Source: Neptunicoccus cionae (GTDB lineage: Bacteria; Pseudomonadota; Alphaproteobacteria; Rhodobacterales; Rhodobacteraceae). Taken from it: DNA of 64,000 nt. Below are positions 1 to 64,000 of the stretch, piece by piece. Every line of letters begins with the position of its first letter. Positions within the stretch are counted from its first letter, which is position 1. Made by a program: the position numbers and the translations under genes. The stretch spans positions 372,001 through 436,000 of the forward strand of contig NZ_BMKA01000001.1 in the NCBI RefSeq assembly GCF_014643735.1, in the 5' to 3' direction. The notes under the pieces were generated by a model. It had not been told where the DNA came from, did not search any database, and saw only the letters and a program-made list of their open reading frames with translations.

Positions 1-44
1 TTGCTGAACTGTCCCTTCCAAAGCTGCGCGACCTGTTAAGACAG

Positions 45-80
45 AGCCCCCGTTGTGACACACAGCGGGGGTTGGCTTTT
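45..80 (+). terminator. Intrinsic terminator
   Basis: CCCCCGTTGTG (47-57) pairs with CACAGCGGGGG (61-71), giving an 11-bp stem with one G-T wobble and an ACA loop, followed by a T-rich tail ending in TTTT at 77-80. It presumably ends transcription of a plus-strand gene that begins before the window. A stop codon at 37-39 in frame 1 is compatible with this, but too little of that gene is present to name it. Confidence 0.8.
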
Positions 81-438
81 GTGGGGGCAGGGCGTCGGCC
101 TTGTTCTGATGGCTGCTGTTTCATTCGAAATCCGCTGGCGGATTGGTTCGGGTCCACACTTCGGCGTCTTCTACCGAGCTAACGCAAATCTTTGGTATTG
201 TCCTAAGGCAACCGATCAAGGCGGGCTTGGAGCTAGGTTGCCAGTTTCCCGACAGGTGGTGCGCTTTGCGCGGCAGGTGCTTGATCCGAAGGGCCCAGAC
301 CTGAATTTCTTTACTTGTAGATCACATGCTGCAACTATCGTTCTAGACCAGCTCACCCGTGTGAGACTTCAAGGGCCATCTGCGTGGCCACCAAGTAATT
401 TACAATAAATTCTAATTTTAAGTAAGGGAACGGCGGCT
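81..438. other. Gene-free stretch upstream of the orphan gene
   Basis: About 360 bases without a convincing gene. The open frame here starts inside the terminator stem and has no ribosome-binding site. A short hairpin (AATCCGC/GCGGATT around 128-145) is visible. The last 40 bases before 439 are AT-rich and probably hold the promoter of the next gene, but no confident -35/-10 pair can be assigned. Confidence 0.5.
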
Positions 439-2106
439 ATGGATACGTTTGACAGGGTATTAATTATTGCGAAGAATAATCGGGGTACGGGATACCCTTT
501 TTGCGCGGGTATTGATGGTAAGAACATCGTGATTGGCGGCAGCATACAGGCGGGCAAAGCCCCCAAAAGCCTCAAGTCCGAAATGCCAGCGGACAAACAC
601 ATCGCTTGGGGGCATATCGTTTGGTCTGACGACGGCGAGGTGCGGTTTCAGTGTGAAAAGCTCGAACCGCGTTTCAAGCCGCGGGATGTCAAGGAACTCA
701 GCCCATTGCTAAAGGTGGCCCCCACCATCGTTAAAGGCGGGGCCGATGACGATGCACCACCACGGCCAAGCGGCCCCGCACCTCTGCCTCCGGGGGTTGC
801 GCCACCCAGACCCACGGGCAAAGCGCCGGAACCGCCCAATGCTGCTGCAAACCCGGACGGCAAAAAAGACGAAAAGTTGGTGCTTCTTTGGCAAAAGTCC
901 CTTCGCGCGGCATTGGAAGAGGAAGATGTCGATCCCACGTTTCTGGCCCAGACCAAGGGGCTGATGGCACCCTATCAAGTGGCGTTTCCCGCACATATGA
1001 TAAAGGCATTTAAGGAGGCCGGAAAGCAGGCGTTTCTCCAACAGGTCATGGATAATTTAAACGCGCGGCTGAAGGCGGATGCGATCAAAATTAAAAAGGT
1101 TTTGGAATCCGACGCCGCGCCTGCCAAGAAAATTGCGGCTTTCGAGAAGGTGAAATCCGGTCTTGATGCCCATATTGAAACGGTGGTCGACAAGACGTGG
1201 ATCCGATACGTGTCTTCCTTCGATGTTCCTGGAAAAACAGCGCAGCGGTTCAATAAGGCCAAGGCCGTCGTGATACCTGCTATCGGTTTTGCGGCCAGTG
1301 TCGCCAGTGCCGCAACCGCTGCCAGCGGTGTGGCAGCGGTTATTGCCATACCGGCTGTGTTGGCTGCTATGCGCTCTGCCAGTGCGGGGATCAAAGGGTA
1401 TCAGGTGTATCTCGGCTCGCTCGGTAAAGCATCCGAGAGGGTTAAGAATTCTACAGAGGCGCTCCAAAGGACCGTGGGTGCTGCCAAGGACGAGATCACC
1501 GGTTCAGAAGCTGGCAAAGCGGGAGCCAAAGCAATCCTGAACGCGCTTGCGGGGGCGGGCTGGAGTGCAACGATCAAAAGTGTGAAGGACGACATTCGCG
1601 CATTAAGCGATAGAATTGGCCAAAGTGAAGCTGTGCGCGACAAAGCCTTGGCGCCTGTGTTGAAGTCGATAGAATTGCTAACGGATGCCGAACAGGAGCT
1701 GAAAGACGGGATTGCAGCAGCCAAGCAGAATGGGGACGGCGGACGGGCAGGGGTATTGTCCGGCATGATGAAACAAATACAAATTGAAGGGCCAAAACTG
1801 TCGGAGGAATTGGATGCAATAATTGAAAATCACAAAAAAATTGCGCCTTATCGCACTAAGGTTGATGGGGCAGCTGATATTGTAGTTTCCATGCAAAAGG
1901 CGCTCGGTCCCGACCTTCAAAACCTCGAGCTGTTGGAAAAAGGCGCAACCGCCGCGGTGAGCGCCGGACTCGGAGCTTATAATGGAGTTGGTGGCGCTAT
2001 ATCTTCCCTTGGGGAAGCACCAGGAGTGGTTATCACGACACTAGGGGGGCTCGTCGATGTGCTTGGCACTGCCGAGGATGTCATAGCTGTTGTTCAAGAC
2101 GGCTGA
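439..2106 (+). CDS. Orphan protein: N-terminal domain, Pro-rich linker, alpha-helical hydrophobic domain
   Basis: I do not recognise this 555-residue protein. Residues 1-95 look like a compact mixed domain. Residues about 100-145 form a Pro/Ala/Gly linker with repeated PP motifs. Residues about 150-555 are almost entirely predicted helix. The helical part has a long Ala/Val/Ile-rich hydrophobic stretch at about 275-315 that could form a membrane hairpin, and a second Gly/Ala/Val-rich stretch near the C-terminus (about 505-550). There is no signal peptide. The start has an AAGGGA ribosome-binding site. A long helical bundle with a central hydrophobic hairpin resembles alpha-pore-forming toxins or secretion-system cargo in general shape only; no homology is claimed. 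It stands alone between a terminator and a broken RTX gene. Confidence 0.75.
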   Translation: MDTFDRVLIIAKNNRGTGYPFCAGIDGKNIVIGGSIQAGKAPKSLKSEMPADKHIAWGHIVWSDDGEVRFQCEKLEPRFKPRDVKELSPLLKVAPTIVKGGADDDAPPRPSGPAPLPPGVAPPRPTGKAPEPPNAAANPDGKKDEKLVLLWQKSLRAALEEEDVDPTFLAQTKGLMAPYQVAFPAHMIKAFKEAGKQAFLQQVMDNLNARLKADAIKIKKVLESDAAPAKKIAAFEKVKSGLDAHIETVVDKTWIRYVSSFDVPGKTAQRFNKAKAVVIPAIGFAASVASAATAASGVAAVIAIPAVLAAMRSASAGIKGYQVYLGSLGKASERVKNSTEALQRTVGAAKDEITGSEAGKAGAKAILNALAGAGWSATIKSVKDDIRALSDRIGQSEAVRDKALAPVLKSIELLTDAEQELKDGIAAAKQNGDGGRAGVLSGMMKQIQIEGPKLSEELDAIIENHKKIAPYRTKVDGAADIVVSMQKALGPDLQNLELLEKGATAAVSAGLGAYNGVGGAISSLGEAPGVVITTLGGLVDVLGTAEDVIAVVQDG

Positions 2107-2405
2107 GTGCGCGACCGGCTTGACGCTCTTTCCTGACTGGCCGCATCCGGTGGAAAACGTGGCCGGAATGGTGCGTTTTGGGGGTGACCCATTTATGTTC
2201 CAATTAAATTCAATAATTACTTATCATAGTACTTGACGACTATATCAGCTTCGTAGTTCCTTTCTTGGAACGACTTAAGTTGGTTGGGTTCGCGCGACCT
2301 TCGGAGACCAAAATTATTGTTAACCATGAAGTTGAAGATATAATTGATAGTGTTGGGTTCTGTCCAAGTGGTCGATTTAATTTAATACCGACCTAGGATA
2401 GATTT
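2107..2405. other. Intergenic region before the RTX pseudogene
   Basis: About 300 bases. The first third has ordinary composition; from about 2195 it becomes AT-rich, as expected for a promoter region. No hairpin with a T-tract, RNA gene or convincing reading frame was seen. Confidence 0.4.
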
Positions 2406-3849
2406 ATGACCGCCCCAACATTGACCGACCTGAACGATGTGACCTTCGCCGAGAACACGGTAAACGCCTCGCCGCAATTGATTGATGTTGACGTTGACTT
2501 TGCAGATGCCGAGGGCGATTTTGACGGGGCAGCCTGCGCCTGACGGGGCTTTTGGCCGAAGATACGGTATCACTTCGCAATCAGGGAACGGACACGGGGG
2601 AGATCGGGTTTGACGGCACCAACGTGACCTATGGCGGTGTGGCTATCGGCACGGTGTCGAGCGGCGCTGCTGGCGCGGATCTGTCAATCAGCTTCAACGC
2701 GGCAGCAACCTCCGCCGCAGTGGATGCGCTGATCCAGAACCTGACTTATGCCAACAGCTCTGACACACCAACCAGCAGCCGCGATTTGTTTTTGAATGTA
2801 AGGGATGCATTAGGGGACAGTTTTGTCGAAACTTCCTTCGCGCGGATAGATGGCGCGGCCAACCCGTTCGATAGCGTCTATGTGGTTTCCAACAGCACCC
2901 CCAGCTTTGTCGATCTGGACGGAGACGGCGATCTGGATCTCGTTGTAGGGGATTACGGTGGCACATTGCACAGTTTTGAAAACACAACGCCGCATGGTGC
3001 CTAATTTACCGTTTCAATCACTCCCGAAAACGATGCGCCGACAGCCACAGTGCTTCCTTCAACGCTTAGAGGAACAGAAGATGCCCCTTTAAATGTTGAT
3101 CTGTCAGGTGTTCAGTTTAGCGATCCGGAGAATGACATACTTGCGCTGCGTTTGACCGCATCAGAAGGACGGATCGATCTGGGCGCTGCGACATCCGGTG
3201 TGACGGTGTCCCAGACCGGCACAGCGACAGCGGCCCTCTATGGCACGGCAGCTGCATTGGAAGCTTATCTTCAAACAGTGAATGCGGTGCAATACACTGG
3301 CGCGCAGGATGTCTTTGGTGACGCAGCCGCAACCTTGACCTTGACGGTAAGTGACGGCGATGCGGAAACGATTGCTGGCGTGATCAGCATTGATCTGGCC
3401 GATGCGGTCGATTCACAGACAGCAGTCGATGGAGAAAATCACTTGATTGGGGGGCTGGGCAGGACATTCTGACCGGCCTTGGTGGCAACGATGTAATTCG
3501 TGGCAATGCTGGCGCGGATGTTCTTAGCGGCGGGGAGGGTCGTGACAAGTTTGTCTTCCGCGAAACCGGTCACGTCGATAAAATTGTTGATTTCAGTGTA
3601 AGCGACGGAGATGTGTTGCGGTTGGACGGGCGCCATTTTTCAACGCTGGAGGCTGGGGAATTGCAAGAAACCCAATTCCGGATCAACACAACCGGCCTTG
3701 CCGAAACAGAGGACGATGCGATCATTTACAATAGCACCACCGGCCAGTTGTACTATGATGTGGGCGGATCTGGCGGGGCGGATGCAATTGAATTTGCCGT
3801 ATTGGAAAACCTTGAACTGATAGACCACAGTGACATATTTATTTTCTAA
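2406..3849 (+). pseudogene. Broken cadherin-like/FG-GAP/RTX secreted protein
   Basis: Three reading frames join into one protein of about 480 residues. An ATG at 2406 opens a cadherin/Ig-like repeat domain. A missing G in the GGGG tract at 2526-2529 moves the frame, after which the domain continues (TGLLAEDTVSL) in frame 2. An FG-GAP/VCBS-like calcium motif (DLDGDGDLDLV) follows. An in-frame TAA at 3002-3004 interrupts the protein, and the same frame then resumes with a second Ig-like domain (ENDAPTATV). A second missing G in the six-G tract near 3451-3456 shifts to frame 1, which encodes hemolysin-type repeats (GGNDVIRGNAGADVL) and a C-terminal type I secretion-like tail ending IFIF. RTX proteins of this kind are exported by type I secretion as adhesins or surface proteins. 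Three independent lesions argue for a decayed gene, although both indels lie in G-runs and could be assembly errors. Confidence 0.8.
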
Positions 3850-3865
3850 CAGCGTCAAAACAAGG

Positions 3866-3896
3866 CACCGCCATTGGAAACCAGTTGGCGGTGTTC
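3866..3896 (+). terminator. Probable terminator of the RTX pseudogene
   Basis: CACCGCCA (3866-3873) pairs with TGGCGGTG (3886-3893); TGG and CCA inside the loop can extend the stem. Only a short TT follows, so strength is uncertain. Confidence 0.5.
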
Positions 3897-4044
3897 CTGC
3901 AATTCCACGCAATCTTTGCCGTACGCTGGGCGGGTGACGCCCGGCATATGGTCTGCCACGAACCACGGATCGTCCGCTTACAATGGAGGCTTGGGGCAGG
4001 TACCTAATGTCCCCGACGAGAGTGCTTTAATCCAAAAGCAGGCT

Positions 4045-6456
4045 TTAAGATTTTGGCCGGTGGTTCTGCGGGTCGTAAAGACAGGGATCGGCAACAGTCG
4101 CACGGATCGGTTGTCCGATGACCTCGACCTCTAGATCGCCGGTCAGATTGGGCACAACAAAGGCCATTGCGATGTTTTTTCCGGTACGGTGGCCCCAGTC
4201 TGCCGAGGTGACAGTGCCGACGACTTTGCCATTTTGCAGCACGCTATCGCCGGGTTGGGCGGGGGCGTGGGTGCAGTCCAGCGCCAAGGTCACGAACGTG
4301 CGCCGGGGGCCGGTTTCAAGGCGTGCTTCCAACGCGGTTTTGCCGATGAAATCCCCCTTTGCCAGATGAACAAACCGATCCAGTGCGGATTCTATCGGGT
4401 CAAACTCGGTGATCAGATCGGCCTTCCAATGACGATACCCTTTTTCGACTCGCATACTGTCCACAGCGCGGGCCCCAAACAGGGTCAATCCGTGCTGTGC
4501 GCCCGCTTTTCGCAGCGCCAGATAGGCGGCGTAAAGCTGTGCGTTCGGGACGTGGATTTCATAAGCCAACTCGCCGGAAAAACTGACCGACATCACAACG
4601 GCAGGGGCAAAGCCGATGAAGGCATTGCGCACCGAAAGCCAAGGGAACGCCTGTGCCGACCAGTTGCCACGGGAAACTTCGCAAAGAACCTCTCGCGCCA
4701 AGGGGCCGGCCAGAACGAGGATCGTGTGCGCGTTGGTCAAGCTGTGGATTTGCACATCTTCGCCTTGTCGAATGTTTTGGGTTAGCCAATCCATGTCGTG
4801 ATATTCCGAAGCCGCAGCAGAGCCGTACCAGACACGCCCGTCCGGCAGGTTCGCAATGGTCGCTTCGCCCTTCACATTGCCCTGATGGTTCAGCAGATAG
4901 CCGAGCCCCACGCGCCCTGCTTTTGCAGTGATCCGGCCACAGAACATGCGATCAAGAAAGGGCCGTAGATCCGCACCCGACAGTTCAAACCTGTTGAAAC
5001 CGCTCACCTCTGTCAGGCCAACGCGCGTTTGCACAGCTTTGATTTCGGCGGCGACCAGATCGAAGGTTTCGTTAAAATAATAGCCGTGGGTTTCGTTGAA
5101 GTCCGCTGTCGGTTTTACGTAGTCCATCCGCTCCCATCCGTTCACCACAGTGAACTCCGCCCCTTCACTGGCAAGGATCGGGGTCAGTGGTGTCGTCTTG
5201 GCAGGGCGTCCGGCGGGGCGGTGTTCATGGGGGAAGTGGAAGCGGAATTCATTCTGGTAATCCTCTACCGCTTTCAGGGCTGTCAGCTCTGTATTGGCAT
5301 GGCCGGTAAAGCGGCGCGGATCAATGCACCATGTGTCATAACAGGCCTCGCCATGAACGATCTGTTGGGCCAGCAACCAGCCGTGGCCGCCGCCTTCACC
5401 GATACCTGCACGCAAACCGATGATGCAAAAGGCGTTGCGTTTGCCCGGAATCCGCCCCACCAGCGGCGCACCGTCTATGGTATAGGTGATCGGTCCATTC
5501 ACGACCGTATGAATGCCGGTTTCCATCAGGGCAGGCATCCGCGCGAAGGCCCCTTCAAGAACATCTGTCACGCGGTCCAGATCATCTGGACACAATGCAT
5601 TGACGAACTTTGGATCAATCCCGTCCATACCCCACGTTTTACAATCCTGTTCATAAAACCCGACCAACAAACCGTTTTTCTCCTGCCGGCAATAATAATC
5701 GCTGATCGGACAGCGCAACAGCGGCATCCGGTGGCTGGCTTCTTTAATTGCAGGGATTTCCTCGGTCAGGAAATACTGGTGCTCCATTGATGTCACGGGG
5801 TGCTGCACCCCCATCATCGAGGCCACTTCGTTCACGCGGTAGCCGCATGCGTTAACCACGATTTCGCAATCAATATCGCCTTTTTCGGTGTGAACGGTCC
5901 AGCTGTGATCCTTGTGCTGGGACAGTCCCGTCACCGCAGTATTGCGGTAGACTTCGGCTCCGGCCTTGCGCGCCCGTCGCGCCAATGCCTGACACAGTTG
6001 CGCCGGATCAATGTCCCCGTCCAACGGATCCCACAAGCCGCCAATCAGGTTGTCGGTAGAGATCAGCGGATGACGTCGGGCGCATTCCTCGGCGTCGATC
6101 ACCTCAAAGTTCACATCCATACCCTTGGCAACGCTGGTGAAATGGGCGTACCCGTCCATTTGCGCCCGGGTGTTGGCCAAGCGAATGCCCCCATCACCGT
6201 GATGATAGTTGATCGGATAGTCCGGATCCCCCGCCAGTTCCTGATACAGCGCAATCGAATGGCTTTTCAGCCCGATCATCGTCTGGTTCATGCCGAAATT
6301 TGTGACCTGCGCAGCAGAATGCCAAGTTGTGCCGGAGGTCAGTTCATCCCGCTCAACAAGCACGACATCGCTCCAGCCCTCTTGCGTCAGATGATACAGT
6401 GTCGAGCAGCCGGCAATGCCGCCGCCGATCACAACAACGCGGGCTGTGGATTTCAT
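4045..6456 (-). CDS. FAD-dependent dimethylglycine/sarcosine dehydrogenase-like protein
   Basis: This 803-residue protein has the architecture of dimethylglycine/sarcosine dehydrogenases. An N-terminal DAO-type FAD domain carries VVVIGGGIAG at residues 7-16 and the TTWHSA motif in the region of flavin attachment in the family. It is followed by a linker and a C-terminal GcvT-like tetrahydrofolate-binding half (about 430-803, with FNRFELSG, GLGYLLNHQGN and RVEKGYRHW). Such enzymes oxidatively demethylate N-methylated glycines and pass the C1 unit to folate in the cytoplasm. An AGGAG site lies upstream of the ATG. The gene stands alone, divergent from upp, so its exact substrate (dimethylglycine, sarcosine or a related amine) cannot be fixed from context. 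Confidence 0.88.
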   Translation of the reverse strand: MKSTARVVVIGGGIAGCSTLYHLTQEGWSDVVLVERDELTSGTTWHSAAQVTNFGMNQTMIGLKSHSIALYQELAGDPDYPINYHHGDGGIRLANTRAQMDGYAHFTSVAKGMDVNFEVIDAEECARRHPLISTDNLIGGLWDPLDGDIDPAQLCQALARRARKAGAEVYRNTAVTGLSQHKDHSWTVHTEKGDIDCEIVVNACGYRVNEVASMMGVQHPVTSMEHQYFLTEEIPAIKEASHRMPLLRCPISDYYCRQEKNGLLVGFYEQDCKTWGMDGIDPKFVNALCPDDLDRVTDVLEGAFARMPALMETGIHTVVNGPITYTIDGAPLVGRIPGKRNAFCIIGLRAGIGEGGGHGWLLAQQIVHGEACYDTWCIDPRRFTGHANTELTALKAVEDYQNEFRFHFPHEHRPAGRPAKTTPLTPILASEGAEFTVVNGWERMDYVKPTADFNETHGYYFNETFDLVAAEIKAVQTRVGLTEVSGFNRFELSGADLRPFLDRMFCGRITAKAGRVGLGYLLNHQGNVKGEATIANLPDGRVWYGSAAASEYHDMDWLTQNIRQGEDVQIHSLTNAHTILVLAGPLAREVLCEVSRGNWSAQAFPWLSVRNAFIGFAPAVVMSVSFSGELAYEIHVPNAQLYAAYLALRKAGAQHGLTLFGARAVDSMRVEKGYRHWKADLITEFDPIESALDRFVHLAKGDFIGKTALEARLETGPRRTFVTLALDCTHAPAQPGDSVLQNGKVVGTVTSADWGHRTGKNIAMAFVVPNLTGDLEVEVIGQPIRATVADPCLYDPQNHRPKS

Positions 6457-6614
6457 TGTGGTTTCTCCTATTGGAACGTCCCCTTCAATAGCCCGCCGCG
6501 CCGTGCCTGCGTCAACGTCCGCTGACAGTTTCCGATTTTCCGATAGATGCGGTTTTTGTTTGTGAAACTTTGCGCAGGATGGGAAAAGGGGGCAAATCGC
6601 AAAAGGCAGCTGTC

Positions 6615-7244
6615 ATGAACCACCTCACCATAGTCGACCATCCCCTTGTTCAACACAAACTGTCGGTGATGCGCCGGACTTCGACTCCGTCCAATCAGTT
6701 CCGTCAGTTGTTACGTGAAATCAGTCACTTGCTGGCCTATGAGGTGACACGCGACCTGCCGATGACGACCGTCGCGATCGACACGCCGGTCTGCCCGATG
6801 GATGCGCCGATGCTGGATGGCAAAAAGCTCGCTCTGGTATCGATTCTGCGGGCTGGTAACGGGTTGCTGGACGGGGTGTTGGAATTGATCCCCTCGGCGC
6901 GTGTCGGCTTTGTCGGGCTTTATCGCGACGAGGAAACCCTGCAACCGGTGCAGTATTACTTCAAAGTGCCCGAAGGCATGGACGAACGGGTCGTGATCGC
7001 AGTGGACCCGATGCTCGCCACGGGCAACTCTTCCGTCGCGGCTATTGACCTGCTGAAAAAAGCCGGCGCTACCAACATCAAATTCCTGTGCCTGCTTGCA
7101 GCGCCCGAGGGCGTTGCACGGATGAAAGAAGCCCACCCTGACGTGCAAATCGTCACCGCGTCACTGGATGAAAAGCTTGACGAGAAAGGCTACATCGTAC
7201 CGGGTCTCGGGGATGCAGGTGACCGGATGTTCGGCACCAAGTAA
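6615..7244 (+). CDS. upp: Uracil phosphoribosyltransferase
   Basis: Converts uracil and PRPP to UMP in pyrimidine salvage. The 209-residue product has the expected length and the PRPP-binding segment [10 protein letters not shown], the substrate loop [13 protein letters not shown] at the C-terminus, and the conserved [10 protein letters not shown]. The ATG at 6615 gives the family N-terminus ([10 protein letters not shown]). An in-frame upstream extension to 6570 adds a basic tail with no family counterpart, so it was not used. The ribosome-binding site is weak. Divergent from the flavoenzyme gene. Confidence 0.96.
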
Positions 7245-7396
7245 CGTCAGCCCGCACGGGTTTCAATGTTCCCTAAGCACTCCCGCCGGAGGCATTTGTT
7301 TTTCGCAGCGCCATAACGGGGTGTGGGGGCTGGCATTTTACTACGCCTTAGGGCAAAACGTGGCTGAAAACCAGATTTCCACGCGAGGGCAGACCT

Positions 7397-9235
7397 ATGA
7401 TTCCGTATCGTTCAAGAACTTCCACCCATGGTCGCAATATGGCAGGGGCCCGTGGGCTCTGGCGGGCGACGGGTATGACGGATGACGACTTTGGCAAACC
7501 GATTATCGCGGTTGTGAACTCTTTCACACAGTTTGTGCCCGGTCACGTGCATCTCAAAGACCTTGGTGGTCTGGTGGCCGAAGAAATCCACGCCGCGGGC
7601 GGTGTTGCGAAGGAATTCAACACGATTGCCGTGGATGACGGGATTGCGATGGGTCACGACGGGATGCTTTACTCCCTGCCGAGCCGCGAAGTTATCGCCG
7701 ACAGTGTTGAATACATGGTGAACGCCCACTGTGCCGATGCGATGGTGTGTATTTCCAACTGTGACAAGATTACGCCCGGTATGATGATGGCGGCGCTGCG
7801 GCTGGATATTCCGGTGGTGTTTGTCTCTGGCGGTCCGATGGAGGCTGGTAAGGTCGATATCGACGGCGAATTGCAGGCGATCGATCTGGTGGATGCGATG
7901 ATGCAGGCCGCCAACCCTGATCGCACCGACGAAGAAGTGCTCGCGATTGAGGAAAGCGCCTGTCCGACTTGTGGGTCCTGTTCGGGGATGTTCACAGCCA
8001 ATTCGATGAACTGTCTGGCCGAAGCGCTTGGGCTGGCATTGCCTGGAAACGGGTCGACGCTGGCGACACACTCTGATCGTGAGATGTTGTTCCGCAAAGC
8101 GGGCAAGCGGATTGTAGAGCTGACCAAAGACTACTATGTGAACGGCAACAAAGCTGTGTCTGCCCGCGGGATCGCGACCAAAGCGTCGTTTGAAAATGCC
8201 ATGCGTATGGACATCACGATGGGTGGCTCCACCAACACCATCCTGCATCTTCTGGCGATGGCGCAAGAGGCGGAAGTGGACTTTACGGTGGACGATATCG
8301 ACCGTCTGTCCCGCAACACTCCGTGCCTGTGTAAGGTCGCGCCGGCTGTTGCGAACGTCCATATGGAAGATGTCCACCGCGCAGGCGGTATCTTTGCGCT
8401 GCTGGGTGAAATGAACCGTGCGGGGATGCTCGACACGTCTGTTGGCACCATCCACGAACCGACGCTGGGCGATGCGATTGCCAAATGGGATGTGCGCACC
8501 ACCAATGACGACAGCGTACGCGAACTGTTTATGGCCGCGCCGGGTGGTGTGCGCACGACGCAAGCGTTCTCGCAGTCTCGCCGGTACAAAGAACTGGATC
8601 TGGACCGCGAAAACGGTGTGATCCGCGAAGCCGCACATGCCCATTCCCAAGAAGGCGGTCTTGCGGTTCTGTTCGGGAACCTCAGTCAGGAAGGCTGTGT
8701 GGTGAAAACCGCTGGTGTGGACGAGAGCATTCTCAAATTCAACGGTCGCGCGGTTGTGTGTGAGTCACAGGAAGAAGCTTGTAACCGCATTCTGGGCAAG
8801 GAAGTGAAAGAAGGCGATGTGGTCGTCATTCGCTATGAAGGGCCACGGGGCGGGCCGGGGATGCAGGAAATGCTGTACCCGACGACTTACCTCAAATCCA
8901 TGAAACTTGGCAAAGCCTGCGCCCTGATCACGGATGGCCGGTTCTCGGGCGGGACGTCGGGTCTGTCGATTGGGCACGTGTCCCCTGAAGCAGGCGAGGG
9001 CGGCAATATCGCGCTGGTCGAAGAAGGTGACATCATCGAGATCGACATCCCGAACCGCAGCATGAATGTGAAGCTGACAGACGAACAACTGGCAGAGCGT
9101 CGCGCCGCGATGGAAGCGCGGGAGAACCCTTGGGCTCCGGCAGAGCCACGCAAGCGCAAGATCAGCCGTGCGTTGCGGGTTTATGCGGCGAATGTGGGGA
9201 ATGCCTCACAAGGGGCGGTTCGTCTGGAACCCTAA
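7397..9235 (+). CDS. ilvD: Dihydroxy-acid dehydratase
   Basis: Catalyses the dehydration of dihydroxy-isovalerate and dihydroxy-methylvalerate to the 2-oxo acid precursors of valine, leucine and isoleucine. The 612-residue sequence is collinear with enterobacterial IlvD from the first residues ([20 protein letters not shown]). It contains the cysteine motifs of the Fe-S cluster (ISNCDK and [11 protein letters not shown]) and the C-terminal [14 protein letters not shown]. It is followed within 10 bases by the 23-nt tail motif and a strong terminator, so it is the last gene of its transcript. The preceding 152-base gap shows no obvious leader peptide or attenuator. Confidence 0.98.
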
Positions 9236-9242
9236 GCTTTGT

Positions 9243-9265
9243 GAGTATTTAATGAACATTGAAGC
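9243..9265 (+). repeat. 23-nt tail motif, copy A
   Basis: GAGTATTT, four variable bases (AATG), AACATTGAAGC, lying 8 bases after the ilvD stop. The final GC is the start of the terminator stem. The same motif with identical spacing follows two other plus-strand genes (15807 and 23798). Confidence 0.75.
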
Positions 9266-9295
9266 CCCGCTGACGTGATGCCAGCGGGGCTTTTT
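9264..9295 (+). terminator. ilvD terminator
   Basis: GCCCCGCTG (9264-9272) pairs perfectly with CAGCGGGGC (9282-9290), with a 9-base loop, followed by TTTTT. Confidence 0.92.
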
Positions 9296-9300
9296 CATGG

Positions 9301-10473
9301 TTATGCGGCGGGCATGGATTTTTCGATGATGCCAGCCCAGAGAGAGCAGCCAGCCGGAATGACTTCGTCGTTGAAGTTATATTCAGGGTGGTGGACCATC
9401 GCGCCTTCGCCGTTGCCCACAAGGATATAGGCGCCAGGGCGGGATTCCAGCATGAAGGCGAAATCCTCGCCGCCCATGGTGGGTTCCATATCAGTGTTGA
9501 CGTTATGGGCGCCGGCCACGTCTTTGGCCACATCGGCCATGAACTCGGTCTGGGCTTCGTGGTTTACCATCACCGGATAATTGCGCTGGTAGTTGACCTT
9601 GGCTGTGGCGCCAAAGGCTGCGGCTGTGTTTTCCGCGATGCGCTTGATTTGTTCTTCGGCCATATCCCGCATAGCAGGTGAAAGGGTGCGCACGGTGCCG
9701 CGCAGTTCTACCTTTTCAGGGATCACATTGAAGGCTTTGCTTTCGGTTTCAAAGCTGGTGACAGAGACCACTACGGATTCAAGCGGATCGGCCACCCGCG
9801 AGGCGATGGTTTGTAGGGCAATCACGATGTGAGAGGCGACCACAGTAGTGTCGATGCCGTCATTGGGTTTGGCGGCATGGGCACCTTTGCCGGTGACTTC
9901 GATTTCAATCAGATCGGCGGCGGCAAAGAAAGACCCCGGGCGGATGCCAAAGCTGCCAACGGGCAAGCCGGGCCAGTTGTGCATGCCGTAAACTTCCTGA
10001 ATGGCGAAGTCTTCCATGATGCCTTCCTCGACCATTTCACGGCCACCGCCACCGCCTTCTTCAGCGGGTTGGAAGATAACCACGGCAGTACCGTCAAAAT
10101 TGCGGGTTTCGCACAGGTATTGCGCTGCGCCGAGCAGCATGGCGGTGTGGCCGTCATGGCCACAAGCGTGCATCTTGCCTTCGGTTTTGGAGGCGTAATC
10201 AAGGCCCGTTGCTTCAAAAATCGGAAGCGCGTCCATATCGGCACGCAGGCCGATGACCTTGCCGGACGTGTTCTGTTTGCCTTTGATGACCGCCACAACG
10301 CCGGTCTGGCCGATGCCGGTCTTAACCTCGTCGCAGCCCCATTCCCGCAGTTTGTCCGCCACGATACCAGCGGTGCGGTGACAGTCGAATTGCAGTTCGG
10401 GGTGTTCGTGCAGATCGCGGCGGATCGCGGTGATTTCTGCGTGGGTTTCGGCGAACCTGTTGATCACGGGCAT
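9301..10473 (-). CDS. M20 amidohydrolase (hippurate hydrolase/IAA-amino acid hydrolase type)
   Basis: A 390-residue metallopeptidase-fold amidohydrolase that cleaves N-acyl amino acids. Visible family motifs are LRADMDALPI, ACGHDGHTAMLLG (metal-binding His/Asp) and QPAEEGGGGGREM (catalytic Glu), with a late metal-ligand segment GGEDFAFML. AAGGA lies 7 bases before the ATG. It is the second gene of an argE operon with a 10-base gap, divergent from a peptide-type ABC importer. The natural acyl group is unknown; hippurate, N-acetyl amino acids or similar conjugates are possible. Confidence 0.92.
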   Translation of the reverse strand: MPVINRFAETHAEITAIRRDLHEHPELQFDCHRTAGIVADKLREWGCDEVKTGIGQTGVVAVIKGKQNTSGKVIGLRADMDALPIFEATGLDYASKTEGKMHACGHDGHTAMLLGAAQYLCETRNFDGTAVVIFQPAEEGGGGGREMVEEGIMEDFAIQEVYGMHNWPGLPVGSFGIRPGSFFAAADLIEIEVTGKGAHAAKPNDGIDTTVVASHIVIALQTIASRVADPLESVVVSVTSFETESKAFNVIPEKVELRGTVRTLSPAMRDMAEEQIKRIAENTAAAFGATAKVNYQRNYPVMVNHEAQTEFMADVAKDVAGAHNVNTDMEPTMGGEDFAFMLESRPGAYILVGNGEGAMVHHPEYNFNDEVIPAGCSLWAGIIEKSMPAA

Positions 10474-10483
10474 GGTCTGTTCC

Positions 10484-11638
10484 TTATGAAAGTGCGTTGA
10501 TCAGGTCGCGCATGAACCGCGCTGCCTGATCGAGTTGGTCGATTGAGATATATTCATCCGCCTGATGGGCCTGTTCGATAGATCCCGGTCCGCAAATGAT
10601 TGTGGAGATGCCTTCAGCCTGAAAATGTCCGGCTTCCGTGCCGTAGCTGACCACATTGCTGGAGTTGTCCCCTGTCAGACGGCGGGCGAGGGCTTCTGCC
10701 TTGCCGTTCTTTTCAGGGGCCAGTCCGGGCATGTCGTACTGGCGCGTGATGCGGATTCCGGCCTCGGGGCGCACCGCTTTGATCTTGGCCTCAAGATTGG
10801 CAGCATAGGCGCGGTATTCGTTCGCGGCTTGTGAAACGTCAACGCCCGGGAGCAGGCGAAAGTCGTTGATAAAGCGGCAGGTCTTGGCGGTGATATTGCC
10901 AGCGGTTCCGCCGTTAATGATGCCCACATGATAGGTGGAGAAGGGGGGCTCGAATATACAGTCGGGGTCTTGGCTGGCAACGGCATCCGCGTTTTTGTGG
11001 TTGTGCCATTCCACCAGCGTGGCAGCCGTCATGATGGCAGAGACGCCTTTATGGGCCAGCGATGAATGAACTTCATAGCCGGTGACTTCGGTTTCAAAGC
11101 CGATGCCGCCCTTGTGCCCTGTGACCACTTTCATCAACGAGGGTTCCCCGACGATGCAAATATCCGCCTTTGGCATTTTGCCCGCCAGTTCCTTTACCAT
11201 CGGAATAACGCCTTCGCAGCCAACTTCTTCGTCATAGCTGAGGGCGAGTTGGATCGGTGTCTTCAGACCGGCGGCCAGCATTTGGGGCACATACGCCAGC
11301 GCTATGGCGAGGAAACCTTTCATATCGCAGCTGCCACGGCCAAACAGTTTGCCGTCTTTTTCAGTCAGGGCAAAAGGGTCTGTGGACCAATTCTGCCCTT
11401 CAACCGGCACCACATCCGTATGGCCGGACAGGATCACGCCGCCGGGGTCCATTGGGCCGATATGGGCGTAGAGGTTCGCCTTGTCGCCGGCTTCATTATA
11501 AACCCGCGTGCTCTCGACCCCGTGGGAGGTCAGGTAGTCTTCAACGAAAGAGATCAGTTCAAGATTGGAGCGTTGCGAGACTGTGTCAAACCCCACCAGC
11601 TTTTCGAGCATCTCGCGCGGTGTATAGGTGTCAGCCAT
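10484..11638 (-). CDS. argE: Acetylornithine deacetylase (ArgE-type M20 peptidase)
   Basis: A 384-residue M20/ArgE family hydrolase that removes the acetyl group of N-acetylornithine or a related N-acyl amino acid. Motifs are LSGHTDVVPV, GRGSCDMKGFLA and YDEEVGCEG (catalytic/metal residues), and a C-terminal GTEAGHFQ segment. First gene of a two-gene operon with the downstream amidohydrolase. Roseobacters often carry several ArgE-like paralogues, and the position next to an importer rather than arginine-biosynthesis genes allows a catabolic deacylase role. The family is certain, the substrate less so. Confidence 0.9.
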   Translation of the reverse strand: MADTYTPREMLEKLVGFDTVSQRSNLELISFVEDYLTSHGVESTRVYNEAGDKANLYAHIGPMDPGGVILSGHTDVVPVEGQNWSTDPFALTEKDGKLFGRGSCDMKGFLAIALAYVPQMLAAGLKTPIQLALSYDEEVGCEGVIPMVKELAGKMPKADICIVGEPSLMKVVTGHKGGIGFETEVTGYEVHSSLAHKGVSAIMTAATLVEWHNHKNADAVASQDPDCIFEPPFSTYHVGIINGGTAGNITAKTCRFINDFRLLPGVDVSQAANEYRAYAANLEAKIKAVRPEAGIRITRQYDMPGLAPEKNGKAEALARRLTGDNSSNVVSYGTEAGHFQAEGISTIICGPGSIEQAHQADEYISIDQLDQAARFMRDLINALS

Positions 11639-12023
11639 CTTTAAAGTATCCTGTTCGAAGTGGCCGGAGTTTGGAAAGACTGGGGCAGGGCGTCAAGCGC
11701 AAAACCGCGTGGCATTCCCTTGGGGCAAGTCATTGAGAAAGCAGGCTGTCTTTCGAAGTTTAAGAAAAAACGTTGTGTGATAGGAATTTATCGGTTTAGT
11801 CTTTGCCATGGTCTGTCAGCCGGAAACCGATTCCGGCGCCCACACGTATCAGGAGAAGCTGTTGCAAAACCTCTGTTTGGTTTGTTCCCCTCAAAGCGAT
11901 CAATCGAAACGACTGCCGGTTTTGGCAAATTCAGCCCCTGTGAGCTCTGCACCTTGCGCCGGAATGGCGCCGGATGAAGCAGATTCTAAGGCCTAAAACA
12001 CAACAATTGGGAGTTATGTAACT
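11639..12023. other. Divergent promoter region argE / ABC importer
   Basis: A 385-base gap between divergently oriented genes that must contain both promoters. It is AT-rich around 11755-11800. No reading frame with a plausible start, no terminator and no recognised riboswitch was found. GGGAG lies 10 bases before the 12024 start. Confidence 0.5.
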
Positions 12024-13727
12024 ATGAAATTTAAATCATTGACCGTTGGCAGCGTTCTTGCGCTGTCGATGGCGACTATGGGTCAGGCAGAGCGCGGCTC
12101 CGATGGCCATGTGAACGTCATTTACTGGCAGGCGCCGTCCATTCTGAACCCCTACCTTTCCGCAGGGACCAAGGACGTGGAAGCCTCTTCTTTGGTGGTC
12201 GAGCCTTTGGGCCGCTATGACCAGGACGGTGCGCTGGTGCCTTATCTGGTTGACGAAATTCCCACAGTTGCCAATGGCGGTGTGAGCGAGGATCTGACCT
12301 CTATCACGTGGAAGCTGAAGGAAGGGCTGAAATGGTCAGACGGCACGCCGGTGACATCTGCGGATGTAAAATTCACTGCTGATTACTGTATGCACCCTGA
12401 AGGGGGCTGCGCGCAGGCGTCGTTCTTTGACGGTGTTGTTTCGGTTGAAGAAATCGACGAGCTGACAACCAAAATCACCTTCAACCAACCAAAACCGAAC
12501 CCTTATGGTCCGTTCATGGGCGGCCAGTCTCCGGTTCTGCAAGCGGCGCAATTTGCTGATTGTCTCGGGGCGAAAGCACCTGAATGTACTGACGCGAACT
12601 TCAATCCTGTCGGCACTGGCCCGTTCCGCGTTAAGGATTTCCGTCCCAATGACGTGATCCAGATGGAGGCTAACCCACACTATCGTGATGCTGCGAAACC
12701 GGCATTTGCGACACTGACCCTGAAGGGTGGTGGTGATGCGGCTGCTGCGGGTCGTGCGGTGCTTGAAACCGGCGAGTTCGACTATGCCTGGAACCTGCAA
12801 CTTGCCCCTGACGTGATTGCCAAAATGGCAGAAGGCGGCAAGGGCAAGCCGATTGCAGCCTTTGGTTCGTTGGTGGAACGTCTGGAAATGAACCTGACTG
12901 ACCCATCGCCGGAACTGGATGCAGACACACGTGCAACCACCAAGGCACCGCACCCGATCCTGTCCGATCTGAAGGTGCGCAAGGCGCTTTCCATGGCGAT
13001 TGATCGCGAGTTGCTGGTAGAGGTCGGCTATGGTCAGGCCGGTCGCCCGACGTGTAACCTTGTGCCCGCGCCAAAGGTTTTCGCTTCGCCGAATACTGAT
13101 TGTATGACGCAGGACATCGAAGGGGCCAAAGCCCTTCTGGAAGAAGCCGGCTGGACGGATACCGACGGTGACGGCGTTCGCGACCGCGATGGCAAGAAAC
13201 TGGCTCTTTTGTACCAGACATCCACAAACGCTGTTCGTCAGGATTTTCAGGCGCTGATCAAACAGTGGTGGTCTGAAATCGGTGTTGAAACCGAACTGCG
13301 CAACATTGATGCGTCTGTGTTCTTTGGCGGTGATCCGGGGTCCCCTGATACCTTCCAGAAGTTCTATGCGGACGTGGAAATGTACGCCAACAACTTCAAC
13401 GGCACAGACCCGCAACAGTATCTTGCGGCCTACCGTTGTGGCGGCGAACCCAAGCCCGAGAGCCAGTGGCAGGGTGAAAACATCAACCGGTTCTGTGATC
13501 CGGCCTATGATGCGATGATCGACAAGCTGGCCAACACCGGCGATCTGAACGAGCGCGGCAAGCTTGGCATCCAGATGAACGAGATGCTGACCAAAGAGAC
13601 ATACACAATTGTGCCTTTGGTGGATCGTGGCCGCGTGTCTGCCCATTCCAACACATTGGGCGGCGTTGTGCTGAACACTTGGGACAGCGAGCTGTGGAAT
13701 GCAGCGGACTGGTACCGCACAGAGTAA
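12024..13727 (+). CDS. Peptide-type ABC importer substrate-binding protein
   Basis: A 567-residue extracytoplasmic solute-binding protein of family 5 (SBP_bac_5, DppA/OppA type). It begins with a Sec signal peptide (about residues 1-23, ending in QAE). The body shows the family signature LKWSDGTPVTSADVKF near residue 100, GTGPFRV, and a DLKVRKALSMAIDRELL segment. A DTDGDGVRD stretch resembles a calcium-loop motif. Such proteins deliver peptides, opines or other cationic/amino compounds to the permease. The two permease genes follow after a hairpin. Given the divergent argE/M20 pair, an N-acyl amino acid or small peptide is a reasonable guess, not shown. Confidence 0.93.
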   Translation: MKFKSLTVGSVLALSMATMGQAERGSDGHVNVIYWQAPSILNPYLSAGTKDVEASSLVVEPLGRYDQDGALVPYLVDEIPTVANGGVSEDLTSITWKLKEGLKWSDGTPVTSADVKFTADYCMHPEGGCAQASFFDGVVSVEEIDELTTKITFNQPKPNPYGPFMGGQSPVLQAAQFADCLGAKAPECTDANFNPVGTGPFRVKDFRPNDVIQMEANPHYRDAAKPAFATLTLKGGGDAAAAGRAVLETGEFDYAWNLQLAPDVIAKMAEGGKGKPIAAFGSLVERLEMNLTDPSPELDADTRATTKAPHPILSDLKVRKALSMAIDRELLVEVGYGQAGRPTCNLVPAPKVFASPNTDCMTQDIEGAKALLEEAGWTDTDGDGVRDRDGKKLALLYQTSTNAVRQDFQALIKQWWSEIGVETELRNIDASVFFGGDPGSPDTFQKFYADVEMYANNFNGTDPQQYLAAYRCGGEPKPESQWQGENINRFCDPAYDAMIDKLANTGDLNERGKLGIQMNEMLTKETYTIVPLVDRGRVSAHSNTLGGVVLNTWDSELWNAADWYRTE

Positions 13728-13738
13728 ACCGACTTATC

Positions 13739-13768
13739 GGCCCCGGACCTGACGGTTCGGGGCCTTTT
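13739..13768 (+). terminator. Intra-operon terminator/attenuator after the binding-protein gene
   Basis: GGCCCCGGACC pairs with GGTTCGGGGCC around a TGAC loop (11-bp stem, one wobble), followed by TTTT. It lies between the binding protein and permease genes of one operon, so it probably leaks and sets a higher dose of the binding protein. Confidence 0.82.
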
Positions 13769-13804
13769 CCGGTTGCACGCACAAAGACATAAACCGAGGC
13801 GTTC

Positions 13805-14842
13805 ATGCTCACATACACGATCCGTCGTCTGCTTTTTTCTATCCCGACCCTTCTGTTTATTTCTTTAATCATATTTTTGCTTCTTGAACTGGCGCCCGGT
13901 GATCCGATGGCGCAGGTGCCCCTGACGGTGCCCCCTGAAGTGAAACAAAAAATGCGCGAGGCGCTGGGCCTTGGAGAGCCGTTGCACGTGCGCTATGTCA
14001 AATGGCTGATCCAGTTCTTCTGGGTTGAACCGCAGGTCTTTGTCGATTGGCTGACACGGGACACATGGCTGTTCGGCTGGCTACCCGACACCGCCTTTTC
14101 CGAAGGAAAACTGCGCGTGATCAGCTGGCAGACACGTTCGCCTGTGATGGACATCGTGATCCAGCGTATTCCACAGACTTTGTGGGTGGTGGGGCTGGCC
14201 TATGTGGTCGGCATCCTGATTGCGCTGCCGATTGGTATCTATTCTGCTTACCGCCAATATTCGGTGTTCGATCAGGCGGGGACGTTTGTCACCATGATTG
14301 GTTTTTCCATCCCACCATTTTTCACAGGGCCGCTGCTGATTGTGGTTTTTGCTGTGGGTCTGGGTTGGTTTCCGTCGATCTATGACACCACACATGTGGT
14401 GCGGGACTGGGCGTCATTCAAAATCCAGCTTCAGCAGATGATCATGCCGGTGATGGTGCTGGCACTGCAAACCACGGCGCAGATCAGCCGGTTCATGCGT
14501 TCGTCCATGCTCGATAACCTCAATCAGGATTATGTGCGCACGGCGCGGGCCAAGGGGCTGAAGGAAAGCGTCGTTGTCATGGTGCACGTGCTGCGTAATT
14601 CCATGATCCCTGTTGTGACGGTGATTGCGCTGGGCATACCGTCGATCTTTGGTGGAGCGATCATCACGGAGAACGTGTTCAAGGTGAACGGGGTCGGGCA
14701 GTTGCTGCTGACTGCGCTTTTCGCCAACGATTTGCCGATGGTGCAGACCCTGACCTTTATCTTTGCGCTGCTGATTGTGGTGTTCAACCTGATCGCCGAT
14801 ATTCTCTACGGCCTGCTAGACCCGAGGATCCGATATGACTGA
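13805..14842 (+). CDS. ABC importer permease, DppB/OppB type
   Basis: A 345-residue inner-membrane permease. The N-terminal segment (RRLLFSIPTLLFISLIIFLL, first membrane helix) and the binding-protein-dependent transport domain are typical. The EAA loop is visible as DYVRTARAKGLKESVVV, which contacts the ATPase. It has an insertion of roughly 50 residues between the first helix and the transport domain (WLIQFFWVEPQVF region), as in long DppB-like members. GAGG precedes the start. The stop overlaps the next gene by 8 bases, implying coupled translation. Confidence 0.94.
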   Translation: MLTYTIRRLLFSIPTLLFISLIIFLLLELAPGDPMAQVPLTVPPEVKQKMREALGLGEPLHVRYVKWLIQFFWVEPQVFVDWLTRDTWLFGWLPDTAFSEGKLRVISWQTRSPVMDIVIQRIPQTLWVVGLAYVVGILIALPIGIYSAYRQYSVFDQAGTFVTMIGFSIPPFFTGPLLIVVFAVGLGWFPSIYDTTHVVRDWASFKIQLQQMIMPVMVLALQTTAQISRFMRSSMLDNLNQDYVRTARAKGLKESVVVMVHVLRNSMIPVVTVIALGIPSIFGGAIITENVFKVNGVGQLLLTALFANDLPMVQTLTFIFALLIVVFNLIADILYGLLDPRIRYD

Positions 14843-15800
14843 TCAATCCGCGACCCCGAAGTCATTCGAGCCGGTGCCAACAGCACCACCGCGCAGCCAG
14901 TGGGCCGATGTTTGGCGTCAGTTCCGCCGCCACAAGGGCGCATTGTTCGGCGGTGGCTTTCTGTTGTTCATTACACTTGCGGTGCTGATTGGTCCCTACC
15001 TGTGGACGGTCGATCCGCAAAAGCTGAACATCCGCTTCAAAGATATTCGCCCCATTTACACCGCGCTTTGGGACGGGGATGCGAAGGTGAACTGGGCGCA
15101 TCCGCTTGGCTCTGACAATCTGGGGCGCGATATTCTGGCGAACCTTTTGTCGGGTGGTCGCGCCTCTATGGCGGTGGGCTGGGCGGCTATGGTGATCTCG
15201 GTCGTGATCGGCACGGTGATCGGCGTGGTTGCGGGGTTCTTCAAACGGCTGGACGGGTTGTTCATGCGTTTCACCGATCTGGTGCTGTCCTTGCCGATCC
15301 TGCCCTTGCTGCTGGTGGCTGTGACCCTGTTCCGCCAGCCCCTGCGCAAGAATTTTGGACCGGAAACCGGTATGTTTATCCTGATCGTGGCGATTATCGG
15401 CATCACAAGCTGGATGCAAACCGCACGGATTGTGCGGGGCGAAGTGCTGGCGCTGAAGGAGCGGGAGTTTGTCCTTGCAGCCCGTTCTATCGGAACGAAG
15501 CCGTTCAAGATTATTACTCGTCACCTGCTGCCAAATGTGCTCTCGCCGATCATGGTGTCTGCCACGTTGGGGCTGGCTACCGCGATCATTACCGAAAGTG
15601 CGCTGTCGTTTCTTGGGGTCGGCTTTCCGTCGGATTTCCCGACTTGGGGCAAATTGCTTTCGGATGCGGTGCCACGGATGGAGGAGTTTCCTGAACGTGT
15701 CGTGCTGCCGGGGCTGATGATTTCTTTGACCGTGCTGTCGGTAAACTACATCGGTGACGGGTTACGGGACGCGCTCGATCCACGTATACGCGGGCGTTAG
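14835..15800 (+). CDS. ABC importer permease, DppC/OppC type
   Basis: A 321-residue second permease of the importer, with a cytoplasmic N-tail, one N-terminal helix (FGGGFLLFITLAVLIGPYL) and the transport domain. The GSDNLGRD motif and EAA loop EFVLAARSIGTKPFKII are characteristic of the DppC family. No ATPase gene follows: the operon ends here with the 23-nt tail motif 7 bases after the stop. The two ATPases must come from elsewhere, either from distant genes or shared with another importer such as the one at 32594-38078. Confidence 0.94.
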   Translation: MTDQSATPKSFEPVPTAPPRSQWADVWRQFRRHKGALFGGGFLLFITLAVLIGPYLWTVDPQKLNIRFKDIRPIYTALWDGDAKVNWAHPLGSDNLGRDILANLLSGGRASMAVGWAAMVISVVIGTVIGVVAGFFKRLDGLFMRFTDLVLSLPILPLLLVAVTLFRQPLRKNFGPETGMFILIVAIIGITSWMQTARIVRGEVLALKEREFVLAARSIGTKPFKIITRHLLPNVLSPIMVSATLGLATAIITESALSFLGVGFPSDFPTWGKLLSDAVPRMEEFPERVVLPGLMISLTVLSVNYIGDGLRDALDPRIRGR

Positions 15801-15806
15801 GGAACT

Positions 15807-15829
15807 GAGTATTTCAGGAACATTGAAGC
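15807..15829 (+). repeat. 23-nt tail motif, copy B
   Basis: GAGTATTT, CAGG, AACATTGAAGC, beginning 7 bases after the permease stop. It matches copies A (9243) and C (23798) at all 19 fixed positions. Confidence 0.75.
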
Positions 15830-15968
15830 GATCGGGTGCGTCACAATTTGATCATCATTTTTCCTGAAATCGTCCAATTGTGGTCCTTACGGCGCCGCCT
15901 TCCTCTGGGATATTTGTGTTGGATGCGGCCAATTCCGTGTCCAAACCTGTAGAGTTGAGGTGTATAAT

Positions 15969-16163
15969 ATGAGTAATTCTCCCCTACGTCTGGAAAGAGA
16001 GATGATGACCAGTGTTGTTGTCAGTGCTGCTGAAACGGCTTCGGAGCGTGTCTATGCGCTGGTTGGAAGCCCGATCCCTACGGTGATGACGCGGTTGCGT
16101 CACACGCCGCTGCGGTTTTCTCTTACGGCCCAGCCGGCGCGCAAAATTCGCGTTGCGGCCTGA
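15969..16163 (+). CDS. Small 64-residue orphan protein
   Basis: A short frame with an ATG preceded at 8 bases by TTGAGG and closed by its own strong terminator at 16192, which makes a real transcript likely. The product is rich in Ser, Ala, Arg and Val, ends in a basic segment (QPARKIRVAA), and has no membrane helix or cysteine. I do not recognise a family. It could be a small regulatory or stress protein, or the region could be a non-coding RNA with an incidental frame. Confidence 0.5.
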   Translation: MSNSPLRLEREMMTSVVVSAAETASERVYALVGSPIPTVMTRLRHTPLRFSLTAQPARKIRVAA

Positions 16164-16191
16164 CGCCAATCCAATCAATCATGCAACAGAG

Positions 16192-16214
16192 CGCGGGCCA
16201 ATCGGCCCGCGTTT
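16192..16214 (+). terminator. Terminator of the small-ORF transcript
   Basis: CGCGGGCC (16192-16199) pairs perfectly with GGCCCGCG (16204-16211) around AATC, then TTTGTCGTTT on the plus strand. It also separates this unit from the convergent transporter gene. Confidence 0.82.
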
Positions 16215-16220
16215 GTCGTT

Positions 16221-17159
16221 TCAGCCGCCCTTGTTTTTCAAAGCCCGCTCGCGTTGTGCGATGTAAAGCGTGGAGGCAACGATGATCGAAGCGCCCACCA
16301 GTGTCGGTCCGTCGATGGTTTCAGAGAAAAACATATACCCCGCAGTGCCAATGAAGACGAGCCGGAGGTAAGTGATCGGCGTCAACAGGGCAGCATCGGC
16401 GTAGCGATAGGCCTCTATGTCGGCAATGCCCCGAACGGAGCCGGTAATCACCAGCGCCGCAAGCGCAAACCACGTGAAGGTCACATCCGGCAGCGCAAAG
16501 ACAGGTGCCGCGATTGGTACGGATAACACGGCCATAATGGCTGTTGAGGACAGATAGGTCGACATCGGCCCGTCCGCATTGGCCAGATTGCGCGACATGG
16601 TAAGCGCCATCGCGAAAGTCAAAGAGCTGAGGATCGCCGTGATCAACCCGATTTCAAGTGCGTCCACGCCCGGTCTGAGGATTATCAGGACACCCGAAAA
16701 CCCTGCGAAAATCGCGCCGATCCGACGGGGGCCAATGGATTCCTTGTGGATGAATACAGCCAATACGGTGGCAAAGATCGGTGCGGTGAAGAACAGCACC
16801 GTGGTTGTGGCCAGCGGTACGGTGGCGATGGTGAAAAATCCGAAATGGGTGGACGCTGTGATCAACACACCCCGAATAATGTGGGCCATCGGCTGGGAGA
16901 AGCGTATCTTCTGCCGTATGCGCGAGGAAGCCCCCAGTATGGCGAGTAGCACCGCGACCGTCATCAGCCCCCGCATCAACACAACAACGCGGCTGTCCAG
17001 TTCGAGCGAGGCATAGCGGGCGGCGATCGTCATGGCCGATGACGATAGCACTGAAAGCATCATCCATTTCAAGCCGCGCCAGTTGTCTTTATCCTTTCCG
17101 GCAGACACCGGCATGGGGGATGGGCCGGGGCCGATAATAAAATTGTTGCGATTGCTCAT
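16221..17159 (-). CDS. EamA/DMT-family transporter
   Basis: A 312-residue inner-membrane protein with ten hydrophobic segments in two EamA repeats. The first half covers about 25-155, the second about 170-300 (GSVRGIADIEAYRYADAALL, then PITYLRLVFIGTAGY). Drug/metabolite transporters of this family export or exchange small metabolites; the substrate cannot be read from sequence. Monocistronic, convergent with the small ORF and divergent from hemF. Confidence 0.9.
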   Translation of the reverse strand: MSNRNNFIIGPGPSPMPVSAGKDKDNWRGLKWMMLSVLSSSAMTIAARYASLELDSRVVVLMRGLMTVAVLLAILGASSRIRQKIRFSQPMAHIIRGVLITASTHFGFFTIATVPLATTTVLFFTAPIFATVLAVFIHKESIGPRRIGAIFAGFSGVLIILRPGVDALEIGLITAILSSLTFAMALTMSRNLANADGPMSTYLSSTAIMAVLSVPIAAPVFALPDVTFTWFALAALVITGSVRGIADIEAYRYADAALLTPITYLRLVFIGTAGYMFFSETIDGPTLVGASIIVASTLYIAQRERALKNKGG

Positions 17160-17320
17160 AAATGGTCTTTCGGTTCTTCGGGCTTTTCCTGATCTGGATC
17201 AAGGCACGCCGGATGCCATCGTCGTAAAGCCGCTGTGACAGACCTAGACTCTTGGCGCGAGGGGTGCAATGACCTCTGGCCAGAGACTGCGGGTTGGCTG
17301 GACTGGAAGGATGCACAAGA

Positions 17321-18199
17321 ATGGCAATGGAAGAGAACAAGATACGGGCCGCAAACTGGTTTTCCGCGCTCAGAGACGAGATCGTTGCCGCGTTTGAAAA
17401 GCTGGAAGACACGCAGGGAAGCGGGCCCTTCGCAAGCCAGCCTGCGGGGCGGTTTGAGCTGCGCGAAACAGAGCGGGACGGTGGTAAAGGTGGCGGCGGG
17501 CTGATGTCCGTAATGCGGGGCGGTCGGGTGTTTGAAAAGGTCGGGGTGAATATCTCGAGCGTACATGGCCAGCTTGGCGAGCGGGCGCAGATGGCAATGG
17601 CCTCGCGTCCGGGAATGGCAGGAATGGCGGAAGATCCGTCGTTCTGGGCTTCGGGGATTTCGCTGGTGGCGCATATGCAAAACCCGCAAACTCCGGCGGT
17701 TCATATGAACACGCGGATGTTCTGGACGCCGCATGGCTGGTGGTTCGGGGGCGGGGCGGACCTGAACCCTTGTCTGGAATATACCGAGGACACCGCGTCC
17801 TTTCACGACGCTTTGAAAGCGCGCTGTGATCTTCACGATGCGGGCTATTATCCGCGCTTTAAGGAATGGGCGGACCGGTATTTCTATATCCCCCACCGCA
17901 AACGGGCGCGGGGTGTGGGTGGCATCTTTTACGACGATCTGAATACCGGCGACTGGGAGGCGGATTTTGCCTTTACGCAAGACGTAGGCCGCGCGTTCCT
18001 AGAAGCATTCCTGCCGGTGACAGAAAAGCGGCGCAATGACGGGTGGTCTGATGCCGACAAAGAGGCGCAACTGGTTCATCGCGGGCTATATGCGGAATAT
18101 AACCTCGTTTATGATCGGGGCACGAAATTCGGTCTGGAAACGGGTCACGATCCTGACGCGGTTTTGATGAGCCTGCCGCCTTTGGCCAAATGGATCTGA
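17321..18199 (+). CDS. hemF: Oxygen-dependent coproporphyrinogen III oxidase
   Basis: Decarboxylates coproporphyrinogen III to protoporphyrinogen IX in heme and chlorophyll synthesis, using O2. The 292-residue product carries the family signatures FGGGADLNPCLEY, HFHDALKARCD-like FHDALKARCDLHD, and KRARGVGGIFYDDL. The ATG at 17321 follows GGAAGG at 10 bases; an upstream in-frame TTG at 17294 would add nine non-conserved residues. Length agrees with the family (about 300). Confidence 0.96.
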   Translation: MAMEENKIRAANWFSALRDEIVAAFEKLEDTQGSGPFASQPAGRFELRETERDGGKGGGGLMSVMRGGRVFEKVGVNISSVHGQLGERAQMAMASRPGMAGMAEDPSFWASGISLVAHMQNPQTPAVHMNTRMFWTPHGWWFGGGADLNPCLEYTEDTASFHDALKARCDLHDAGYYPRFKEWADRYFYIPHRKRARGVGGIFYDDLNTGDWEADFAFTQDVGRAFLEAFLPVTEKRRNDGWSDADKEAQLVHRGLYAEYNLVYDRGTKFGLETGHDPDAVLMSLPPLAKWI

Positions 18200-18330
18200 T
18201 CCCTTAAACTTGCGGCGCTGCTGACAGGTGGCGTCCGCAGGATTTGGATATTTGAACCAAAAAGAGCTGGGCGCCGCCTTTCTGGCTGCGGGGACTTTAA
18301 CCGCTGCCGGTTTCGCCCTATGTCTTTGCC

Positions 18331-19143
18331 ATGAGAAAATACATTCCCGGGCTGAAAAGCCACCCCGCTGTTTCTGTAGTACGCCTGTCCGGCGTGATTG
18401 GTGGCGCTTCCCGATTGGGCGGAAGCGGTTTGAACGATGCTGGCGTGGCGCCGCTGCTGGAGAAGGCCTTTCGCAAGGGCAATCCAAAAGCTGTGGCGCT
18501 GGTGATCAATTCACCTGGCGGATCGCCGGTGCAGTCGTCCCTGATCGGGGCGCGTATTCGGCGGTTGGCTGAAGAAACCGACACCAAAGTTTATGCCTTC
18601 TGCGAAGACGTGGCCGCGTCGGGTGGCTATTGGCTGGCCTGTGCTGCTGATGAAATCTATGTGGATGCGTCTTCGGTTGTCGGATCGATTGGCGTGATTT
18701 CCGCATCGTTCGGGTTTACCGGATTGCTCGAGAAACACGGGGTCGAACGGCGGGTGCATACTGCGGGTGAGGATAAGTCCATGCTGGATCCGTTCCGCCC
18801 CGAACGGGCTGAGGATGTGGAGCGGCTGAAAGACCTGCAGCGGGTGATCCACGGAAATTTCATTGATCACGTTAAATCGCGGCGCGGTGGAAAACTGTCG
18901 GGCGACGATCTGTTCACCGGTGAAATCTGGGTGGGGCAAAAGGCTGTTGAGGTCGGACTGGTAGACGGCGTGGCCCATCCGGTGCCTTTCCTGAAGAAGC
19001 AGTTTGGTGATAACGTGAAGTTCAATGTTCAGGGCCAGCGCAAATCTCTTTTGCAGCGGTTTGGATTGGCAGCGGCGGCGCAGGATGTGTTGGGCGGTGT
19101 CGAGGATCAGATGCTTTGGTCCCGCTACGGGGTAAACGTATGA
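18331..19143 (+). CDS. S49 family peptidase (SppA-like)
   Basis: A 270-residue signal-peptide-peptidase-like serine protease. Ser97 in VAASGGYWLAC is the expected nucleophile and Lys149 in GEDKSMLDPF the expected general base of the Ser-Lys dyad; the INSPGGSPVQSS segment is the family oxyanion region. It is a short, single-domain form without an obvious N-terminal membrane anchor. Its stop overlaps the start of the next small membrane protein by 4 bases (ATGA), and that gene overlaps the following SDR gene in the same way, so the three are translationally coupled. Confidence 0.93.
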   Translation: MRKYIPGLKSHPAVSVVRLSGVIGGASRLGGSGLNDAGVAPLLEKAFRKGNPKAVALVINSPGGSPVQSSLIGARIRRLAEETDTKVYAFCEDVAASGGYWLACAADEIYVDASSVVGSIGVISASFGFTGLLEKHGVERRVHTAGEDKSMLDPFRPERAEDVERLKDLQRVIHGNFIDHVKSRRGGKLSGDDLFTGEIWVGQKAVEVGLVDGVAHPVPFLKKQFGDNVKFNVQGQRKSLLQRFGLAAAAQDVLGGVEDQMLWSRYGVNV

Positions 19144-19331
19144 TTAAGGTTGTCACACTCTTTCTGGTCTTCATTCTGGTGCTGGCCATGTTCGGGCGCT
19201 TGCGGATGCCCAAGCTGCCGAAATCACTGAAGCGCAAGGGTGTGCAGTCCGGCGTGAAGTGCAAAGCTTGCGGACGCTACAGTCTGGCGGGTGAAAAATG
19301 CCCCTGCGGTGGCGCGGGAGGTAAATCATGA
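19140..19331 (+). CDS. Small membrane-anchored zinc-ribbon-like protein
   Basis: A 63-residue protein. Residues 4-18 form one hydrophobic helix (VVTLFLVFILVLAMF), followed by a basic linker and a C-terminal cysteine cluster KCKACG...EKCPCG, a probable four-cysteine metal site. The start ATG overlaps the peptidase stop (ATGA) and its own stop overlaps the SDR start (ATGA). Position suggests a partner or adaptor of the S49 peptidase at the membrane, which is inference. Confidence 0.8.
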   Translation: MIKVVTLFLVFILVLAMFGRLRMPKLPKSLKRKGVQSGVKCKACGRYSLAGEKCPCGGAGGKS

Positions 19332-20125
19332 TCTATCGGGCAGCGCTGGTCACAGGGGGCGCACGCCGCTTGGGGCGGGCGATGGTTCTTGCCTTGGCCG
19401 AACGGGGCGTTGATGTGGCGGTCCATTATGCCGGCTCTGCGCAGGAGGCGGAAGAAACCGTGGCCGAGGCACAGGCGTTTGGGGTGAAGGCGGTGGCCTT
19501 GCAGGCGGATTTGTTGAATTGGGATGACACCCAAGGGTTGATCCCCCGTGCGGTTGGGGCCTTGGGGCAACCTTTGGATGTGCTGATCAACAATGCGTCT
19601 GTTTTTGAGTACGATAGGTTGGAGACAGCCACTGTTGAGGGGTGGGATCGGCACATGAATTCCAACCTGCGGGCGCCGTTTTTCCTGACGCAGGCCTTTG
19701 CCGAACAGGCGCCAGAGGCCCGCAATGTTGAGAACGGTGAGATGATCGCCACAAGTGCGGTGATCAACATGCTCGATCAAAGGGTACGCAAGCTGACACC
19801 GGAGTTCATGACCTATACGCTAGCGAAGATGGGGCTGTGGGCTTTCACACAGACCGCTGCCCGTGGGTTAGCACCGGCTGTGCGGGTCAACGCCATCGGG
19901 CCGGGACCTACGATGATCGGCGAACGACAGAGCGACTCCCACTTTGCGAACCAGCGTCAGAACACGGTTTTGCAACGCGGTTCCAATCCTGAAGAGATCG
20001 TCGCGGCGATGAATTATCTGCTGGATAGTCCGGCCACCACGGGCCAGTTGCTTTGCGTGGACGGGGGGCAGCATCTGGGATGGCAGACACCCGACATCCA
20101 AGGTTCCGCAAGGGAAATGAGCTGA
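19328..20125 (+). CDS. SDR family oxidoreductase (pteridine reductase-like)
   Basis: A 265-residue Rossmann-fold short-chain dehydrogenase. The cofactor motif TGGARRLGRA has the Arg seen in pteridine reductase/FolM-like NADPH enzymes; NNAS, a catalytic Tyr-x3-Lys (YTLAKMGL) and GPGPT follow. The substrate may be a dihydropterin, but this is only suggested by the motif. Third gene of the coupled unit with the peptidase and zinc-ribbon genes. Confidence 0.9.
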   Translation: MIYRAALVTGGARRLGRAMVLALAERGVDVAVHYAGSAQEAEETVAEAQAFGVKAVALQADLLNWDDTQGLIPRAVGALGQPLDVLINNASVFEYDRLETATVEGWDRHMNSNLRAPFFLTQAFAEQAPEARNVENGEMIATSAVINMLDQRVRKLTPEFMTYTLAKMGLWAFTQTAARGLAPAVRVNAIGPGPTMIGERQSDSHFANQRQNTVLQRGSNPEEIVAAMNYLLDSPATTGQLLCVDGGQHLGWQTPDIQGSAREMS

Positions 20126-20422
20126 AAAGACGGTTGACACCATTGGTTTTGTCCACGGGATTGCAAAACATTAAATTCGAGTAACAAATTTGTTAACGAT
20201 TTCAGGAATTTGACCCGCGACAAAGTTTTTTTCGTTTAGAATCAAGGGGTGTCGGCGGTGCCTAAAAAAGAGGCAAACCGCTGAAACCCGCCGAAACAAA
20301 GGGGAAAAGCCATGTGATCAGGAGTTATCCGCAGACTTATCCACAGGTATGGTGGACAAAGAAATGCTTGTCCAGCCTTGCGGTTCGGTGCAGCTACTTC
20401 GGGAATCAGGCATAAGAGTGAT
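20126..20422. other. Gap upstream of uvrC with a 14-bp palindrome
   Basis: A 297-base gap. It contains TAACAAATTTGTTA (20182-20195), a perfect 14-bp palindrome that could be an operator, and an AT-rich stretch around 20225-20245. No classical alphaproteobacterial LexA box (GTTC-N7-GTTC) was noticed, and no gene is visible. Confidence 0.4.
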
Positions 20423-22324
20423 ATGACAGACGCGCCAATCGACAAGCTGCCCGAAGAAGAGGGGCAGGCCGGAGAAAATACCCCCACAGGGGCCAAGGTC
20501 ATTCAGGGCTACCTCAAGTCTTTGGATAACAGTCCGGGGGTGTACCGGATGCTCGATCAGAAGGGCGATGTGCTTTACGTGGGTAAAGCACGCAACCTGA
20601 AGAAGAGAGTGTCGAATTATGCGCAAGGCCGCGGGCATTCGGCACGGATTGGGCGGATGATTGCATCGACTGCGGCGATGATGTTCCTGACCACGCGCAC
20701 AGAAACCGAGGCACTTCTGTTAGAGCAGAATCTGATCAAACAATTGAAGCCGCGCTACAATGTGCTGCTGCGCGACGACAAGAGCTTTCCGAATATTCTG
20801 GTGACCAAAGATCATGATTACCCGCAGATCACCAAACATCGCGGCGCGAAAACCGAAAAGGGCGATTATTACGGACCTTTCGCCAGTGCGGGTTCTGTTA
20901 ACCGCACGTTGAATCAGCTGCAAAAGATCTTTCTGTTGCGCAATTGCTCTGACTCGATGTTTGCAAGCCGCACGCGGCCCTGCCTGCAATACCAGATCGC
21001 GCGGTGTTCTGCGCCCTGTGTCGGGCATATCAGCACCGAAGACTATGCGGCACTAGTGCGCGATGCGAGCCGGTTTTTGCAAGGCAGTTCTACTTCCGTG
21101 CAGGAAACGCTGGCCAAGGATATGGCTAAGGCCAGTGCTGAGATGGAATTCGAGCGGGCCGCTGCGCTGCGGGACCGCATCCGTGCGCTGACGCAGGTGC
21201 AGCAAACCCAAGGCATCAACCCCCAAGGGGTGGCCGAAGCGGATATTGTCGCCCTTCACATGGAAGGCGGGCAGGCCTGTGTGCAGGTGTTCTTTATCCG
21301 CGCCAATCAGAACTGGGGCAACCGCGCCTATTTCCCGCGCACCGGTTCGGGGGCAGGCGGGGCCGAGGTTCTGGAGGCGTTTCTGGGGCAATTTTATAGT
21401 AACAAAACGCCACCGCGTCTGGTGCTGTTGTCCGAAGGGATCGAGAACCGCGATTTGATGGAGCAACTGCTTAGCGACAAGCTGGAGCGGCGGGTGGAGG
21501 TTTCGGTCCCGCAACGGGGGGAGAAATCCGAATTGGTGGCAGGGGCCTTGCGCAATGCACGGGAGTCGCTGGCGCGGAAGATGGCGGAGACTGCAACGCA
21601 GACCAAACTGCTCGACGGGCTGGCAGAGGCCTTTGATCTGGAAGGTCCGCTGCGCCGCGTTGAGGTTTACGACAACTCCCACATCCAAGGCAGCAATGCC
21701 GTTGGTGGCATGGTGGTGGCGGGGCCGGAGGGTTTTATCAAATCCGCTTATCGGAAGTTTAACATCAAAGACACCAGCCTGACGCCCGGCGATGACTTTG
21801 GCATGATGAAAGAGGTTCTGACCCGCCGCTTCAAGCGCCTGTTAAAGGAAGATCCGGATCGCAAGTCGGAAAACTGGCCGGATCTGGTATTGATCGACGG
21901 TGGTGCGGGGCAGGTGTCTGCGGTTGCGCAGATTATGGAAGAGCTGGGGATCGATGATGTGCCGTTCATTGGTGTTGCGAAAGGGACGGACCGTGATGCG
22001 GGGAAGGAAGAATTCTATCGCCCCGGCCAACGGCCTTCGGCGCTGCGGTTCAACGATCCGGTGCTTTACTTTGTGCAACGCCTTCGGGACGAGGTGCACC
22101 GCTTTGCCATTGGCACCCACAGGGCGAAGCGCACCAAGGCTACGTTTGCCAATCCGCTGGACGAAGTGCCAGGGGTCGGTGCCTCGCGCAAACGTGCATT
22201 GCTGACCCATTTTGGCAGTGCCAAAGCAGTGTCTCGTGCCGATCTGGCGGATTTAAAAGCGGTTGAAGGCATTTCCAGTGCATTGGCGCAGGTGATTTAT
22301 GACTTCTTCCATGACAAAGGCTAA
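20423..22324 (+). CDS. uvrC: UvrABC excinuclease subunit C
   Basis: Makes the dual incisions in nucleotide-excision repair. The 633-residue product has an N-terminal GIY-YIG nuclease domain ([20 protein letters not shown], about 37-56), a UVR helix pair (about 210-245, [13 protein letters not shown]), the RNase H-like endonuclease domain ([30 protein letters not shown]), and a C-terminal helix-hairpin-helix ([14 protein letters not shown]). The ATG at 20423 was chosen; an in-frame extension to 20378 is not conserved in character. Heads a run uvrC-pgsA-moaD-moaE. Confidence 0.97.
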
Positions 22325-22378
22325 GGCATTGGCTACATCTTCTCGCAGAACCGTTAAAGTGATTTGGAAGGCCTTGTG

Positions 22379-23062
22379 ATGCAGTGGAACATACCCAATA
22401 CGTTGACTGTCATGCGCCTTTTTGCGGCACCCGGTGTGGCGATCATGTTTTTGTATTTCCAGCGGCCTCTGGCGGATTGGTTCGCGCTGGTGCTGTTTGT
22501 TTCAGCCGCGATCACCGATTTCTTTGACGGCTATCTTGCGCGGCTTTGGAAACAAGAAAGCAAATTCGGCGCTATGTTGGACCCGATTGCCGATAAAGCG
22601 ATGGTTGTGATTGCGCTGGTTGTGATCGTGGCCCTGTCCACCGCGGATAAGCTGGTGATGGACCCGTGGATTTTGCTGCCCGCAACGATCATCCTGTTCC
22701 GCGAGGTGTTTGTATCAGGATTGCGGGAGTTCGTCGGGGCGTCGATGGGGTCTTTGCCTGTGACTAACCTCGCCAAATACAAGACCACGGTGCAGATGAT
22801 CGCCATTGCGGTTCTGTTTGCGAAAGGGGTGTTCGAGCATTATTACCTCAACCTCGTGCAGGGGATGGACGCCGAGATTTACAACGGTGTGATGGACGGC
22901 TCGATTGAAGATGTAAACGGCGTGCTGACCTACTGGACGGTGATGAATTCTACATGGACCGTTGGTGTGGTGTTGCTGTGGATTGCCGCTGTGCTGACGG
23001 CTGTGACTGGCTGGGATTACTTTTCTAAAGCGCGTCCTCATTTGGTGGAGCCGGGTAAATGA
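22379..23062 (+). CDS. pgsA: CDP-diacylglycerol--glycerol-3-phosphate 3-phosphatidyltransferase
   Basis: First committed step of phosphatidylglycerol synthesis in the inner membrane. The CDP-alcohol phosphotransferase motif D-G-x2-A-R-x8-G-x3-D-x3-D is complete (DGYLAR, then GAMLDPIAD). The 227-residue product has several membrane helices and a longer C-terminal loop than the enterobacterial enzyme. GGAAGG precedes the ATG by 7 bases. The stop overlaps moaD by 4 bases. Confidence 0.95.
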   Translation: MQWNIPNTLTVMRLFAAPGVAIMFLYFQRPLADWFALVLFVSAAITDFFDGYLARLWKQESKFGAMLDPIADKAMVVIALVVIVALSTADKLVMDPWILLPATIILFREVFVSGLREFVGASMGSLPVTNLAKYKTTVQMIAIAVLFAKGVFEHYYLNLVQGMDAEIYNGVMDGSIEDVNGVLTYWTVMNSTWTVGVVLLWIAAVLTAVTGWDYFSKARPHLVEPGK

Positions 23063-23310
23063 AGCTGGATGTGGTCTATTTCGCATGGGTGCGGGAACGT
23101 ATCGGAGTGCCTCGCGAGACGGTTGAAACCGAAGCCGCGACGGTGGCGGAGCTGGTGACAGAACTGCGCGGGCGGGAGGATCGTTACGATCTGGCGTTCA
23201 GTGATGTGTCATCTGTAAGGGTTGCCTTGGACCAAAGCCTGTCGGCGTTTGACGCGCCTTTGACAGGCGTGCGCGAAGTTGCCTTTTTCCCACCTATGAC
23301 GGGTGGTTAA
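23059..23310 (+). CDS. moaD: Molybdopterin synthase sulfur carrier subunit
   Basis: An 83-residue ubiquitin-fold sulfur carrier ending in Gly-Gly (MTGG), the thiocarboxylated tail that donates sulfur to precursor Z through MoaE. ATGA overlap with pgsA and a 3-base gap to moaE show coupling. Confidence 0.95.
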   Translation: MKLDVVYFAWVRERIGVPRETVETEAATVAELVTELRGREDRYDLAFSDVSSVRVALDQSLSAFDAPLTGVREVAFFPPMTGG

Positions 23311-23313
23311 GCC

Positions 23314-23754
23314 ATGGCTGTGCGGGTTCAGTTGGAGAATTTCGATCTTGGCGATGAACTGGACAAGCTGCGGGCAGGCCGGACGGACATCGGTGCGCTG
23401 GTCAGTTTTACGGGGCTTGTACGCGATGACACCGGCGAACTGACGGCGCTTGAGCTGGAACATTACCCCGGTATGACAGAGGCCGCGCTGGCCGAGATAG
23501 AGACAGAAGCGCAGCGTCGCTGGGCGTTGAACGACAGTCTGATTATCCATCGCTATGGCGCGTTGAAGCCGGGCGAGCAGATCATGATGGTGGCAGCTGC
23601 CGCCCCCCATCGCAAGGCGGCCTTTGAGGCGGCGGATTATTTGATGGATTTCCTTAAATCCCGCGCCCCTTTCTGGAAGAAGGAACACGGGGTGGACGGG
23701 GCTAAATGGGTTGATGCCAAAGAAGACGACGAGGCCGCGTTAAAACGCTGGTAG
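23314..23754 (+). CDS. moaE: Molybdopterin synthase catalytic subunit
   Basis: A 146-residue catalytic partner of MoaD that converts precursor Z to molybdopterin. Family motifs are FTGLVRD, LELEHYPGMTE, HRYGALKPGE and the C-terminal FWKKEH with the active-site Lys. The tail motif copy C follows 44 bases after the stop. The cofactor would serve xanthine dehydrogenase, whose genes are not in the window. Confidence 0.96.
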   Translation: MAVRVQLENFDLGDELDKLRAGRTDIGALVSFTGLVRDDTGELTALELEHYPGMTEAALAEIETEAQRRWALNDSLIIHRYGALKPGEQIMMVAAAAPHRKAAFEAADYLMDFLKSRAPFWKKEHGVDGAKWVDAKEDDEAALKRW

Positions 23755-23797
23755 CGCACAAAGCTGATCAGTCTGTGCCTTTGGTCGCCGCAGATTT

Positions 23798-23820
23798 GAG
23801 TATTTTGGCAACATTGAAGC
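23798..23820 (+). repeat. 23-nt tail motif, copy C
   Basis: GAGTATTT, TGGC, AACATTGAAGC, in the short convergent gap between moaE and the minus-strand coiled-coil gene; its last base is four bases from that gene's stop codon. Confidence 0.75.
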
Positions 23821-23823
23821 GGT

Positions 23824-24162
23824 TTAGCTGGTCGTTTGCTGGGATTGGATTGCGTCCAGATGGGCCTGTAGTTCGCCGGCTTCGCGCCGTGCAGCCCCGA
23901 GACCTTCCATAGCGGCAGAGAGTTCGGCTTCGGATTGGGTCAACTGGTTGGTCAATTCCCATTCGCGTTGCTGGATGTAGGTCATTGCCTGATCGCGGGC
24001 TTCTTCGGCTTCGTGCAAGCGGTTCGCCAGATCGTCAATTTCCGTGACATTCACAGAATTCACGCTGTTCAAGCGGCTATAGGCCCAGCGGAACGCCCAA
24101 CCGGCGACAAAGGTTAACAGCAAGACAATCGCAATTGTAACGATCAGTTCTGTTCTATTCAT
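23824..24162 (-). CDS. Small membrane-anchored coiled-coil protein
   Basis: A 112-residue protein with an N-terminal membrane helix (TELIVTIAIVLLLTFVAGWAF) and a Glu/Gln/Ala-rich coiled coil from about residue 40 to the end. The ATG at 24162 overlaps the preceding OmpA-family gene by 8 bases; a longer in-frame start lies within that gene and was not used. Likely anchored in the inner membrane with a soluble coiled coil; function unknown, presumably linked to the OmpA-family partner. Confidence 0.8.
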   Translation of the reverse strand: MNRTELIVTIAIVLLLTFVAGWAFRWAYSRLNSVNSVNVTEIDDLANRLHEAEEARDQAMTYIQQREWELTNQLTQSEAELSAAMEGLGAARREAGELQAHLDAIQSQQTTS

Positions 24163-26014
24163 CGGTCTCTTCCTCGGTGGCCGGTGCATCCGGTGTGTCT
24201 TCTGTGATCAGGCGGAACCAGATACGGCGATTGGCGGCGCGCCCTTCTTCGGAACCATTATCCGCAATCGGCTGGTCCTCGCCATAGCCTTTTGCAGTCA
24301 GCCCTCCGATGAGCACGCGACGGGCGAGCAAGCCGTTCAAAACCGCTTCGGCCCGTTGCTGGCTAAGGTTGCGGTTCATTTCGGCGCCGCCTTGACTGTC
24401 GGTGTGACCTTCAATTTCAAAAGGTGCGTCTGGGCATTCCTTGATGATATCGGCGATGGCATCCAGAACGCCCTGACTCTCGGCCTCGATCGTGGTGGAG
24501 GAAGGGGCAAAGACGATTTGTTGGTCAATCAGCACAGCGCGGATTTGTGCCTCGCACTGGCGGTGATCAAGGGTTGAGGCCTTGGGGATCAGTTTTGGAT
24601 CGTGCTTGACCGAGATCGTGTATTTGTCGCCTTCGATCCGCTGGGCGAGCAGGCCGCTAAGGTCCGATGTGATGTCGGGATTGGCACTGATGCCGCGGAT
24701 TGTCAGTTTTTCCGGCTGTACCACTACGGAGCCGTGGTGCATGTCGGACAGTCCTTCGAGACCGGCGAGAACGCGGCCGGGCCAGCCGTCAGGCAGTTCG
24801 GGGTCGATGCGGGTTCTGTTGTCGACATTCTCTGATCCGAACAGCGCACGGGCAAAAGCGCCGACGCTTTGTTTGGCAAGTGCGCTCTGGATGCGGCCAC
24901 GCAGTTGCAGTTGGCCTTCGGGGCTGAGTGTTGCGATGAATTCCGGCAGCTCGGCGTCCTTTTCAGCGCCGTCTTCAAGAATTTTCGGTGGCAGGATCGC
25001 GTGGAGCGAGAAGAGTTCGGGCAGGGCGTTTTCAAGGCTGCCGACCACGGTGTCAAAGTGGCTTTGGCCGATGTTGTCACTTGCAACCAGAGAAATATCG
25101 CTGTCGGCAACGGACAAGGTGCCGCCGCCAAGTTCTTTGAGCGCGCGCACACTTTGGATGATGGCTTGGTCCCACTCGGTGGTGGGGACGCCGAGTCCGA
25201 CGTCGCAGGTCAGCGTGTCGATTGCGCCAGCGGCACGCACTGCGCGCAGGATGCGATCCTTGGAGGCGGTGGTGTCGGCCGAGCAGCTTTGCAATTCCAG
25301 TCCGTCCTCATCCATGCGCACGCGAAAGCGGAACGGAGAGATGACGGGGCGGGGGGCGGTGATGTCCATCAACAGGACCAGGCCTTCGGGTTTTGCCTCA
25401 CGCACAGACTTTTCGACACGGCGCTGTTCTTCGTGGGATTCAGTGACCGCAGTGATGCGCACACTGTCCGGTGTGACGGATATTTTGGAGCGGGGCAACT
25501 GTTTAAGACTGGAGAGGCCGAAATCCAGATTGCGCGCCCAGCCTGATGGCACGCGGTGTTCGGTGCTTTCCAGCATGTCGGTGACAGTGCCGCCATCGGC
25601 AATCTTGGTCGCGCGGTCCAGAATGAAACTGCGTCCGACCCGCTCGGGTATCAGTCCGATCAGGGAGATCCGGTCCACGTTGCGCAGCATCTCAAGCGAG
25701 AAACGCGGCTCTACGATTTCAGAGGATTGCAGGACAGTTGTGCGGTCGGAAATCCGGCTGGCGTCGATCACCTGTCCCATAATTTCAATGGCTTGAAGGC
25801 GGGCGGCTTCATCCGGGGCAAGACCTGTCAGGTGTACGACCAGCCCGTCGGGGCGGATTGTGGCCCAGTTTTGGCCTGATGCCCGAAGGGCCGTGTCGAC
25901 CTGTTCTTGGGTCGCGCTTTCGATATAATCCGCCGCACGGTTGCCCAGAAAGAGAGACCCTGCCGCAACCAGAATAAATCCGATTGCAGAAAACAGTAGT
26001 GCGGTACGATGCAT
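24155..26014 (-). CDS. OmpA-family envelope protein with BON-like region
   Basis: A 619-residue protein. A single N-terminal hydrophobic segment (ALLFSAIGFILVAAGSLFLG) acts as signal or anchor, a long middle contains several repeats that resemble BON domains (first at about 38-110), and the C-terminal OmpA/MotB peptidoglycan-binding domain has FEIEGHTDSQGGAEMN and the NRRIWFR segment. Probably links the membrane to the cell wall. Translationally coupled to the downstream coiled-coil gene. Confidence 0.87.
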   Translation of the reverse strand: MHRTALLFSAIGFILVAAGSLFLGNRAADYIESATQEQVDTALRASGQNWATIRPDGLVVHLTGLAPDEAARLQAIEIMGQVIDASRISDRTTVLQSSEIVEPRFSLEMLRNVDRISLIGLIPERVGRSFILDRATKIADGGTVTDMLESTEHRVPSGWARNLDFGLSSLKQLPRSKISVTPDSVRITAVTESHEEQRRVEKSVREAKPEGLVLLMDITAPRPVISPFRFRVRMDEDGLELQSCSADTTASKDRILRAVRAAGAIDTLTCDVGLGVPTTEWDQAIIQSVRALKELGGGTLSVADSDISLVASDNIGQSHFDTVVGSLENALPELFSLHAILPPKILEDGAEKDAELPEFIATLSPEGQLQLRGRIQSALAKQSVGAFARALFGSENVDNRTRIDPELPDGWPGRVLAGLEGLSDMHHGSVVVQPEKLTIRGISANPDITSDLSGLLAQRIEGDKYTISVKHDPKLIPKASTLDHRQCEAQIRAVLIDQQIVFAPSSTTIEAESQGVLDAIADIIKECPDAPFEIEGHTDSQGGAEMNRNLSQQRAEAVLNGLLARRVLIGGLTAKGYGEDQPIADNGSEEGRAANRRIWFRLITEDTPDAPATEEETDE

Positions 26015-26079
26015 TCAAAACCCCGGTGCCGGTTTGGCGTTACGGGATTGATGTAAATGAACACGGGCGCGGGTTCAAG

Positions 26080-27087
26080 CTAGGTCAGCAGCACCGCGAG
26101 CGCCCAGAAGACGACAGGGATCAATCCGGCCTCTCGGTTGGAGCGGAACAGGCGCAGGCAGACTTGTGTGTCGTCAATGTCCAGCCGGCGGAGTTGCATG
26201 GTCAGATGGGCGCCAAACCCCCAGATGCCAAGGAAAACCATGAGAAAAACAAGCGGATTGGGCAACAGTTGCGCCATCGCGGCAGGGGTGATCACGGCCA
26301 GCAGCAGCAGGGTCATGGCAACGACCTGAAAGATGAACAGCCAGCGCGGCGTGTTATCGGCGAAAAGCCGCGCAGTGGATTTTACCCCGATCAGCGCGTC
26401 GTCCTCTTTGTCCTGATGGGCGTAAATCGTGTCATAGAACAGTGTCCAGCAGATTCCCGCGAGGTAGAGCAGCACAGGCGTGATCGAGAGAGAACCGCTA
26501 TGGGCGCCCCACATTAACAATGCGCCCCAGTTGAAGGCCACGCCAAGGAAAATTTGCGGCCACCAAGTAAAGCGTTTGGCAAAGGGGTAGATTGCAACAG
26601 GTGCAAGCGCGAGAATGCCAAGGAAGATCGCGAACCCGTTGTAGGTTAACAAGATGCTAAAGGCGAGCAGGGCCTGCACCACCATCCAGACCGCCGCCTG
26701 TTTGGTCGTGACCTGACCCGACGGGAGCGGGCGGGAGCGGGTGCGTTCCACCGAACCGTCGATGTTGCGATCTGCGATGTCGTTCCACGTACAGCCTGCG
26801 CCGCGCATCAGGAAGGCGCCTAAAGCACAGCTTATCGCCAGCCAGCCGTCGAACGGGCGCAAACCGGCCGGATCCAGAAGGATTGCCAGCAGCAGCCCCC
26901 ACCAGCAAGGCAACAGCAGCAACCACGTGCCCGCAGGTCGGTCTGCGCGGGACAGGCGCAGGTAGGGGCGGGACCAACGGGGGCAAAATCTGTCCACCCA
27001 GTTGAGGTCCGTAGCATCCGCCACGCGGCCGCCATCATTTGGCAAATCGCTGCGTGGTGGCTCTGGCGTCTGGTTCGGATCGGTCAT
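26080..27087 (-). CDS. ubiA: 4-hydroxybenzoate polyprenyltransferase
   Basis: Attaches the isoprenoid tail to 4-hydroxybenzoate in ubiquinone synthesis. The 335-residue integral membrane protein shows both Asp-rich motifs of the UbiA family (NDIADRNID and YDTIYAHQDKEDD) and SRPLPSG. The N-terminal 35 residues are a polar extension. Only 11 bases separate its start codon from the divergent rsmE start, so promoter elements must lie inside the opposing coding regions or the mRNAs have almost no leader. Confidence 0.95.
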   Translation of the reverse strand: MTDPNQTPEPPRSDLPNDGGRVADATDLNWVDRFCPRWSRPYLRLSRADRPAGTWLLLLPCWWGLLLAILLDPAGLRPFDGWLAISCALGAFLMRGAGCTWNDIADRNIDGSVERTRSRPLPSGQVTTKQAAVWMVVQALLAFSILLTYNGFAIFLGILALAPVAIYPFAKRFTWWPQIFLGVAFNWGALLMWGAHSGSLSITPVLLYLAGICWTLFYDTIYAHQDKEDDALIGVKSTARLFADNTPRWLFIFQVVAMTLLLLAVITPAAMAQLLPNPLVFLMVFLGIWGFGAHLTMQLRRLDIDDTQVCLRLFRSNREAGLIPVVFWALAVLLT

Positions 27088-27098
27088 AAACTGGGCTC

Positions 27099-27830
27099 AT
27101 GGATAAGACAGCAAAAATCAGGCTCTATGTAGACGCGGAGTTGGGCGCGGGGCAACCCGTAGCAGTGACGAAGGATCAGGCGCATTATCTGTTCGGGGTG
27201 ATGCGGCTGAAAACCGGTGCGATGGTGGCCCTGTTCAACGGGCGCGATGGCGAATGGCAGGCCGAAGTGATCGTGGCCAATAAGCGCAACGCCGTGTTGG
27301 AGTGCCGCAGCCAGAGCAAACCGTTGCAGATGCCCCCCGATCTGTGGCTTTTGTTTGCGCCGATCAAAAAGGCGCGCACGGATTTCATCGTGGAAAAAGC
27401 CGCTGAAATGGGCGCGGCGCGGATCTGCCCTGTCGTGACTGATTATACCCAGTCCGAACGGATGCGGCAGGACCGTTTGCAAGCCCACGCGGTAGAGGCT
27501 GCCGAACAATGTGGCGGGACCTATGTGCCGGAGGTGGCCGATTTGACCCGGCTGGATAAAATGCTGGAGAACTGGCCACAGGACCGTCACCTGCTGTTTT
27601 GTGATGAAACGCGGGTGGGTGAGCCTGCTACAGACCTCGCGGCGTTGCCCAGAGGCCCTTGGGCTATTTTGATCGGGCCCGAGGGCGGGTTCTCTCCGGA
27701 TGAAGTGGACTTTCTGCGCGGGTTGGATTTTGCCCATTCCATCAGTCTCGGGCCGCGGATATTGCGGGCAGATACGGCAGCGGTGGCGGCTTTGGCGCTG
27801 TGGCAGCGGGCGCTGGGGGATTGGGTATGA
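27099..27830 (+). CDS. rsmE: 16S rRNA (uracil-1498-N3) methyltransferase
   Basis: A 243-residue SPOUT methyltransferase modifying U1498 of 16S rRNA. The knot motifs LIGPEGGFSPDEV and LGPRILRADTAA are intact, and an N-terminal PUA-like domain (HYLFGVMRLK) is present. Overlaps the next gene by 4 bases (ATGA). Confidence 0.95.
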   Translation: MDKTAKIRLYVDAELGAGQPVAVTKDQAHYLFGVMRLKTGAMVALFNGRDGEWQAEVIVANKRNAVLECRSQSKPLQMPPDLWLLFAPIKKARTDFIVEKAAEMGAARICPVVTDYTQSERMRQDRLQAHAVEAAEQCGGTYVPEVADLTRLDKMLENWPQDRHLLFCDETRVGEPATDLAALPRGPWAILIGPEGGFSPDEVDFLRGLDFAHSISLGPRILRADTAAVAALALWQRALGDWV

Positions 27831-28360
27831 ATTTCATCCGCCCCGAAGTGCGCGCCGGTTTGTGGCGCTGGCGCGAGGTTCTGATCACTGGCGCGCTGGT
27901 GGTGTATGGTGTTTATATACTGGGACGGGGAATTGACCGTTCCAGTGTGACCCTGACGGGGCTTGGTGCTGTAATCACGGGGCTTTTTGCCGTCCTTCTG
28001 TTTTGGGCGATCTTGCGGGCAAAGCTTTATAAACCGGTGTCAGCGGCCGGAGTGGTTGAGGTGAAAGAGCGGGAAGTCGGATATCTTGCGCCCGATGGCG
28101 GGGCTTATGTGTCGCTCGATAATCTGACGAGGCTGGAAATCGTGACCAACGACAAGGGACCAGCGCAGGACGATGTGTTTTGGGTGCTGACCCATTTGGG
28201 CGGAGAACCTTTGTATATTCCCGCCTCCGCACAGGGGAGCGATTTGTTGTTTGACGCATTTGCCGCCCTGAAAGGCGTGAACTTTGAAGAAGCAGTGCGT
28301 GCAATGGGCAGCACAGAAAACGCGCGCTTTGTAATCTGGGAAAAGCGGATACTGCACTAG
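27827..28360 (+). CDS. Conserved-type membrane protein, function unknown
   Basis: A 177-residue protein with two N-terminal membrane helices (about 17-35 and 45-66) and a soluble C-terminal domain of about 110 residues. No catalytic motif is recognised. The ATGA overlap with rsmE fixes the start. It sits between rsmE and gshA on the same strand. Confidence 0.8.
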   Translation: MNFIRPEVRAGLWRWREVLITGALVVYGVYILGRGIDRSSVTLTGLGAVITGLFAVLLFWAILRAKLYKPVSAAGVVEVKEREVGYLAPDGGAYVSLDNLTRLEIVTNDKGPAQDDVFWVLTHLGGEPLYIPASAQGSDLLFDAFAALKGVNFEEAVRAMGSTENARFVIWEKRILH

Positions 28361-28513
28361 TTCTGCAAGGTTGACCGTCTCGAATTAACGGCGATTGGGT
28401 GGGCTGTTCTGTGATACATTCCGATTTGGAGTGCAGATGTTCACAACATCCTGCCTTGACACCCCCCGCCATCCGTTTCAGGTCTAACCCAACCTTTGTT
28501 TCGGAGATCATCC

Positions 28514-29884
28514 ATGTCAATCCCCCAGTCCGGTGGCGGCACCATCGAACATCACGACCAACTGGCGCAATATCTGTCTGACGGGTGCAAACCCAAAGAA
28601 GATTGGCGCATTGGTACTGAACACGAGAAATTCGGCTATGATACGGCCAACCTGCTGCCTCTGCCTTATGAAGGGGCGTGTGGTATCAAGACCATGCTTG
28701 AAGGGCTGCGCGATGCTTTTGGGTGGGCGCCTGTAGAAGAGGCGGGCAAGATAATCGGGCTGGAAAAAGACGGGGCCAATATCTCGCTTGAACCGGGGGG
28801 GCAGTTGGAACTGTCCGGTGCGCCGCTGGAGACAATCCACGAAACCTGCGACGAGGTGAACGAACACCTTAAAGAAGTGCAGCATATCGCAGATAAGATG
28901 GGCGCAGGCTTTATCGGGCTGGGTGCGGCCCCTGTCTGGACACACGAACAGATGCCCCTGATGCCCAAAGGCCGTTACAAGCTGATGGACGCCTATATGG
29001 GCACCGTTGGCACCCACGGCACGCAGATGATGCGTCGGACCTGTACTGTGCAGGTGAACCTCGATTTCGCATCCGAGGCCGATATGGTCCAGAAATTCCG
29101 CGTCGGTTTGGCGCTGCAACCTGTGGCAACGGCGCTGTTTGCCAACTCTCCGTTCTTTGAGGGTAAGGAAAACGGCCATAAATCATGGCGCTCCCGCGTT
29201 TGGCGAGGACTTGATAACGCCCGTACCGGCATGTTGCCTTTCGTCTTTGAGGACGGCATGGGATTTGAGCGATATGTGCAATATGCGCTCGATGTGCCGA
29301 TGTATTTCGTCTACCGCGATGGCAAGTATCTGGACGCGCTGGGCATGTCTTTCCGTGATTTTCTGAAAGGCGAACTGGCCGCGCTCCCCGGTGAAAAACC
29401 GACGCTGAGCGACTGGGCAGACCATCTGACCACCTGTTTCCCCGAAGTTCGCATCAAGAAGTTCATGGAAATGCGTGGCGCGGATGGTGGCCCGTGGCGG
29501 CGGATCTGTGCACTGCCTGCGTATTGGGTCGGGTTGATGTATGATCAAAGCGCGCTCGATGCGGCGTGGGATTTGTGCAAGAACTGGGACGCAGAAACCC
29601 GCGAGGCGCTGCGCGTTGCTGCCAGTGTTGAAGGCATTGCAGCTGAAGTAAACGGCATCAAGATGGCAGATCTTGCCCGTGAAACCGTTGCGATTTCTAA
29701 GGCCGGTCTGGCCGCCCGTGCGCGATCAGGCGCTGGCGGGATGGTGCCGGACGAGACCCATTTCCTGAACGCGCTGGAAGAAGTGGTGGCCACTGGCCAT
29801 TCCCCAGCTTGCGAGTTGGTCGAAAAGTTCCGCGGAGAGTGGAATGGCGATATTTCGCAAATATACAGCGAATATAGTTATTGA
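28514..29884 (+). CDS. gshA: Glutamate-cysteine ligase (plant/alphaproteobacterial type)
   Basis: First step of glutathione synthesis: ATP-dependent joining of glutamate and cysteine. The 456-residue length and motifs (GTEHEKFGYD, ISLEPGGQLELSGAP, RRTCTVQVNLDF) identify the plant-type class rather than the E. coli class. GGAG lies 7 bases before the ATG. Confidence 0.96.
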   Translation: MSIPQSGGGTIEHHDQLAQYLSDGCKPKEDWRIGTEHEKFGYDTANLLPLPYEGACGIKTMLEGLRDAFGWAPVEEAGKIIGLEKDGANISLEPGGQLELSGAPLETIHETCDEVNEHLKEVQHIADKMGAGFIGLGAAPVWTHEQMPLMPKGRYKLMDAYMGTVGTHGTQMMRRTCTVQVNLDFASEADMVQKFRVGLALQPVATALFANSPFFEGKENGHKSWRSRVWRGLDNARTGMLPFVFEDGMGFERYVQYALDVPMYFVYRDGKYLDALGMSFRDFLKGELAALPGEKPTLSDWADHLTTCFPEVRIKKFMEMRGADGGPWRRICALPAYWVGLMYDQSALDAAWDLCKNWDAETREALRVAASVEGIAAEVNGIKMADLARETVAISKAGLAARARSGAGGMVPDETHFLNALEEVVATGHSPACELVEKFRGEWNGDISQIYSEYSY

Positions 29885-30024
29885 AGCATAAGGGTTTCTT
29901 TACCATTGGCGCATGATATTGGGTTTGCGCTGAAACAGTACAGCAGTGCAGGGGATGTACATCGCTTGCGCAGTTGTGCTCTGGTATGCTTGTGTGAAAA
30001 CGGGGGCGCATCGAACGGAATTTA

Positions 30025-31524
30025 ATGCAGGACACGCACATGGCCGTAGTTTCGGATTATACTGCACTGTTGCAGATAAATGACTCCGCGAGCGCCCGAT
30101 GGAATGCAACTGCGGAGCTTGGGACCCCTATCATCGTGACCTATAGCTTTGCAGAAGGCGCGGAAATCCCCGCTGCCAGCGAAAGCGCCTATTCTGTTGC
30201 CCGTACCTTTGCCTTTACCGATCAGCAACGCCAGAACTTTCGCGATGCCGCAGATATCTACGAGCGCGCCGCCGGCGTGGTGTTTGTCGAAGTAGACAGC
30301 GGCGGCATGATCGACGTGTCCAATGCGGACGGGTCGTCCTATGGTGGATGGGCCAGCTATCCCAGCGCTTCTGCAGGGTACACCAGCAACGGAATCTTCG
30401 TTATCGACAGCGAAGGGGATTATGGCAAAGGAACCTACGGTTTTCAGATCATGTTGCATGAACTGGGCCACGCGATGGGGCTGAAGCACACCCATGACGG
30501 AAGCCTTATCCTGGACCCATCTCTGGACAACCAGCATCAAACGGTGATGACCTACAATAACACCTCGCCCTATACCACGCAATTGGGGCTGCTGGATTTG
30601 CAGGCGCTGGATTATCTTTACGGCACTGCGGTGGATTCCTCCGCGTGGTCCTTTGATCATGACGCTTTCAGCAATACCATGACCATTGCAGGCAGTAGTA
30701 AAGCTGATGTGTTGTTCGGGGTCGCCGGTTCAAATGTTCTTATTGGAGGGGCGCGGGGCGACCGGTTGATCGGGCGCAATGTTGAAGACAGTTTGTTTGG
30801 CAATCAAGGAAATGACACGCTATCTGGGGGAAATGGCGCAGACAAACTCGCAGGGAATGGCGGCAAGGATGCTTTGTTCGGTGATTATCACAATGATGTT
30901 CTGAACGGTGGCCGTGGTGACGACCAGCTTTATGGCGGGGCAGGGGCAGACGTATTGGAAGGCGGTCAAGGCGGCGATACGCTTTACGGGGAAGACTATA
31001 ACGACAGTTTGTTTGGCGGACAGGGCAGTGACAAATTGTACGGCGGCGATGATCGGGACACGCTTTATGGGGAAGCCGGGAAAGACCGGCTTTTCGGAGG
31101 TGGCGACGGTGGCGATGTACTATATGGCGGGAATGGTAAGGACTGGCTCTACAGCGGTGCGGAAGACGGTTCCGGCGGCGGTTATGCGCGCGACTATTAT
31201 GGTGGCAACGGAAATGACCGTATGTTTGGCGGTGACGGGAATGACTATTTCTATGGCGGTGCAGGCAAAGACACGATGACCGGCGGCGCAGGCTATGACG
31301 TCTTCCAATTCAGCGAAGAGGCTGGACGGGACCGGATCAAGGATTTTGAAAACGGTATCGACCGGATCAGCCTCTCCGGTGTGGGGTTCGAATTCGCTGA
31401 CCTGAAGTTTGTCAGCAAGGCAGGCGGAGAGTCCACCTTGATTAAGGTGAACGGCTTTGGGTCATCTATCTACGTCAAAGATTTGGCTGTTGAAGAATTG
31501 GATGTCTGGGACTTCCTCACCTGA
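30025..31524 (+). CDS. M10-type zinc metalloprotease with RTX repeats (serralysin-like)
   Basis: A 499-residue secreted protease. The zinc motif HELGHAMGLKH is at 145-155 and the Met-turn TVMTYN at 173-178. From about residue 230 to 430 there are many GGxGxDxL calcium-binding nonapeptides, then a C-terminal domain ending VWDFLT, a type I secretion signal-like tail. There is no Sec signal peptide, consistent with ABC-type (HlyB/HlyD/TolC) export, whose genes are not in the window. A second ATG at 30040 is an alternative start. The N-terminal portion is short, leaving little room for a serralysin propeptide. Confidence 0.92.
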   Translation: MQDTHMAVVSDYTALLQINDSASARWNATAELGTPIIVTYSFAEGAEIPAASESAYSVARTFAFTDQQRQNFRDAADIYERAAGVVFVEVDSGGMIDVSNADGSSYGGWASYPSASAGYTSNGIFVIDSEGDYGKGTYGFQIMLHELGHAMGLKHTHDGSLILDPSLDNQHQTVMTYNNTSPYTTQLGLLDLQALDYLYGTAVDSSAWSFDHDAFSNTMTIAGSSKADVLFGVAGSNVLIGGARGDRLIGRNVEDSLFGNQGNDTLSGGNGADKLAGNGGKDALFGDYHNDVLNGGRGDDQLYGGAGADVLEGGQGGDTLYGEDYNDSLFGGQGSDKLYGGDDRDTLYGEAGKDRLFGGGDGGDVLYGGNGKDWLYSGAEDGSGGGYARDYYGGNGNDRMFGGDGNDYFYGGAGKDTMTGGAGYDVFQFSEEAGRDRIKDFENGIDRISLSGVGFEFADLKFVSKAGGESTLIKVNGFGSSIYVKDLAVEELDVWDFLT

Positions 31525-31551
31525 ACCGGTGTGCGCAGTATCAGAGCGATG

Positions 31552-31764
31552 TCAGAGAAGTTTGCCCACAACCACCAGCGCCAACCCCATACCGGCAATG
31601 CTGACAGAGGCCAGATTGATCGGGATCAAACGGTGGAGCTGCGCCGTCATATCTTCCCCTTCAAGGCTGGAATTGCGAAGGCCATTGGCTTTCCAGATAC
31701 AATAGAGCAGACCGCACAGGCCAAGAAGCGTCACAAAAATGCCAGGGTAAACAAGCCAGCCCAT
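31552..31764 (-). CDS. Small two-helix membrane protein
   Basis: A 70-residue protein with two hydrophobic segments (about 6-23 and 51-69) joined by a polar loop. AAGGAG lies 6 bases before the ATG, a near-perfect ribosome-binding site that supports a real gene. Function unknown. Convergent with the RTX protease gene 28 bases away. Confidence 0.75.
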   Translation of the reverse strand: MGWLVYPGIFVTLLGLCGLLYCIWKANGLRNSSLEGEDMTAQLHRLIPINLASVSIAGMGLALVVVGKLL

Positions 31765-32000
31765 ACCAGACTCCTTAATGGTTTTGGCGGCGGTATCACA
31801 CTGATCGGGGTTTGTCCAAAGCGGAATTCAGCTCTTCAGCATTGGTTTCTCGTTTCAAAGGATAGAAACGACATTCGCAGTGTTGCGCAATGGTCCAAAT
31901 TTGGCCGCGGGTACAGGGATTGGCGCAACGGGGCTTGTCGGGCGCGGGGCAGAGCGTTAGGCAAAGATCCTGAGAATCTATTTAGCGACAGGAGCACCCT

Positions 32001-32294
32001 ATGGAAGATGTTTTGGATGACGCACAGGGGTTTGGCCAGAACTCTGCACCAGGCGAGGGGTCTTACCGTGTAGCCGCTGGCGAATTGCGCGCCTTTGTGG
32101 AGCGGTTCGAGCGTTTGGAAGCCGAGAAGAAAGACCTTGCAGAACAGCAAAAAGAGGTGATGGCCGAGGCGAAATCCCGTGGCTATGACACTAAAGTCTT
32201 GCGCAAGATCGTGGCACTGCGCAAGAAAGATCCCGCCGAGATTTCCGAAGAGGAAGCGGTGCTGGAGATCTATAAGGAAGCGCTTGGGATGTAA
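32001..32294 (+). CDS. gapR: GapR-family (DUF2312) nucleoid protein
   Basis: A 97-residue alphaproteobacterial DNA-binding protein. The central ERFERLEAEKKDLAEQQKEV helix, MAEAKSRGYDTKVLRKIV and EEAVLEIYKEALG are diagnostic of DUF2312. In Caulobacter GapR binds overtwisted AT-rich DNA and aids topoisomerases. GGAG precedes the ATG. A terminator follows at 32325, and an AT-rich tandem palindrome array lies 120 bases downstream of the stop. Confidence 0.93.
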   Translation: MEDVLDDAQGFGQNSAPGEGSYRVAAGELRAFVERFERLEAEKKDLAEQQKEVMAEAKSRGYDTKVLRKIVALRKKDPAEISEEEAVLEIYKEALGM

Positions 32295-32324
32295 GGCTTT
32301 TTGCCTCGTGAAGTAATTTGAAGA

Positions 32325-32347
32325 GGGCGGCTTTGGCCGCCCTTTTT
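32325..32347 (+). terminator. gapR terminator
   Basis: GGGCGGC (32325-32331) pairs with GCCGCCC (32336-32342) around TTTG, followed by TTTTT. Confidence 0.9.
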
Positions 32348-32414
32348 GCGTTTGGGCAGTGCGGTTTGGGTGGTGTGAGAACGAGTGGCTTCACCCGTAT
32401 CACCCAGCAAATAT

Positions 32415-32484
32415 GAAGCGTCATACAAGACGCGTCTTACAAGAAGCTTCATATAAGACGCTTCATAAATGAAGCTTCATGATT
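32415..32484. repeat. Five tandem 14-bp palindrome-centred repeats
   Basis: Five contiguous units of exactly 14 bp start at 32415, 32429, 32443, 32457 and 32471. The consensus is about GAMGCKTCWTAYAA, weakening in the last two units. Each begins with an 8-bp core GAAGCGTC, GACGCGTC, GAAGCTTC, GACGCTTC, GAAGCTTC; units 2, 3 and 5 are perfect palindromes. The linker is AT-rich. It lies in a convergent gap between the gapR terminator and the 3' end of an ABC ATPase gene, outside any reading frame. The form resembles a protein-binding (iteron-like) array; no protein is known from this sequence alone. Confidence 0.85.
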
Positions 32485-32593
32485 ATGGGTTTGTTAAGAT
32501 TTAAGCTCAGGCAAGCGCCAGCATCCCCGTAAAGCAGCCCTTTCAAATGCGCCCATCAGAACGGCCAACCCGCAACAGATTGGCCGCACCGGA

Positions 32594-33598
32594 TTAAAGG
32601 GGGGACACTGCGTCCTCTCCGACCAGATGGCAGGCCACTTTGTGGCCGCCCTTCACATCGCGCAAAGCCGGATCCTGACTGCGACAGATATCCTGAGCCA
32701 CCGGACACCGGTTCGCAAACCGGCACCCTGCGGGCAGGTTCACCGGATCAGGCGGGTCACCCGGAATAAGAATGCGTTTGGTCGCTTCGCGGCGCGCTTT
32801 ATCCACACTTGGCACCGCAGACAGCAGGGCGGATGTGTAGGGATGCAGCGGGTTGTTGAACAAGTCCATCCGGGTGCCATGTTCCACCACGCGGCCCATA
32901 TACATCACCGCGATGCTGTCACACATATGCTGCACCACACCCAGATCATGGGAGATGAACAGATAGGTCAGGTTCAGATCCGCCTGCAACTTGCGCAGGA
33001 GGTTGAGGATTTGCGCCTGCACCGCCACGTCCAGTGCGGAAACTGCTTCGTCGCAGATGATCAGATCCGGCTGGGTGGCTAGCGCACGGGCGATGCCGAT
33101 GCGCTGGCGTTGACCGCCGGAAAACTGGTGTGGAAACAGGCGCTGTTGTTCGGGGCGCAGACCCACTTCGGCGAACAGACGATCGACGATCTCTTTCTTT
33201 TCAGCCTCATCCATCGTGCTCAGACTGTCGAGCGGTTCCCGCACGATCTGTTCCGCCCGCAATCGGGGATTGAGGCTGGAATAGGGGTCCTGAAAAATGA
33301 ATTGCATTTTGGCCCGCGCCAGTCGCGATGCTTCGTCGTCCAACGACAGGAAATCCGTTCCGTCCAGATTAACCTTGCCCTGATAGGCCTCTACCAATCG
33401 GGCCACCGCCAGCGCCGTGGTGGTCTTGCCCGAGCCGCTTTCGCCCACGATCGCAAGGGTTTCGCCCCGTTTAATCTCAAAGCTGACATCATCCACAGCA
33501 TAAAGATAAGAGGCCTTTCCCCAGCCGCCGCCCCGCTTTACCGCAAAGCGCACGCCAAGGTTTTCTACAGACACAAGTGTTTCGTTGCTCATGCTCAT
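32594..33598 (-). CDS. Peptide-type ABC importer ATPase, DppF/OppF type
   Basis: A 334-residue ATPase with Walker A GESGSGKTT, Q-loop FQDPYSSLNPR, signature FSGGQRQRIGIARAL and Walker B LIICDEAVSALD. The C-terminal cysteine-containing oligopeptide-transporter tail (GCRFANRCP...) is characteristic. Last gene of the five-gene minus-strand operon; overlaps the preceding ATPase by 4 bases. Confidence 0.95.
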   Translation of the reverse strand: MSMSNETLVSVENLGVRFAVKRGGGWGKASYLYAVDDVSFEIKRGETLAIVGESGSGKTTTALAVARLVEAYQGKVNLDGTDFLSLDDEASRLARAKMQFIFQDPYSSLNPRLRAEQIVREPLDSLSTMDEAEKKEIVDRLFAEVGLRPEQQRLFPHQFSGGQRQRIGIARALATQPDLIICDEAVSALDVAVQAQILNLLRKLQADLNLTYLFISHDLGVVQHMCDSIAVMYMGRVVEHGTRMDLFNNPLHPYTSALLSAVPSVDKARREATKRILIPGDPPDPVNLPAGCRFANRCPVAQDICRSQDPALRDVKGGHKVACHLVGEDAVSPL

Positions 33599-34581
33599 AC
33601 CTCCTCTGCGAACCAGCAGGCCGCTTTTTGTCCGTTCGCGAAGGGTTTCTCCGGCGGTCTTTCATCGACACATTTCTGCGTAACCATGTTGCAGCGCGAA
33701 GCGAACAAGCAGCGGTTCTGACCAAAATCCGACAGGCTCGGGACGATGCCCGGTACTTCCGTCAGGGCATGGCGTTCTTGGGAGATACTGGACATAATAT
33801 GGGGCACGCAGGAAATCAGACCGCGCGTATAAGGGTGGCGCGGGTGTTCGATAATCTGCTCAACGGGCCCTTCTTCGGCCTTGCGCCCCGCATACATCAC
33901 AATCATCCGCTCGGCCATTTCGGCGACTGCGCCCATGTCATGGGTGATCATGATAATAGACGCGCCGGTCTGGCGTTTCATATCGTTCAGCAGGTCGAAA
34001 ATCTGCGCCTGCACTGTCACATCCAGCGCTGTTGTCGGTTCATCGGCGATCAGGATTTTCGGCTCGCAGGCCAATGCGATGGCGATCATTACACGCTGGC
34101 GCTGGCCGCCGGACATCTGGAAAGGATAATCCGAAACCCGCCCTTTGGCATTCGGGATACGCACCGCATCAAGCAGCTCAACCGCTTGATTCCAAGCCGC
34201 TTTTCGGGACAGTCCCTGATGGGCGCGGATCACTTCGGCAATTTGTTCGCCCACAGTATAAACCGGATTGAGAGAGGTCATTGGCTCCTGAAAGATCATC
34301 GAGATGTCATTACCCCGAATATCCCGCAACCGCTTGGGTGAGGCCGTGGTCAACTCTTCCCCATTAAAGGTGATCGAACCAGAGGCAATCCGCCCCACTT
34401 TTTCCGGCAGCAATCCCATGATGCTGAGCGCGGTCATGGACTTGCCGCAGCCACTTTCCCCGACAAAACTGATGCTTTCACCAGCGCCGAGTTCAAACGA
34501 GAGGTTGTCAATCACAGGGGCAACGCCCGCCCGTGTGGTCAGTTCAATACGAAGGTTTTCGACTTTGAGTAGCGGTTCCAT
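33595..34581 (-). CDS. Peptide-type ABC importer ATPase, DppD/OppD type
   Basis: A 328-residue ATPase with Walker A GESGCGKSM, Q-loop FQEPMTSLNP, signature MSGGQRQRVMIAIAL and Walker B LIADEPTTALD, and the Cys-rich C-terminal segment (NRCLFASRCN). One-base overlap with the upstream permease and four-base overlap with the next ATPase indicate coupled translation. Confidence 0.95.
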   Translation of the reverse strand: MEPLLKVENLRIELTTRAGVAPVIDNLSFELGAGESISFVGESGCGKSMTALSIMGLLPEKVGRIASGSITFNGEELTTASPKRLRDIRGNDISMIFQEPMTSLNPVYTVGEQIAEVIRAHQGLSRKAAWNQAVELLDAVRIPNAKGRVSDYPFQMSGGQRQRVMIAIALACEPKILIADEPTTALDVTVQAQIFDLLNDMKRQTGASIIMITHDMGAVAEMAERMIVMYAGRKAEEGPVEQIIEHPRHPYTRGLISCVPHIMSSISQERHALTEVPGIVPSLSDFGQNRCLFASRCNMVTQKCVDERPPEKPFANGQKAACWFAEEV

Positions 34582-35465
34582 CAGCGCTGCCTTAATTTTG
34601 GGTTCAGCGCATCGTTCAATCCGTCACCCACCAGCGAGATACACAGTACGGTGACGAAAATAGCGAGGCCGGGAATTGTAACGGTGAAAGAGGCGTCCAG
34701 AATATATTGCCGGTTGGAGCCGATAACCTGACCCCACGACACGACATTCGGGTCGGTCAGCCCCAGAAAAGACAGGCCTGCCTCAAACAGAATCGCAGAG
34801 CCGACCATTAGGGCGGCCTGTACGATAATCGGGGGCAGGGCGTTGGGCAGAATGACACGGAACATCAGTTTGCCGTTCTTGGCACCCGACGCGCGGGATG
34901 CCGTGACATATTCCAACTCGCGGATGCGCAGGAATTCGGATCGGGTGATCCGCGCGACGGCGGTCCAGCTTACGACGCCGATGGCAAAGGTGATCATGGG
35001 CAAGGAGGCGCCGAACAGCGCGACAATGACCATAGAGAACAGCAATGTAGGTAAAACCTGAAAGAATTCGGTGATCCGCATTAACAGTTCTTCAACCCAT
35101 CCGCGGTAAAACCCTGCCAGCGCCCCGACAGTGACGCCGATCACAACGGACACCACTGCCGCGGCCAGACCTATAACGATAGATACGCGCGCACCGTGGA
35201 TCAGGGCGGCCAAAAGATCGCGGCCCAGATAATCGGTGCCTAACAGGAAACCATCGGCACCCGGTGGTGAAAACGGGGCCCAGACCATATCGAAAGGATC
35301 GACAGGATATAGATACGGACCAACAATCGCGGCTAGAATGATCAGGATCAGAACAACCAGCGCGACCATGGCGGCGTGATTGCGGCGGAACATTTCCCAG
35401 GCTTCGGCAAAAGGATGGCGTGCCTCTGGAATCTCTTCCTTTGGAATAAGGGGGGAGTCGGTCAT
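34581..35465 (-). CDS. Peptide-type ABC importer permease, DppC type
   Basis: A 294-residue permease. N-terminal helix (HAAMVALVVLILIILAAIVG), GTDYLGRDLLA, and EAA loop EYVTASRASGAKNGKL. It pairs with the adjacent DppB-type permease to form the membrane pore. Overlaps both neighbours. Confidence 0.95.
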   Translation of the reverse strand: MTDSPLIPKEEIPEARHPFAEAWEMFRRNHAAMVALVVLILIILAAIVGPYLYPVDPFDMVWAPFSPPGADGFLLGTDYLGRDLLAALIHGARVSIVIGLAAAVVSVVIGVTVGALAGFYRGWVEELLMRITEFFQVLPTLLFSMVIVALFGASLPMITFAIGVVSWTAVARITRSEFLRIRELEYVTASRASGAKNGKLMFRVILPNALPPIIVQAALMVGSAILFEAGLSFLGLTDPNVVSWGQVIGSNRQYILDASFTVTIPGLAIFVTVLCISLVGDGLNDALNPKLRQR

Positions 35466-36439
35466 CGTTTGCCTCCTACACGGGGGTCTACAAGGCGCAG
35501 GGCCAAATCGGTAAGCAGGTTGCCTGCGATCACCACAAGGGCCGAGAAGAACAGGATGCCAAGAATGGTTGGCGTGTCCCGCGCGATAATGGATTGAAAG
35601 GCAAGCGTCCCAAGACCCGGCCAGGAAAACACGGCCTCTACCAGTACAGCGCCCGAAATAACGGCGGAGAACTGCAGGCCGGCCAGTGTGATCACCGGAG
35701 AGAGAGAGTTTTTCAGCGCGTGCTTATAAACCACTTCCCGCTCTGTCAGGCCTTTGGCCTTGGCGGTGCGCACATAATCCGATCCCAGAACCTCCATCAT
35801 GGTGGCACGGGCAAGCCGCGAATAAAGCGCAAGAAACAGAGAGCCGAGCGTGATGACCGGCAGCACAAGGTGCCTCGCGACATCAAGGGCATGGGTGAAG
35901 AAACCGCCCTCGATGGTTACATCACGCATACCGGCGACGGGGAACCACTGAATTTTAAGGGAGAATGCGATCAGCAGCAGGATACCGGTCCAGAATACAG
36001 GTGCAGAATACCCGAACAGCGCCAGCATGGTCACAAAGTGGCTGGCGATCCCATTGGGGCGCCGCGCCGAAATCACGCCAAGCACCACGCCGATACCAAG
36101 TGCGAGAATTTGCGCCGTGAACACCAGCAACAGGGTTGCAGGCAGTCTCTCAAGGATCAGATCGGTGACGGGGGCATTGTAAAAGAACGAATAGCCCAGA
36201 TTGAATTGCAGCACATTGCCCATGTAGCGGCCCAGTTGGACCAGAAAGGGTTGATCAAGACCGTAATCGGCGCGGATCTGTGCCAGCACCTCTTCGTCGG
36301 CGCCGCCCATAGACTGGCTGATGGTGTCGGCCACGTCGCCGGGGGCAAGGTGCATCATTGAAAAGTTGAGAACCAGCACCGCTGCAAGCAGGATCACGGC
36401 ATATAGCGTGCGGATAAGGAATTTCTGGAGGAAAGCCAC
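35462..36439 (-). CDS. Peptide-type ABC importer permease, DppB type
   Basis: A 325-residue permease, first helix TLYAVILLAAVLVLNF, EAA loop DYVRTAKAKGLTEREVV. The start is set at the GTG at 36439, which gives the family N-terminus. An upstream TTG at 36484 would add 15 residues without family character. Follows the binding-protein gene by 64 bases. Confidence 0.92.
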   Translation of the reverse strand: MAFLQKFLIRTLYAVILLAAVLVLNFSMMHLAPGDVADTISQSMGGADEEVLAQIRADYGLDQPFLVQLGRYMGNVLQFNLGYSFFYNAPVTDLILERLPATLLLVFTAQILALGIGVVLGVISARRPNGIASHFVTMLALFGYSAPVFWTGILLLIAFSLKIQWFPVAGMRDVTIEGGFFTHALDVARHLVLPVITLGSLFLALYSRLARATMMEVLGSDYVRTAKAKGLTEREVVYKHALKNSLSPVITLAGLQFSAVISGAVLVEAVFSWPGLGTLAFQSIIARDTPTILGILFFSALVVIAGNLLTDLALRLVDPRVGGKR

Positions 36440-36503
36440 GAGCGTTCTTCTTCTAAATAGAGGGAGGGAGGCGGCAGGCCGCAAGGCCCGCCGCGCTGGA
36501 TGA

Positions 36504-38078
36504 CTAGTCTTTGAGGTAAGTCATATCGATCGGGGTAGAAGTGCCCCAGATCCCCAGAGGCGGATTGCCCACCTTGTCGTTATAAACCGTGTGATACGGC
36601 AGCGCGTTTATGTGATAAACCGGCAGTTCATCCGCGATGATGGTCTGGAATTCGTCATAAAGCGCCTTGCGCTTGTCTTTGTCGGTTTCCACCGCAGCCA
36701 TTTCCAGCAGCTCGTCTACACGTTCGTTGGAATAGCCCTGTGTATTGGACCAAACACCCTTGCCGATGTTGGAAGAGATATAGGTCCGCTGAACGCCGAT
36801 CACCGGATCGCCCCAGTTAAACACAGAGTCCCAAGACATATCGAAGTCCATTTCACCCATGCGCTTGGCCCAGGTCGGGAAGTCTGCACTGGCGCGAACT
36901 TGCACGTCGATCCCAACCTTTTTCAAGGCAGCTTTGACGTATTCCGTTTGCGGTTTCACATCTGCCCAGCCGAAATCAATCGTCAGACTGAAGCGGCTGT
37001 CGCCGTCCATCGGGTAGCCAGCCTCATCCAGCAGAGCCCTGGCTTTGTCGAGATCAACTTCGTAAGCTTCTACATCTGCGTTATAAAACGGGCTGTCGGG
37101 GTGGATACCGGTTTTGGATTCAACTGCAGTGCCTTGCATCAGCGCCTTGAGAACAAAGTTCTTGTCCACGGCATAGGCGATGGCTTTGCGCACGCGCACA
37201 TCTTTCAACGGGCCGCGCTGGGTGTTCATTGCCAACCAGTCCAACGGACCAACCGCACCATATCCATCGGGGGTGACTGTCAGGTTGTCCACTTTCTTAA
37301 GGCGGTTAATGATACGGGGGAGCAGTTCAAACGCGCCCATGTGTACTTCGCCGTTTTCATAGGCAATGGCGCGGGCGGCGGGATCAGGAATGATCCGCAT
37401 TACAATTTTATCAAGATAGGGGCGACCTTCGATGAAGAAATCGTCGAACCGCTCAAGGATAACATGCTGGCCGTTCGCGAATTCAGTCAGCTTGAAAGGA
37501 CCGGACCCGACCACATCTTCGTTATTGCGCGGATGGGTTTTGACCTCCTCAACCGGAACATCGCCGTAGATATGCTGCGGGATGATGGACATCAACTGGC
37601 CGGACATGGCCAACATCAGCGCGGGGTGAGGTTGGGACAGGTTCAGAACGGCAGTGTAGTCATCCGGTGTATCGACTGATGTAACAGGGGCAAACATGGC
37701 CTTGAACGGGTGGTTCGCCTTGATCACGTCAACCGAGAAAGCAACGTCCTTGGACGTCAGCGGCGTCCCGTCGTGGAACTTTGCGTTCTTCACCAGATTG
37801 AGAGTTACTTTTAGACCGTCCTCGGACACTTCCCAGCTTTCGGCAAGATAGGGTTGCGGCGTCCAGTTTTCGTCATAGCGCAGCGGCGAGGCGAACAATT
37901 GCGCGCCCGGAAAGCCGGTGACGATGCCCGATTGTACCGCAGAGTTCAGGTTACGTACGTTGGTGCCGAGCACTGTAACAAGCGTGCCGCCTTGTTTTGG
38001 TTCTTCAGCAATCGCGCTGGTTGCCATCATGGATGCCAATGCTGTCGCCGTCATCAAACCTTTGAATAAAGTTCTCAC
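36504..38078 (-). CDS. Peptide-type ABC importer substrate-binding protein
   Basis: A 524-residue SBP_bac_5 protein. The GTG at 38078 is preceded at 9 bases by GGAGG and gives a proper Sec signal peptide (VRTLFKGLMTATALASMMA, cleavage after IAEE region); an ATG 66 bases upstream would bury the signal. Family segments are AKFHDGTPLTSKDVAFSVD, GSGPFKLTEF and DVRVRKAIAYAVDKNFV. First gene of a complete importer operon (binding protein, two permeases, two ATPases), with a LysR gene just upstream on the same strand. The substrate is unknown. Confidence 0.93.
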   Translation of the reverse strand: MRTLFKGLMTATALASMMATSAIAEEPKQGGTLVTVLGTNVRNLNSAVQSGIVTGFPGAQLFASPLRYDENWTPQPYLAESWEVSEDGLKVTLNLVKNAKFHDGTPLTSKDVAFSVDVIKANHPFKAMFAPVTSVDTPDDYTAVLNLSQPHPALMLAMSGQLMSIIPQHIYGDVPVEEVKTHPRNNEDVVGSGPFKLTEFANGQHVILERFDDFFIEGRPYLDKIVMRIIPDPAARAIAYENGEVHMGAFELLPRIINRLKKVDNLTVTPDGYGAVGPLDWLAMNTQRGPLKDVRVRKAIAYAVDKNFVLKALMQGTAVESKTGIHPDSPFYNADVEAYEVDLDKARALLDEAGYPMDGDSRFSLTIDFGWADVKPQTEYVKAALKKVGIDVQVRASADFPTWAKRMGEMDFDMSWDSVFNWGDPVIGVQRTYISSNIGKGVWSNTQGYSNERVDELLEMAAVETDKDKRKALYDEFQTIIADELPVYHINALPYHTVYNDKVGNPPLGIWGTSTPIDMTYLKD

Positions 38079-38259
38079 AGGGGAATACCTCCGGTTGGTT
38101 GATTCTTTTTTATTATGATCAAAGCCTAGCGCAGCCCGATTCATGCTAAAACCATTATATTAGAGGGTCATTCTTACATTTTACTGAGGAAGGAGTATTA
38201 AGCCTTTTAATTAAGGTGTTAAGTGTTTTTCTGCGGCGATAAGTAGGATTTAAACATTC

Positions 38260-39183
38260 CTATTGGACCACCAAATCACTGAAAACACCGGATTCCCGCA
38301 AGGAAATGCAGTGCTCTATGAAGGCGCTGACGATCTGGGGGCGGCGGCTTAGCTCACTCGTGACAATGCCAAACACCGGAGTATCTACAGTGTCCCGTAT
38401 CGGCAGGATAGAGAAGGGCTGATTGCTGCCGCCATAGCCCGGCGGCAGGATGTTCAGGATAGAAAAACCGAACCCTCCTGATACCAGCGCCCTGACGATT
38501 TCCGACGATCGGGTCGAGTGCACAATATTTGGCGTTAGTCCCCGTTTCGTGAACATATTCGCGAAATAAGCGCGGGTACGCGGCAGATCCAACAACACCA
38601 TCGGCAGAGAACACAGCTCTTCGTAGCTGACATCGGACTGTCCGCTCAGCGGGTGCTCCTGCGGAATAAGGGCATAGGGCGGGGCGCTGAACAAGGGAAC
38701 GAAGCCCTGACCTTCTTCGACTGTTTCGTCATAGGAAAAGACAAGGTCAACATCCCCTTCGCTTAGGAATTTTGCGGCTGCATCCATGCTGCCTTCCAAA
38801 AGCATGATAGAGATCCCAGGGTGGTTTTCCGAAAAACTTTTCAAGATCAGAGGTAGAAACGATGGTGCAGCCGTAGCATAGCACCCGATCCGCACAGCGC
38901 CGGTGGCTTGCCCATCTACGGATTGGACTTCAGCCTCAAAATGGCGGCTTTGTTCGAGAAACCGGCGGACGGCCTGCAGGACCTCCCCGCCCAGCGCAGT
39001 TGGCTTCACGCCTTTTGCCGGTGTGCGTACAAATATATCGTAACCGATCTCTCGTTCCATTGCGTCTATTGCGGCAGATATAGAGGACTGGGAGATAGAC
39101 AGATCCTCGGCAGCCATCGCAATTGATCCATGTCGTCCCGCCGCATCTAAATAGCGAAGCTGTTTTAACGTGTAGTTTTGCAT
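38260..39183 (-). CDS. LysR-family transcriptional regulator
   Basis: A 307-residue regulator with an N-terminal winged HTH (YTLKQLRYLDAAGRHGSIAMA, then LSISQSSISAAIDAMEREIG) and a C-terminal effector-binding domain (VRIGCYATAAPSFLPLIL). The start at 39183 gives the usual LysR N-terminus. An ATG at 39219, with GGAAG 7 bases ahead, is a real alternative adding 12 residues. It probably controls the peptide importer that begins 181 bases downstream; that is inference from position. Confidence 0.9.
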   Translation of the reverse strand: MQNYTLKQLRYLDAAGRHGSIAMAAEDLSISQSSISAAIDAMEREIGYDIFVRTPAKGVKPTALGGEVLQAVRRFLEQSRHFEAEVQSVDGQATGAVRIGCYATAAPSFLPLILKSFSENHPGISIMLLEGSMDAAAKFLSEGDVDLVFSYDETVEEGQGFVPLFSAPPYALIPQEHPLSGQSDVSYEELCSLPMVLLDLPRTRAYFANMFTKRGLTPNIVHSTRSSEIVRALVSGGFGFSILNILPPGYGGSNQPFSILPIRDTVDTPVFGIVTSELSRRPQIVSAFIEHCISLRESGVFSDLVVQ

Positions 39184-39471
39184 GACGCTGCGACCTCGGG
39201 TTTGGTATTCTATAGACATTCAAACGCTTCCACTCGAAAAGCTCAAGCCTTTCAGGTGTTTATTCAGTGCATGCTGCCGTATGCGAAGAGCATACTAAGT
39301 TTTATTGGGCTAGATCTGCTGTGATTAAGGTACACTGCAGGCCGCCCTATAAGGGAGTTCTGGCTCTATAAATTCAATACGAGCAATTTATTGCGTACTC
39401 ACAGATTCAATCTGAACCTTTTGCCGAGGCCCCGCGTTAAGGGGATGAATACACTCGAAAGGGAAATTGTG

Positions 39472-41142
39472 ATGACTATGCAAAAATTGAAAAGCACCAC
39501 TGCCGTAATCCTGAGCTTTGCTCTGGTATCGCCACATGTGGTAACAGCGCAAACTCTTGATGCTGGGAACAATGTATCAATCGCAGCAGACCTGAAGGTC
39601 GCGCAGGCGGACACCAGTGATGACAACGGTCGCGACAAGAAAAAGAAAAAGAAGAATAAAAATAAAGCGAATGCTGACGCAGAGCTGGAAGCAGAAATCG
39701 ACCCTGAAACCGGATTGGCAGTAGAGGTAGACGCTGACTCCGATGCGCAGGCGGCGGCTGATAAGGCTGTTAAGAAGAATAAGAAGAAAGCAAAGAAAGC
39801 GGCCAAGGCCGAAGCCAAAGCCGAAGCCGAGGCTGAAGCGAACGCTCAAGGCCAAGTGAATGCTGTGACAGCCGAGCAAGTTGAGGAAGAAGCTCAAAAA
39901 GAGCGCAAGAAAAAGAAGAACAAGAACAAAGACAATCAACGGGTTGAGGCGACAACACAGCCCGACGGCACAATTGCGGCCGATGAGGAACTGACCAAGG
40001 AAGATAAGCGAAAGGCGAAACGCAAGGCCAAACGGCAGGAACGCCGCGAAGCCAGAGAAATGGAAGCCGTGCAGGTAGATACCGAAGCCAGCACAGAGGC
40101 GGCCAATCGCACGCCCAAAGTTGCCGCTACTCAGGATGGTGAGGCGGATGCCAAGGTTAAGAAGCGTAAAGAGAAGATTACCAAAAAGAACCGTCGTGCA
40201 AGCAACCAAGAGCGCGCCGAAGCTGCAGTTGTGGCCAATGACGATGATGGGCTGAACAACCTTGAGAAATTCCTCATCGGTGCAGCTGGTGTCGGTATCC
40301 TTGCGGCGGTCCTGAACAACAACGATAAGGTTGTTGAAACCGAAGGCGACCGCGTGGTCGTGCAGCGTGGTGATGGTGATTACTACGTGCTTAAAGACGA
40401 CAATGCGCTGCTGCGCCAGCCAGGTTCCACTGTTGAAACAGAGACCTTTTCGGACGGTTCGTCCCGTCAGACCATTGTGATGTCTGATGGCACACAGGTC
40501 GTAACCGTGCGCGCCCCCAATGGTCAGGTGTTGAGCCGCACACAGTATCTGCCAAATGGCGAGACTGTGCGCCTGTTTGACGACACTGCCAACGAAACGC
40601 CGGTTCAGATTTCCGAACTGCCACAGGTTGAAGAGTTCTCATATGCTTCAACAGGCATGAGCGAAGCTGACCTGCGTGCGGCGCTCGCGGCTTCCAGCAG
40701 TCAGGATCTGGACCGCACATTCAGCCTGCAACAGGTGCGCCAGATTCGTGCCGTACGTGAGCTGATGCCCGTCATCGAGCTGAGCGCGATTACTTTTGAC
40801 ACCGGTTCGGCGATTATCGAGGCGGATCAAGCCCGTGCTCTGGCAACCGTTGGTACCGCAATTGCCGAGCGGATCTCCGAGAACCCGTCCGAGGTCTTCC
40901 TGATCGAAGGTCACACCGACGCGGTTGGTTCGGCGACGTCCAATCTGGCCCTGTCAGACCGTCGTGCGGAATCTGTAGCTTTGGCTCTGACCGAGTACTT
41001 TAATGTACCGGCACAAAACCTTGTGGTTCAGGGATACGGGGAAAGTAACTTGCGCATTCCGACAGAAACCTCGGAAGAAGCAAACCGCCGCGCTGCTGTA
41101 CGCCGCATCACACCGCTGTTGAAATCCTCAACATCCGGTTAA
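39472..41142 (+). CDS. Lysine-rich OmpA-family outer-envelope protein
   Basis: A 556-residue protein. A Sec signal peptide (about 1-27, ending VVTAQ) is followed by a very unusual low-complexity region at about 50-260, dominated by Lys, Ala, Glu and Asn with blocks such as KKKKKKNKNK and EAKAEAEAEA. Next is a Gly/Ala hydrophobic segment (FLIGAAGVGILAAVL), a beta-rich middle, and a C-terminal OmpA/MotB domain (ITFDTGSAIIEAD; IEGHTDAVGSATSNLALSDRRA; YGESN). The start was chosen for its signal peptide and upstream AAAGGGA. A perfect terminator follows. The C-terminal domain should bind peptidoglycan; the charged region could bind anionic polymers or metals, which is inference. Confidence 0.88.
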   Translation: MTMQKLKSTTAVILSFALVSPHVVTAQTLDAGNNVSIAADLKVAQADTSDDNGRDKKKKKKNKNKANADAELEAEIDPETGLAVEVDADSDAQAAADKAVKKNKKKAKKAAKAEAKAEAEAEANAQGQVNAVTAEQVEEEAQKERKKKKNKNKDNQRVEATTQPDGTIAADEELTKEDKRKAKRKAKRQERREAREMEAVQVDTEASTEAANRTPKVAATQDGEADAKVKKRKEKITKKNRRASNQERAEAAVVANDDDGLNNLEKFLIGAAGVGILAAVLNNNDKVVETEGDRVVVQRGDGDYYVLKDDNALLRQPGSTVETETFSDGSSRQTIVMSDGTQVVTVRAPNGQVLSRTQYLPNGETVRLFDDTANETPVQISELPQVEEFSYASTGMSEADLRAALAASSSQDLDRTFSLQQVRQIRAVRELMPVIELSAITFDTGSAIIEADQARALATVGTAIAERISENPSEVFLIEGHTDAVGSATSNLALSDRRAESVALALTEYFNVPAQNLVVQGYGESNLRIPTETSEEANRRAAVRRITPLLKSSTSG

Positions 41143-41174
41143 TGCGCGACTGCGCTAAGACATTGAAAACCATG

Positions 41175-41205
41175 ATGCCGGTCTGGAAACAGACCGGCAT
41201 TTTTC
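41175..41205 (+). terminator. Strong intrinsic terminator
   Basis: ATGCCGGTCTG (41175-41185), GAAA tetraloop, CAGACCGGCAT (41190-41200), then TTTT: an 11-bp perfect stem closing the OmpA-protein transcript. Confidence 0.93.
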
Positions 41206-41328
41206 GAGGTTACACGCAAAGTTTCCCCTGACTATCAAATATTCCCGAATGATCCTTCATGCATTCAACCGCTTCCCAATTGCAGCCAAACTCGCGATTT
41301 TGACGGTAATTCTGTACTGGAGTTTTTA

Positions 41329-42162
41329 ATGACCAAGACCAGCTATTTCGCCCCTACCGGCGGCCACCCCGACCAGACGCAACTTCTGTCGGATCGTGCT
41401 GTCTTCACGGATGCTTACGCGGTAATCCCCAAGGGCACCATGCGCGATATTGTAACCAGTTTCTTGCCCTTCTGGGAAGGCACGCGGCTTTGGGTTATTT
41501 CCCGTCCTCTGTCGGGTTTTGCCGAAACTTTCTCTCAATATATCATGGAAGTTCAACCCGGTGGCGGTTCGGATAAACCGGAATCCGATCCCGAGGCACA
41601 GGGTGTCCTATTCGTGGTGGAAGGCAGCTTCGAGCTGACTTTCAACGGAGAAACCCATACTTTGGAAGAGGGCGGTTATGCGTATCTGCCTGCGGGGATG
41701 GACTGGACGCTGCGCAACACGTCCGAACAGGTCACGCGGTTTCATTGGGTGCGCAAAGCCTATGAGGCGGTGGACGGTTTAGACCTGCCTGATCCCGTAA
41801 TTGCGAATGAAAAAGACATTGCGCCGAATGTTATGCCGGACACGGATGGTGTCTGGGCGACAACCCGTTTTGTAGACCCGAACGATCTGCGCCACGATAT
41901 GCACGTCACAATTGTGACCCTGCAACCGGGCGGCGTCATCCCGTTTTGCGAAACCCACGTGATGGAACACGGTCTTTATGTGCTTGAAGGTAAAGCGGTT
42001 TACCGGCTCAATCAGGACTGGGTTGAGGTTGAGGCCGGCGATTACATGTGGCTTCGCGCGTTCTGCCCGCAGGCTTGTTATGCGGGTGGCCCGGGCCCGT
42101 TCCGCTATCTTTTGTATAAGGATGTGAACCGGCACATGAAGTTGAAACTGTCTAAAAGTTAA
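41329..42162 (+). CDS. allE: (S)-ureidoglycine aminohydrolase
   Basis: A 277-residue bicupin similar to E. coli AllE/YlbA. It releases ammonia from (S)-ureidoglycine to give (S)-ureidoglycolate, the late step of purine ureide breakdown. The C-terminal cupin carries the metal site in CETHVMEHGLYVLEG (Glu, His, His) and the following Gln in FCPQACYAGG; the terminal YLLYKDVNRHMKL is also family-typical. GGAG precedes the ATG. Its stop codon overlaps the convergent bhcR stop (shared TTAA). With ureidoglycolate lyase at 52623 it would produce glyoxylate, the substrate of the neighbouring cycle. Confidence 0.87.
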   Translation: MTKTSYFAPTGGHPDQTQLLSDRAVFTDAYAVIPKGTMRDIVTSFLPFWEGTRLWVISRPLSGFAETFSQYIMEVQPGGGSDKPESDPEAQGVLFVVEGSFELTFNGETHTLEEGGYAYLPAGMDWTLRNTSEQVTRFHWVRKAYEAVDGLDLPDPVIANEKDIAPNVMPDTDGVWATTRFVDPNDLRHDMHVTIVTLQPGGVIPFCETHVMEHGLYVLEGKAVYRLNQDWVEVEAGDYMWLRAFCPQACYAGGPGPFRYLLYKDVNRHMKLKLSKS

Positions 42163-43007
42163 GGTTTCGGGGGCTGGTCTGCGCTGGCCCCCATTGCCTG
42201 TGACACACGGGTCGCAGCGTTGATAACCTCAACGGCAAGCTCTTCGATTTGTGTCTCGTCGATCCGGCTGGTGGGGCCGGAGACGGAAATCCCCGCGATC
42301 ACCTCTCCCAATGCGTTGCGGATCGGGGCCGCGATACAGCGCATGCCTGTGTTGCGCTCTTGATCGTCCACGGAATAGCCCCGCTCGCGCACCTGATCCA
42401 AATCCGCCTCTAGCGCGGGCAGCGTGTCGCGCGTATGAGGGGTGAACCGCTCCAGCCCTGACCGTGCAAAACGGTTCAGCCGCGCGGTGTCAAAATAGGC
42501 CAGAAGCACCTTGCCGATGCCAGAAGCATGCAGCGGCGAAAGCGTACCAGGTGGGAAGAAGGCGCGGATCGGTGCGTGGGTTTCGACCTGTCCTAAAAAT
42601 AGCACATGACCGTCCTTTTCCACACCGAGGTTCGCAGTCTCTCCGGTGATTTCCATCAGCTCGCGCAGGATCGGGCGGCTGGTTTCAACCAGACTGGTCC
42701 GGCGCAAAAAAGCAGAGCCGATCAGAAACGCCCCCGCACCAATATGCCAGGTCTGGGTGCTATCCTTCGTTTCAACAATTTGATGCTGCGCGAGCGTGGT
42801 TAACACACGGTAAAGCGTGGCCGGAGATTCCCCGAGCCTGTTGGACAATTCGCTGAGCGAAGCACCGTCATAGGCCGCGACTTCTTCCAACACCACCATC
42901 GCACGATCCAGCGATTTGATGGTGTTTTGTTCGGTCTTTTCATTAAAGGCGCGGGGGCGGCCCCGTGGTTTACGCTCTTTGTTTTTGTCATTGTCTTGGA
43001 AAGCCAT
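42159..43007 (-). CDS. bhcR: IclR-family regulator of the beta-hydroxyaspartate cycle
   Basis: A 282-residue regulator: a basic N-tail (ERKPRGRPRAF), a winged HTH (about 30-90, SLSELSNRLGESPATLYRVL) and an IclR effector domain (VEKDGHVLFLGQVE; LHASGIGKVLLA; RERGYSVDDQERNTGMRCIAAPI). It lies divergent from bhcABCD exactly as bhcR does in Paracoccus denitrificans, where it controls the cycle operon in response to glyoxylate (established knowledge). The ATG at 43007 has GAGGAAG upstream. An upstream in-frame ATG at 43070 would run through the AT-rich promoter and is rejected. Confidence 0.92.
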   Translation of the reverse strand: MAFQDNDKNKERKPRGRPRAFNEKTEQNTIKSLDRAMVVLEEVAAYDGASLSELSNRLGESPATLYRVLTTLAQHQIVETKDSTQTWHIGAGAFLIGSAFLRRTSLVETSRPILRELMEITGETANLGVEKDGHVLFLGQVETHAPIRAFFPPGTLSPLHASGIGKVLLAYFDTARLNRFARSGLERFTPHTRDTLPALEADLDQVRERGYSVDDQERNTGMRCIAAPIRNALGEVIAGISVSGPTSRIDETQIEELAVEVINAATRVSQAMGASADQPPKP

Positions 43008-43026
43008 TAAATCTTCCTCATCGAAA

Positions 43027-43043
43027 TTGAAATATGGTTTCAC
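43027..43043. promoter_or_regulatory. Candidate BhcR operator 1
   Basis: TTGAAA, TATGG, TTTCAC: an inverted repeat TGAAA-N5-TTTCA lying about 20 bases upstream of the bhcR start. It has the same architecture as operator 2. An overlapping repeat TTTCA-N5-TGAAA (43038-43052) adds further symmetry. Role inferred from position and symmetry. Confidence 0.5.
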
Positions 43044-43094
43044 AATATGAAAAATGTAAGTTGCTGGCAAACAATAATAAATCTAATTATATGA

Positions 43095-43117
43095 TTTTTG
43101 AAAAATGATTTCAAAAA
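43095..43117. promoter_or_regulatory. Candidate BhcR operator 2
   Basis: TTTTTGAAA (43095-43103) and TTTCAAAAA (43109-43117) form a perfect 9-bp inverted repeat with a 5-base spacer, about 60-80 bases upstream of the bhcA start. The core TTGAAA-N5-TTTCA matches operator 1. Confidence 0.6.
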
Positions 43118-43175
43118 AATTGTTAATTGGTAACGGAGAGCATAATCTGTGGGAAACAGTCTGATGGAGGACATT

Positions 43176-44366
43176 ATGAGTTTTCAAAATCCCGTCTTTA
43201 TTCCCGGCCCGACCAACATGCCCGAGGCGATCCGTCAGGCGTGCTACATGCCCACAATCGACCACCGCTCCCCCTTGTTTGGGGATATCCTGCACCCGTG
43301 TCTGGACGGTGTGCGGCGGGTGTTGAAGTCCGAAAGTGCCAGCATCTTTATCTTTCCGTCTACCGGAACGGGCGGTTGGGAAACTGCACTGACAAACACG
43401 CTTAGCGCTGGCGATAAGGTTCTCGCGGCGCGCAATGGTATGTTCTCCCATCGCTGGATTGATATGTGCCAGCGTCACGGTCTGGACGTGCAGGTGGTGG
43501 AAACGCCTTGGGGCGAAGGGCTGCCTGCGGACAAATACGAAGAGATCCTGCGCGCCGATACCTCCCACCAGATCAAGGTTGTGCTGGCGACCCACAATGA
43601 AACCGCTACCGGTGTAAAATCTGATATCGCCGCCGTGCGCCGAGCATTGGATGCAGCGGGGCATCCGGCGATGTTGTTTGTGGACGGGGTCAGTTCGATC
43701 GGGTCTATGGACTTCCGGATGGACGAATGGGGCGTGGATATTGCCGTAACCGGATCGCAAAAAGGGTTCATGTTGCCTGCCGGTCTCGCCATTGTCGGGG
43801 TCAGTGCGAAAGCGATGGAAGCGACAAAAACCGCCAGCCTGCCGCGCACTTTCTTTGATTTGGGCGATATGCAGAAGGGTTATGACAACAACGCCTTTCC
43901 TTATACGCCGCCTGTGGGTTTGATGAACGGGCTGAAACTGTCCCTTGAGATGTTGGAGGCTGAAGGGCTGGAAAGTGTTTTTGCCCGTCACGCGCGGATT
44001 GCTACGGGTGTTCGCAAGGCTGTGGACGCATGGGGCTTGCAACTTTGCGCGGCGTCGCCCGAGGTGTATTCCAACAGCGTTTCTGCCATTCGCACGCCTG
44101 AAGGGTTCAACGCGACTGGTATCGTTAATGTTGCCGCAAAGGATTACGGCATGGCGTTTGGCGTTGGTCTTGGCGAAGTTGCGGGCAAGGTGTTCCGCAT
44201 CGGCCACCTTGGGATGTTGACAGATGCGATGATGTTGTCTGGGCTAGGTGTCGCTGAAATGGTGATGGTTGATCTGGGGTTGGACGTTAAGCTTGGCTCC
44301 GGTGTTGCCGCGGCGCAGGACTTTTACCGCCACGGCGGGCAGAGTGCGCGTCAGGCCGCTGCGTGA
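43176..44366 (+). CDS. bhcA: Aspartate-glyoxylate aminotransferase
   Basis: A 396-residue class V PLP aminotransferase that transfers the amino group of aspartate to glyoxylate, yielding oxaloacetate and glycine. It starts with FIPGPTNMPEAIR and has Lys196 in TGSQKGFMLPAG as the expected PLP lysine and FVDGVSSIGSMDFRMDEW ahead of it. Serine-glyoxylate aminotransferases and PucG are close relatives, but the operon order bhcR/bhcA-B-C-D fixes the assignment. GGAGG lies 5 bases before the ATG. The next gene starts 14 bases after the stop. Confidence 0.94.
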   Translation: MSFQNPVFIPGPTNMPEAIRQACYMPTIDHRSPLFGDILHPCLDGVRRVLKSESASIFIFPSTGTGGWETALTNTLSAGDKVLAARNGMFSHRWIDMCQRHGLDVQVVETPWGEGLPADKYEEILRADTSHQIKVVLATHNETATGVKSDIAAVRRALDAAGHPAMLFVDGVSSIGSMDFRMDEWGVDIAVTGSQKGFMLPAGLAIVGVSAKAMEATKTASLPRTFFDLGDMQKGYDNNAFPYTPPVGLMNGLKLSLEMLEAEGLESVFARHARIATGVRKAVDAWGLQLCAASPEVYSNSVSAIRTPEGFNATGIVNVAAKDYGMAFGVGLGEVAGKVFRIGHLGMLTDAMMLSGLGVAEMVMVDLGLDVKLGSGVAAAQDFYRHGGQSARQAAA

Positions 44367-44380
44367 AGGGGCAAACCGAG

Positions 44381-45340
44381 ATGATCATTCCAACTTTTGA
44401 CGATATGCTGGCCGCCCACGAACGGGCCAGACCTTACATCCACCGCACGCCGGTTCTAACATCGTCTTATGTGAACACGCTTGCGGGCTGCGAGATTTTC
44501 TTCAAATGCGAAAATTTCCAGAAAGCGGGTGCGTTCAAGGTGCGCGGTGCTTCTAACGCGGTGTTCGGTCTGTCCGATGCCGAGGCGAAGAACGGTGTCT
44601 GCACCCATAGCTCCGGCAACCACGCGCTGTCCCTGTCATATGCGGCGGGACGGCGGGGGATTCCTTGCAATGTGGTGATGCCCCGCACAGCGCCAGAGGC
44701 CAAGAAAGCTGCCGTGCGCGGATACGGTGGCACGATTACTGAGTGCGAGCCGTCAACGTCTTCCCGCGAAGAGGTTTTCGCGCAGGTGCAGGAACAGACG
44801 GGCGGCAATTTCGTCCACCCCTACAACGATCCCCGCGTGATTGCAGGGCAGGGCACCTGCTCGCGGGAACTGCTGGAGCAGATGGAGGATTTCGGCGGCG
44901 AACTGGATATGGTTGTCGCCCCGATTGGTGGCGGCGGGATGATTTCGGGCACCTGTCTGACGCTGTCCAACCTTGCGCCCAAAGTGCAGGTTATTGCGGC
45001 GGAACCGGAACAGGCGGATGACGCCTATCGCAGTTTCAAGGCAGGCCATATCATCGCAGATGATGCGCCTGAAACGGTGGCAGACGGGCTGAAAGTGCCG
45101 CTGAAGGATTTGACGTGGCACTTTGTGAAAAACCATGTGTCCGATATTTTGACTGCCAGCGATCCTGAAATTGTCGATGCAATGAAGCTGATCTGGCAGC
45201 GTATGAAAATCGTGATGGAACCCAGCAGCGCCGTGCCGCTGGCTACCATTCTAAAGAACAAGGACATCTTCGCGGGCAAGCGCGTAGGCGTCATCATTAC
45301 CGGCGGTAACGTCGATCTGGCAAAGCTGCCGTGGCTGTAA
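44381..45340 (+). CDS. bhcB: Beta-hydroxyaspartate dehydratase
   Basis: A 319-residue fold-type II PLP enzyme (threonine dehydratase/serine racemase family). Lys53 in GAFKVRGASNA is the Schiff-base lysine; SSGNHALSLSYAA and the phosphate-binding IGGGGMISG are intact. There is no C-terminal ACT regulatory domain, as in BhcB and unlike biosynthetic IlvA. It removes water from erythro-beta-hydroxyaspartate to give iminosuccinate. The ATG at 44381 was preferred over an in-frame GTG at 44363 that overlaps bhcA. Confidence 0.93.
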   Translation: MIIPTFDDMLAAHERARPYIHRTPVLTSSYVNTLAGCEIFFKCENFQKAGAFKVRGASNAVFGLSDAEAKNGVCTHSSGNHALSLSYAAGRRGIPCNVVMPRTAPEAKKAAVRGYGGTITECEPSTSSREEVFAQVQEQTGGNFVHPYNDPRVIAGQGTCSRELLEQMEDFGGELDMVVAPIGGGGMISGTCLTLSNLAPKVQVIAAEPEQADDAYRSFKAGHIIADDAPETVADGLKVPLKDLTWHFVKNHVSDILTASDPEIVDAMKLIWQRMKIVMEPSSAVPLATILKNKDIFAGKRVGVIITGGNVDLAKLPWL

Positions 45341-45356
45341 GAAAAGGAACGAACCG

Positions 45357-46517
45357 ATGAAAGATATTAACTTTGAGCAACTGGAAGTTGGCTTTGACGT
45401 TCCCGCTGTGCCGGGCATGGATGCAGCCGATATTCAGACGCCTTGTCTGGTGCTTGATCTGGACGCGCTGGAACGGAACATCAAGAAGATGGGCGATTAT
45501 GCCAAGGACCACGGGATGCGGCATCGCGCCCACGGCAAGATGCACAAATCCGTAGATGTGCTGAAGCTGCAACAGGACCTTGGCGCGGCGGTTGGCGTTT
45601 GCTGTCAGAAGGTTTCCGAGGCTGAAGTGTTCGCCCGTGGTGGCATCAAGGATGTGATGGTGTCTAACCAAGTGACCGATCCGGCCAAGATCGACCGGCT
45701 GGCAAAGATGCCGAAACTCGGCTGTCGTGTGTTGGTTTGTGTGGATGATCCCGAAAACGTCAAGGCGTTGTCCGAAGCTGCTGTAAAACACGGCACGCAG
45801 ATAGAGGCGCTGGTGGAAATCGACTGTGGCGCGGGGCGTTGCGGGGTCAGCACGACACAGGACGTGGTAAATATTGCCAAGCTGATCGACAGTGCAGAAG
45901 GCCTGAAATTCGCTGGTATTCAGGCCTATCAGGGCGCTATGCAGCACATGGATCTTTACACGGATCGCAAGGAAAAGCTCGACGTGGCGATTGCGCAGGT
46001 GGCCGACGCGGTGCAGGGGCTGAAAAGCAACGGGCTGGACTGCGACATCGTCGGTGGTGGCGGTACAGGGTCCTATTATTTTGAGAGCGGCTCTGGCGTT
46101 TATAACGAACTGCAATGCGGATCATACGCATTTATGGACGCAGATTATGGCCGGATTTTGGATGAGGATGGCCAGCGGATTGATCAGGGCGAATGGGAAA
46201 ACGCGCTGTTTATCCTGACCACAGTGATGAGCCACGCAAAGGCAGATAAGGCGATTGTGGATGCAGGGCTAAAAGCGCAATCCGTGGATTCCGGCCTGCC
46301 GTTTGTCTATGGCCGCGATGATGTGGAATACCTGAAATGTTCGGACGAACACGGTGTTGTTGCGGACCCGAATGGTGCCTTGAAGGTAAACGACAAGCTG
46401 CGTCTGGTGCCCGGTCACTGTGATCCGACCTGTAACGTGCATGACTGGTACGTGGGCGTGCGCGGTGACAAGGTGGAAACCGTCTGGCCGGTTTCGGCCC
46501 GTGGCAAAGCCTACTGA
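45357..46517 (+). CDS. bhcC: Beta-hydroxyaspartate aldolase
   Basis: A 386-residue D-threonine-aldolase-like (DSD1 family) enzyme with a fold-type III PLP barrel. RAHGKMHKS at about 60 contains the PLP lysine, and GHCDPTCNVHDWY near the C-terminus holds the His/Cys metal site of the family. It condenses glycine and glyoxylate to beta-hydroxyaspartate, the carbon-joining step of the cycle. AAGGA precedes the ATG. A GC-rich hairpin separates it from bhcD. Confidence 0.94.
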   Translation: MKDINFEQLEVGFDVPAVPGMDAADIQTPCLVLDLDALERNIKKMGDYAKDHGMRHRAHGKMHKSVDVLKLQQDLGAAVGVCCQKVSEAEVFARGGIKDVMVSNQVTDPAKIDRLAKMPKLGCRVLVCVDDPENVKALSEAAVKHGTQIEALVEIDCGAGRCGVSTTQDVVNIAKLIDSAEGLKFAGIQAYQGAMQHMDLYTDRKEKLDVAIAQVADAVQGLKSNGLDCDIVGGGGTGSYYFESGSGVYNELQCGSYAFMDADYGRILDEDGQRIDQGEWENALFILTTVMSHAKADKAIVDAGLKAQSVDSGLPFVYGRDDVEYLKCSDEHGVVADPNGALKVNDKLRLVPGHCDPTCNVHDWYVGVRGDKVETVWPVSARGKAY

Positions 46518-46539
46518 GCCTAACATCTATAATTCAAAA

Positions 46540-46561
46540 CGGGGCCGGTTCGCTGGCCCCG
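46540..46561. other. Hairpin between bhcC and bhcD
   Basis: CGGGGCC (46540-46546) and GGCCCCG (46555-46561) form a perfect 7-bp GC stem with an 8-base loop and no T-tract. It may stabilise the upstream mRNA or modulate bhcD expression. Confidence 0.6.
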
Positions 46562-46589
46562 ACCCGTTCCAGACAGAAAGTACGCTCCC

Positions 46590-47555
46590 ATGTTGATCGT
46601 CCCCGAAAAAGAAATCGCCAATCTGATGACACGCGCGGCAGCGTTTGACGCTGTGAAAGGGGTGTTTGCCTCTATGTCCGCAAAAACGGCGTATAATTTC
46701 CCTGTGATCCGCGAAGCGATCGGCCACGCGGATGCGCTTTACGGATTCAAGTCCGGCTTTGACAAAGCAGCGCTGAATCTGGGTCTGAAATCAGGGGGTT
46801 ACTGGCCTGGCAACGCGGAAAAGGGGCTGACCAATCATCAATCCACGATCTTTCTGTTCGATGCGGATACCGGCAAATGTCGCGCCATAGTCGGTGGCAA
46901 TCTGCTGACGGCATTGCGCACTGCGGCGGCGGCGGCTGTGTCAGTGGATTGCCTTGCGCGGCAGGAGTCCGAGGTTCTGGGCATTGTCGGGGCAGGTCAT
47001 CAGGCCGCCTTTCAATTGCGCGCTGTGGCCGAACAGCGGGATTTCAAACGGGTGGTGGCTTGGAACCGCTCTCCCGAAAAACTCGACACCCTGCGCAGTG
47101 TTGCCGAAGAACTGGGGCTTGGCTTTGAGGCCGTCAGTCTTGATGAACTGGGGGCGCAAAGCGATGTGATTGTGACCATCACCTCCAGCTTTGACCCGAT
47201 CTTGCAACAGGGCCAAATCCGCGCCGGAACCCATGTGGCTTGCATGGGAACAGACACAAAGGGCAAACAGGAGATCGCCGCTGCGCTGTCTGGCGATGCG
47301 CGGCTGTTTACCGACGAGATCGCCCAATCCGTCACCATTGGAGAGTTCCAGCACCCTGTCGCTGAAGGGCTGGTCGATCAGGACCGCATCAACGAGCTTG
47401 GCGCTGTGATCAATGGCACGACGGCGGGGCGAGCCTCGGACGAAGAGATTACGATTTTCGATGGCACAGGGGTTGGTCTGCAAGACCTTGCCGTGGCTTC
47501 GGCGGTTGTCGAACTGGCGGTGGGACAGGGCGTCGCGCAGGACGTGGAATTTTGA
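46590..47555 (+). CDS. bhcD: Iminosuccinate reductase
   Basis: A 321-residue member of the ornithine cyclodeaminase/mu-crystallin family with the nucleotide motif GIVGAGHQAAFQ at about 130 and the family segments GYWPGNAEKGL and ACMGTDTKGKQE. It reduces iminosuccinate to aspartate with NAD(P)H, regenerating the amino donor for BhcA and closing the cycle. Last gene of the bhc operon. The start has only a weak ribosome-binding site. Confidence 0.93.
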   Translation: MLIVPEKEIANLMTRAAAFDAVKGVFASMSAKTAYNFPVIREAIGHADALYGFKSGFDKAALNLGLKSGGYWPGNAEKGLTNHQSTIFLFDADTGKCRAIVGGNLLTALRTAAAAAVSVDCLARQESEVLGIVGAGHQAAFQLRAVAEQRDFKRVVAWNRSPEKLDTLRSVAEELGLGFEAVSLDELGAQSDVIVTITSSFDPILQQGQIRAGTHVACMGTDTKGKQEIAAALSGDARLFTDEIAQSVTIGEFQHPVAEGLVDQDRINELGAVINGTTAGRASDEEITIFDGTGVGLQDLAVASAVVELAVGQGVAQDVEF

Positions 47556-47594
47556 TGCAGCCCCTTGGCAAGCTTGATAGGCTGTCCGGACGGC

Positions 47595-47626
47595 GCAGAG
47601 GCTGCCCTTAGGGAAACAGCCTCTGC
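47595..47626. other. Hairpin downstream of bhcD
   Basis: GCAGAGGCTG (47595-47604) and CAGCCTCTGC (47617-47626) form a perfect 10-bp stem, with an inner CCC-TTA-GGG extension. There is no T-run directly after it, so it may be a mRNA-stabilising end or a weak/Rho-assisted terminator. Confidence 0.65.
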
Positions 47627-47701
47627 ATCGGTCCAGACGTAAGTTTCAAGCCTAAGAAAAGCCGCGCTTTTTTCGCGTGCCCAGCCATAAGAAAAGTGAA
47701 T

Positions 47702-48694
47702 ATGAAAAAGGTCCGTGTCGCAATTCACGGGTTCGGCAGGATCGGACGTTCGATCCTGCGCGCCCTCTCTACCAGCCGTCAGGATAGCGGAGTGGAGGTC
47801 GTGTTGATCAACGATCTCGCCCCGCTGGAGACCTGCGCCTATTTGTTCGAATTTGACAGCATCTTCGGCCCGTTCCCAGGCACGGTGGACACCCGCGGTA
47901 ACGATCTGGTGGTGAACGGCGCAGCGATCCCTTTTCACCAGATTGATCCCGCAGCCCCGTTGCCGGACATGGCGGGGATCGACATTCTGCTGGAATGTTC
48001 GGGCCGTGCCACCAGTCGCGCTGTGGCGGAAGCCGGATTGCAGGCGGGGGCAGGGGCTGTGCTGATTTCCGGCCCGTCGGATGCTGCGGATGTGACGCTG
48101 GTGCTTGGTGCGAATGACGGGGCCTATACCGGCCAGCAGATCGTTTCTAATGCGTCTTGCACCACCAATGCGGTCGCGCCGCTGTTGCGTTTGTTAGAGG
48201 ATAATTTTGGCGTGTCCGGCGGGCACATGAACACGATCCATTGCTACACCAGCAGTCAGCCGACGATTGACACGGCGGGCAAGGATCTGGCCCGCAGCCG
48301 TGCGGCGGCGCTGTCTATGGTGCCGACTACTTCCAGCGCGACAAGACTGATTGACCGTGTTGTTCCCGATTTGGCCGGACGTATCACCGGCAGCGCTGTG
48401 CGGGTTCCCGTGGCCAGCGTATCTGCCGTGGATCTTGTGGTGAAGCTGGACCGGCGTGATGCGGATTTTACCGAAGCGTTGCAAACGGCGGTTGAGGCTT
48501 GCCCCGTGCTCGGCTGGACCCCAAAACCGCTGGTTTCAACCGATTTGCGCAGCCGCCCCGAATCTCTTGTGCTGGCAGGGCCGGAGCTGATCACAGGCCC
48601 AGAGTTTACCCGCATTTTCGGCTGGTATGACAATGAATGGGGCTTTTCCAACAGAATGATCGACGTGGCCCGAAAAATGGGCGCGTCGCAATAA
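47702..48694 (+). CDS. GAPDH-family dehydrogenase with altered substrate-site motif
   Basis: A 330-residue phosphorylating aldehyde dehydrogenase-fold protein. The N-terminal NAD motif GFGRIGRS, catalytic Cys153 in NASCTTN and His180 are present, as is WYDNEWGFSNRM. The usual HSYTGDQ reads HCYTSSQ (180-186) and the usual PTSTGA reads PTTSSA, so residues around the substrate-phosphate site differ from canonical GAPDH. It may act on another substrate or be a specialised gluconeogenic paralogue. It sits between the bhc operon and maeB, 21 bases ahead of the latter. The ATG at 47702 was chosen over a GTG two codons earlier. Confidence 0.88.
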   Translation: MKKVRVAIHGFGRIGRSILRALSTSRQDSGVEVVLINDLAPLETCAYLFEFDSIFGPFPGTVDTRGNDLVVNGAAIPFHQIDPAAPLPDMAGIDILLECSGRATSRAVAEAGLQAGAGAVLISGPSDAADVTLVLGANDGAYTGQQIVSNASCTTNAVAPLLRLLEDNFGVSGGHMNTIHCYTSSQPTIDTAGKDLARSRAAALSMVPTTSSATRLIDRVVPDLAGRITGSAVRVPVASVSAVDLVVKLDRRDADFTEALQTAVEACPVLGWTPKPLVSTDLRSRPESLVLAGPELITGPEFTRIFGWYDNEWGFSNRMIDVARKMGASQ

Positions 48695-48714
48695 CAAAGT
48701 AGAGGAGACAAGAC

Positions 48715-50991
48715 ATGGTTGACGAGACCAAAAAGGCCGTAGAACGGCAGGCGGCGCTGGATTATCATGAGTTCCCCAAACCCGGTAAACTGGAAATCCG
48801 CGCGACCAAGCCGATGGCAACGGGCCGTGATCTCAGCCGTGCGTATTCCCCCGGTGTGGCCGATGCCTGTCTGGAAATTGAAAAGAACCCCGCAGATGCC
48901 GTGCGATATACCGCCAAGGGCAATCTGGTCGCGGTGATTTCTAACGGGACAGCCGTGCTGGGGCTGGGCGATATCGGGGCGCAGGCCTCCAAGCCGGTGA
49001 TGGAGGGCAAGGCCGTCCTGTTCAAGAAATTCGCCGGTGTGGATTGCTTTGACATTGAGGTGAACGAAACCGATCCCGAAAAGCTGGCCGATCTGGTGTG
49101 CAAGCTGGAACCGACTTTTGGCGCGATCAACCTTGAAGATATTAAGGCGCCGGATTGTTTTGTGGTGGAACGCATCTGCCGTGAACGCATGGGCATTCCG
49201 GTGTTCCACGACGACCAGCACGGCACAGCCATTGTTGCCGCTGCTGCTGCCACCAACGCGCTGCGGGTGGCGGGTAAGAACTTTGAGGACATCAAGATCG
49301 TTGCGCTGGGCGCAGGGGCGGCAGGGATTGCCTGCCTGAAAATGATGATGGTGATGGGCGCGAAGAAAGAAAACATCACCATGCTCGACAGCAAGGGTGT
49401 GGTGCATACATCGCGCAACAACCTGACGGAAGAGAAACAGGAATTCGCCCGCGACACCGAAATGCGCACCACGATGGATGCGATGGAGGGGGCCGATCTG
49501 TTCCTTGGCGTGTCCGGACCGGGGCTGCTGACACCAGAGATGGTTAAGAAAATGGCGGATCATCCGATCATCTTTGCGTTGGCCAATCCGACACCTGAAA
49601 TCATGCCGGAACTGGCCCGCGAAGCCTCGCCAGATGCGCTGATCGCCACAGGGCGTTCGGATTATCCCAATCAGGTCAACAACGTGCTATGCTTTCCGTT
49701 CATCTTTCGCGGGGCGCTGGATGTCGGGGCGACCCAGATCAATGACGCGATGAAAGTGGCCTGCGTAGAGGCGATTGCCGGACTGGCGCGGGAAACCGCC
49801 AGCGCCGAACTTGGCGCGGCCTATCAGGGGGAGCGGCTGTCTTTCGGGCCGGAATACCTGATCCCGAAACCATTTGATCCGCGGCTGCTGCCTACCATCG
49901 CCGTTGCTGTGGCCAAAGCAGCAATGGACAGCGGAGTGGCTACGCGGCAGGTGGATATCAAGGACTACCGCGCAAGGTTGCAGTCACAGGTCTATCGTTC
50001 CTCCATGATTATGCGCCCCGTGTTTGAGGCCGCCCGCCTTGAAAAACGCCGCATTGTCTTTGCCGAAGGCGAAGAACCCCGCGTGCTGCGGGCGGTTCAG
50101 GCCATGTCCGAAGAAATGCACGTCAATGCCGTGATTGTTGGCCGCCCCGAAGTGGTGGAGCGCCGGATCGAACGGGAAGGGCTGTCGATCACGCCGGGCA
50201 AGGATTTTGAGGTGGTGAACCCTGAAAATGACAGTCGCTATCGCGATTACTGGGGCAGCTATCACAAGCTGATGGCCCGCAAAGGCGCGACGCCCGATTT
50301 GGCCAAGGCGATCATGCGCACCAACAGCACGGCGATTGCCGCAACGATGGTGCATCGCGGAGAGGCTGACAGTATGATCTGCGGCGTCTTTGGACAGTAT
50401 CACTGGCATCTGAATTACATTCGTCAGATCCTCGAAACTCCAGACCTGCATCCCGCGGGTGCGCTGTCGCTGGTTATTCTGGAAAAAGGGCCGTTGTTTG
50501 TGGCGGATACACATGTCCACATCGAACCGACCGCGCAGCAACTGGCCGGAACGATGGTTGCAGCCGCCCGCCACGTCCGCCGCTTCGGGGTGACGCCGAA
50601 AGTGGCACTGTGTTCCAGTTCGCAGTTTGGCAATCTGGACAGCACCTCGGGCCGGTTGTCCCGCGATGCGCTGGCGATCCTTGATTCCGTTGAAACCGAT
50701 TTCGAATATGAGGGCGAAATGCACACGGATGCGGCGCTTGATCCGGAACTGCGGGAATACCTGATGCCCAACAACCGGCTGACAGGGAAGGCCAATGTGC
50801 TGGTCTACACAAACTCTGACGCATCGGGTGCTGCGCGCAATCTGTTGAAATCTGTGGCTGACGGGCTGGAAGTTGGCCCGATCCTTATGGGCATGGGCAA
50901 CCGCGCCCATATCGTCACATCCGGTGTGACCGTGCGCGGTCTGCTCAACATAGCCGCTTTGGCAGGGACACCGGTATCCAGCTATGGCTAA
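48715..50991 (+). CDS. maeB: NADP-type malic enzyme fused to phosphotransacetylase-like domain
   Basis: Oxidatively decarboxylates malate to pyruvate. The 758-residue protein has the malic N-domain ([36 protein letters not shown]), the NAD(P) domain ([13 protein letters not shown]) and, from about residue 430, a phosphotransacetylase-like domain typical of MaeB ([27 protein letters not shown]). The C-terminal domain is regulatory rather than catalytic in known MaeB proteins. GAGGAG lies 7 bases before the ATG. Next to the bhc genes it would convert C4 acids from glyoxylate to pyruvate and NADPH. Confidence 0.96.
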
Positions 50992-51002
50992 CGGCGGGTT
51001 TT

Positions 51003-51073
51003 CCATTTTCTGAAAATATCCCCGCGCGGAGCGCAGGAATTTTGCCTTCGGCGAGGATATTTGAAGAAAATGG
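51003..51073. repeat. Intergenic inverted repeat
   Basis: CCATTTTCTGAAAATATCC (51003-51021) is nearly the reverse complement of GGATATTTGAAGAAAATGG (51055-51073), framing a GC-rich centre. It lies just after maeB and before the shared terminator. A related half (GGATATTTGAA) occurs at about 18236. It resembles an intergenic palindromic element. Confidence 0.65.
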
Positions 51074-51089
51074 ATCGGATAAGACACAA

Positions 51090-51118
51090 AAAAGGGCGCC
51101 TCAATCGGGCGCCCTTTT
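51090..51118. terminator. Bidirectional terminator maeB / permease
   Basis: GGGCGCC (51094-51100) and GGCGCCC (51108-51114) with A-run on one side and TTTT on the other, so both strands end in U-rich tails between two convergent genes. Confidence 0.88.
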
Positions 51119-51136
51119 GATTGGATACGTCTGGAT

Positions 51137-52567
51137 TTAGCCGCTCAACTTGCCAGAGCCATGTCCCGACATGCCGCCCGATACTTCTTCGGTCGACTCG
51201 TTGGACAGTTCCTCTGGCAGCACAAGGTTGAGGACTATCGCAATCACCGCTGCAGGCAGTAGGCCCGATGTCATCAGGATGCGCAGGGTGTCTGGCAGGT
51301 ACTGCACGGCTTTGGGCTCCAGTTGTAGGCCAAGACCGACAGACAGGGCAATCGCGAAGATCACCATGTTGCGGCGGTTCCAGTTCACATCTGAAAGCAT
51401 GGAAATACCGGCGGCAACGACCATGCCGAACATGACGATGACACCACCGCCAAGCACTTCGATCGGGATTGTGCGGATCAGGGCGCCCACTTTCGGCACG
51501 AGACCACAGATGATCAGGAAGATTGCGCCGATGGTCACCACATGGCGGCTCATCACGCCGGTCATGGCGATCAGGCCGACGTTCTGGCTGAACGATGTGT
51601 TCGGAAAGCCGCCAAAGATGCCTGCAACCGCAGAACCGACACCGTCTGCATAGGTCGCACCGGTGATTTCGGCGTCCGTTGCCTCGCGGCCAGCGCCACC
51701 ACGGGTGATACCCGAAACGTCGCCTACGGTTTCAACCGCCGAAACGAAGGCCATCAGGCAGAAGCCCACGATTGCTGCAAAGCCGAACTCCAGCCCGTAT
51801 TTGAACGGAACAGGCATTGCGATAGGTGCCGCGCGGGACCAGCTGGTGGCGATGCCGTCAAACGTGACCAATCCGAAGATCATCGAATAGAAATACCCCA
51901 CGATAATGCCGATCACCACGGCGGAGACGGCCATCATCCCACGGGCAAAGAACTTTAGCCCCAGCGTCACAAGGACCACGACAAGGGCGACAGACCAGTT
52001 CAAAAGACTGCCGTATTCCGGTTTGTTAATAGCAGGCACACCGCCCGCGGCGTATTGAATACCGACTTTAACCAGCGCAAGGCCGATCATGGTTACAATC
52101 AGTCCGGTGACCAGCGGGGGCAGCGCGAAACGTATTTTACCAATGAACGTCCCGATGATTGCGTGGAACAAGCCACCCACCAGCACACCGCCAAAAAGGG
52201 CGGGCATGGCCTCTACGCCTTTACCGGCGACCAGCGGAATCATGATCGGGATAAAGGCAAAGCTGGTGCCCTGCACGATGGGTAGACGTGCGCCAACCGG
52301 ACCCATGCCGATGGTCTGGAACAGTGTGGCGATCCCTGCAAACAGCATGGACATCTGGATCAGATAGGTCATATCCGGAAAGCCCTGCGCCCCCGCATCA
52401 GAGCCAAAGCCGAAACCGGCGGCCCCAGAGATGATGATCGCCGGTGTCACGTTCGACACAAACATCGCCAGAACGTGCTGAATCCCGAGAGGGATCGCCT
52501 TGTGCAACGGTGGCGTGAAATTGGGATCGCGGAGTTGTTCCGCTGTCCCGAGTGAATTGTCTGACAT
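51137..52567 (-). CDS. NCS2-family xanthine/uric acid permease
   Basis: A 476-residue inner-membrane purine permease with about 14 hydrophobic segments. The QGTSFAFIPI segment, FGFAAIVGFCLMAFVSAVETVGD and NTSFSQNVGLIAMTGVMSRHV match xanthine/urate transporters (UacT/PucJ/PucK-like), which differ from uracil carriers in the QNVG region. GGGAG precedes the ATG. It is the second gene of an operon with ureidoglycolate lyase (55-base gap). Confidence 0.93.
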   Translation of the reverse strand: MSDNSLGTAEQLRDPNFTPPLHKAIPLGIQHVLAMFVSNVTPAIIISGAAGFGFGSDAGAQGFPDMTYLIQMSMLFAGIATLFQTIGMGPVGARLPIVQGTSFAFIPIMIPLVAGKGVEAMPALFGGVLVGGLFHAIIGTFIGKIRFALPPLVTGLIVTMIGLALVKVGIQYAAGGVPAINKPEYGSLLNWSVALVVVLVTLGLKFFARGMMAVSAVVIGIIVGYFYSMIFGLVTFDGIATSWSRAAPIAMPVPFKYGLEFGFAAIVGFCLMAFVSAVETVGDVSGITRGGAGREATDAEITGATYADGVGSAVAGIFGGFPNTSFSQNVGLIAMTGVMSRHVVTIGAIFLIICGLVPKVGALIRTIPIEVLGGGVIVMFGMVVAAGISMLSDVNWNRRNMVIFAIALSVGLGLQLEPKAVQYLPDTLRILMTSGLLPAAVIAIVLNLVLPEELSNESTEEVSGGMSGHGSGKLSG

Positions 52568-52622
52568 TTATGTGTCTCCCTATAAGACGTTTCCCTATTG
52601 CCCGCTCTTGACGGCGGTTCGA

Positions 52623-53114
52623 TTAATCTGTGTCTGTGACCTCCCAAGGGTGGTCAAACCAGTGTTCCTGAAGATTTGCGCCGTCTCCGATGCGATCCAC
52701 TACGGCGAACAGGCCGGGATCATGCAGCGGTGTCAGCACGCCGTGCCAGACGTTGCGGTGAAAGTTGATGCCTTGCCCCGGTGCGGTGATAAAGGCGACA
52801 GGCTCTGCCGGTGCGCCACCTGCATCCGGTGCCACGATCACAAGAAACGGGTTCTGGTGCATTGGCAGGAAGGCCTGACTGCCGTCGGGGTGGCGCTCCA
52901 TCATGGTGAGCGTCAACGGCAGGTCGCGCTTTTGCGCGTTGAACAAGCTAACACCGGCGCGCCCTTCGTTGAACTCCAACGTGGCGCGGTCATGGTAACG
53001 TCCGCACAATCCTTCGTTGATAATTTTATCCGCCGGACCTTCGACATCCAGAACCTCGCCAAATGGGGCAAAAGCCGCGCTGGTGATAGGACTAACCTGG
53101 ATGGTTCGGTGCAT
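52623..53114 (-). CDS. allA: Ureidoglycolate lyase
   Basis: Splits (S)-ureidoglycolate into glyoxylate and urea. The 163-residue cupin-like protein has the family segments FAPFGEVLD, MERHPDGSQAFLPM and NFHRNVWHGVLTPL with its His/Asp residues. GGGAGAG lies 7 bases before the ATG. It directly supplies the glyoxylate that the bhc operon assimilates. Genes for the intermediate steps (hydroxyisourate hydrolase, OHCU decarboxylase, allantoinase) are not in this window. Confidence 0.95.
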   Translation of the reverse strand: MHRTIQVSPITSAAFAPFGEVLDVEGPADKIINEGLCGRYHDRATLEFNEGRAGVSLFNAQKRDLPLTLTMMERHPDGSQAFLPMHQNPFLVIVAPDAGGAPAEPVAFITAPGQGINFHRNVWHGVLTPLHDPGLFAVVDRIGDGANLQEHWFDHPWEVTDTD

Positions 53115-53503
53115 AACAGGGCTCTCCCGGATCTGTTCGGCTTTATCGGAATTGAAGAAACTGTCTAACGAATTTCAACCTATTGCAGGTATAGGACACA
53201 AACAGCGCCGCGTTTTTCAAGAAAAAACGAAAGCACTGTAAATTTTTACAGGATTTTTAGGGTAATTAGCTAAGATATTGACAGGGTTTGAATAATTTTA
53301 CGCCACTGTTTCACCCTTCACAGCAAGGCCCAGTGACATTGTTGTCCCGCTTTTGAGACAGGCGGAAGGCAAGACTCTCCCATCGCCCCCTTGAAACCAA
53401 AAGGTTTTTCTGGTGTCTTTGGGGTTCATTCTACCTTAGGTTTTTAAAATAGTATTTACCCGTTTTAAAAGCCTTACCAATACCAAGTGAAGGCAAAGTA
53501 AAA
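53115..53503. other. Divergent region allA / RTX gene
   Basis: A 389-base, clearly AT-rich stretch (especially 53200-53310 and 53420-53500) separating two divergent genes. It must hold both promoters. Two TTTTAAAA-type short palindromic tracts occur near 53440-53470. No gene, terminator or riboswitch was recognised. Confidence 0.5.
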
Positions 53504-54721
53504 ATGGCGAACGTAACGATCTATTCCTCCGCAAACCACTGGACCTACAGTGACCTGTATTCAACCAATTTTGACGACGCACGTGTCAACAACTACTCTG
53601 GCAGCCATATTTCCGCTTCCGCAGGAGGCTTCAGTATCTATGCGACAGGGGCTTTTTATTACGACAGTTACGGGCTTTCAGGAGGCACGTTAAACACCAT
53701 CAGCATGAGCTACGGCGGCAGTCAGCTTGTCACCGCTACAGGTTTTTCCCTAAACGTTTCCAATATGGCCTACGCCAGCCCGTCCCGCGTCGAGCAAGCG
53801 CTTCTCGCCGGTTCCGACACGATTGTTTCCGCATGGGAACAGGGTGATTCCTATCGCACATATGGCGGAGATGACTGGATCGAGTTGGGGAGTGGAAACG
53901 ACAGTGTCGACGGTGGAACTGGCACCGATACATTTGTTGTGTCCGTGCATTCGTCAACCGCTTCGGTTTCGACAACAAACGCTGGTTTCCGCATCGAGAG
54001 TGCCTATGGAAAGGACAGCCTGAAAAATGTCGAGATCGTTTCCTTTTCGGATAAATCCGTTTCCCTTCAAAAAGGCGGATCATCAAGCGAGACTCTGACG
54101 GGGGACCGTGCTGCGGTTGCGCTGACGGATTACATCTCGGGCGGTTCGGGCAATGATAAGATCGACGGCGGGCGTGGCGAGGATTTTCTCTTTGGGGACG
54201 CAGGTGCAGACGTTTTGATTGGCAAGCAATCGGGCGACTATCTTTATGGCAATTCCGGCGGGGACAAGCTGCTGGGCGGGGCCGGTAAGGACGTTCTGAA
54301 CGGGGCCAACGGGGCCGACACGCTGCTGGGCGGGAATAAAGCGGACAAGCTTTATGGAGGCCGTGGCAAGGATCTTCTGAACGGCGGCAAAGGCGCTGAT
54401 GAGATGATTGGCGGGAACGGCAAGGATACGTTCAAAGGTGGTGCTGGTGACGACGAAATGACCGGCGGCAAAGGCGCGGACACATTCGTGTTCCAGAACA
54501 AATTCGGCGACGATGTGATCACCGATTTTGGGGCTCGCAACAACAGTGAGGTGATTGATCTTAGCAGCGTTACGCAGATCAAACACTGGAATGATCTTGC
54601 GAACAATCACATGGAACAGGCTGCTAACGGATCGGATGTTACAATCTCGCAAGGTGGCAATTCCATTACATTGATTGACGTGGATCTTGCTGATCTCGGG
54701 GCAAACGACTTCCTGTTCTGA
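53504..54721 (+). CDS. RTX calcium-binding secreted protein
   Basis: A 405-residue protein with an N-terminal beta-rich region of unknown function (about 1-130, rich in Ser, Tyr, Gly), a spacer with one early repeat (GSGNDSVDGGTGTDTF), and a dense block of GGxGxDxL nonapeptides at about 205-330. The C-terminal domain ends LGANDFLF, like type I secretion signals. No catalytic motif was recognised, so it may be a surface or matrix protein. GAAGG precedes the ATG. It interrupts the purine genes between allA and the LysR/puuD pair. Confidence 0.9.
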   Translation: MANVTIYSSANHWTYSDLYSTNFDDARVNNYSGSHISASAGGFSIYATGAFYYDSYGLSGGTLNTISMSYGGSQLVTATGFSLNVSNMAYASPSRVEQALLAGSDTIVSAWEQGDSYRTYGGDDWIELGSGNDSVDGGTGTDTFVVSVHSSTASVSTTNAGFRIESAYGKDSLKNVEIVSFSDKSVSLQKGGSSSETLTGDRAAVALTDYISGGSGNDKIDGGRGEDFLFGDAGADVLIGKQSGDYLYGNSGGDKLLGGAGKDVLNGANGADTLLGGNKADKLYGGRGKDLLNGGKGADEMIGGNGKDTFKGGAGDDEMTGGKGADTFVFQNKFGDDVITDFGARNNSEVIDLSSVTQIKHWNDLANNHMEQAANGSDVTISQGGNSITLIDVDLADLGANDFLF

Positions 54722-54746
54722 GTGTCGTTATAGATGCGAAATGACT

Positions 54747-54771
54747 ACCGGCATGTCTGGAACCTGCCGGT
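54747..54771. other. Hairpin after the RTX gene
   Basis: ACCGGCA (54747-54753) and TGCCGGT (54765-54771), extendable to 9 bp with a wobble, but no T-tract. A possible weak or Rho-assisted terminator between convergent genes. Confidence 0.45.
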
Positions 54772-54811
54772 GGTATCAACTGACAGATTTGGTGCCGTTC
54801 AGCTTTGCACG

Positions 54812-55729
54812 TCAGGTCTGCTCGGTGGCGCGGATTGCGGATTCTATGCGCTCGATCATGAACTCCATAAACAGCCGCGCTTTGGGGTCTTGATGACGGC
54901 GGTGGGTATAAAGACAAGCCATCTGAACGGGCAGGGGCGGGGTCTCTTCCACCACGGGGACTAGTGCGCCACTGCGCAAATGCTCGGCGATTTCAAAAAC
55001 GGGTTTCAGGGCGATGCCCGCACCGGCCAGCGCCCAATCCGTTAAAACATCCCCGTCATCACATTCTATCCGGCCCCGTACGTTGAATTTCTGCGGTCCG
55101 TCTGATGTTTCCAGCTCCCATTGAAACTCGGCCGCACCGGGGTAGCGCAGGTTCAGGCAGTTGTGCTGGCCCCGCTCGATCTCGGCGCCGGTTTTGGGGT
55201 GGCCGTGGCTTTCGATATAGGCGGGGCTGGCACAAAGAACGCGCTGGCAGTCGGCAATCTTGCGAATACGCAGGTTGGAATCTGCAGGTCGCCCCAGAAA
55301 GAACGAGATATCCAACCCCTCGGCTGTCAGGTCAATGTTGCGGTCACTCAGCCTAAGGCGCACATCCACAAGCGGATACTGCGCCGTAAATTCCGGCGTG
55401 TGGGGCGCAATCAAGCGCCGCCCCACCCCAAGAGGTGCCGCAATATAGAGTGTGCCACGGGGATTGTCCGTCACATCACCGATACTCGCCTCGGCAGATT
55501 CTACGGCTTCGAGCACGCCGCAAGCACCCTCATAGAACAACTGTCCCTGTTCGGTGGGGGTCAAACTGCGGGTGGTGCGCTGGAATAGGCGCACGTCAAG
55601 ATGGGCCTCAAGCTGGGAAATCCGCGCCGAAGCCACCGCGGGGGATATCCGCTGGTCCCGCGCCGCCGCTGACATGCTGCCCAATTCATACACCCGTATG
55701 AAGGTTCTGATATTATCGAAATAAGACAT
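54812..55729 (-). CDS. LysR-family regulator next to puuD
   Basis: A 305-residue LysR regulator of the CrgA/AaeR-like subgroup: HTH FIRVYELGSMSAAARDQRIS followed by VASARISQLEAHL, and an effector domain with LYIAAPLGVGRRLIAP. It is divergent from puuD with a 96-base gap, so it probably regulates urate oxidation; the effector is unknown. Confidence 0.9.
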   Translation of the reverse strand: MSYFDNIRTFIRVYELGSMSAAARDQRISPAVASARISQLEAHLDVRLFQRTTRSLTPTEQGQLFYEGACGVLEAVESAEASIGDVTDNPRGTLYIAAPLGVGRRLIAPHTPEFTAQYPLVDVRLRLSDRNIDLTAEGLDISFFLGRPADSNLRIRKIADCQRVLCASPAYIESHGHPKTGAEIERGQHNCLNLRYPGAAEFQWELETSDGPQKFNVRGRIECDDGDVLTDWALAGAGIALKPVFEIAEHLRSGALVPVVEETPPLPVQMACLYTHRRHQDPKARLFMEFMIERIESAIRATEQT

Positions 55730-55825
55730 TGTAAGTTTTTTTTTGACACTGTTTGCTGAATGTCAGGCGTAGCGCGAAAATCGGGCCGACGATAGGGTAA
55801 ATACAAGTCAAAGGAGAACAGATTT

Positions 55826-57082
55826 ATGTATGATATCGCAATCTTGTGGGATTGGTTTGCCTTCGCGGTCCGCTGGCTGCACGTTATTACGGCCATCGCA
55901 TGGATCGGATCGTCGTTCTATTTTGTCGCACTTGATCTGGGGTTGCGTAAGGCGCCCGACTTGCCGGTTGGTGCCCATGGCGAGGAATGGCAGGTGCACG
56001 GGGGCGGGTTTTACCACATCCGCAAGTTCCTTGTCGCGCCCGAGAATATGCCCGATCATCTGATCTGGTTCAAATGGGAAAGCTACGCCACATGGCTGTC
56101 CGGTGCCGCCTTGCTGATGATCGTTTATTGGGTCGGGGCAGAGCTGTTTCTGATTGACCCAGCCAAAGCCGATCTCGCGGTGTGGCAGGCTATTCTGATT
56201 TCCGGCGGCTCCCTGACAATCGGTTGGATTTGTTACGATTTCCTGTGCAAATCCAAACTGGGTGAGACGCCGACCCTTTTGATGCTGCTGCTGTTTGTCA
56301 TCCTTGTGGCCATGTCTTGGGGCTATAACCAGATCTTCACAGGGCGCGCTGCGCTGCTGCATCTGGGGGCGTTTACGGCGACAATTATGACGGCGAATGT
56401 GTTCCTGATCATCATGCCAAACCAGCGCATTGTGGTGAAGGATTTGCAGGAAGGCCGCACCCCTGATCCGAAATACGGCAAGATCGCCAAGCTGCGTAGC
56501 ACCCACAACAACTATCTGACGCTGCCGGTTTTGTTCCTGATGCTGTCCAACCACTACCCGCTGGCCTTTGCGACAGAATACAGCTGGATTATCGCCTCTT
56601 TGATCTTCCTGACAGGCGTTACCATCCGTCATTATTTCAACACCATGCACGCCACCGGACGGGGACCAAGCTGGACATGGGCGGCGACTGTGATCCTGTT
56701 CGTGATCATCGCATGGCTGTCCACCGCTTCAAGCTGGGACGGGGAATATGATACGGTCGAGAACCAGCCGCTAACCAACTACGAACAGCGCTATGCCGAG
56801 GCTGAAGGCTTTGAAAAAGTCCACGAAATAGTCCTTGGCCGCTGCTCTATGTGTCACTCCCGCGAACCTGCGTGGGAGGGCATGCACTGGGCCCCCAAAG
56901 GCGTGCATCTGGAGACCAAATCCGACGTCGCCCGCGCCGCGCGCCAAATCTACCTGCAATCCGGCGTCACCCACGCCATGCCTCCCGCAAACATCACCTA
57001 CATGCCAGACGAGGACCGCGTGAAGATCGTGAAATGGTTCCGCAGAGCGAATGAGAATACACTGGCGGGGGTATTGGAGTAG
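55826..57082 (+). CDS. puuD: Urate oxidase PuuD, membrane type with cytochrome c domain
   Basis: Oxidises urate to 5-hydroxyisourate with electrons passed to cytochrome c rather than O2. The 418-residue product has an N-terminal membrane domain of about eight helices (WLHVITAIAWIGSSFYF; GGGFYHIRKF; LTLPVLFLMLSNHYP) and a C-terminal c-type heme domain with CSMCH at 340-344 and MPPANITYM supplying the likely axial Met. AAGGAG lies 9 bases before the ATG. It is the first committed step of the purine branch represented in this window. Confidence 0.95.
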   Translation: MYDIAILWDWFAFAVRWLHVITAIAWIGSSFYFVALDLGLRKAPDLPVGAHGEEWQVHGGGFYHIRKFLVAPENMPDHLIWFKWESYATWLSGAALLMIVYWVGAELFLIDPAKADLAVWQAILISGGSLTIGWICYDFLCKSKLGETPTLLMLLLFVILVAMSWGYNQIFTGRAALLHLGAFTATIMTANVFLIIMPNQRIVVKDLQEGRTPDPKYGKIAKLRSTHNNYLTLPVLFLMLSNHYPLAFATEYSWIIASLIFLTGVTIRHYFNTMHATGRGPSWTWAATVILFVIIAWLSTASSWDGEYDTVENQPLTNYEQRYAEAEGFEKVHEIVLGRCSMCHSREPAWEGMHWAPKGVHLETKSDVARAARQIYLQSGVTHAMPPANITYMPDEDRVKIVKWFRRANENTLAGVLE

Positions 57083-57210
57083 GGGGGGCTATATCATAAT
57101 CGCCGAAGATTTAAGGTAAAGCCCACCCACTTGCGCGACCCATCAATTTCTGAGATTACAGCATTGATGTTCACAGTGCACTATTCGGTCGATGCAAGGT
57201 TTCTCATTCT

Positions 57211-58349
57211 ATGATTAAAAATCTAGTTATTCACATTGGCGATCCCAAGAACGGTTCGAGTTCTATCCAAGATGCGGTGGCCAGAGGACTGTGGAAATGT
57301 GAAGCGAAAACGATTGCACAATCCCATTTCAGAAACGAAGTTGGGCTGGCTAAATCTGTCCGCCGAAAGGCATCAATTGAAATGCGTGAAAAGCGCTTTT
57401 CAGCTTTGTCTGAATGGGCTTTAAACACGGAAGCCGATTATGGTGTTGTGTCTTCGGAGTTCTTCTCACAGGTGAGACCGGAAATCTTCAAAGAAGTTTT
57501 GACGGAATATTTGCCTGAATTCGTAGAAAATATGCGCATACTGGCTTATGTGCGTCCTCACGCGGATCGGTTTGTGTCTACCTATGCTCAACGTGTCAAA
57601 AATGGTATGTTCGTGCGTGATATGGCACCGTTGCTTAATACTCTAAGCACAGATTCCGCTTTGAATTATCATTCTCGATTTTCTGATTGGAAAGACTCTT
57701 TTGGAGAAAGACTCACTGTTCGTCCGTTCATTCGCGATGCGCTAAATGACAATGATGTTGTATCCGATTTTTTCCATTTCGTGTTGGAGGGAACGCCGTT
57801 TGCGCTGCGCGACCCCGGGATCACCAATCGGTCTTTGAATGTTTCACAAATTGCCGCGATGCGTGTTTTCAGAGAACTCTAATTCAATGCGAAGTCCCAA
57901 AGAATGTTCGTACAACTGTCGGCGGTTCAGTTGGTTATTGTGTGGGTAAATTGCCGACTGAGACGGATGAAAAACTCGCTTTAGACAGAGATTTAATGAT
58001 TAAGCTTGAAAAGCTTTTCCGGAACGATGCCAAACTGATGGATAAGTCATTTTTTGATGAACCTTGGCTGGAAAATGCATTGGACCGATCTTTGGAAAAA
58101 ACTCTTCCTGAACCGCAGTCCACTAAGCCGCGTGATCATCTTAGTGCAGAGAGGATCAGAAAAATTGAGAAGTTGGCAAGTAGGGTAGCAAGTGAGATCG
58201 ACCATACGCCGAGAGTTTGGCAAGCGGTAAATGGAATCTTGCGCGGGTATGGAACAGAAACAGAGTTGCAGTCCTTGGGGGATAAGCAGAAGATTCCCCG
58301 AGACCGAGCAATTATACTTGTAGAGAAAGCTGCGCAATTGATCGCTTGA
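57211..58349 (+). pseudogene. Frameshifted sulfotransferase-like gene
   Basis: Residues 1-223 (57211-57882, frame 1) contain a P-loop-like IHIGDPKNGSSSIQ and a second segment LAYVRPHADRFVSTYAQR, both typical of the roseobacter sulfotransferase-like family. The frame ends at a TAA at 57880. An open frame one base earlier carries on without interruption from about 57879 (LIQCEVPKNV) to 58349, giving a helical C-terminal half. One missing base near 57877-57882 explains the break; together they make about 380 residues. The region is AT-richer than its neighbours, suggesting transfer. If the lesion is real, a truncated product with the catalytic N-terminal part could still be made. Confidence 0.7.
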
Positions 58350-58578
58350 GACGGCACAAGCGTCCGCAGACTTGAGTTGTTTTAACAGTACGTCTTCGAT
58401 GATCCTGTATGCTAAATTGTAATTGTTAGCACGGTCGATCGATAACTGCCCCCTAATTTATTTCACAGACACGGAACCGATGGCGCAGTCAGCCGTTGCC
58501 CTTGCAGAGGGCCCCTTAAGGGGGGTGTCGCGCGTGGACGATTGGGTCCATGATGCAATCGACAACGGGAGTGCTGCA

Positions 58579-60132
58579 ATGCCAAGTGATACCGATCCAA
58601 AGCCGAATCCCACTGCCCATGACGCCCCGACCGCGCTGCCGGAGGGGGCGTTGTTCACCGACGATACGACATGGCAGGTGGCGCGGGCGGATAAATTTGC
58701 GCTGATTGTGGATGCGGCGGATTATTTTCGGGTGCTTCGCAAGGTGTTTATTGGCGCCAAGAAAGAGCTGCTGCTGATTGGTTGGGACTTTGATTTTGAA
58801 CTGGAAATGCTTCCCGGAGAGGGGGACGAAGACGGGTTGGCGCCTGATGGTCTGCCAAACCAGCTGGGCAGCTTTATCGAAGCCATTGTCGCGCGTTCAC
58901 CGGATCTTAATGTTTACATGCTGAAATGGAACGGCGCAGTGCTGGCCGCCCCCGGGCGGTTGGCGCCTGCTATCGCGCTTAGCATGTTTGGCAGTGACCG
59001 GATTCACTTCGCACTGGACGGCCATCATCCGTTCGGCGCCTGCCATCACCAAAAGATTGTCGTGGCGGATGATGCGCTCGCATTCTGCGGCGGTATCGAT
59101 GCAACGGAAAAACGCTGGGACACGTCAGAACATCTGCCAGATGATCCCCGCCGGATTTGCAAGGATGGGGCCCCCTCCGGTCCCTGGCACGACGCGACCT
59201 CGGCGCTGTCAGGTCCCGCCGCAGCCGCGCTGGCAGAGCTGTCCCGCAGGCGCTGGCACAGGGCCAACGGAGAGGCGCTGACCCCCCCGAGGGATACGCC
59301 ACCGACCTCTTGGCCGGACGGGTTGGATGTGGACGCGACAAATATTGATGTGGCGGTCTCTCGCACAGAACCACCTTTTGACGAGAAGCCCCTGATCAAC
59401 GAGATCGAACAGCTATACCTAGACGGGATTAAGGCGGCGAGGCAGGTGATTTACATTGAATCCCAGTATTTTGCCGCCGAGAGCATTTGCGCCGCACTGG
59501 AAGAGCGCCTGCACGAAGAAGGCGGGCCAGAGATAGTCGTGATCAATCCGGTGGAGGCGGAATCCCAGTTGGAAGACAATGCGATGCACGTACTGCGCCA
59601 ACGTATGGTGGAGCGATTGGAAGCCGCGGATCACCAGAACCGCTTTCGCATATATTTCCCCGTTACCAAAGCAGGAGAGCCGATTTACGTTCATGCCAAA
59701 ATTATGGTGGTCGATGACATCCTGCTGAAAATCGGGTCGAGCAATATTAACGATCGGTCTATGGGATTTGATACGGAATGCGATGTTGCTATCGCAGAAC
59801 CGGCAGAGGTGATCGAAAACTCGCGGATTCGTCTTATTTCCGAACATCTTGACGTCACACCTAACGAATTTGCAGATGCGTTCGCCAGTGAGCGGCGGTT
59901 CATCCCCACGATCGAGCGTTTGAACCGGCAGGAGGGGCGCGGCCTGCGCAAAGTAACCCGTGACAGCGCCTCTGCCATCGGGGAGGTGCTCGCCGATACA
60001 AGGCTGCTTGATCCGCGTTATCACCCTGGTGAGGAAACGAACGCGGGCAGGGGGCTGCGCCCCCGCCACCTCGCAATCCTAGCCGGTGGTGTCGCCCTCA
60101 GCTGGCTCGCATGGCGTAAATGGGGCAAATAG
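58579..60132 (+). CDS. Phospholipase D-family protein
   Basis: A 517-residue protein with two HKD motifs: HQKIVVAD at 157-164 and HAKIMVVD at 372-379, the catalytic pair of PLD phosphodiesterases/transphosphatidylases. Conserved partners (WDFDFELEM, CGGIDATEKRW, IGSSNINDRSMGFDTE) are in place. A C-terminal hydrophobic segment (HLAILAGGVALSWLAW) suggests a membrane tail anchor. The ATG at 58579 has GGGAG 7 bases ahead; an ATG at 58480 is possible but has a poor site. Probably acts on membrane phospholipids; cardiolipin synthesis is an alternative. Confidence 0.9.
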   Translation: MPSDTDPKPNPTAHDAPTALPEGALFTDDTTWQVARADKFALIVDAADYFRVLRKVFIGAKKELLLIGWDFDFELEMLPGEGDEDGLAPDGLPNQLGSFIEAIVARSPDLNVYMLKWNGAVLAAPGRLAPAIALSMFGSDRIHFALDGHHPFGACHHQKIVVADDALAFCGGIDATEKRWDTSEHLPDDPRRICKDGAPSGPWHDATSALSGPAAAALAELSRRRWHRANGEALTPPRDTPPTSWPDGLDVDATNIDVAVSRTEPPFDEKPLINEIEQLYLDGIKAARQVIYIESQYFAAESICAALEERLHEEGGPEIVVINPVEAESQLEDNAMHVLRQRMVERLEAADHQNRFRIYFPVTKAGEPIYVHAKIMVVDDILLKIGSSNINDRSMGFDTECDVAIAEPAEVIENSRIRLISEHLDVTPNEFADAFASERRFIPTIERLNRQEGRGLRKVTRDSASAIGEVLADTRLLDPRYHPGEETNAGRGLRPRHLAILAGGVALSWLAWRKWGK

Positions 60133-60353
60133 AGGGGCTCTGGAAATAGCAAACCTCTAGCGTATTCCATGCCGCAATCGCTAAAGCGTTCCGCCTAGGC
60201 TGAATGAGCGGCGTATCTTAAGCGAGTTGCCCCATGTCACAGGAACGCAGACAACAACTTGGTTAATGCCCTTGAGCAACAAACAGAATTGAATCTGACC
60301 CGTTCCGCGTGGCGGAAATCAATGGCGTTTCGCTAGCAGTTTGTTCTGTAAAA

Positions 60354-60429
60354 TGGTGCCCCCACACGGACTCGAACCGCGGACCTACTGATTACAAATC
60401 AGTTGCTCTACCAGCTGAGCTATAGGGGC
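60354..60429 (-). tRNA. tRNA-Thr(UGU)
   Basis: Read on the minus strand: 7-bp acceptor stem GCCCCTA / TGGGGGC with one G-T pair, D-arm GCTCAGCTGGTAGAGC, anticodon stem CTGA/TCAG with loop TTTGTAA (anticodon TGT), T-arm with GGTTCGAGTCC, discriminator A and an encoded CCA. 76 nt. Confidence 0.97.
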
Positions 60430-60496
60430 ACTGGGGGGGCTTTTGAGGCAAGTTGAGGGGGAATGCAAGAGGTTTTTTGCGGAGGTTTGCAAAAAA

Positions 60497-62161
60497 TTAA
60501 TCTCTGTTTGTCAGGCTCACAATTGCAACGGCAATCAGGCTTATCAGAACGATAACAAGTGCGGCTGGTGCGGCGCCCTCGATGTCTTCTAGAGAGGCGT
60601 GTTGATAGGCGGAGGTGGCCAATGTGGTCTTGGAATATAACAGTAATGTTGCAGGTAGTTCTTTTACGCTGTCGACGAATATCAGCAGGGCAGCGGTGGC
60701 GACCGCGCCTTTTATCATCGGGGCGTAAAGCCGTATCAATGTCTGGCGCGGCGACTGTCCCAAAGAGCGGGAGGCCATACCGAGAGAGGGAGAAATTTTT
60801 GTAAAGGCGGCATCGACTGTGCCCACAGCAATAGCAAAGAAACGCACGCAGTAGGCCAGCATAATAGCCCCCACCGACCCAACCAGCAGCAGGCCCGGAT
60901 CAAAGCCTGTGAGCCACTGGATGCCGTCAGCAACGCGGTGATCCAGCATGGAGAGCGGTATCAAAAAGCCGAGGCCGAGAACTGCTCCGGGTGCGGCGTA
61001 ACCGATTGTGGTGACAGGAAGGATACGGCTTAGCCCGTTGTGGCGGAATAGGCGGACGCTAAACACCAGTAGGACGCCTGCAACGACTGTAATGGCTGCA
61101 GCACCACCGGCAATCAGGACCGTGCGCAGAGTTGCCTGCCACAGGAAAGGATCGCTCCAGAGTTTGGCGCGGCCAAGGGCATGGTCAGCAAGTATAGCTA
61201 TGGGCAGAACGAAACCGACCAACACAGGGAGGGTGCAAAACAAGGAAGCAACGATGCCTTTGGTGCCGCGCAGGTGTTGCCGTTCTGGCGGGCGCATATT
61301 GCGGGCGGTCTCGTGAAATTTAATCCTGCGGCGAGAGAGTTTTTCAAGGAGGACAAGAACGGTAACAAAGACAAGAATCACGCAGGCCAGTTGGGCGGCA
61401 CCCCCAGCGTTGCTGGCTTCTAGCCAAACGGTAAAAATGCCGGTGGTCAGAGTTTGGACGGCGAAGAATTCCATCGCGCCAAATTCATTCAACGTCTCCA
61501 TCATCACGATGGCGACACCTGCGGCGATGGCCGGACGGGCGAGGGGTAGGCCCACCCTTAGGAAACTTGCCACAGGTCCACAGCCAAGGGCGCGGGAGAC
61601 CTCTATCGCGGCGCCGGACTGGGTGCGAAAGACACTGCGGGTGAGGAAATATACATACGGGTAAAGTGCGCCTGCTAAAACAATGATGGCAATGCCGCGA
61701 GATCGGATTTCAGGGAACATGTAGTCCCGTGGTGTGACCCAACCAAACAGCGCGCGTAGGCCGGTTTGCAACGGTCCGGCATACTCTAGGAAGTCTACGA
61801 CCGCGAAAGCTGCGATATAGGCGGGGATGGACAGTGGCAGCAGCAATCCCCATTGCAGGACGTTGCGGCCTGGAAAACGGTACATGACAATCAGCCAGGC
61901 AGAGAGGGTGCCGACCACGCCCGCCAGCAATCCGACGCCGGCCATCATGATGACGGAGTTGGTCATATAGCGGGGCAGGGTCGTGGCAAGTAGGTGGGGC
62001 CAAATGTTTTCTCGCGGGAAGAAGGCGAGCCAGAATACTGTGGCCACAGGCAGTATGACGAGCAGGGCAATGCACAGCCCCAGCAGCGTCCAGCCGTCCA
62101 GACCGTATCGTCTGCGCCGTGGCGCAGAAGTGACAGGCGCTATATCTGATGTTTCAACCAT
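60497..62161 (-). CDS. Iron(III)-type ABC transporter permease
   Basis: A 554-residue fused double permease (FbpB/ThiP type) with about 12 membrane helices in two homologous halves. Each half has an EAA-like loop (IEVSRALGCGPVASFLRVGLP, and MASRSLGQSPRQTLIRLYAP). It brings ferric iron across the inner membrane with a periplasmic binding protein and ATPase not found next to it here. The gene is downstream of a divergent sulfotransferase start 55 bases away. Confidence 0.92.
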   Translation of the reverse strand: MVETSDIAPVTSAPRRRRYGLDGWTLLGLCIALLVILPVATVFWLAFFPRENIWPHLLATTLPRYMTNSVIMMAGVGLLAGVVGTLSAWLIVMYRFPGRNVLQWGLLLPLSIPAYIAAFAVVDFLEYAGPLQTGLRALFGWVTPRDYMFPEIRSRGIAIIVLAGALYPYVYFLTRSVFRTQSGAAIEVSRALGCGPVASFLRVGLPLARPAIAAGVAIVMMETLNEFGAMEFFAVQTLTTGIFTVWLEASNAGGAAQLACVILVFVTVLVLLEKLSRRRIKFHETARNMRPPERQHLRGTKGIVASLFCTLPVLVGFVLPIAILADHALGRAKLWSDPFLWQATLRTVLIAGGAAAITVVAGVLLVFSVRLFRHNGLSRILPVTTIGYAAPGAVLGLGFLIPLSMLDHRVADGIQWLTGFDPGLLLVGSVGAIMLAYCVRFFAIAVGTVDAAFTKISPSLGMASRSLGQSPRQTLIRLYAPMIKGAVATAALLIFVDSVKELPATLLLYSKTTLATSAYQHASLEDIEGAAPAALVIVLISLIAVAIVSLTNRD

Positions 62162-62216
62162 TGATCCGCGCTTAAACCATAGCTATTTCGGTGTCTACAC
62201 GTGTAACAGGCAGTCA

Positions 62217-63107
62217 ATGGATTTCAGGCTTCACATCGGCGTGCATCGGAGCGCGACGCAACACCTCCGTAGGGTGCTCTGGCAGAACCGTGACTTGTTG
62301 CAGTCCGAGGGAATTTGTGTGCCATTGGCCGATCAGGCCGAGCGGGCGTTCTCACGGGCCATCAAGCAAATCAGCACCGGGGTTCCTTCGGCTGAAGTGA
62401 AGGGCGCACTGATTTCCGCGTTGACCAAAGATCAAAAGTATCGCCGTGTTGTGATGATAGATCCGAGTATTTCGGGAACATTGATGCGGCCAGTCGGGAA
62501 AGAATATTTCTATCCGCGGATTGCCACAACCATGTCGCGGATTTTAAATGTGCTGGACGGGGCGCCGTTAAGGATTTTCGTCGGTTTGCGTAATCCGGCG
62601 AGCTTTATTCCATCTTGTTACTGCGCCGGTATTCGGCACACTCCGGCCCTATCCTTCGAGGAATTTGTCGCGGATGCGAACCTGCAGGGGCTGCGATGGT
62701 CAGATTTCCTGCACCGCGCACAGATGAAAAAGGCCGATCTGCCGATCACCGCTTGGCGGTTTGAAGATTACCCCTTCATGTGGCGCGATGTGGCACAGGC
62801 CCTGACGGGGATCAAAAACCGCGAACTTCTGGTGAGCACCAGCACGCCGGTAAACAGCGGTTTGTCCTTGCGCGGAGCGATACTGATGCACTCCTATCTT
62901 AAGGAGCATCCCGTAGAGACACGGGCGGAGTTCGAGAAGTTGAACCGTGCGTTTGATAAGAAATTCCCGAGCACGCAGGGCTTCAATGATGAGCTGCACT
63001 GGCCTGAAGAATTGACCGAGGGTATGACTGAAAACTACGAAGATGATCTCTACTATATTGAGCGGATGGACAACGTCACGATGCTCTCACCGGAGCGCTA
63101 CGACTGA
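62217..63107 (+). CDS. Sulfotransferase-like protein
   Basis: A 296-residue protein beginning FRLHIGVHRSATQHLRR, the position of the PAPS-binding P-loop (HxGxHRTGTT-like) of this family, and RIFVGLRNPASFIPSCYCAG for the second phosphate-binding segment. Both motifs deviate from the consensus (ATQH instead of GTTT), so activity is uncertain. The acceptor is unknown; polysaccharide or lipid modification is common for the family. The start ATG at 62217 fits the P-loop position. It contains an embedded near-copy of the 23-nt tail motif. Confidence 0.8.
   Translation: MDFRLHIGVHRSATQHLRRVLWQNRDLLQSEGICVPLADQAERAFSRAIKQISTGVPSAEVKGALISALTKDQKYRRVVMIDPSISGTLMRPVGKEYFYPRIATTMSRILNVLDGAPLRIFVGLRNPASFIPSCYCAGIRHTPALSFEEFVADANLQGLRWSDFLHRAQMKKADLPITAWRFEDYPFMWRDVAQALTGIKNRELLVSTSTPVNSGLSLRGAILMHSYLKEHPVETRAEFEKLNRAFDKKFPSTQGFNDELHWPEELTEGMTENYEDDLYYIERMDNVTMLSPERYD
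62465..62487 (+). repeat. 23-nt tail motif, near-copy D inside a gene
   Basis: GAGTATTT, CGGG, AACATTGATGC: 18 of the 19 fixed positions of copies A-C, with the same spacing, within the coding sequence of the sulfotransferase-like gene (encoding SISGTLM). Confidence 0.6.
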
Positions 63108-63150
63108 GCCCGCGATGATTGCGCAAGGCATTCACCTCTTGTTGTTCCCA

Positions 63151-64000
63151 TTATGAAGCCGCACGCAGCTGATCAATATTTTCGGTCTCTGTTTCGTCAA
63201 AGTTCTTATCAGTGTCATCTGCAAGCGGGCAGGTGAACCAGAATATGGTCTTCTGATCCGGAATGCTTTTGAAGCCGATAGTGCCGCCCATTGATTCCAC
63301 CAGATGGCGAGAGATATTCAGCCCAAGCCCAGTGCCCACCTTCTTTTTGTTTGCCTTCGTGTCGGCCTGCGCAAAGGGTTGGAAGATACGGGGGTGGAAT
63401 TCTTCGGGGATGCCTGGCCCGTGGTTCGTGACCGCAATCCGGACTTCACCAGACAAAAGCTGTGCGCTTAGGCGGACCCGTGTGCCCTGATCCGAGAACT
63501 TACAGGCGTTGGACAGCAGATTGGTCAGGACCTGAATAATCCGTTTCTGGTCAGTCCAAATGCGATAGTTGCCTTTGGGGATCGACACGTCCAGCCCGAC
63601 ACCGCATTGGGCTGCATAGGGCGCGATTTGGTCGGAAACCAGCACCAGCAGTTTGCTCAGACATTCGGCCTTTGCATCAATCTGCATCTGGCCGGCGTTC
63701 ATTTTCTCCATGTCCAGAATATCGTTCACCAGAGTATAAAGCCGTTCGGAATTTGATTGTGCGATGTCTACAAGTCTCTTGGCCACCGGAAGGTTGGCTT
63801 CTGCCAGTTGGGATTCCAACAGGCCGAGCGATCCTTTGATGGACGTAAGAGGGGTGCGCAGTTCATGGCTTACGGTGGCAACAAAATCCTGTTTCATCCG
63901 CTCCACCCTGATGCGGTCGGTGATGTCCACTTGAGTACCGATCATGCGCAGCGCGGTGCCTTCTTCGTCCCATTCCACCACAATCGCATCGGATTGAATC
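63151..64000 (-). CDS. Sensor histidine kinase (partial, runs off the window)
   Basis: The C-terminal ~280 residues of a histidine kinase. A PAS/PAC end (GTQVDITDRIRVERM) leads into the HisKA dimerisation domain with the phosphorylated His in VSHELRTPLTSIKG. The HATPase domain follows with the N-box LLSNACKFSDQG, the G1-box VTNHGPGIPEEF, and the G2-type GTGLGLNISRHLVESMGG. The frame stays open to base 64000, so the true start and the sensor part lie beyond the window. No partner response regulator is visible. Confidence 0.93.
   Translation of the reverse strand, partial: IQSDAIVVEWDEEGTALRMIGTQVDITDRIRVERMKQDFVATVSHELRTPLTSIKGSLGLLESQLAEANLPVAKRLVDIAQSNSERLYTLVNDILDMEKMNAGQMQIDAKAECLSKLLVLVSDQIAPYAAQCGVGLDVSIPKGNYRIWTDQKRIIQVLTNLLSNACKFSDQGTRVRLSAQLLSGEVRIAVTNHGPGIPEEFHPRIFQPFAQADTKANKKKVGTGLGLNISRHLVESMGGTIGFKSIPDQKTIFWFTCPLADDTDKNFDETETENIDQLRAAS

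Follow-up and report, generated by a model that had tools for sequence, protein, structure and literature searches.

The beta-hydroxyaspartate cycle (BHAC) converts two glyoxylate into one oxaloacetate with no loss of CO2, and has been discussed as the marine route for algal glycolate. In Neptunicoccus cionae, the bhc genes lie among genes for purine and ureide breakdown, which raises the question of where the glyoxylate for this cycle would come from. We addressed it in a window of 64 kb (the whole stretch of DNA analysed) and in genomes of the family.

The bhcR-bhcABCD operon and its enzymes

The segment 42159-47555 contains a complete bhcR-bhcABCD set, with all five frames uninterrupted among the ORFs of the window (Table 1). 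The starts given are the probable ones; for bhcR this is an ATG, and the ORF is readable from a TTG at 43070. All five proteins exceeded their NCBIfam equivalog cut-offs, orthologues of all four BHAC enzymes were present, and the run order bhcA-bhcB-bhcC-bhcD with a divergent bhcR was that of the BHAC arrangement. The preliminary description had proposed four adjacent genes for the four enzymes in the known order and an IclR gene divergent from bhcA, and both proposals are borne out by the family scores and the arrangement. By sequence, the top PDB match of BhcC was 6qkb, a D-3-hydroxyaspartate aldolase (E 2.5e-200), and that of BhcD was 6rqa, an iminosuccinate reductase (E 3.7e-130).

Table 1. 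Features of the operon and its flanks in the window (scores in bits, as score/cut-off; identity is to the Paracoccus denitrificans locus L254).
Feature	Position	Strand	Assignment	Evidence	Identity
(S)-ureidoglycine aminohydrolase	41329..42162	+		536.7/338; NF040771 515.3/350; TIGR03214 309/200	
bhcR	42159..43007	-	IclR-family regulator	NF045644 387.9/350	51%
bhcR-proximal palindrome	43028..43042	.	candidate BhcR operator	TGAAATATGGTTTCA	
bhcA-proximal palindrome	43099..43113	.	candidate BhcR operator, 71 bp from bhcR-proximal one	TGAAAAATGATTTCA	
bhcA	43176..44366	+	L-aspartate-glyoxylate aminotransferase	NF045640 734.3/650	77%
bhcB	44381..45340	+	beta-hydroxyaspartate dehydratase	NF045641 592/550	79%
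bhcC	45357..46517	+	3-hydroxy-D-aspartate aldolase	NF045642 749.4/690; PDB 6qkb	76%
bhcD	46590..47555	+	iminosuccinate reductase	NF045643 553.5/500; PDB 6rqa	64%
GAPDH paralogue, divergent	47696..48694	+		best model TIGR01534 310.3, under cut-off 367.2	
NADP-malic enzyme (maeB type)	48715..50991	+	with phosphotransacetylase-like domain	NF009501 981.5, under cut-off 1178	
NCS2 permease	51137..52567	-	xanthine-type permease	TIGR03173 418.4/414.15	
ureidoglycolate lyase	52623..53114	-	product glyoxylate + urea	NF002952 276.7/260; NF009932 175/160	
LysR-family regulator	54812..55729	-	divergent from puuD	in 22/88 loci	
puuD	55826..57082	+	PuuD-type membrane urate oxidase	PF06181 E 4.3e-135	

Each of these genes belongs to a large superfamily in which many different activities occur, so the set might consist of chance-adjacent paralogues forming no BHAC: a serine-glyoxylate aminotransferase, a threonine dehydratase, a D-threonine aldolase and an alanine dehydrogenase. 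Clustering with the first three was the outcome named beforehand as refuting. The five Bhc cut-offs were passed, whereas all rival families fell below their own among the models listed (for BhcB, the best 25 of 42), including threo-3-hydroxyaspartate ammonia-lyase (363.2/452), alanine dehydrogenase (189.8/409) and, for the regulator, IclR (184.5/380) and AllR (160.4/406). The alignment to P. denitrificans BhcA-D and BhcR suggested earlier, once run, gave 51-79% identity (64-79% for the four enzymes) with gene order and divergent regulator shared, and we regard the paralogue explanation as highly improbable. Since the family models were passed, we conclude that the segment encodes the BHAC enzymes, and from sequence we judge the cycle to be a working one; the operon taken alone is an ordinary example of an already described type.

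The PLP lysines of BhcA, BhcB and BhcC were intact in the window proteins, as was the GHCDPT site of BhcC, which the preliminary description had pointed out. They were kept in 86/86 (BhcA), 87/88 (BhcB, one gap) and 88/88 (BhcC) aligned relatives, the usable alignment rows being 75 for BhcR, 86 for BhcA and 88 each for BhcB, BhcC and BhcD; the catalytic role of these residues we take to be that of the parent families. In P. denitrificans, where others demonstrated the steps, BhcA converts glyoxylate and aspartate to glycine and oxaloacetate, BhcC forms beta-hydroxyaspartate from this glycine and another glyoxylate, BhcB removes water to give iminosuccinate, and BhcD reduces iminosuccinate to aspartate. 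By orthology, the same steps would take place in N. cionae.

BhcR and its candidate operators

The BhcR residues of the ligand site were placed by alignment to E. coli IclR numbering and a table in PMC11323563. A146, S154, G160, I161, D212, M220, S239 and S241 were all present, and position 143 was Pro (Thr in P. denitrificans). The bhcR-bhcA gap holds two exact 15-bp palindromes of the form TGAAA-N5-TTTCA, which with up to one mismatch were the sole matches in the 64 kb, a count not significant by itself given a chance mean of 2.3 at that tolerance. The exact palindrome occurred in 49 of 85 bhcR-bhcA intergenic regions (mean 0.045 in mononucleotide shuffles), the sites of relatives were kept at about -80 and -151 relative to bhcA, and the two sites lay 71-73 bp apart in 41 of the 54 pairs counted at up to two mismatches. 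It is this conserved position across the 85 regions and the constant spacing, not the count in the window, that make the case for operators. At the P. denitrificans locus TGAAA-N5-TTTCA was not found with up to one mismatch, and a related sequence is visible there. The conserved sites, together with what has been published on P. denitrificans, lead us to infer that BhcR would sense glyoxylate and act through the two palindromes 71 bp apart.

Co-control of the purine genes by BhcR was also considered and is rejected for now, since the palindrome was confined to the bhcR-bhcA gap; the search of the 64 kb with up to one mismatch gave no candidate site at the window purine genes, which leaves shared control unsupported.

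Purine genes around the operon

Purine and ureide genes stand on both sides of the operon; they were absent from the preliminary description and are more informative than the operon itself. A urate oxidase, a ureidoglycine aminohydrolase, a ureidoglycolate lyase and a purine permease share the locus. The aminohydrolase also passed the model 'bifunctional allantoicase/(S)-ureidoglycine aminohydrolase' (536.5/445), and it meets bhcR tail to tail, the two stops overlapping by 4 bp. Queries for allantoinase, uraH, xdhA and xdhC gave no match in the 64 kb at E 1e-8, and at this threshold neither allantoinase/OHCU decarboxylase nor HIU hydrolase lay in the same locus. The three closest genomes carried allantoinase on another contig and xanthine dehydrogenase elsewhere, and in genome G001 a 118-aa HIU-hydrolase-like frame adjoined allantoinase. 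Two M20 hydrolases at 9301-11638 were rejected as allantoate amidohydrolase: both scored far under the cut-offs of the models listed for that enzyme, one being an acetylornithine deacetylase (over cut-off) and the other a general amidohydrolase.

The family was sampled by an even draw of 219 genomes, after the 80 loci nearest to the window BhcC had served as a first look and as the source of query proteins. BhcC was over cut-off in 94/219 genomes, and 97 such loci were fetched, 88 of them with full operons; the other 9 had no full bhcABCD by the thresholds (contig ends, BhcC alone, one gene missed). Two or more of the six purine genes lay within about 9.4 kb in 30/88 full operons (25/69 untruncated loci), rising to 33/88 (28/69) with an enlarged marker set, and the six recurred individually in 21-29 of the 88 loci. 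Unrelated window genes at equal distance from bhcC were hardly kept: SBP5 and LysR1 in 0/88, OmpA and RTX in 1/88 each, both single matches being the closest relative. This control rests on those four genes; dppF (3/88), dppD (3/88), dppC (1/88), dppB (1/88) and the frame at 57211 (0/88) lie beyond the fetched distance, are thus not a fair control, and were set aside. The aminohydrolase adjoined bhcR convergently in 25/29 loci, and the lyase lay downstream on the opposite strand in 29/29. Among 20 BHAC-negative genomes, hand-picked rather than drawn at random from the upper part of the aminohydrolase match list and having no BhcC-family match, the aminohydrolase directly faced the permease or the lyase in 7, showing that the site exists without the operon. 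A GAPDH paralogue followed bhcD on the same strand in 26/88 full operons (23 of these within 350 bp), with Ser at positions 181 and 209 in 26/26, and the maeB-type malic enzyme was found in 3/88.

Other observations limit the linkage. In 51/88 full operons neither purine nor glycolate-oxidase genes lay within about 9.4 kb, which counts against a purine reading. The aminohydrolase was over cut-off in 197/219 genomes against 94 for BhcC, so at least 103 genomes have it without BhcC and purine breakdown can do without the BHAC. On the BhcC tree the purine link was scattered, and its clustering hardly exceeded that expected by chance: it took 25 changes, the shuffled mean was 27.7, and 48/500 shuffles gave as few. 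This was a quick tree in which 51/117 inner branches are unsupported, so that gains are inseparable from losses; it covered all but one of the 120 loci fetched, the omitted locus having a BhcC < 330 aa. A single origin of the link was likewise considered and is unsupported, with 24 changes among full operons.

The link took varied forms in named organisms. In P. denitrificans, bhcABCD is followed after ~40 bp by xanthine permease, 8-oxoguanine deaminase, uraH and puuD, all on the same strand. Purine genes thus lie downstream of bhcD both there and in the window, but in P. denitrificans they are co-directional and immediate, while the window has the GAPDH paralogue and malic enzyme at that place and its permease and lyase on the strand opposite bhcD. 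Ten plasmid bhc records were viewed, chosen for organism spread, from the best 60 of 152 in a collection with incomplete gene tables. A Leisingera plasmid had modABC at one end of the region, xdhAB at the other and the BHAC in between, with a urea-channel-like gene after bhcD. In Pseudosulfitobacter an NCS1 permease separates bhcC from bhcD, with xdh and guaD adjacent, and in Methylobacterium, of a different order, 8-oxoguanine deaminase and an NCS2 permease lay 3' of bhcD. The megaplasmid bhc copy of Ruegeria pomeroyi DSS-3 had no purine gene within 14 kb; in strain SZCCDBG043, named R. pomeroyi, the copy lies next to the aminohydrolase and lyase genes. R. pomeroyi purines were reportedly the subject of a study by Cunliffe in 2016.

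The source of glyoxylate

We propose that the operon is probably the terminal part of a purine-degradation cluster, the part that recovers carbon, a reading based on the recurrent purine linkage, the control genes that were not kept, the gene order of P. denitrificans and the distribution of glyoxylate carboligase, which was over cut-off in 0/219 family genomes (best score 363.7 against 711.2) and in one of 14 control genomes. As the conserved linkage suggests through gene order, purine breakdown is most likely the local glyoxylate source in N. cionae. Purines would be taken up and converted from xanthine through urate and allantoin to allantoate, the aminohydrolase would lead to ureidoglycolate, and the lyase would then release glyoxylate and urea. 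The BHAC would take the slot that glyoxylate carboligase holds in E. coli, where one CO2 is lost per two glyoxylate. The E. coli allantoin/glyoxylate regulon (gcl, glxK, AllR) similarly places ureide breakdown and glyoxylate assimilation under a glyoxylate-sensing IclR-family regulator, but with the carboligase where the window has the carbon-conserving BHAC. In Pseudomonas aeruginosa, PA1498-PA1502 is reported as an allantoin-inducible glyoxylate pathway (PMC12694930) that likewise closes purine breakdown with a glyoxylate outlet, though it ends in pyruvate and not in oxaloacetate via the BHAC. Among the papers listed in the literature searches, no description of a bhc-purine link was found.

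The true substrate might instead be external glycolate, as in marine bacteria, with the purine neighbourhood a leftover gene order of no functional meaning. For P. denitrificans, passages of PMC11323563 name glycolate as the BHAC substrate and mention purines only as one glyoxylate source, and its growth data connect both the regulator bhcR and the bhcABCD genes with glycolate and glyoxylate. Rhizobial bhc copies (L257, L261) adjoin glcDEF, the 51 operons with no purine link are in keeping with this explanation, and for GlcD (TIGR00387) 0/219 genomes passed the strict cut-off of 567.9, yet best scores reached 440 to about 480 bits, so that glycolate oxidase may still be present in the family. 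On the other hand, with S. meliloti GlcD/E/F as queries no glycolate oxidase genes were found within about 9.4 kb of the 88 full operons, the sole match at E 1e-10 being a 32% GlcF match in L099, and glcDEF had no match in the 64-kb window, which therefore lacks the glycolate-oxidase-linked arrangement. The far better retention of purine genes than of equally distant unrelated ones, and their recurrence in different arrangements in P. denitrificans, Leisingera, Pseudosulfitobacter and Methylobacterium, also speak against leftover order, and we consider this explanation unlikely. We give a similarly small chance to the possibility that the cluster is a nitrogen supply (urea and ammonia from purines) in which the BHAC mainly holds toxic glyoxylate down rather than gaining carbon. 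Purine degradation does give much nitrogen, urease was found in two of the three closest genomes, and the urea-channel-like gene of the Leisingera plasmid fits as well; but the third genome gave no urease match, so urea would be unusable via urease there, and net assimilation by four enzymes is an expensive detoxification when malate synthase is available. Malate synthase G, an alternative glyoxylate outlet, occurred in 3/3 closest genomes, and this counts against a purine-carbon reading too.

For the Rhodobacteraceae and certain relatives, P. denitrificans among them, it seems on balance that the BHAC is largely a purine-carbon pathway, a portable core plugged into urate and ureide catabolism. 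Some plasmids would carry it as a xanthine-to-oxaloacetate island that also encodes xanthine dehydrogenase and the uptake of molybdate, and many lineages would pair it with an undescribed GAPDH paralogue. If so, marine bhc gene and transcript counts would not be readable as glycolate use alone, and nucleic-acid carbon would have a carbon-saving fate that is testable in P. denitrificans with the published bhcABCD deletion strain. Many relatives share this placement of the operon among purine genes, which suggests a role of the BHAC that has had little attention, the recovery of purine carbon.

Identity of the bhc genes

The preliminary description had read five frames as bhcR and bhcABCD, and all five were found intact in the window. 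In hmmscan searches against NCBIfam, each protein scored above the curated cut-off of its own Bhc equivalog, while the rival families listed all fell below theirs (for BhcB, this comparison covers 25 of 42 families). Since the Bhc models were passed and the rivals stayed below cut-off, the proposed refutation test favours the beta-hydroxyaspartate cycle (BHAC). Identity to the proteins of Paracoccus denitrificans HAMBI_2443, which also exceeded the cut-offs of the same models, was 77% for BhcA, 79% for BhcB, 76% for BhcC, 64% for BhcD and 51% for BhcR. The best PDB sequence matches were D-3-hydroxyaspartate aldolase 6qkb for BhcC and iminosuccinate reductase 6rqa for BhcD; those of BhcA, BhcB and BhcR were other family members. 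Judged from sequence, the operon almost certainly encodes the BHAC. The finding is real, and the operon as such is of a well-known kind; the added value is its purine context. Among the literature matches listed, no description of this context together with bhc genes was found; in its introduction, PMC11323563 mentions purines and allantoin as a source of glyoxylate.

Features of the window (in order of position)
Feature	Position	Remark
Second RTX gene	30025-31524	metallopeptidase matches
Oligopeptide/nickel-type ABC transporter gene run	32594-38144	
LysR regulator	38260-39219	
(S)-ureidoglycine aminohydrolase	41329-42162	tail to tail with bhcR, stop codons overlapping 4 bp
bhcR-bhcABCD	42159-47555	
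Exact palindromes TGAAA-N5-TTTCA	43028-43042, 43099-43113	bhcR-bhcA gap
GAPDH paralogue	47696-48694	divergent; recurrent behind bhcD
Malic enzyme		after GAPDH
Xanthine-type NCS2 permease		after malic enzyme
Ureidoglycolate lyase		after permease
RTX-repeat gene	53504-54721	beyond lyase
LysR regulator		after RTX-repeat gene
Membrane urate oxidase PuuD		after LysR

Purine genes beside the operon

The BHAC consumes glyoxylate, which is a product of ureidoglycolate lyase. The aminohydrolase next to bhcR also passes the NCBI model for bifunctional allantoicase. The RTX-repeat gene beyond the lyase, present in 1 of 88 full-operon loci, occupies the place of allantoinase and HIU hydrolase in many relatives. 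The nearest BhcC proteins in the genome collection searched were those of Neptunicoccus sediminis (98% identity), Amylibacter cionae (97%) and, at 96%, a MAG from the Rhodobacteraceae. These genomes share gene order with the window across most of the neighbourhood, which places the window organism close to them within this family. Only in the closest relatives do the ABC transporter run and its adjacent LysR gene hold the same position. Allantoinase and xanthine dehydrogenase are encoded elsewhere in the three closest genomes, and urease was found in two of them.

To place this arrangement in the family, 219 Rhodobacteraceae genomes were sampled. BhcC matches above cut-off numbered 97, spread over 94 genomes, and all 97 neighbourhoods (up to ~20 kb each) were compared. 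All four bhc genes were present in 88 loci. Of six purine genes, two or more accompanied 30/88 full operons (25/69 untruncated loci), and all six accompanied 15/88; with guaD, xdh and further permeases added as markers, the link rose to 33/88 (28/69 untruncated). The individual purine genes recurred in 21-29 of the 88 loci, compared with 0, 0, 1 and 1 for the controls SBP5, LysR1, OmpA and RTX, unrelated genes of the window that lie no farther from bhcC. The aminohydrolase adjoined bhcR convergently in 25/29 cases, and the lyase lay downstream on the opposite strand in 29/29. Two full operons of one genome (L156 and L169, genome G053) each stand beside an aminohydrolase gene.

Among 20 hand-picked BHAC-negative genomes, the aminohydrolase directly faced the permease or lyase in 7, indicating that the site exists without the operon; the other 13 comprised 8 with co-directional order, 3 without a purine neighbour and 2 with other junction genes. 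At the BHAC-negative locus L244, a large frame (11354-13753, counted with the aminohydrolase on the forward strand), named FAD-dependent oxidoreductase-like from its N-terminus alone, lies between aminohydrolase and permease, the position held elsewhere by the bhc operon. The purine link was scattered on the BhcC tree, pointing to repeated gain, loss or transfer, among which the tree gives no direction. Loci L177, L178 and L181 carry purine clusters or the aminohydrolase with a BhcC-like aldolase and no adjoining bhcA, bhcB, bhcD or bhcR; the L177 aldolase falls inside the BHAC clade, so this locus is probably a reduced operon with a possible new use.

Glyoxylate sources, outlets and regulation

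Glycolate oxidase is a BHAC feeder known from the literature. Its genes adjoined 0/88 full operons in the family, and 51/88 had neither purine nor glycolate oxidase genes. In E. coli, the glyoxylate outlet is glyoxylate carboligase; this enzyme exceeded its cut-off (711.2 bits) in 0/219 family genomes (best score 363.7) and in 1/14 control genomes, presumably E. coli. Malate synthase G, found in the three closest genomes, remains a second glyoxylate outlet beside the BHAC.

Across 85 bhcR-bhcA gaps (84 loci and the window), the exact palindrome occurred in 49 vs 0.045 in composition shuffles, and with at most one mismatch in 70 vs 1.2. The palindromes lie at about -80 and -151 relative to bhcA, and 41/54 pairs were spaced 71-73 bp, close to seven helical turns. 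In its arrangement, the pair fits the two-site model that PMC11323563 (section 5) proposes for P. denitrificans. In P. denitrificans HAMBI_2443 the pattern was absent at up to one mismatch, and a related sequence occupies the matching place. No palindrome was found at the window's purine genes, which suggests that BhcR probably answers to purine-derived glyoxylate and does not control those genes; the LysR regulator beside puuD would be the likelier local control.

The GAPDH paralogue follows bhcD on the same strand in 26/88 loci, and in 8 of these none of the six purine genes is present. It also occurs in two purine clusters of BHAC-negative genomes. Its catalytic Cys and His are retained. 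Ser stands at both 181 and 209 in 26/26 copies; the 25 other GAPDHs compared carry Gly at 209, and at 181 usually Asp or Thr. Each of ten genomes checked additionally encodes two or three ordinary GAPDHs that score above cut-off.

Operons in other organisms

In P. denitrificans HAMBI_2443, bhcD is followed ~40 bp later, on the same strand, by a xanthine permease that scores 510.8 bits against a cut-off of 414 and an 8-oxoguanine deaminase that scores 698.7 against 532. Next come uraH, which matches the HIU hydrolase of the family at 65%, and PuuD. A Leisingera aquaemixtae plasmid carries, in one run, modABC, aminohydrolase, bhcR, bhcABCD, a urea-channel-like gene, permease, ureidoglycolate lyase, allantoinase, uraH, puuD and xdhAB. 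In Pseudosulfitobacter sp. DSM 107133, an NCS1 nucleobase:cation symporter gene (L263:12527-13927) separates bhcC from bhcD, and xdh, guaD and aminohydrolase lie upstream; in Methylobacterium radiotolerans bhcD is followed by 8-oxoguanine deaminase, an NCS2 permease and a molybdopterin protein. No purine gene was found within 14 kb of the Ruegeria pomeroyi DSS-3 megaplasmid operon, whereas aminohydrolase and lyase adjoin the copy of a strain named R. pomeroyi SZCCDBG043. The stretches shown for Paracoccus marcusii and Aminobacter had no purine gene, and an Acidiphilium record held bhcA only, the rest of the operon missing. The rhizobial operons (L257 and L261, from Sinorhizobium and Rhizobium) have another set of feeders, with glcDEF next to them together with genes of the urea-amidolyase family. 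At least 80% of the operon lay at one place in 105 of 72,556 plasmid records. Taken together, the BHAC looks like a movable glyoxylate module that is coupled with one feeder or another; in the window organism, gene content and order suggest that purine breakdown likely feeds it.
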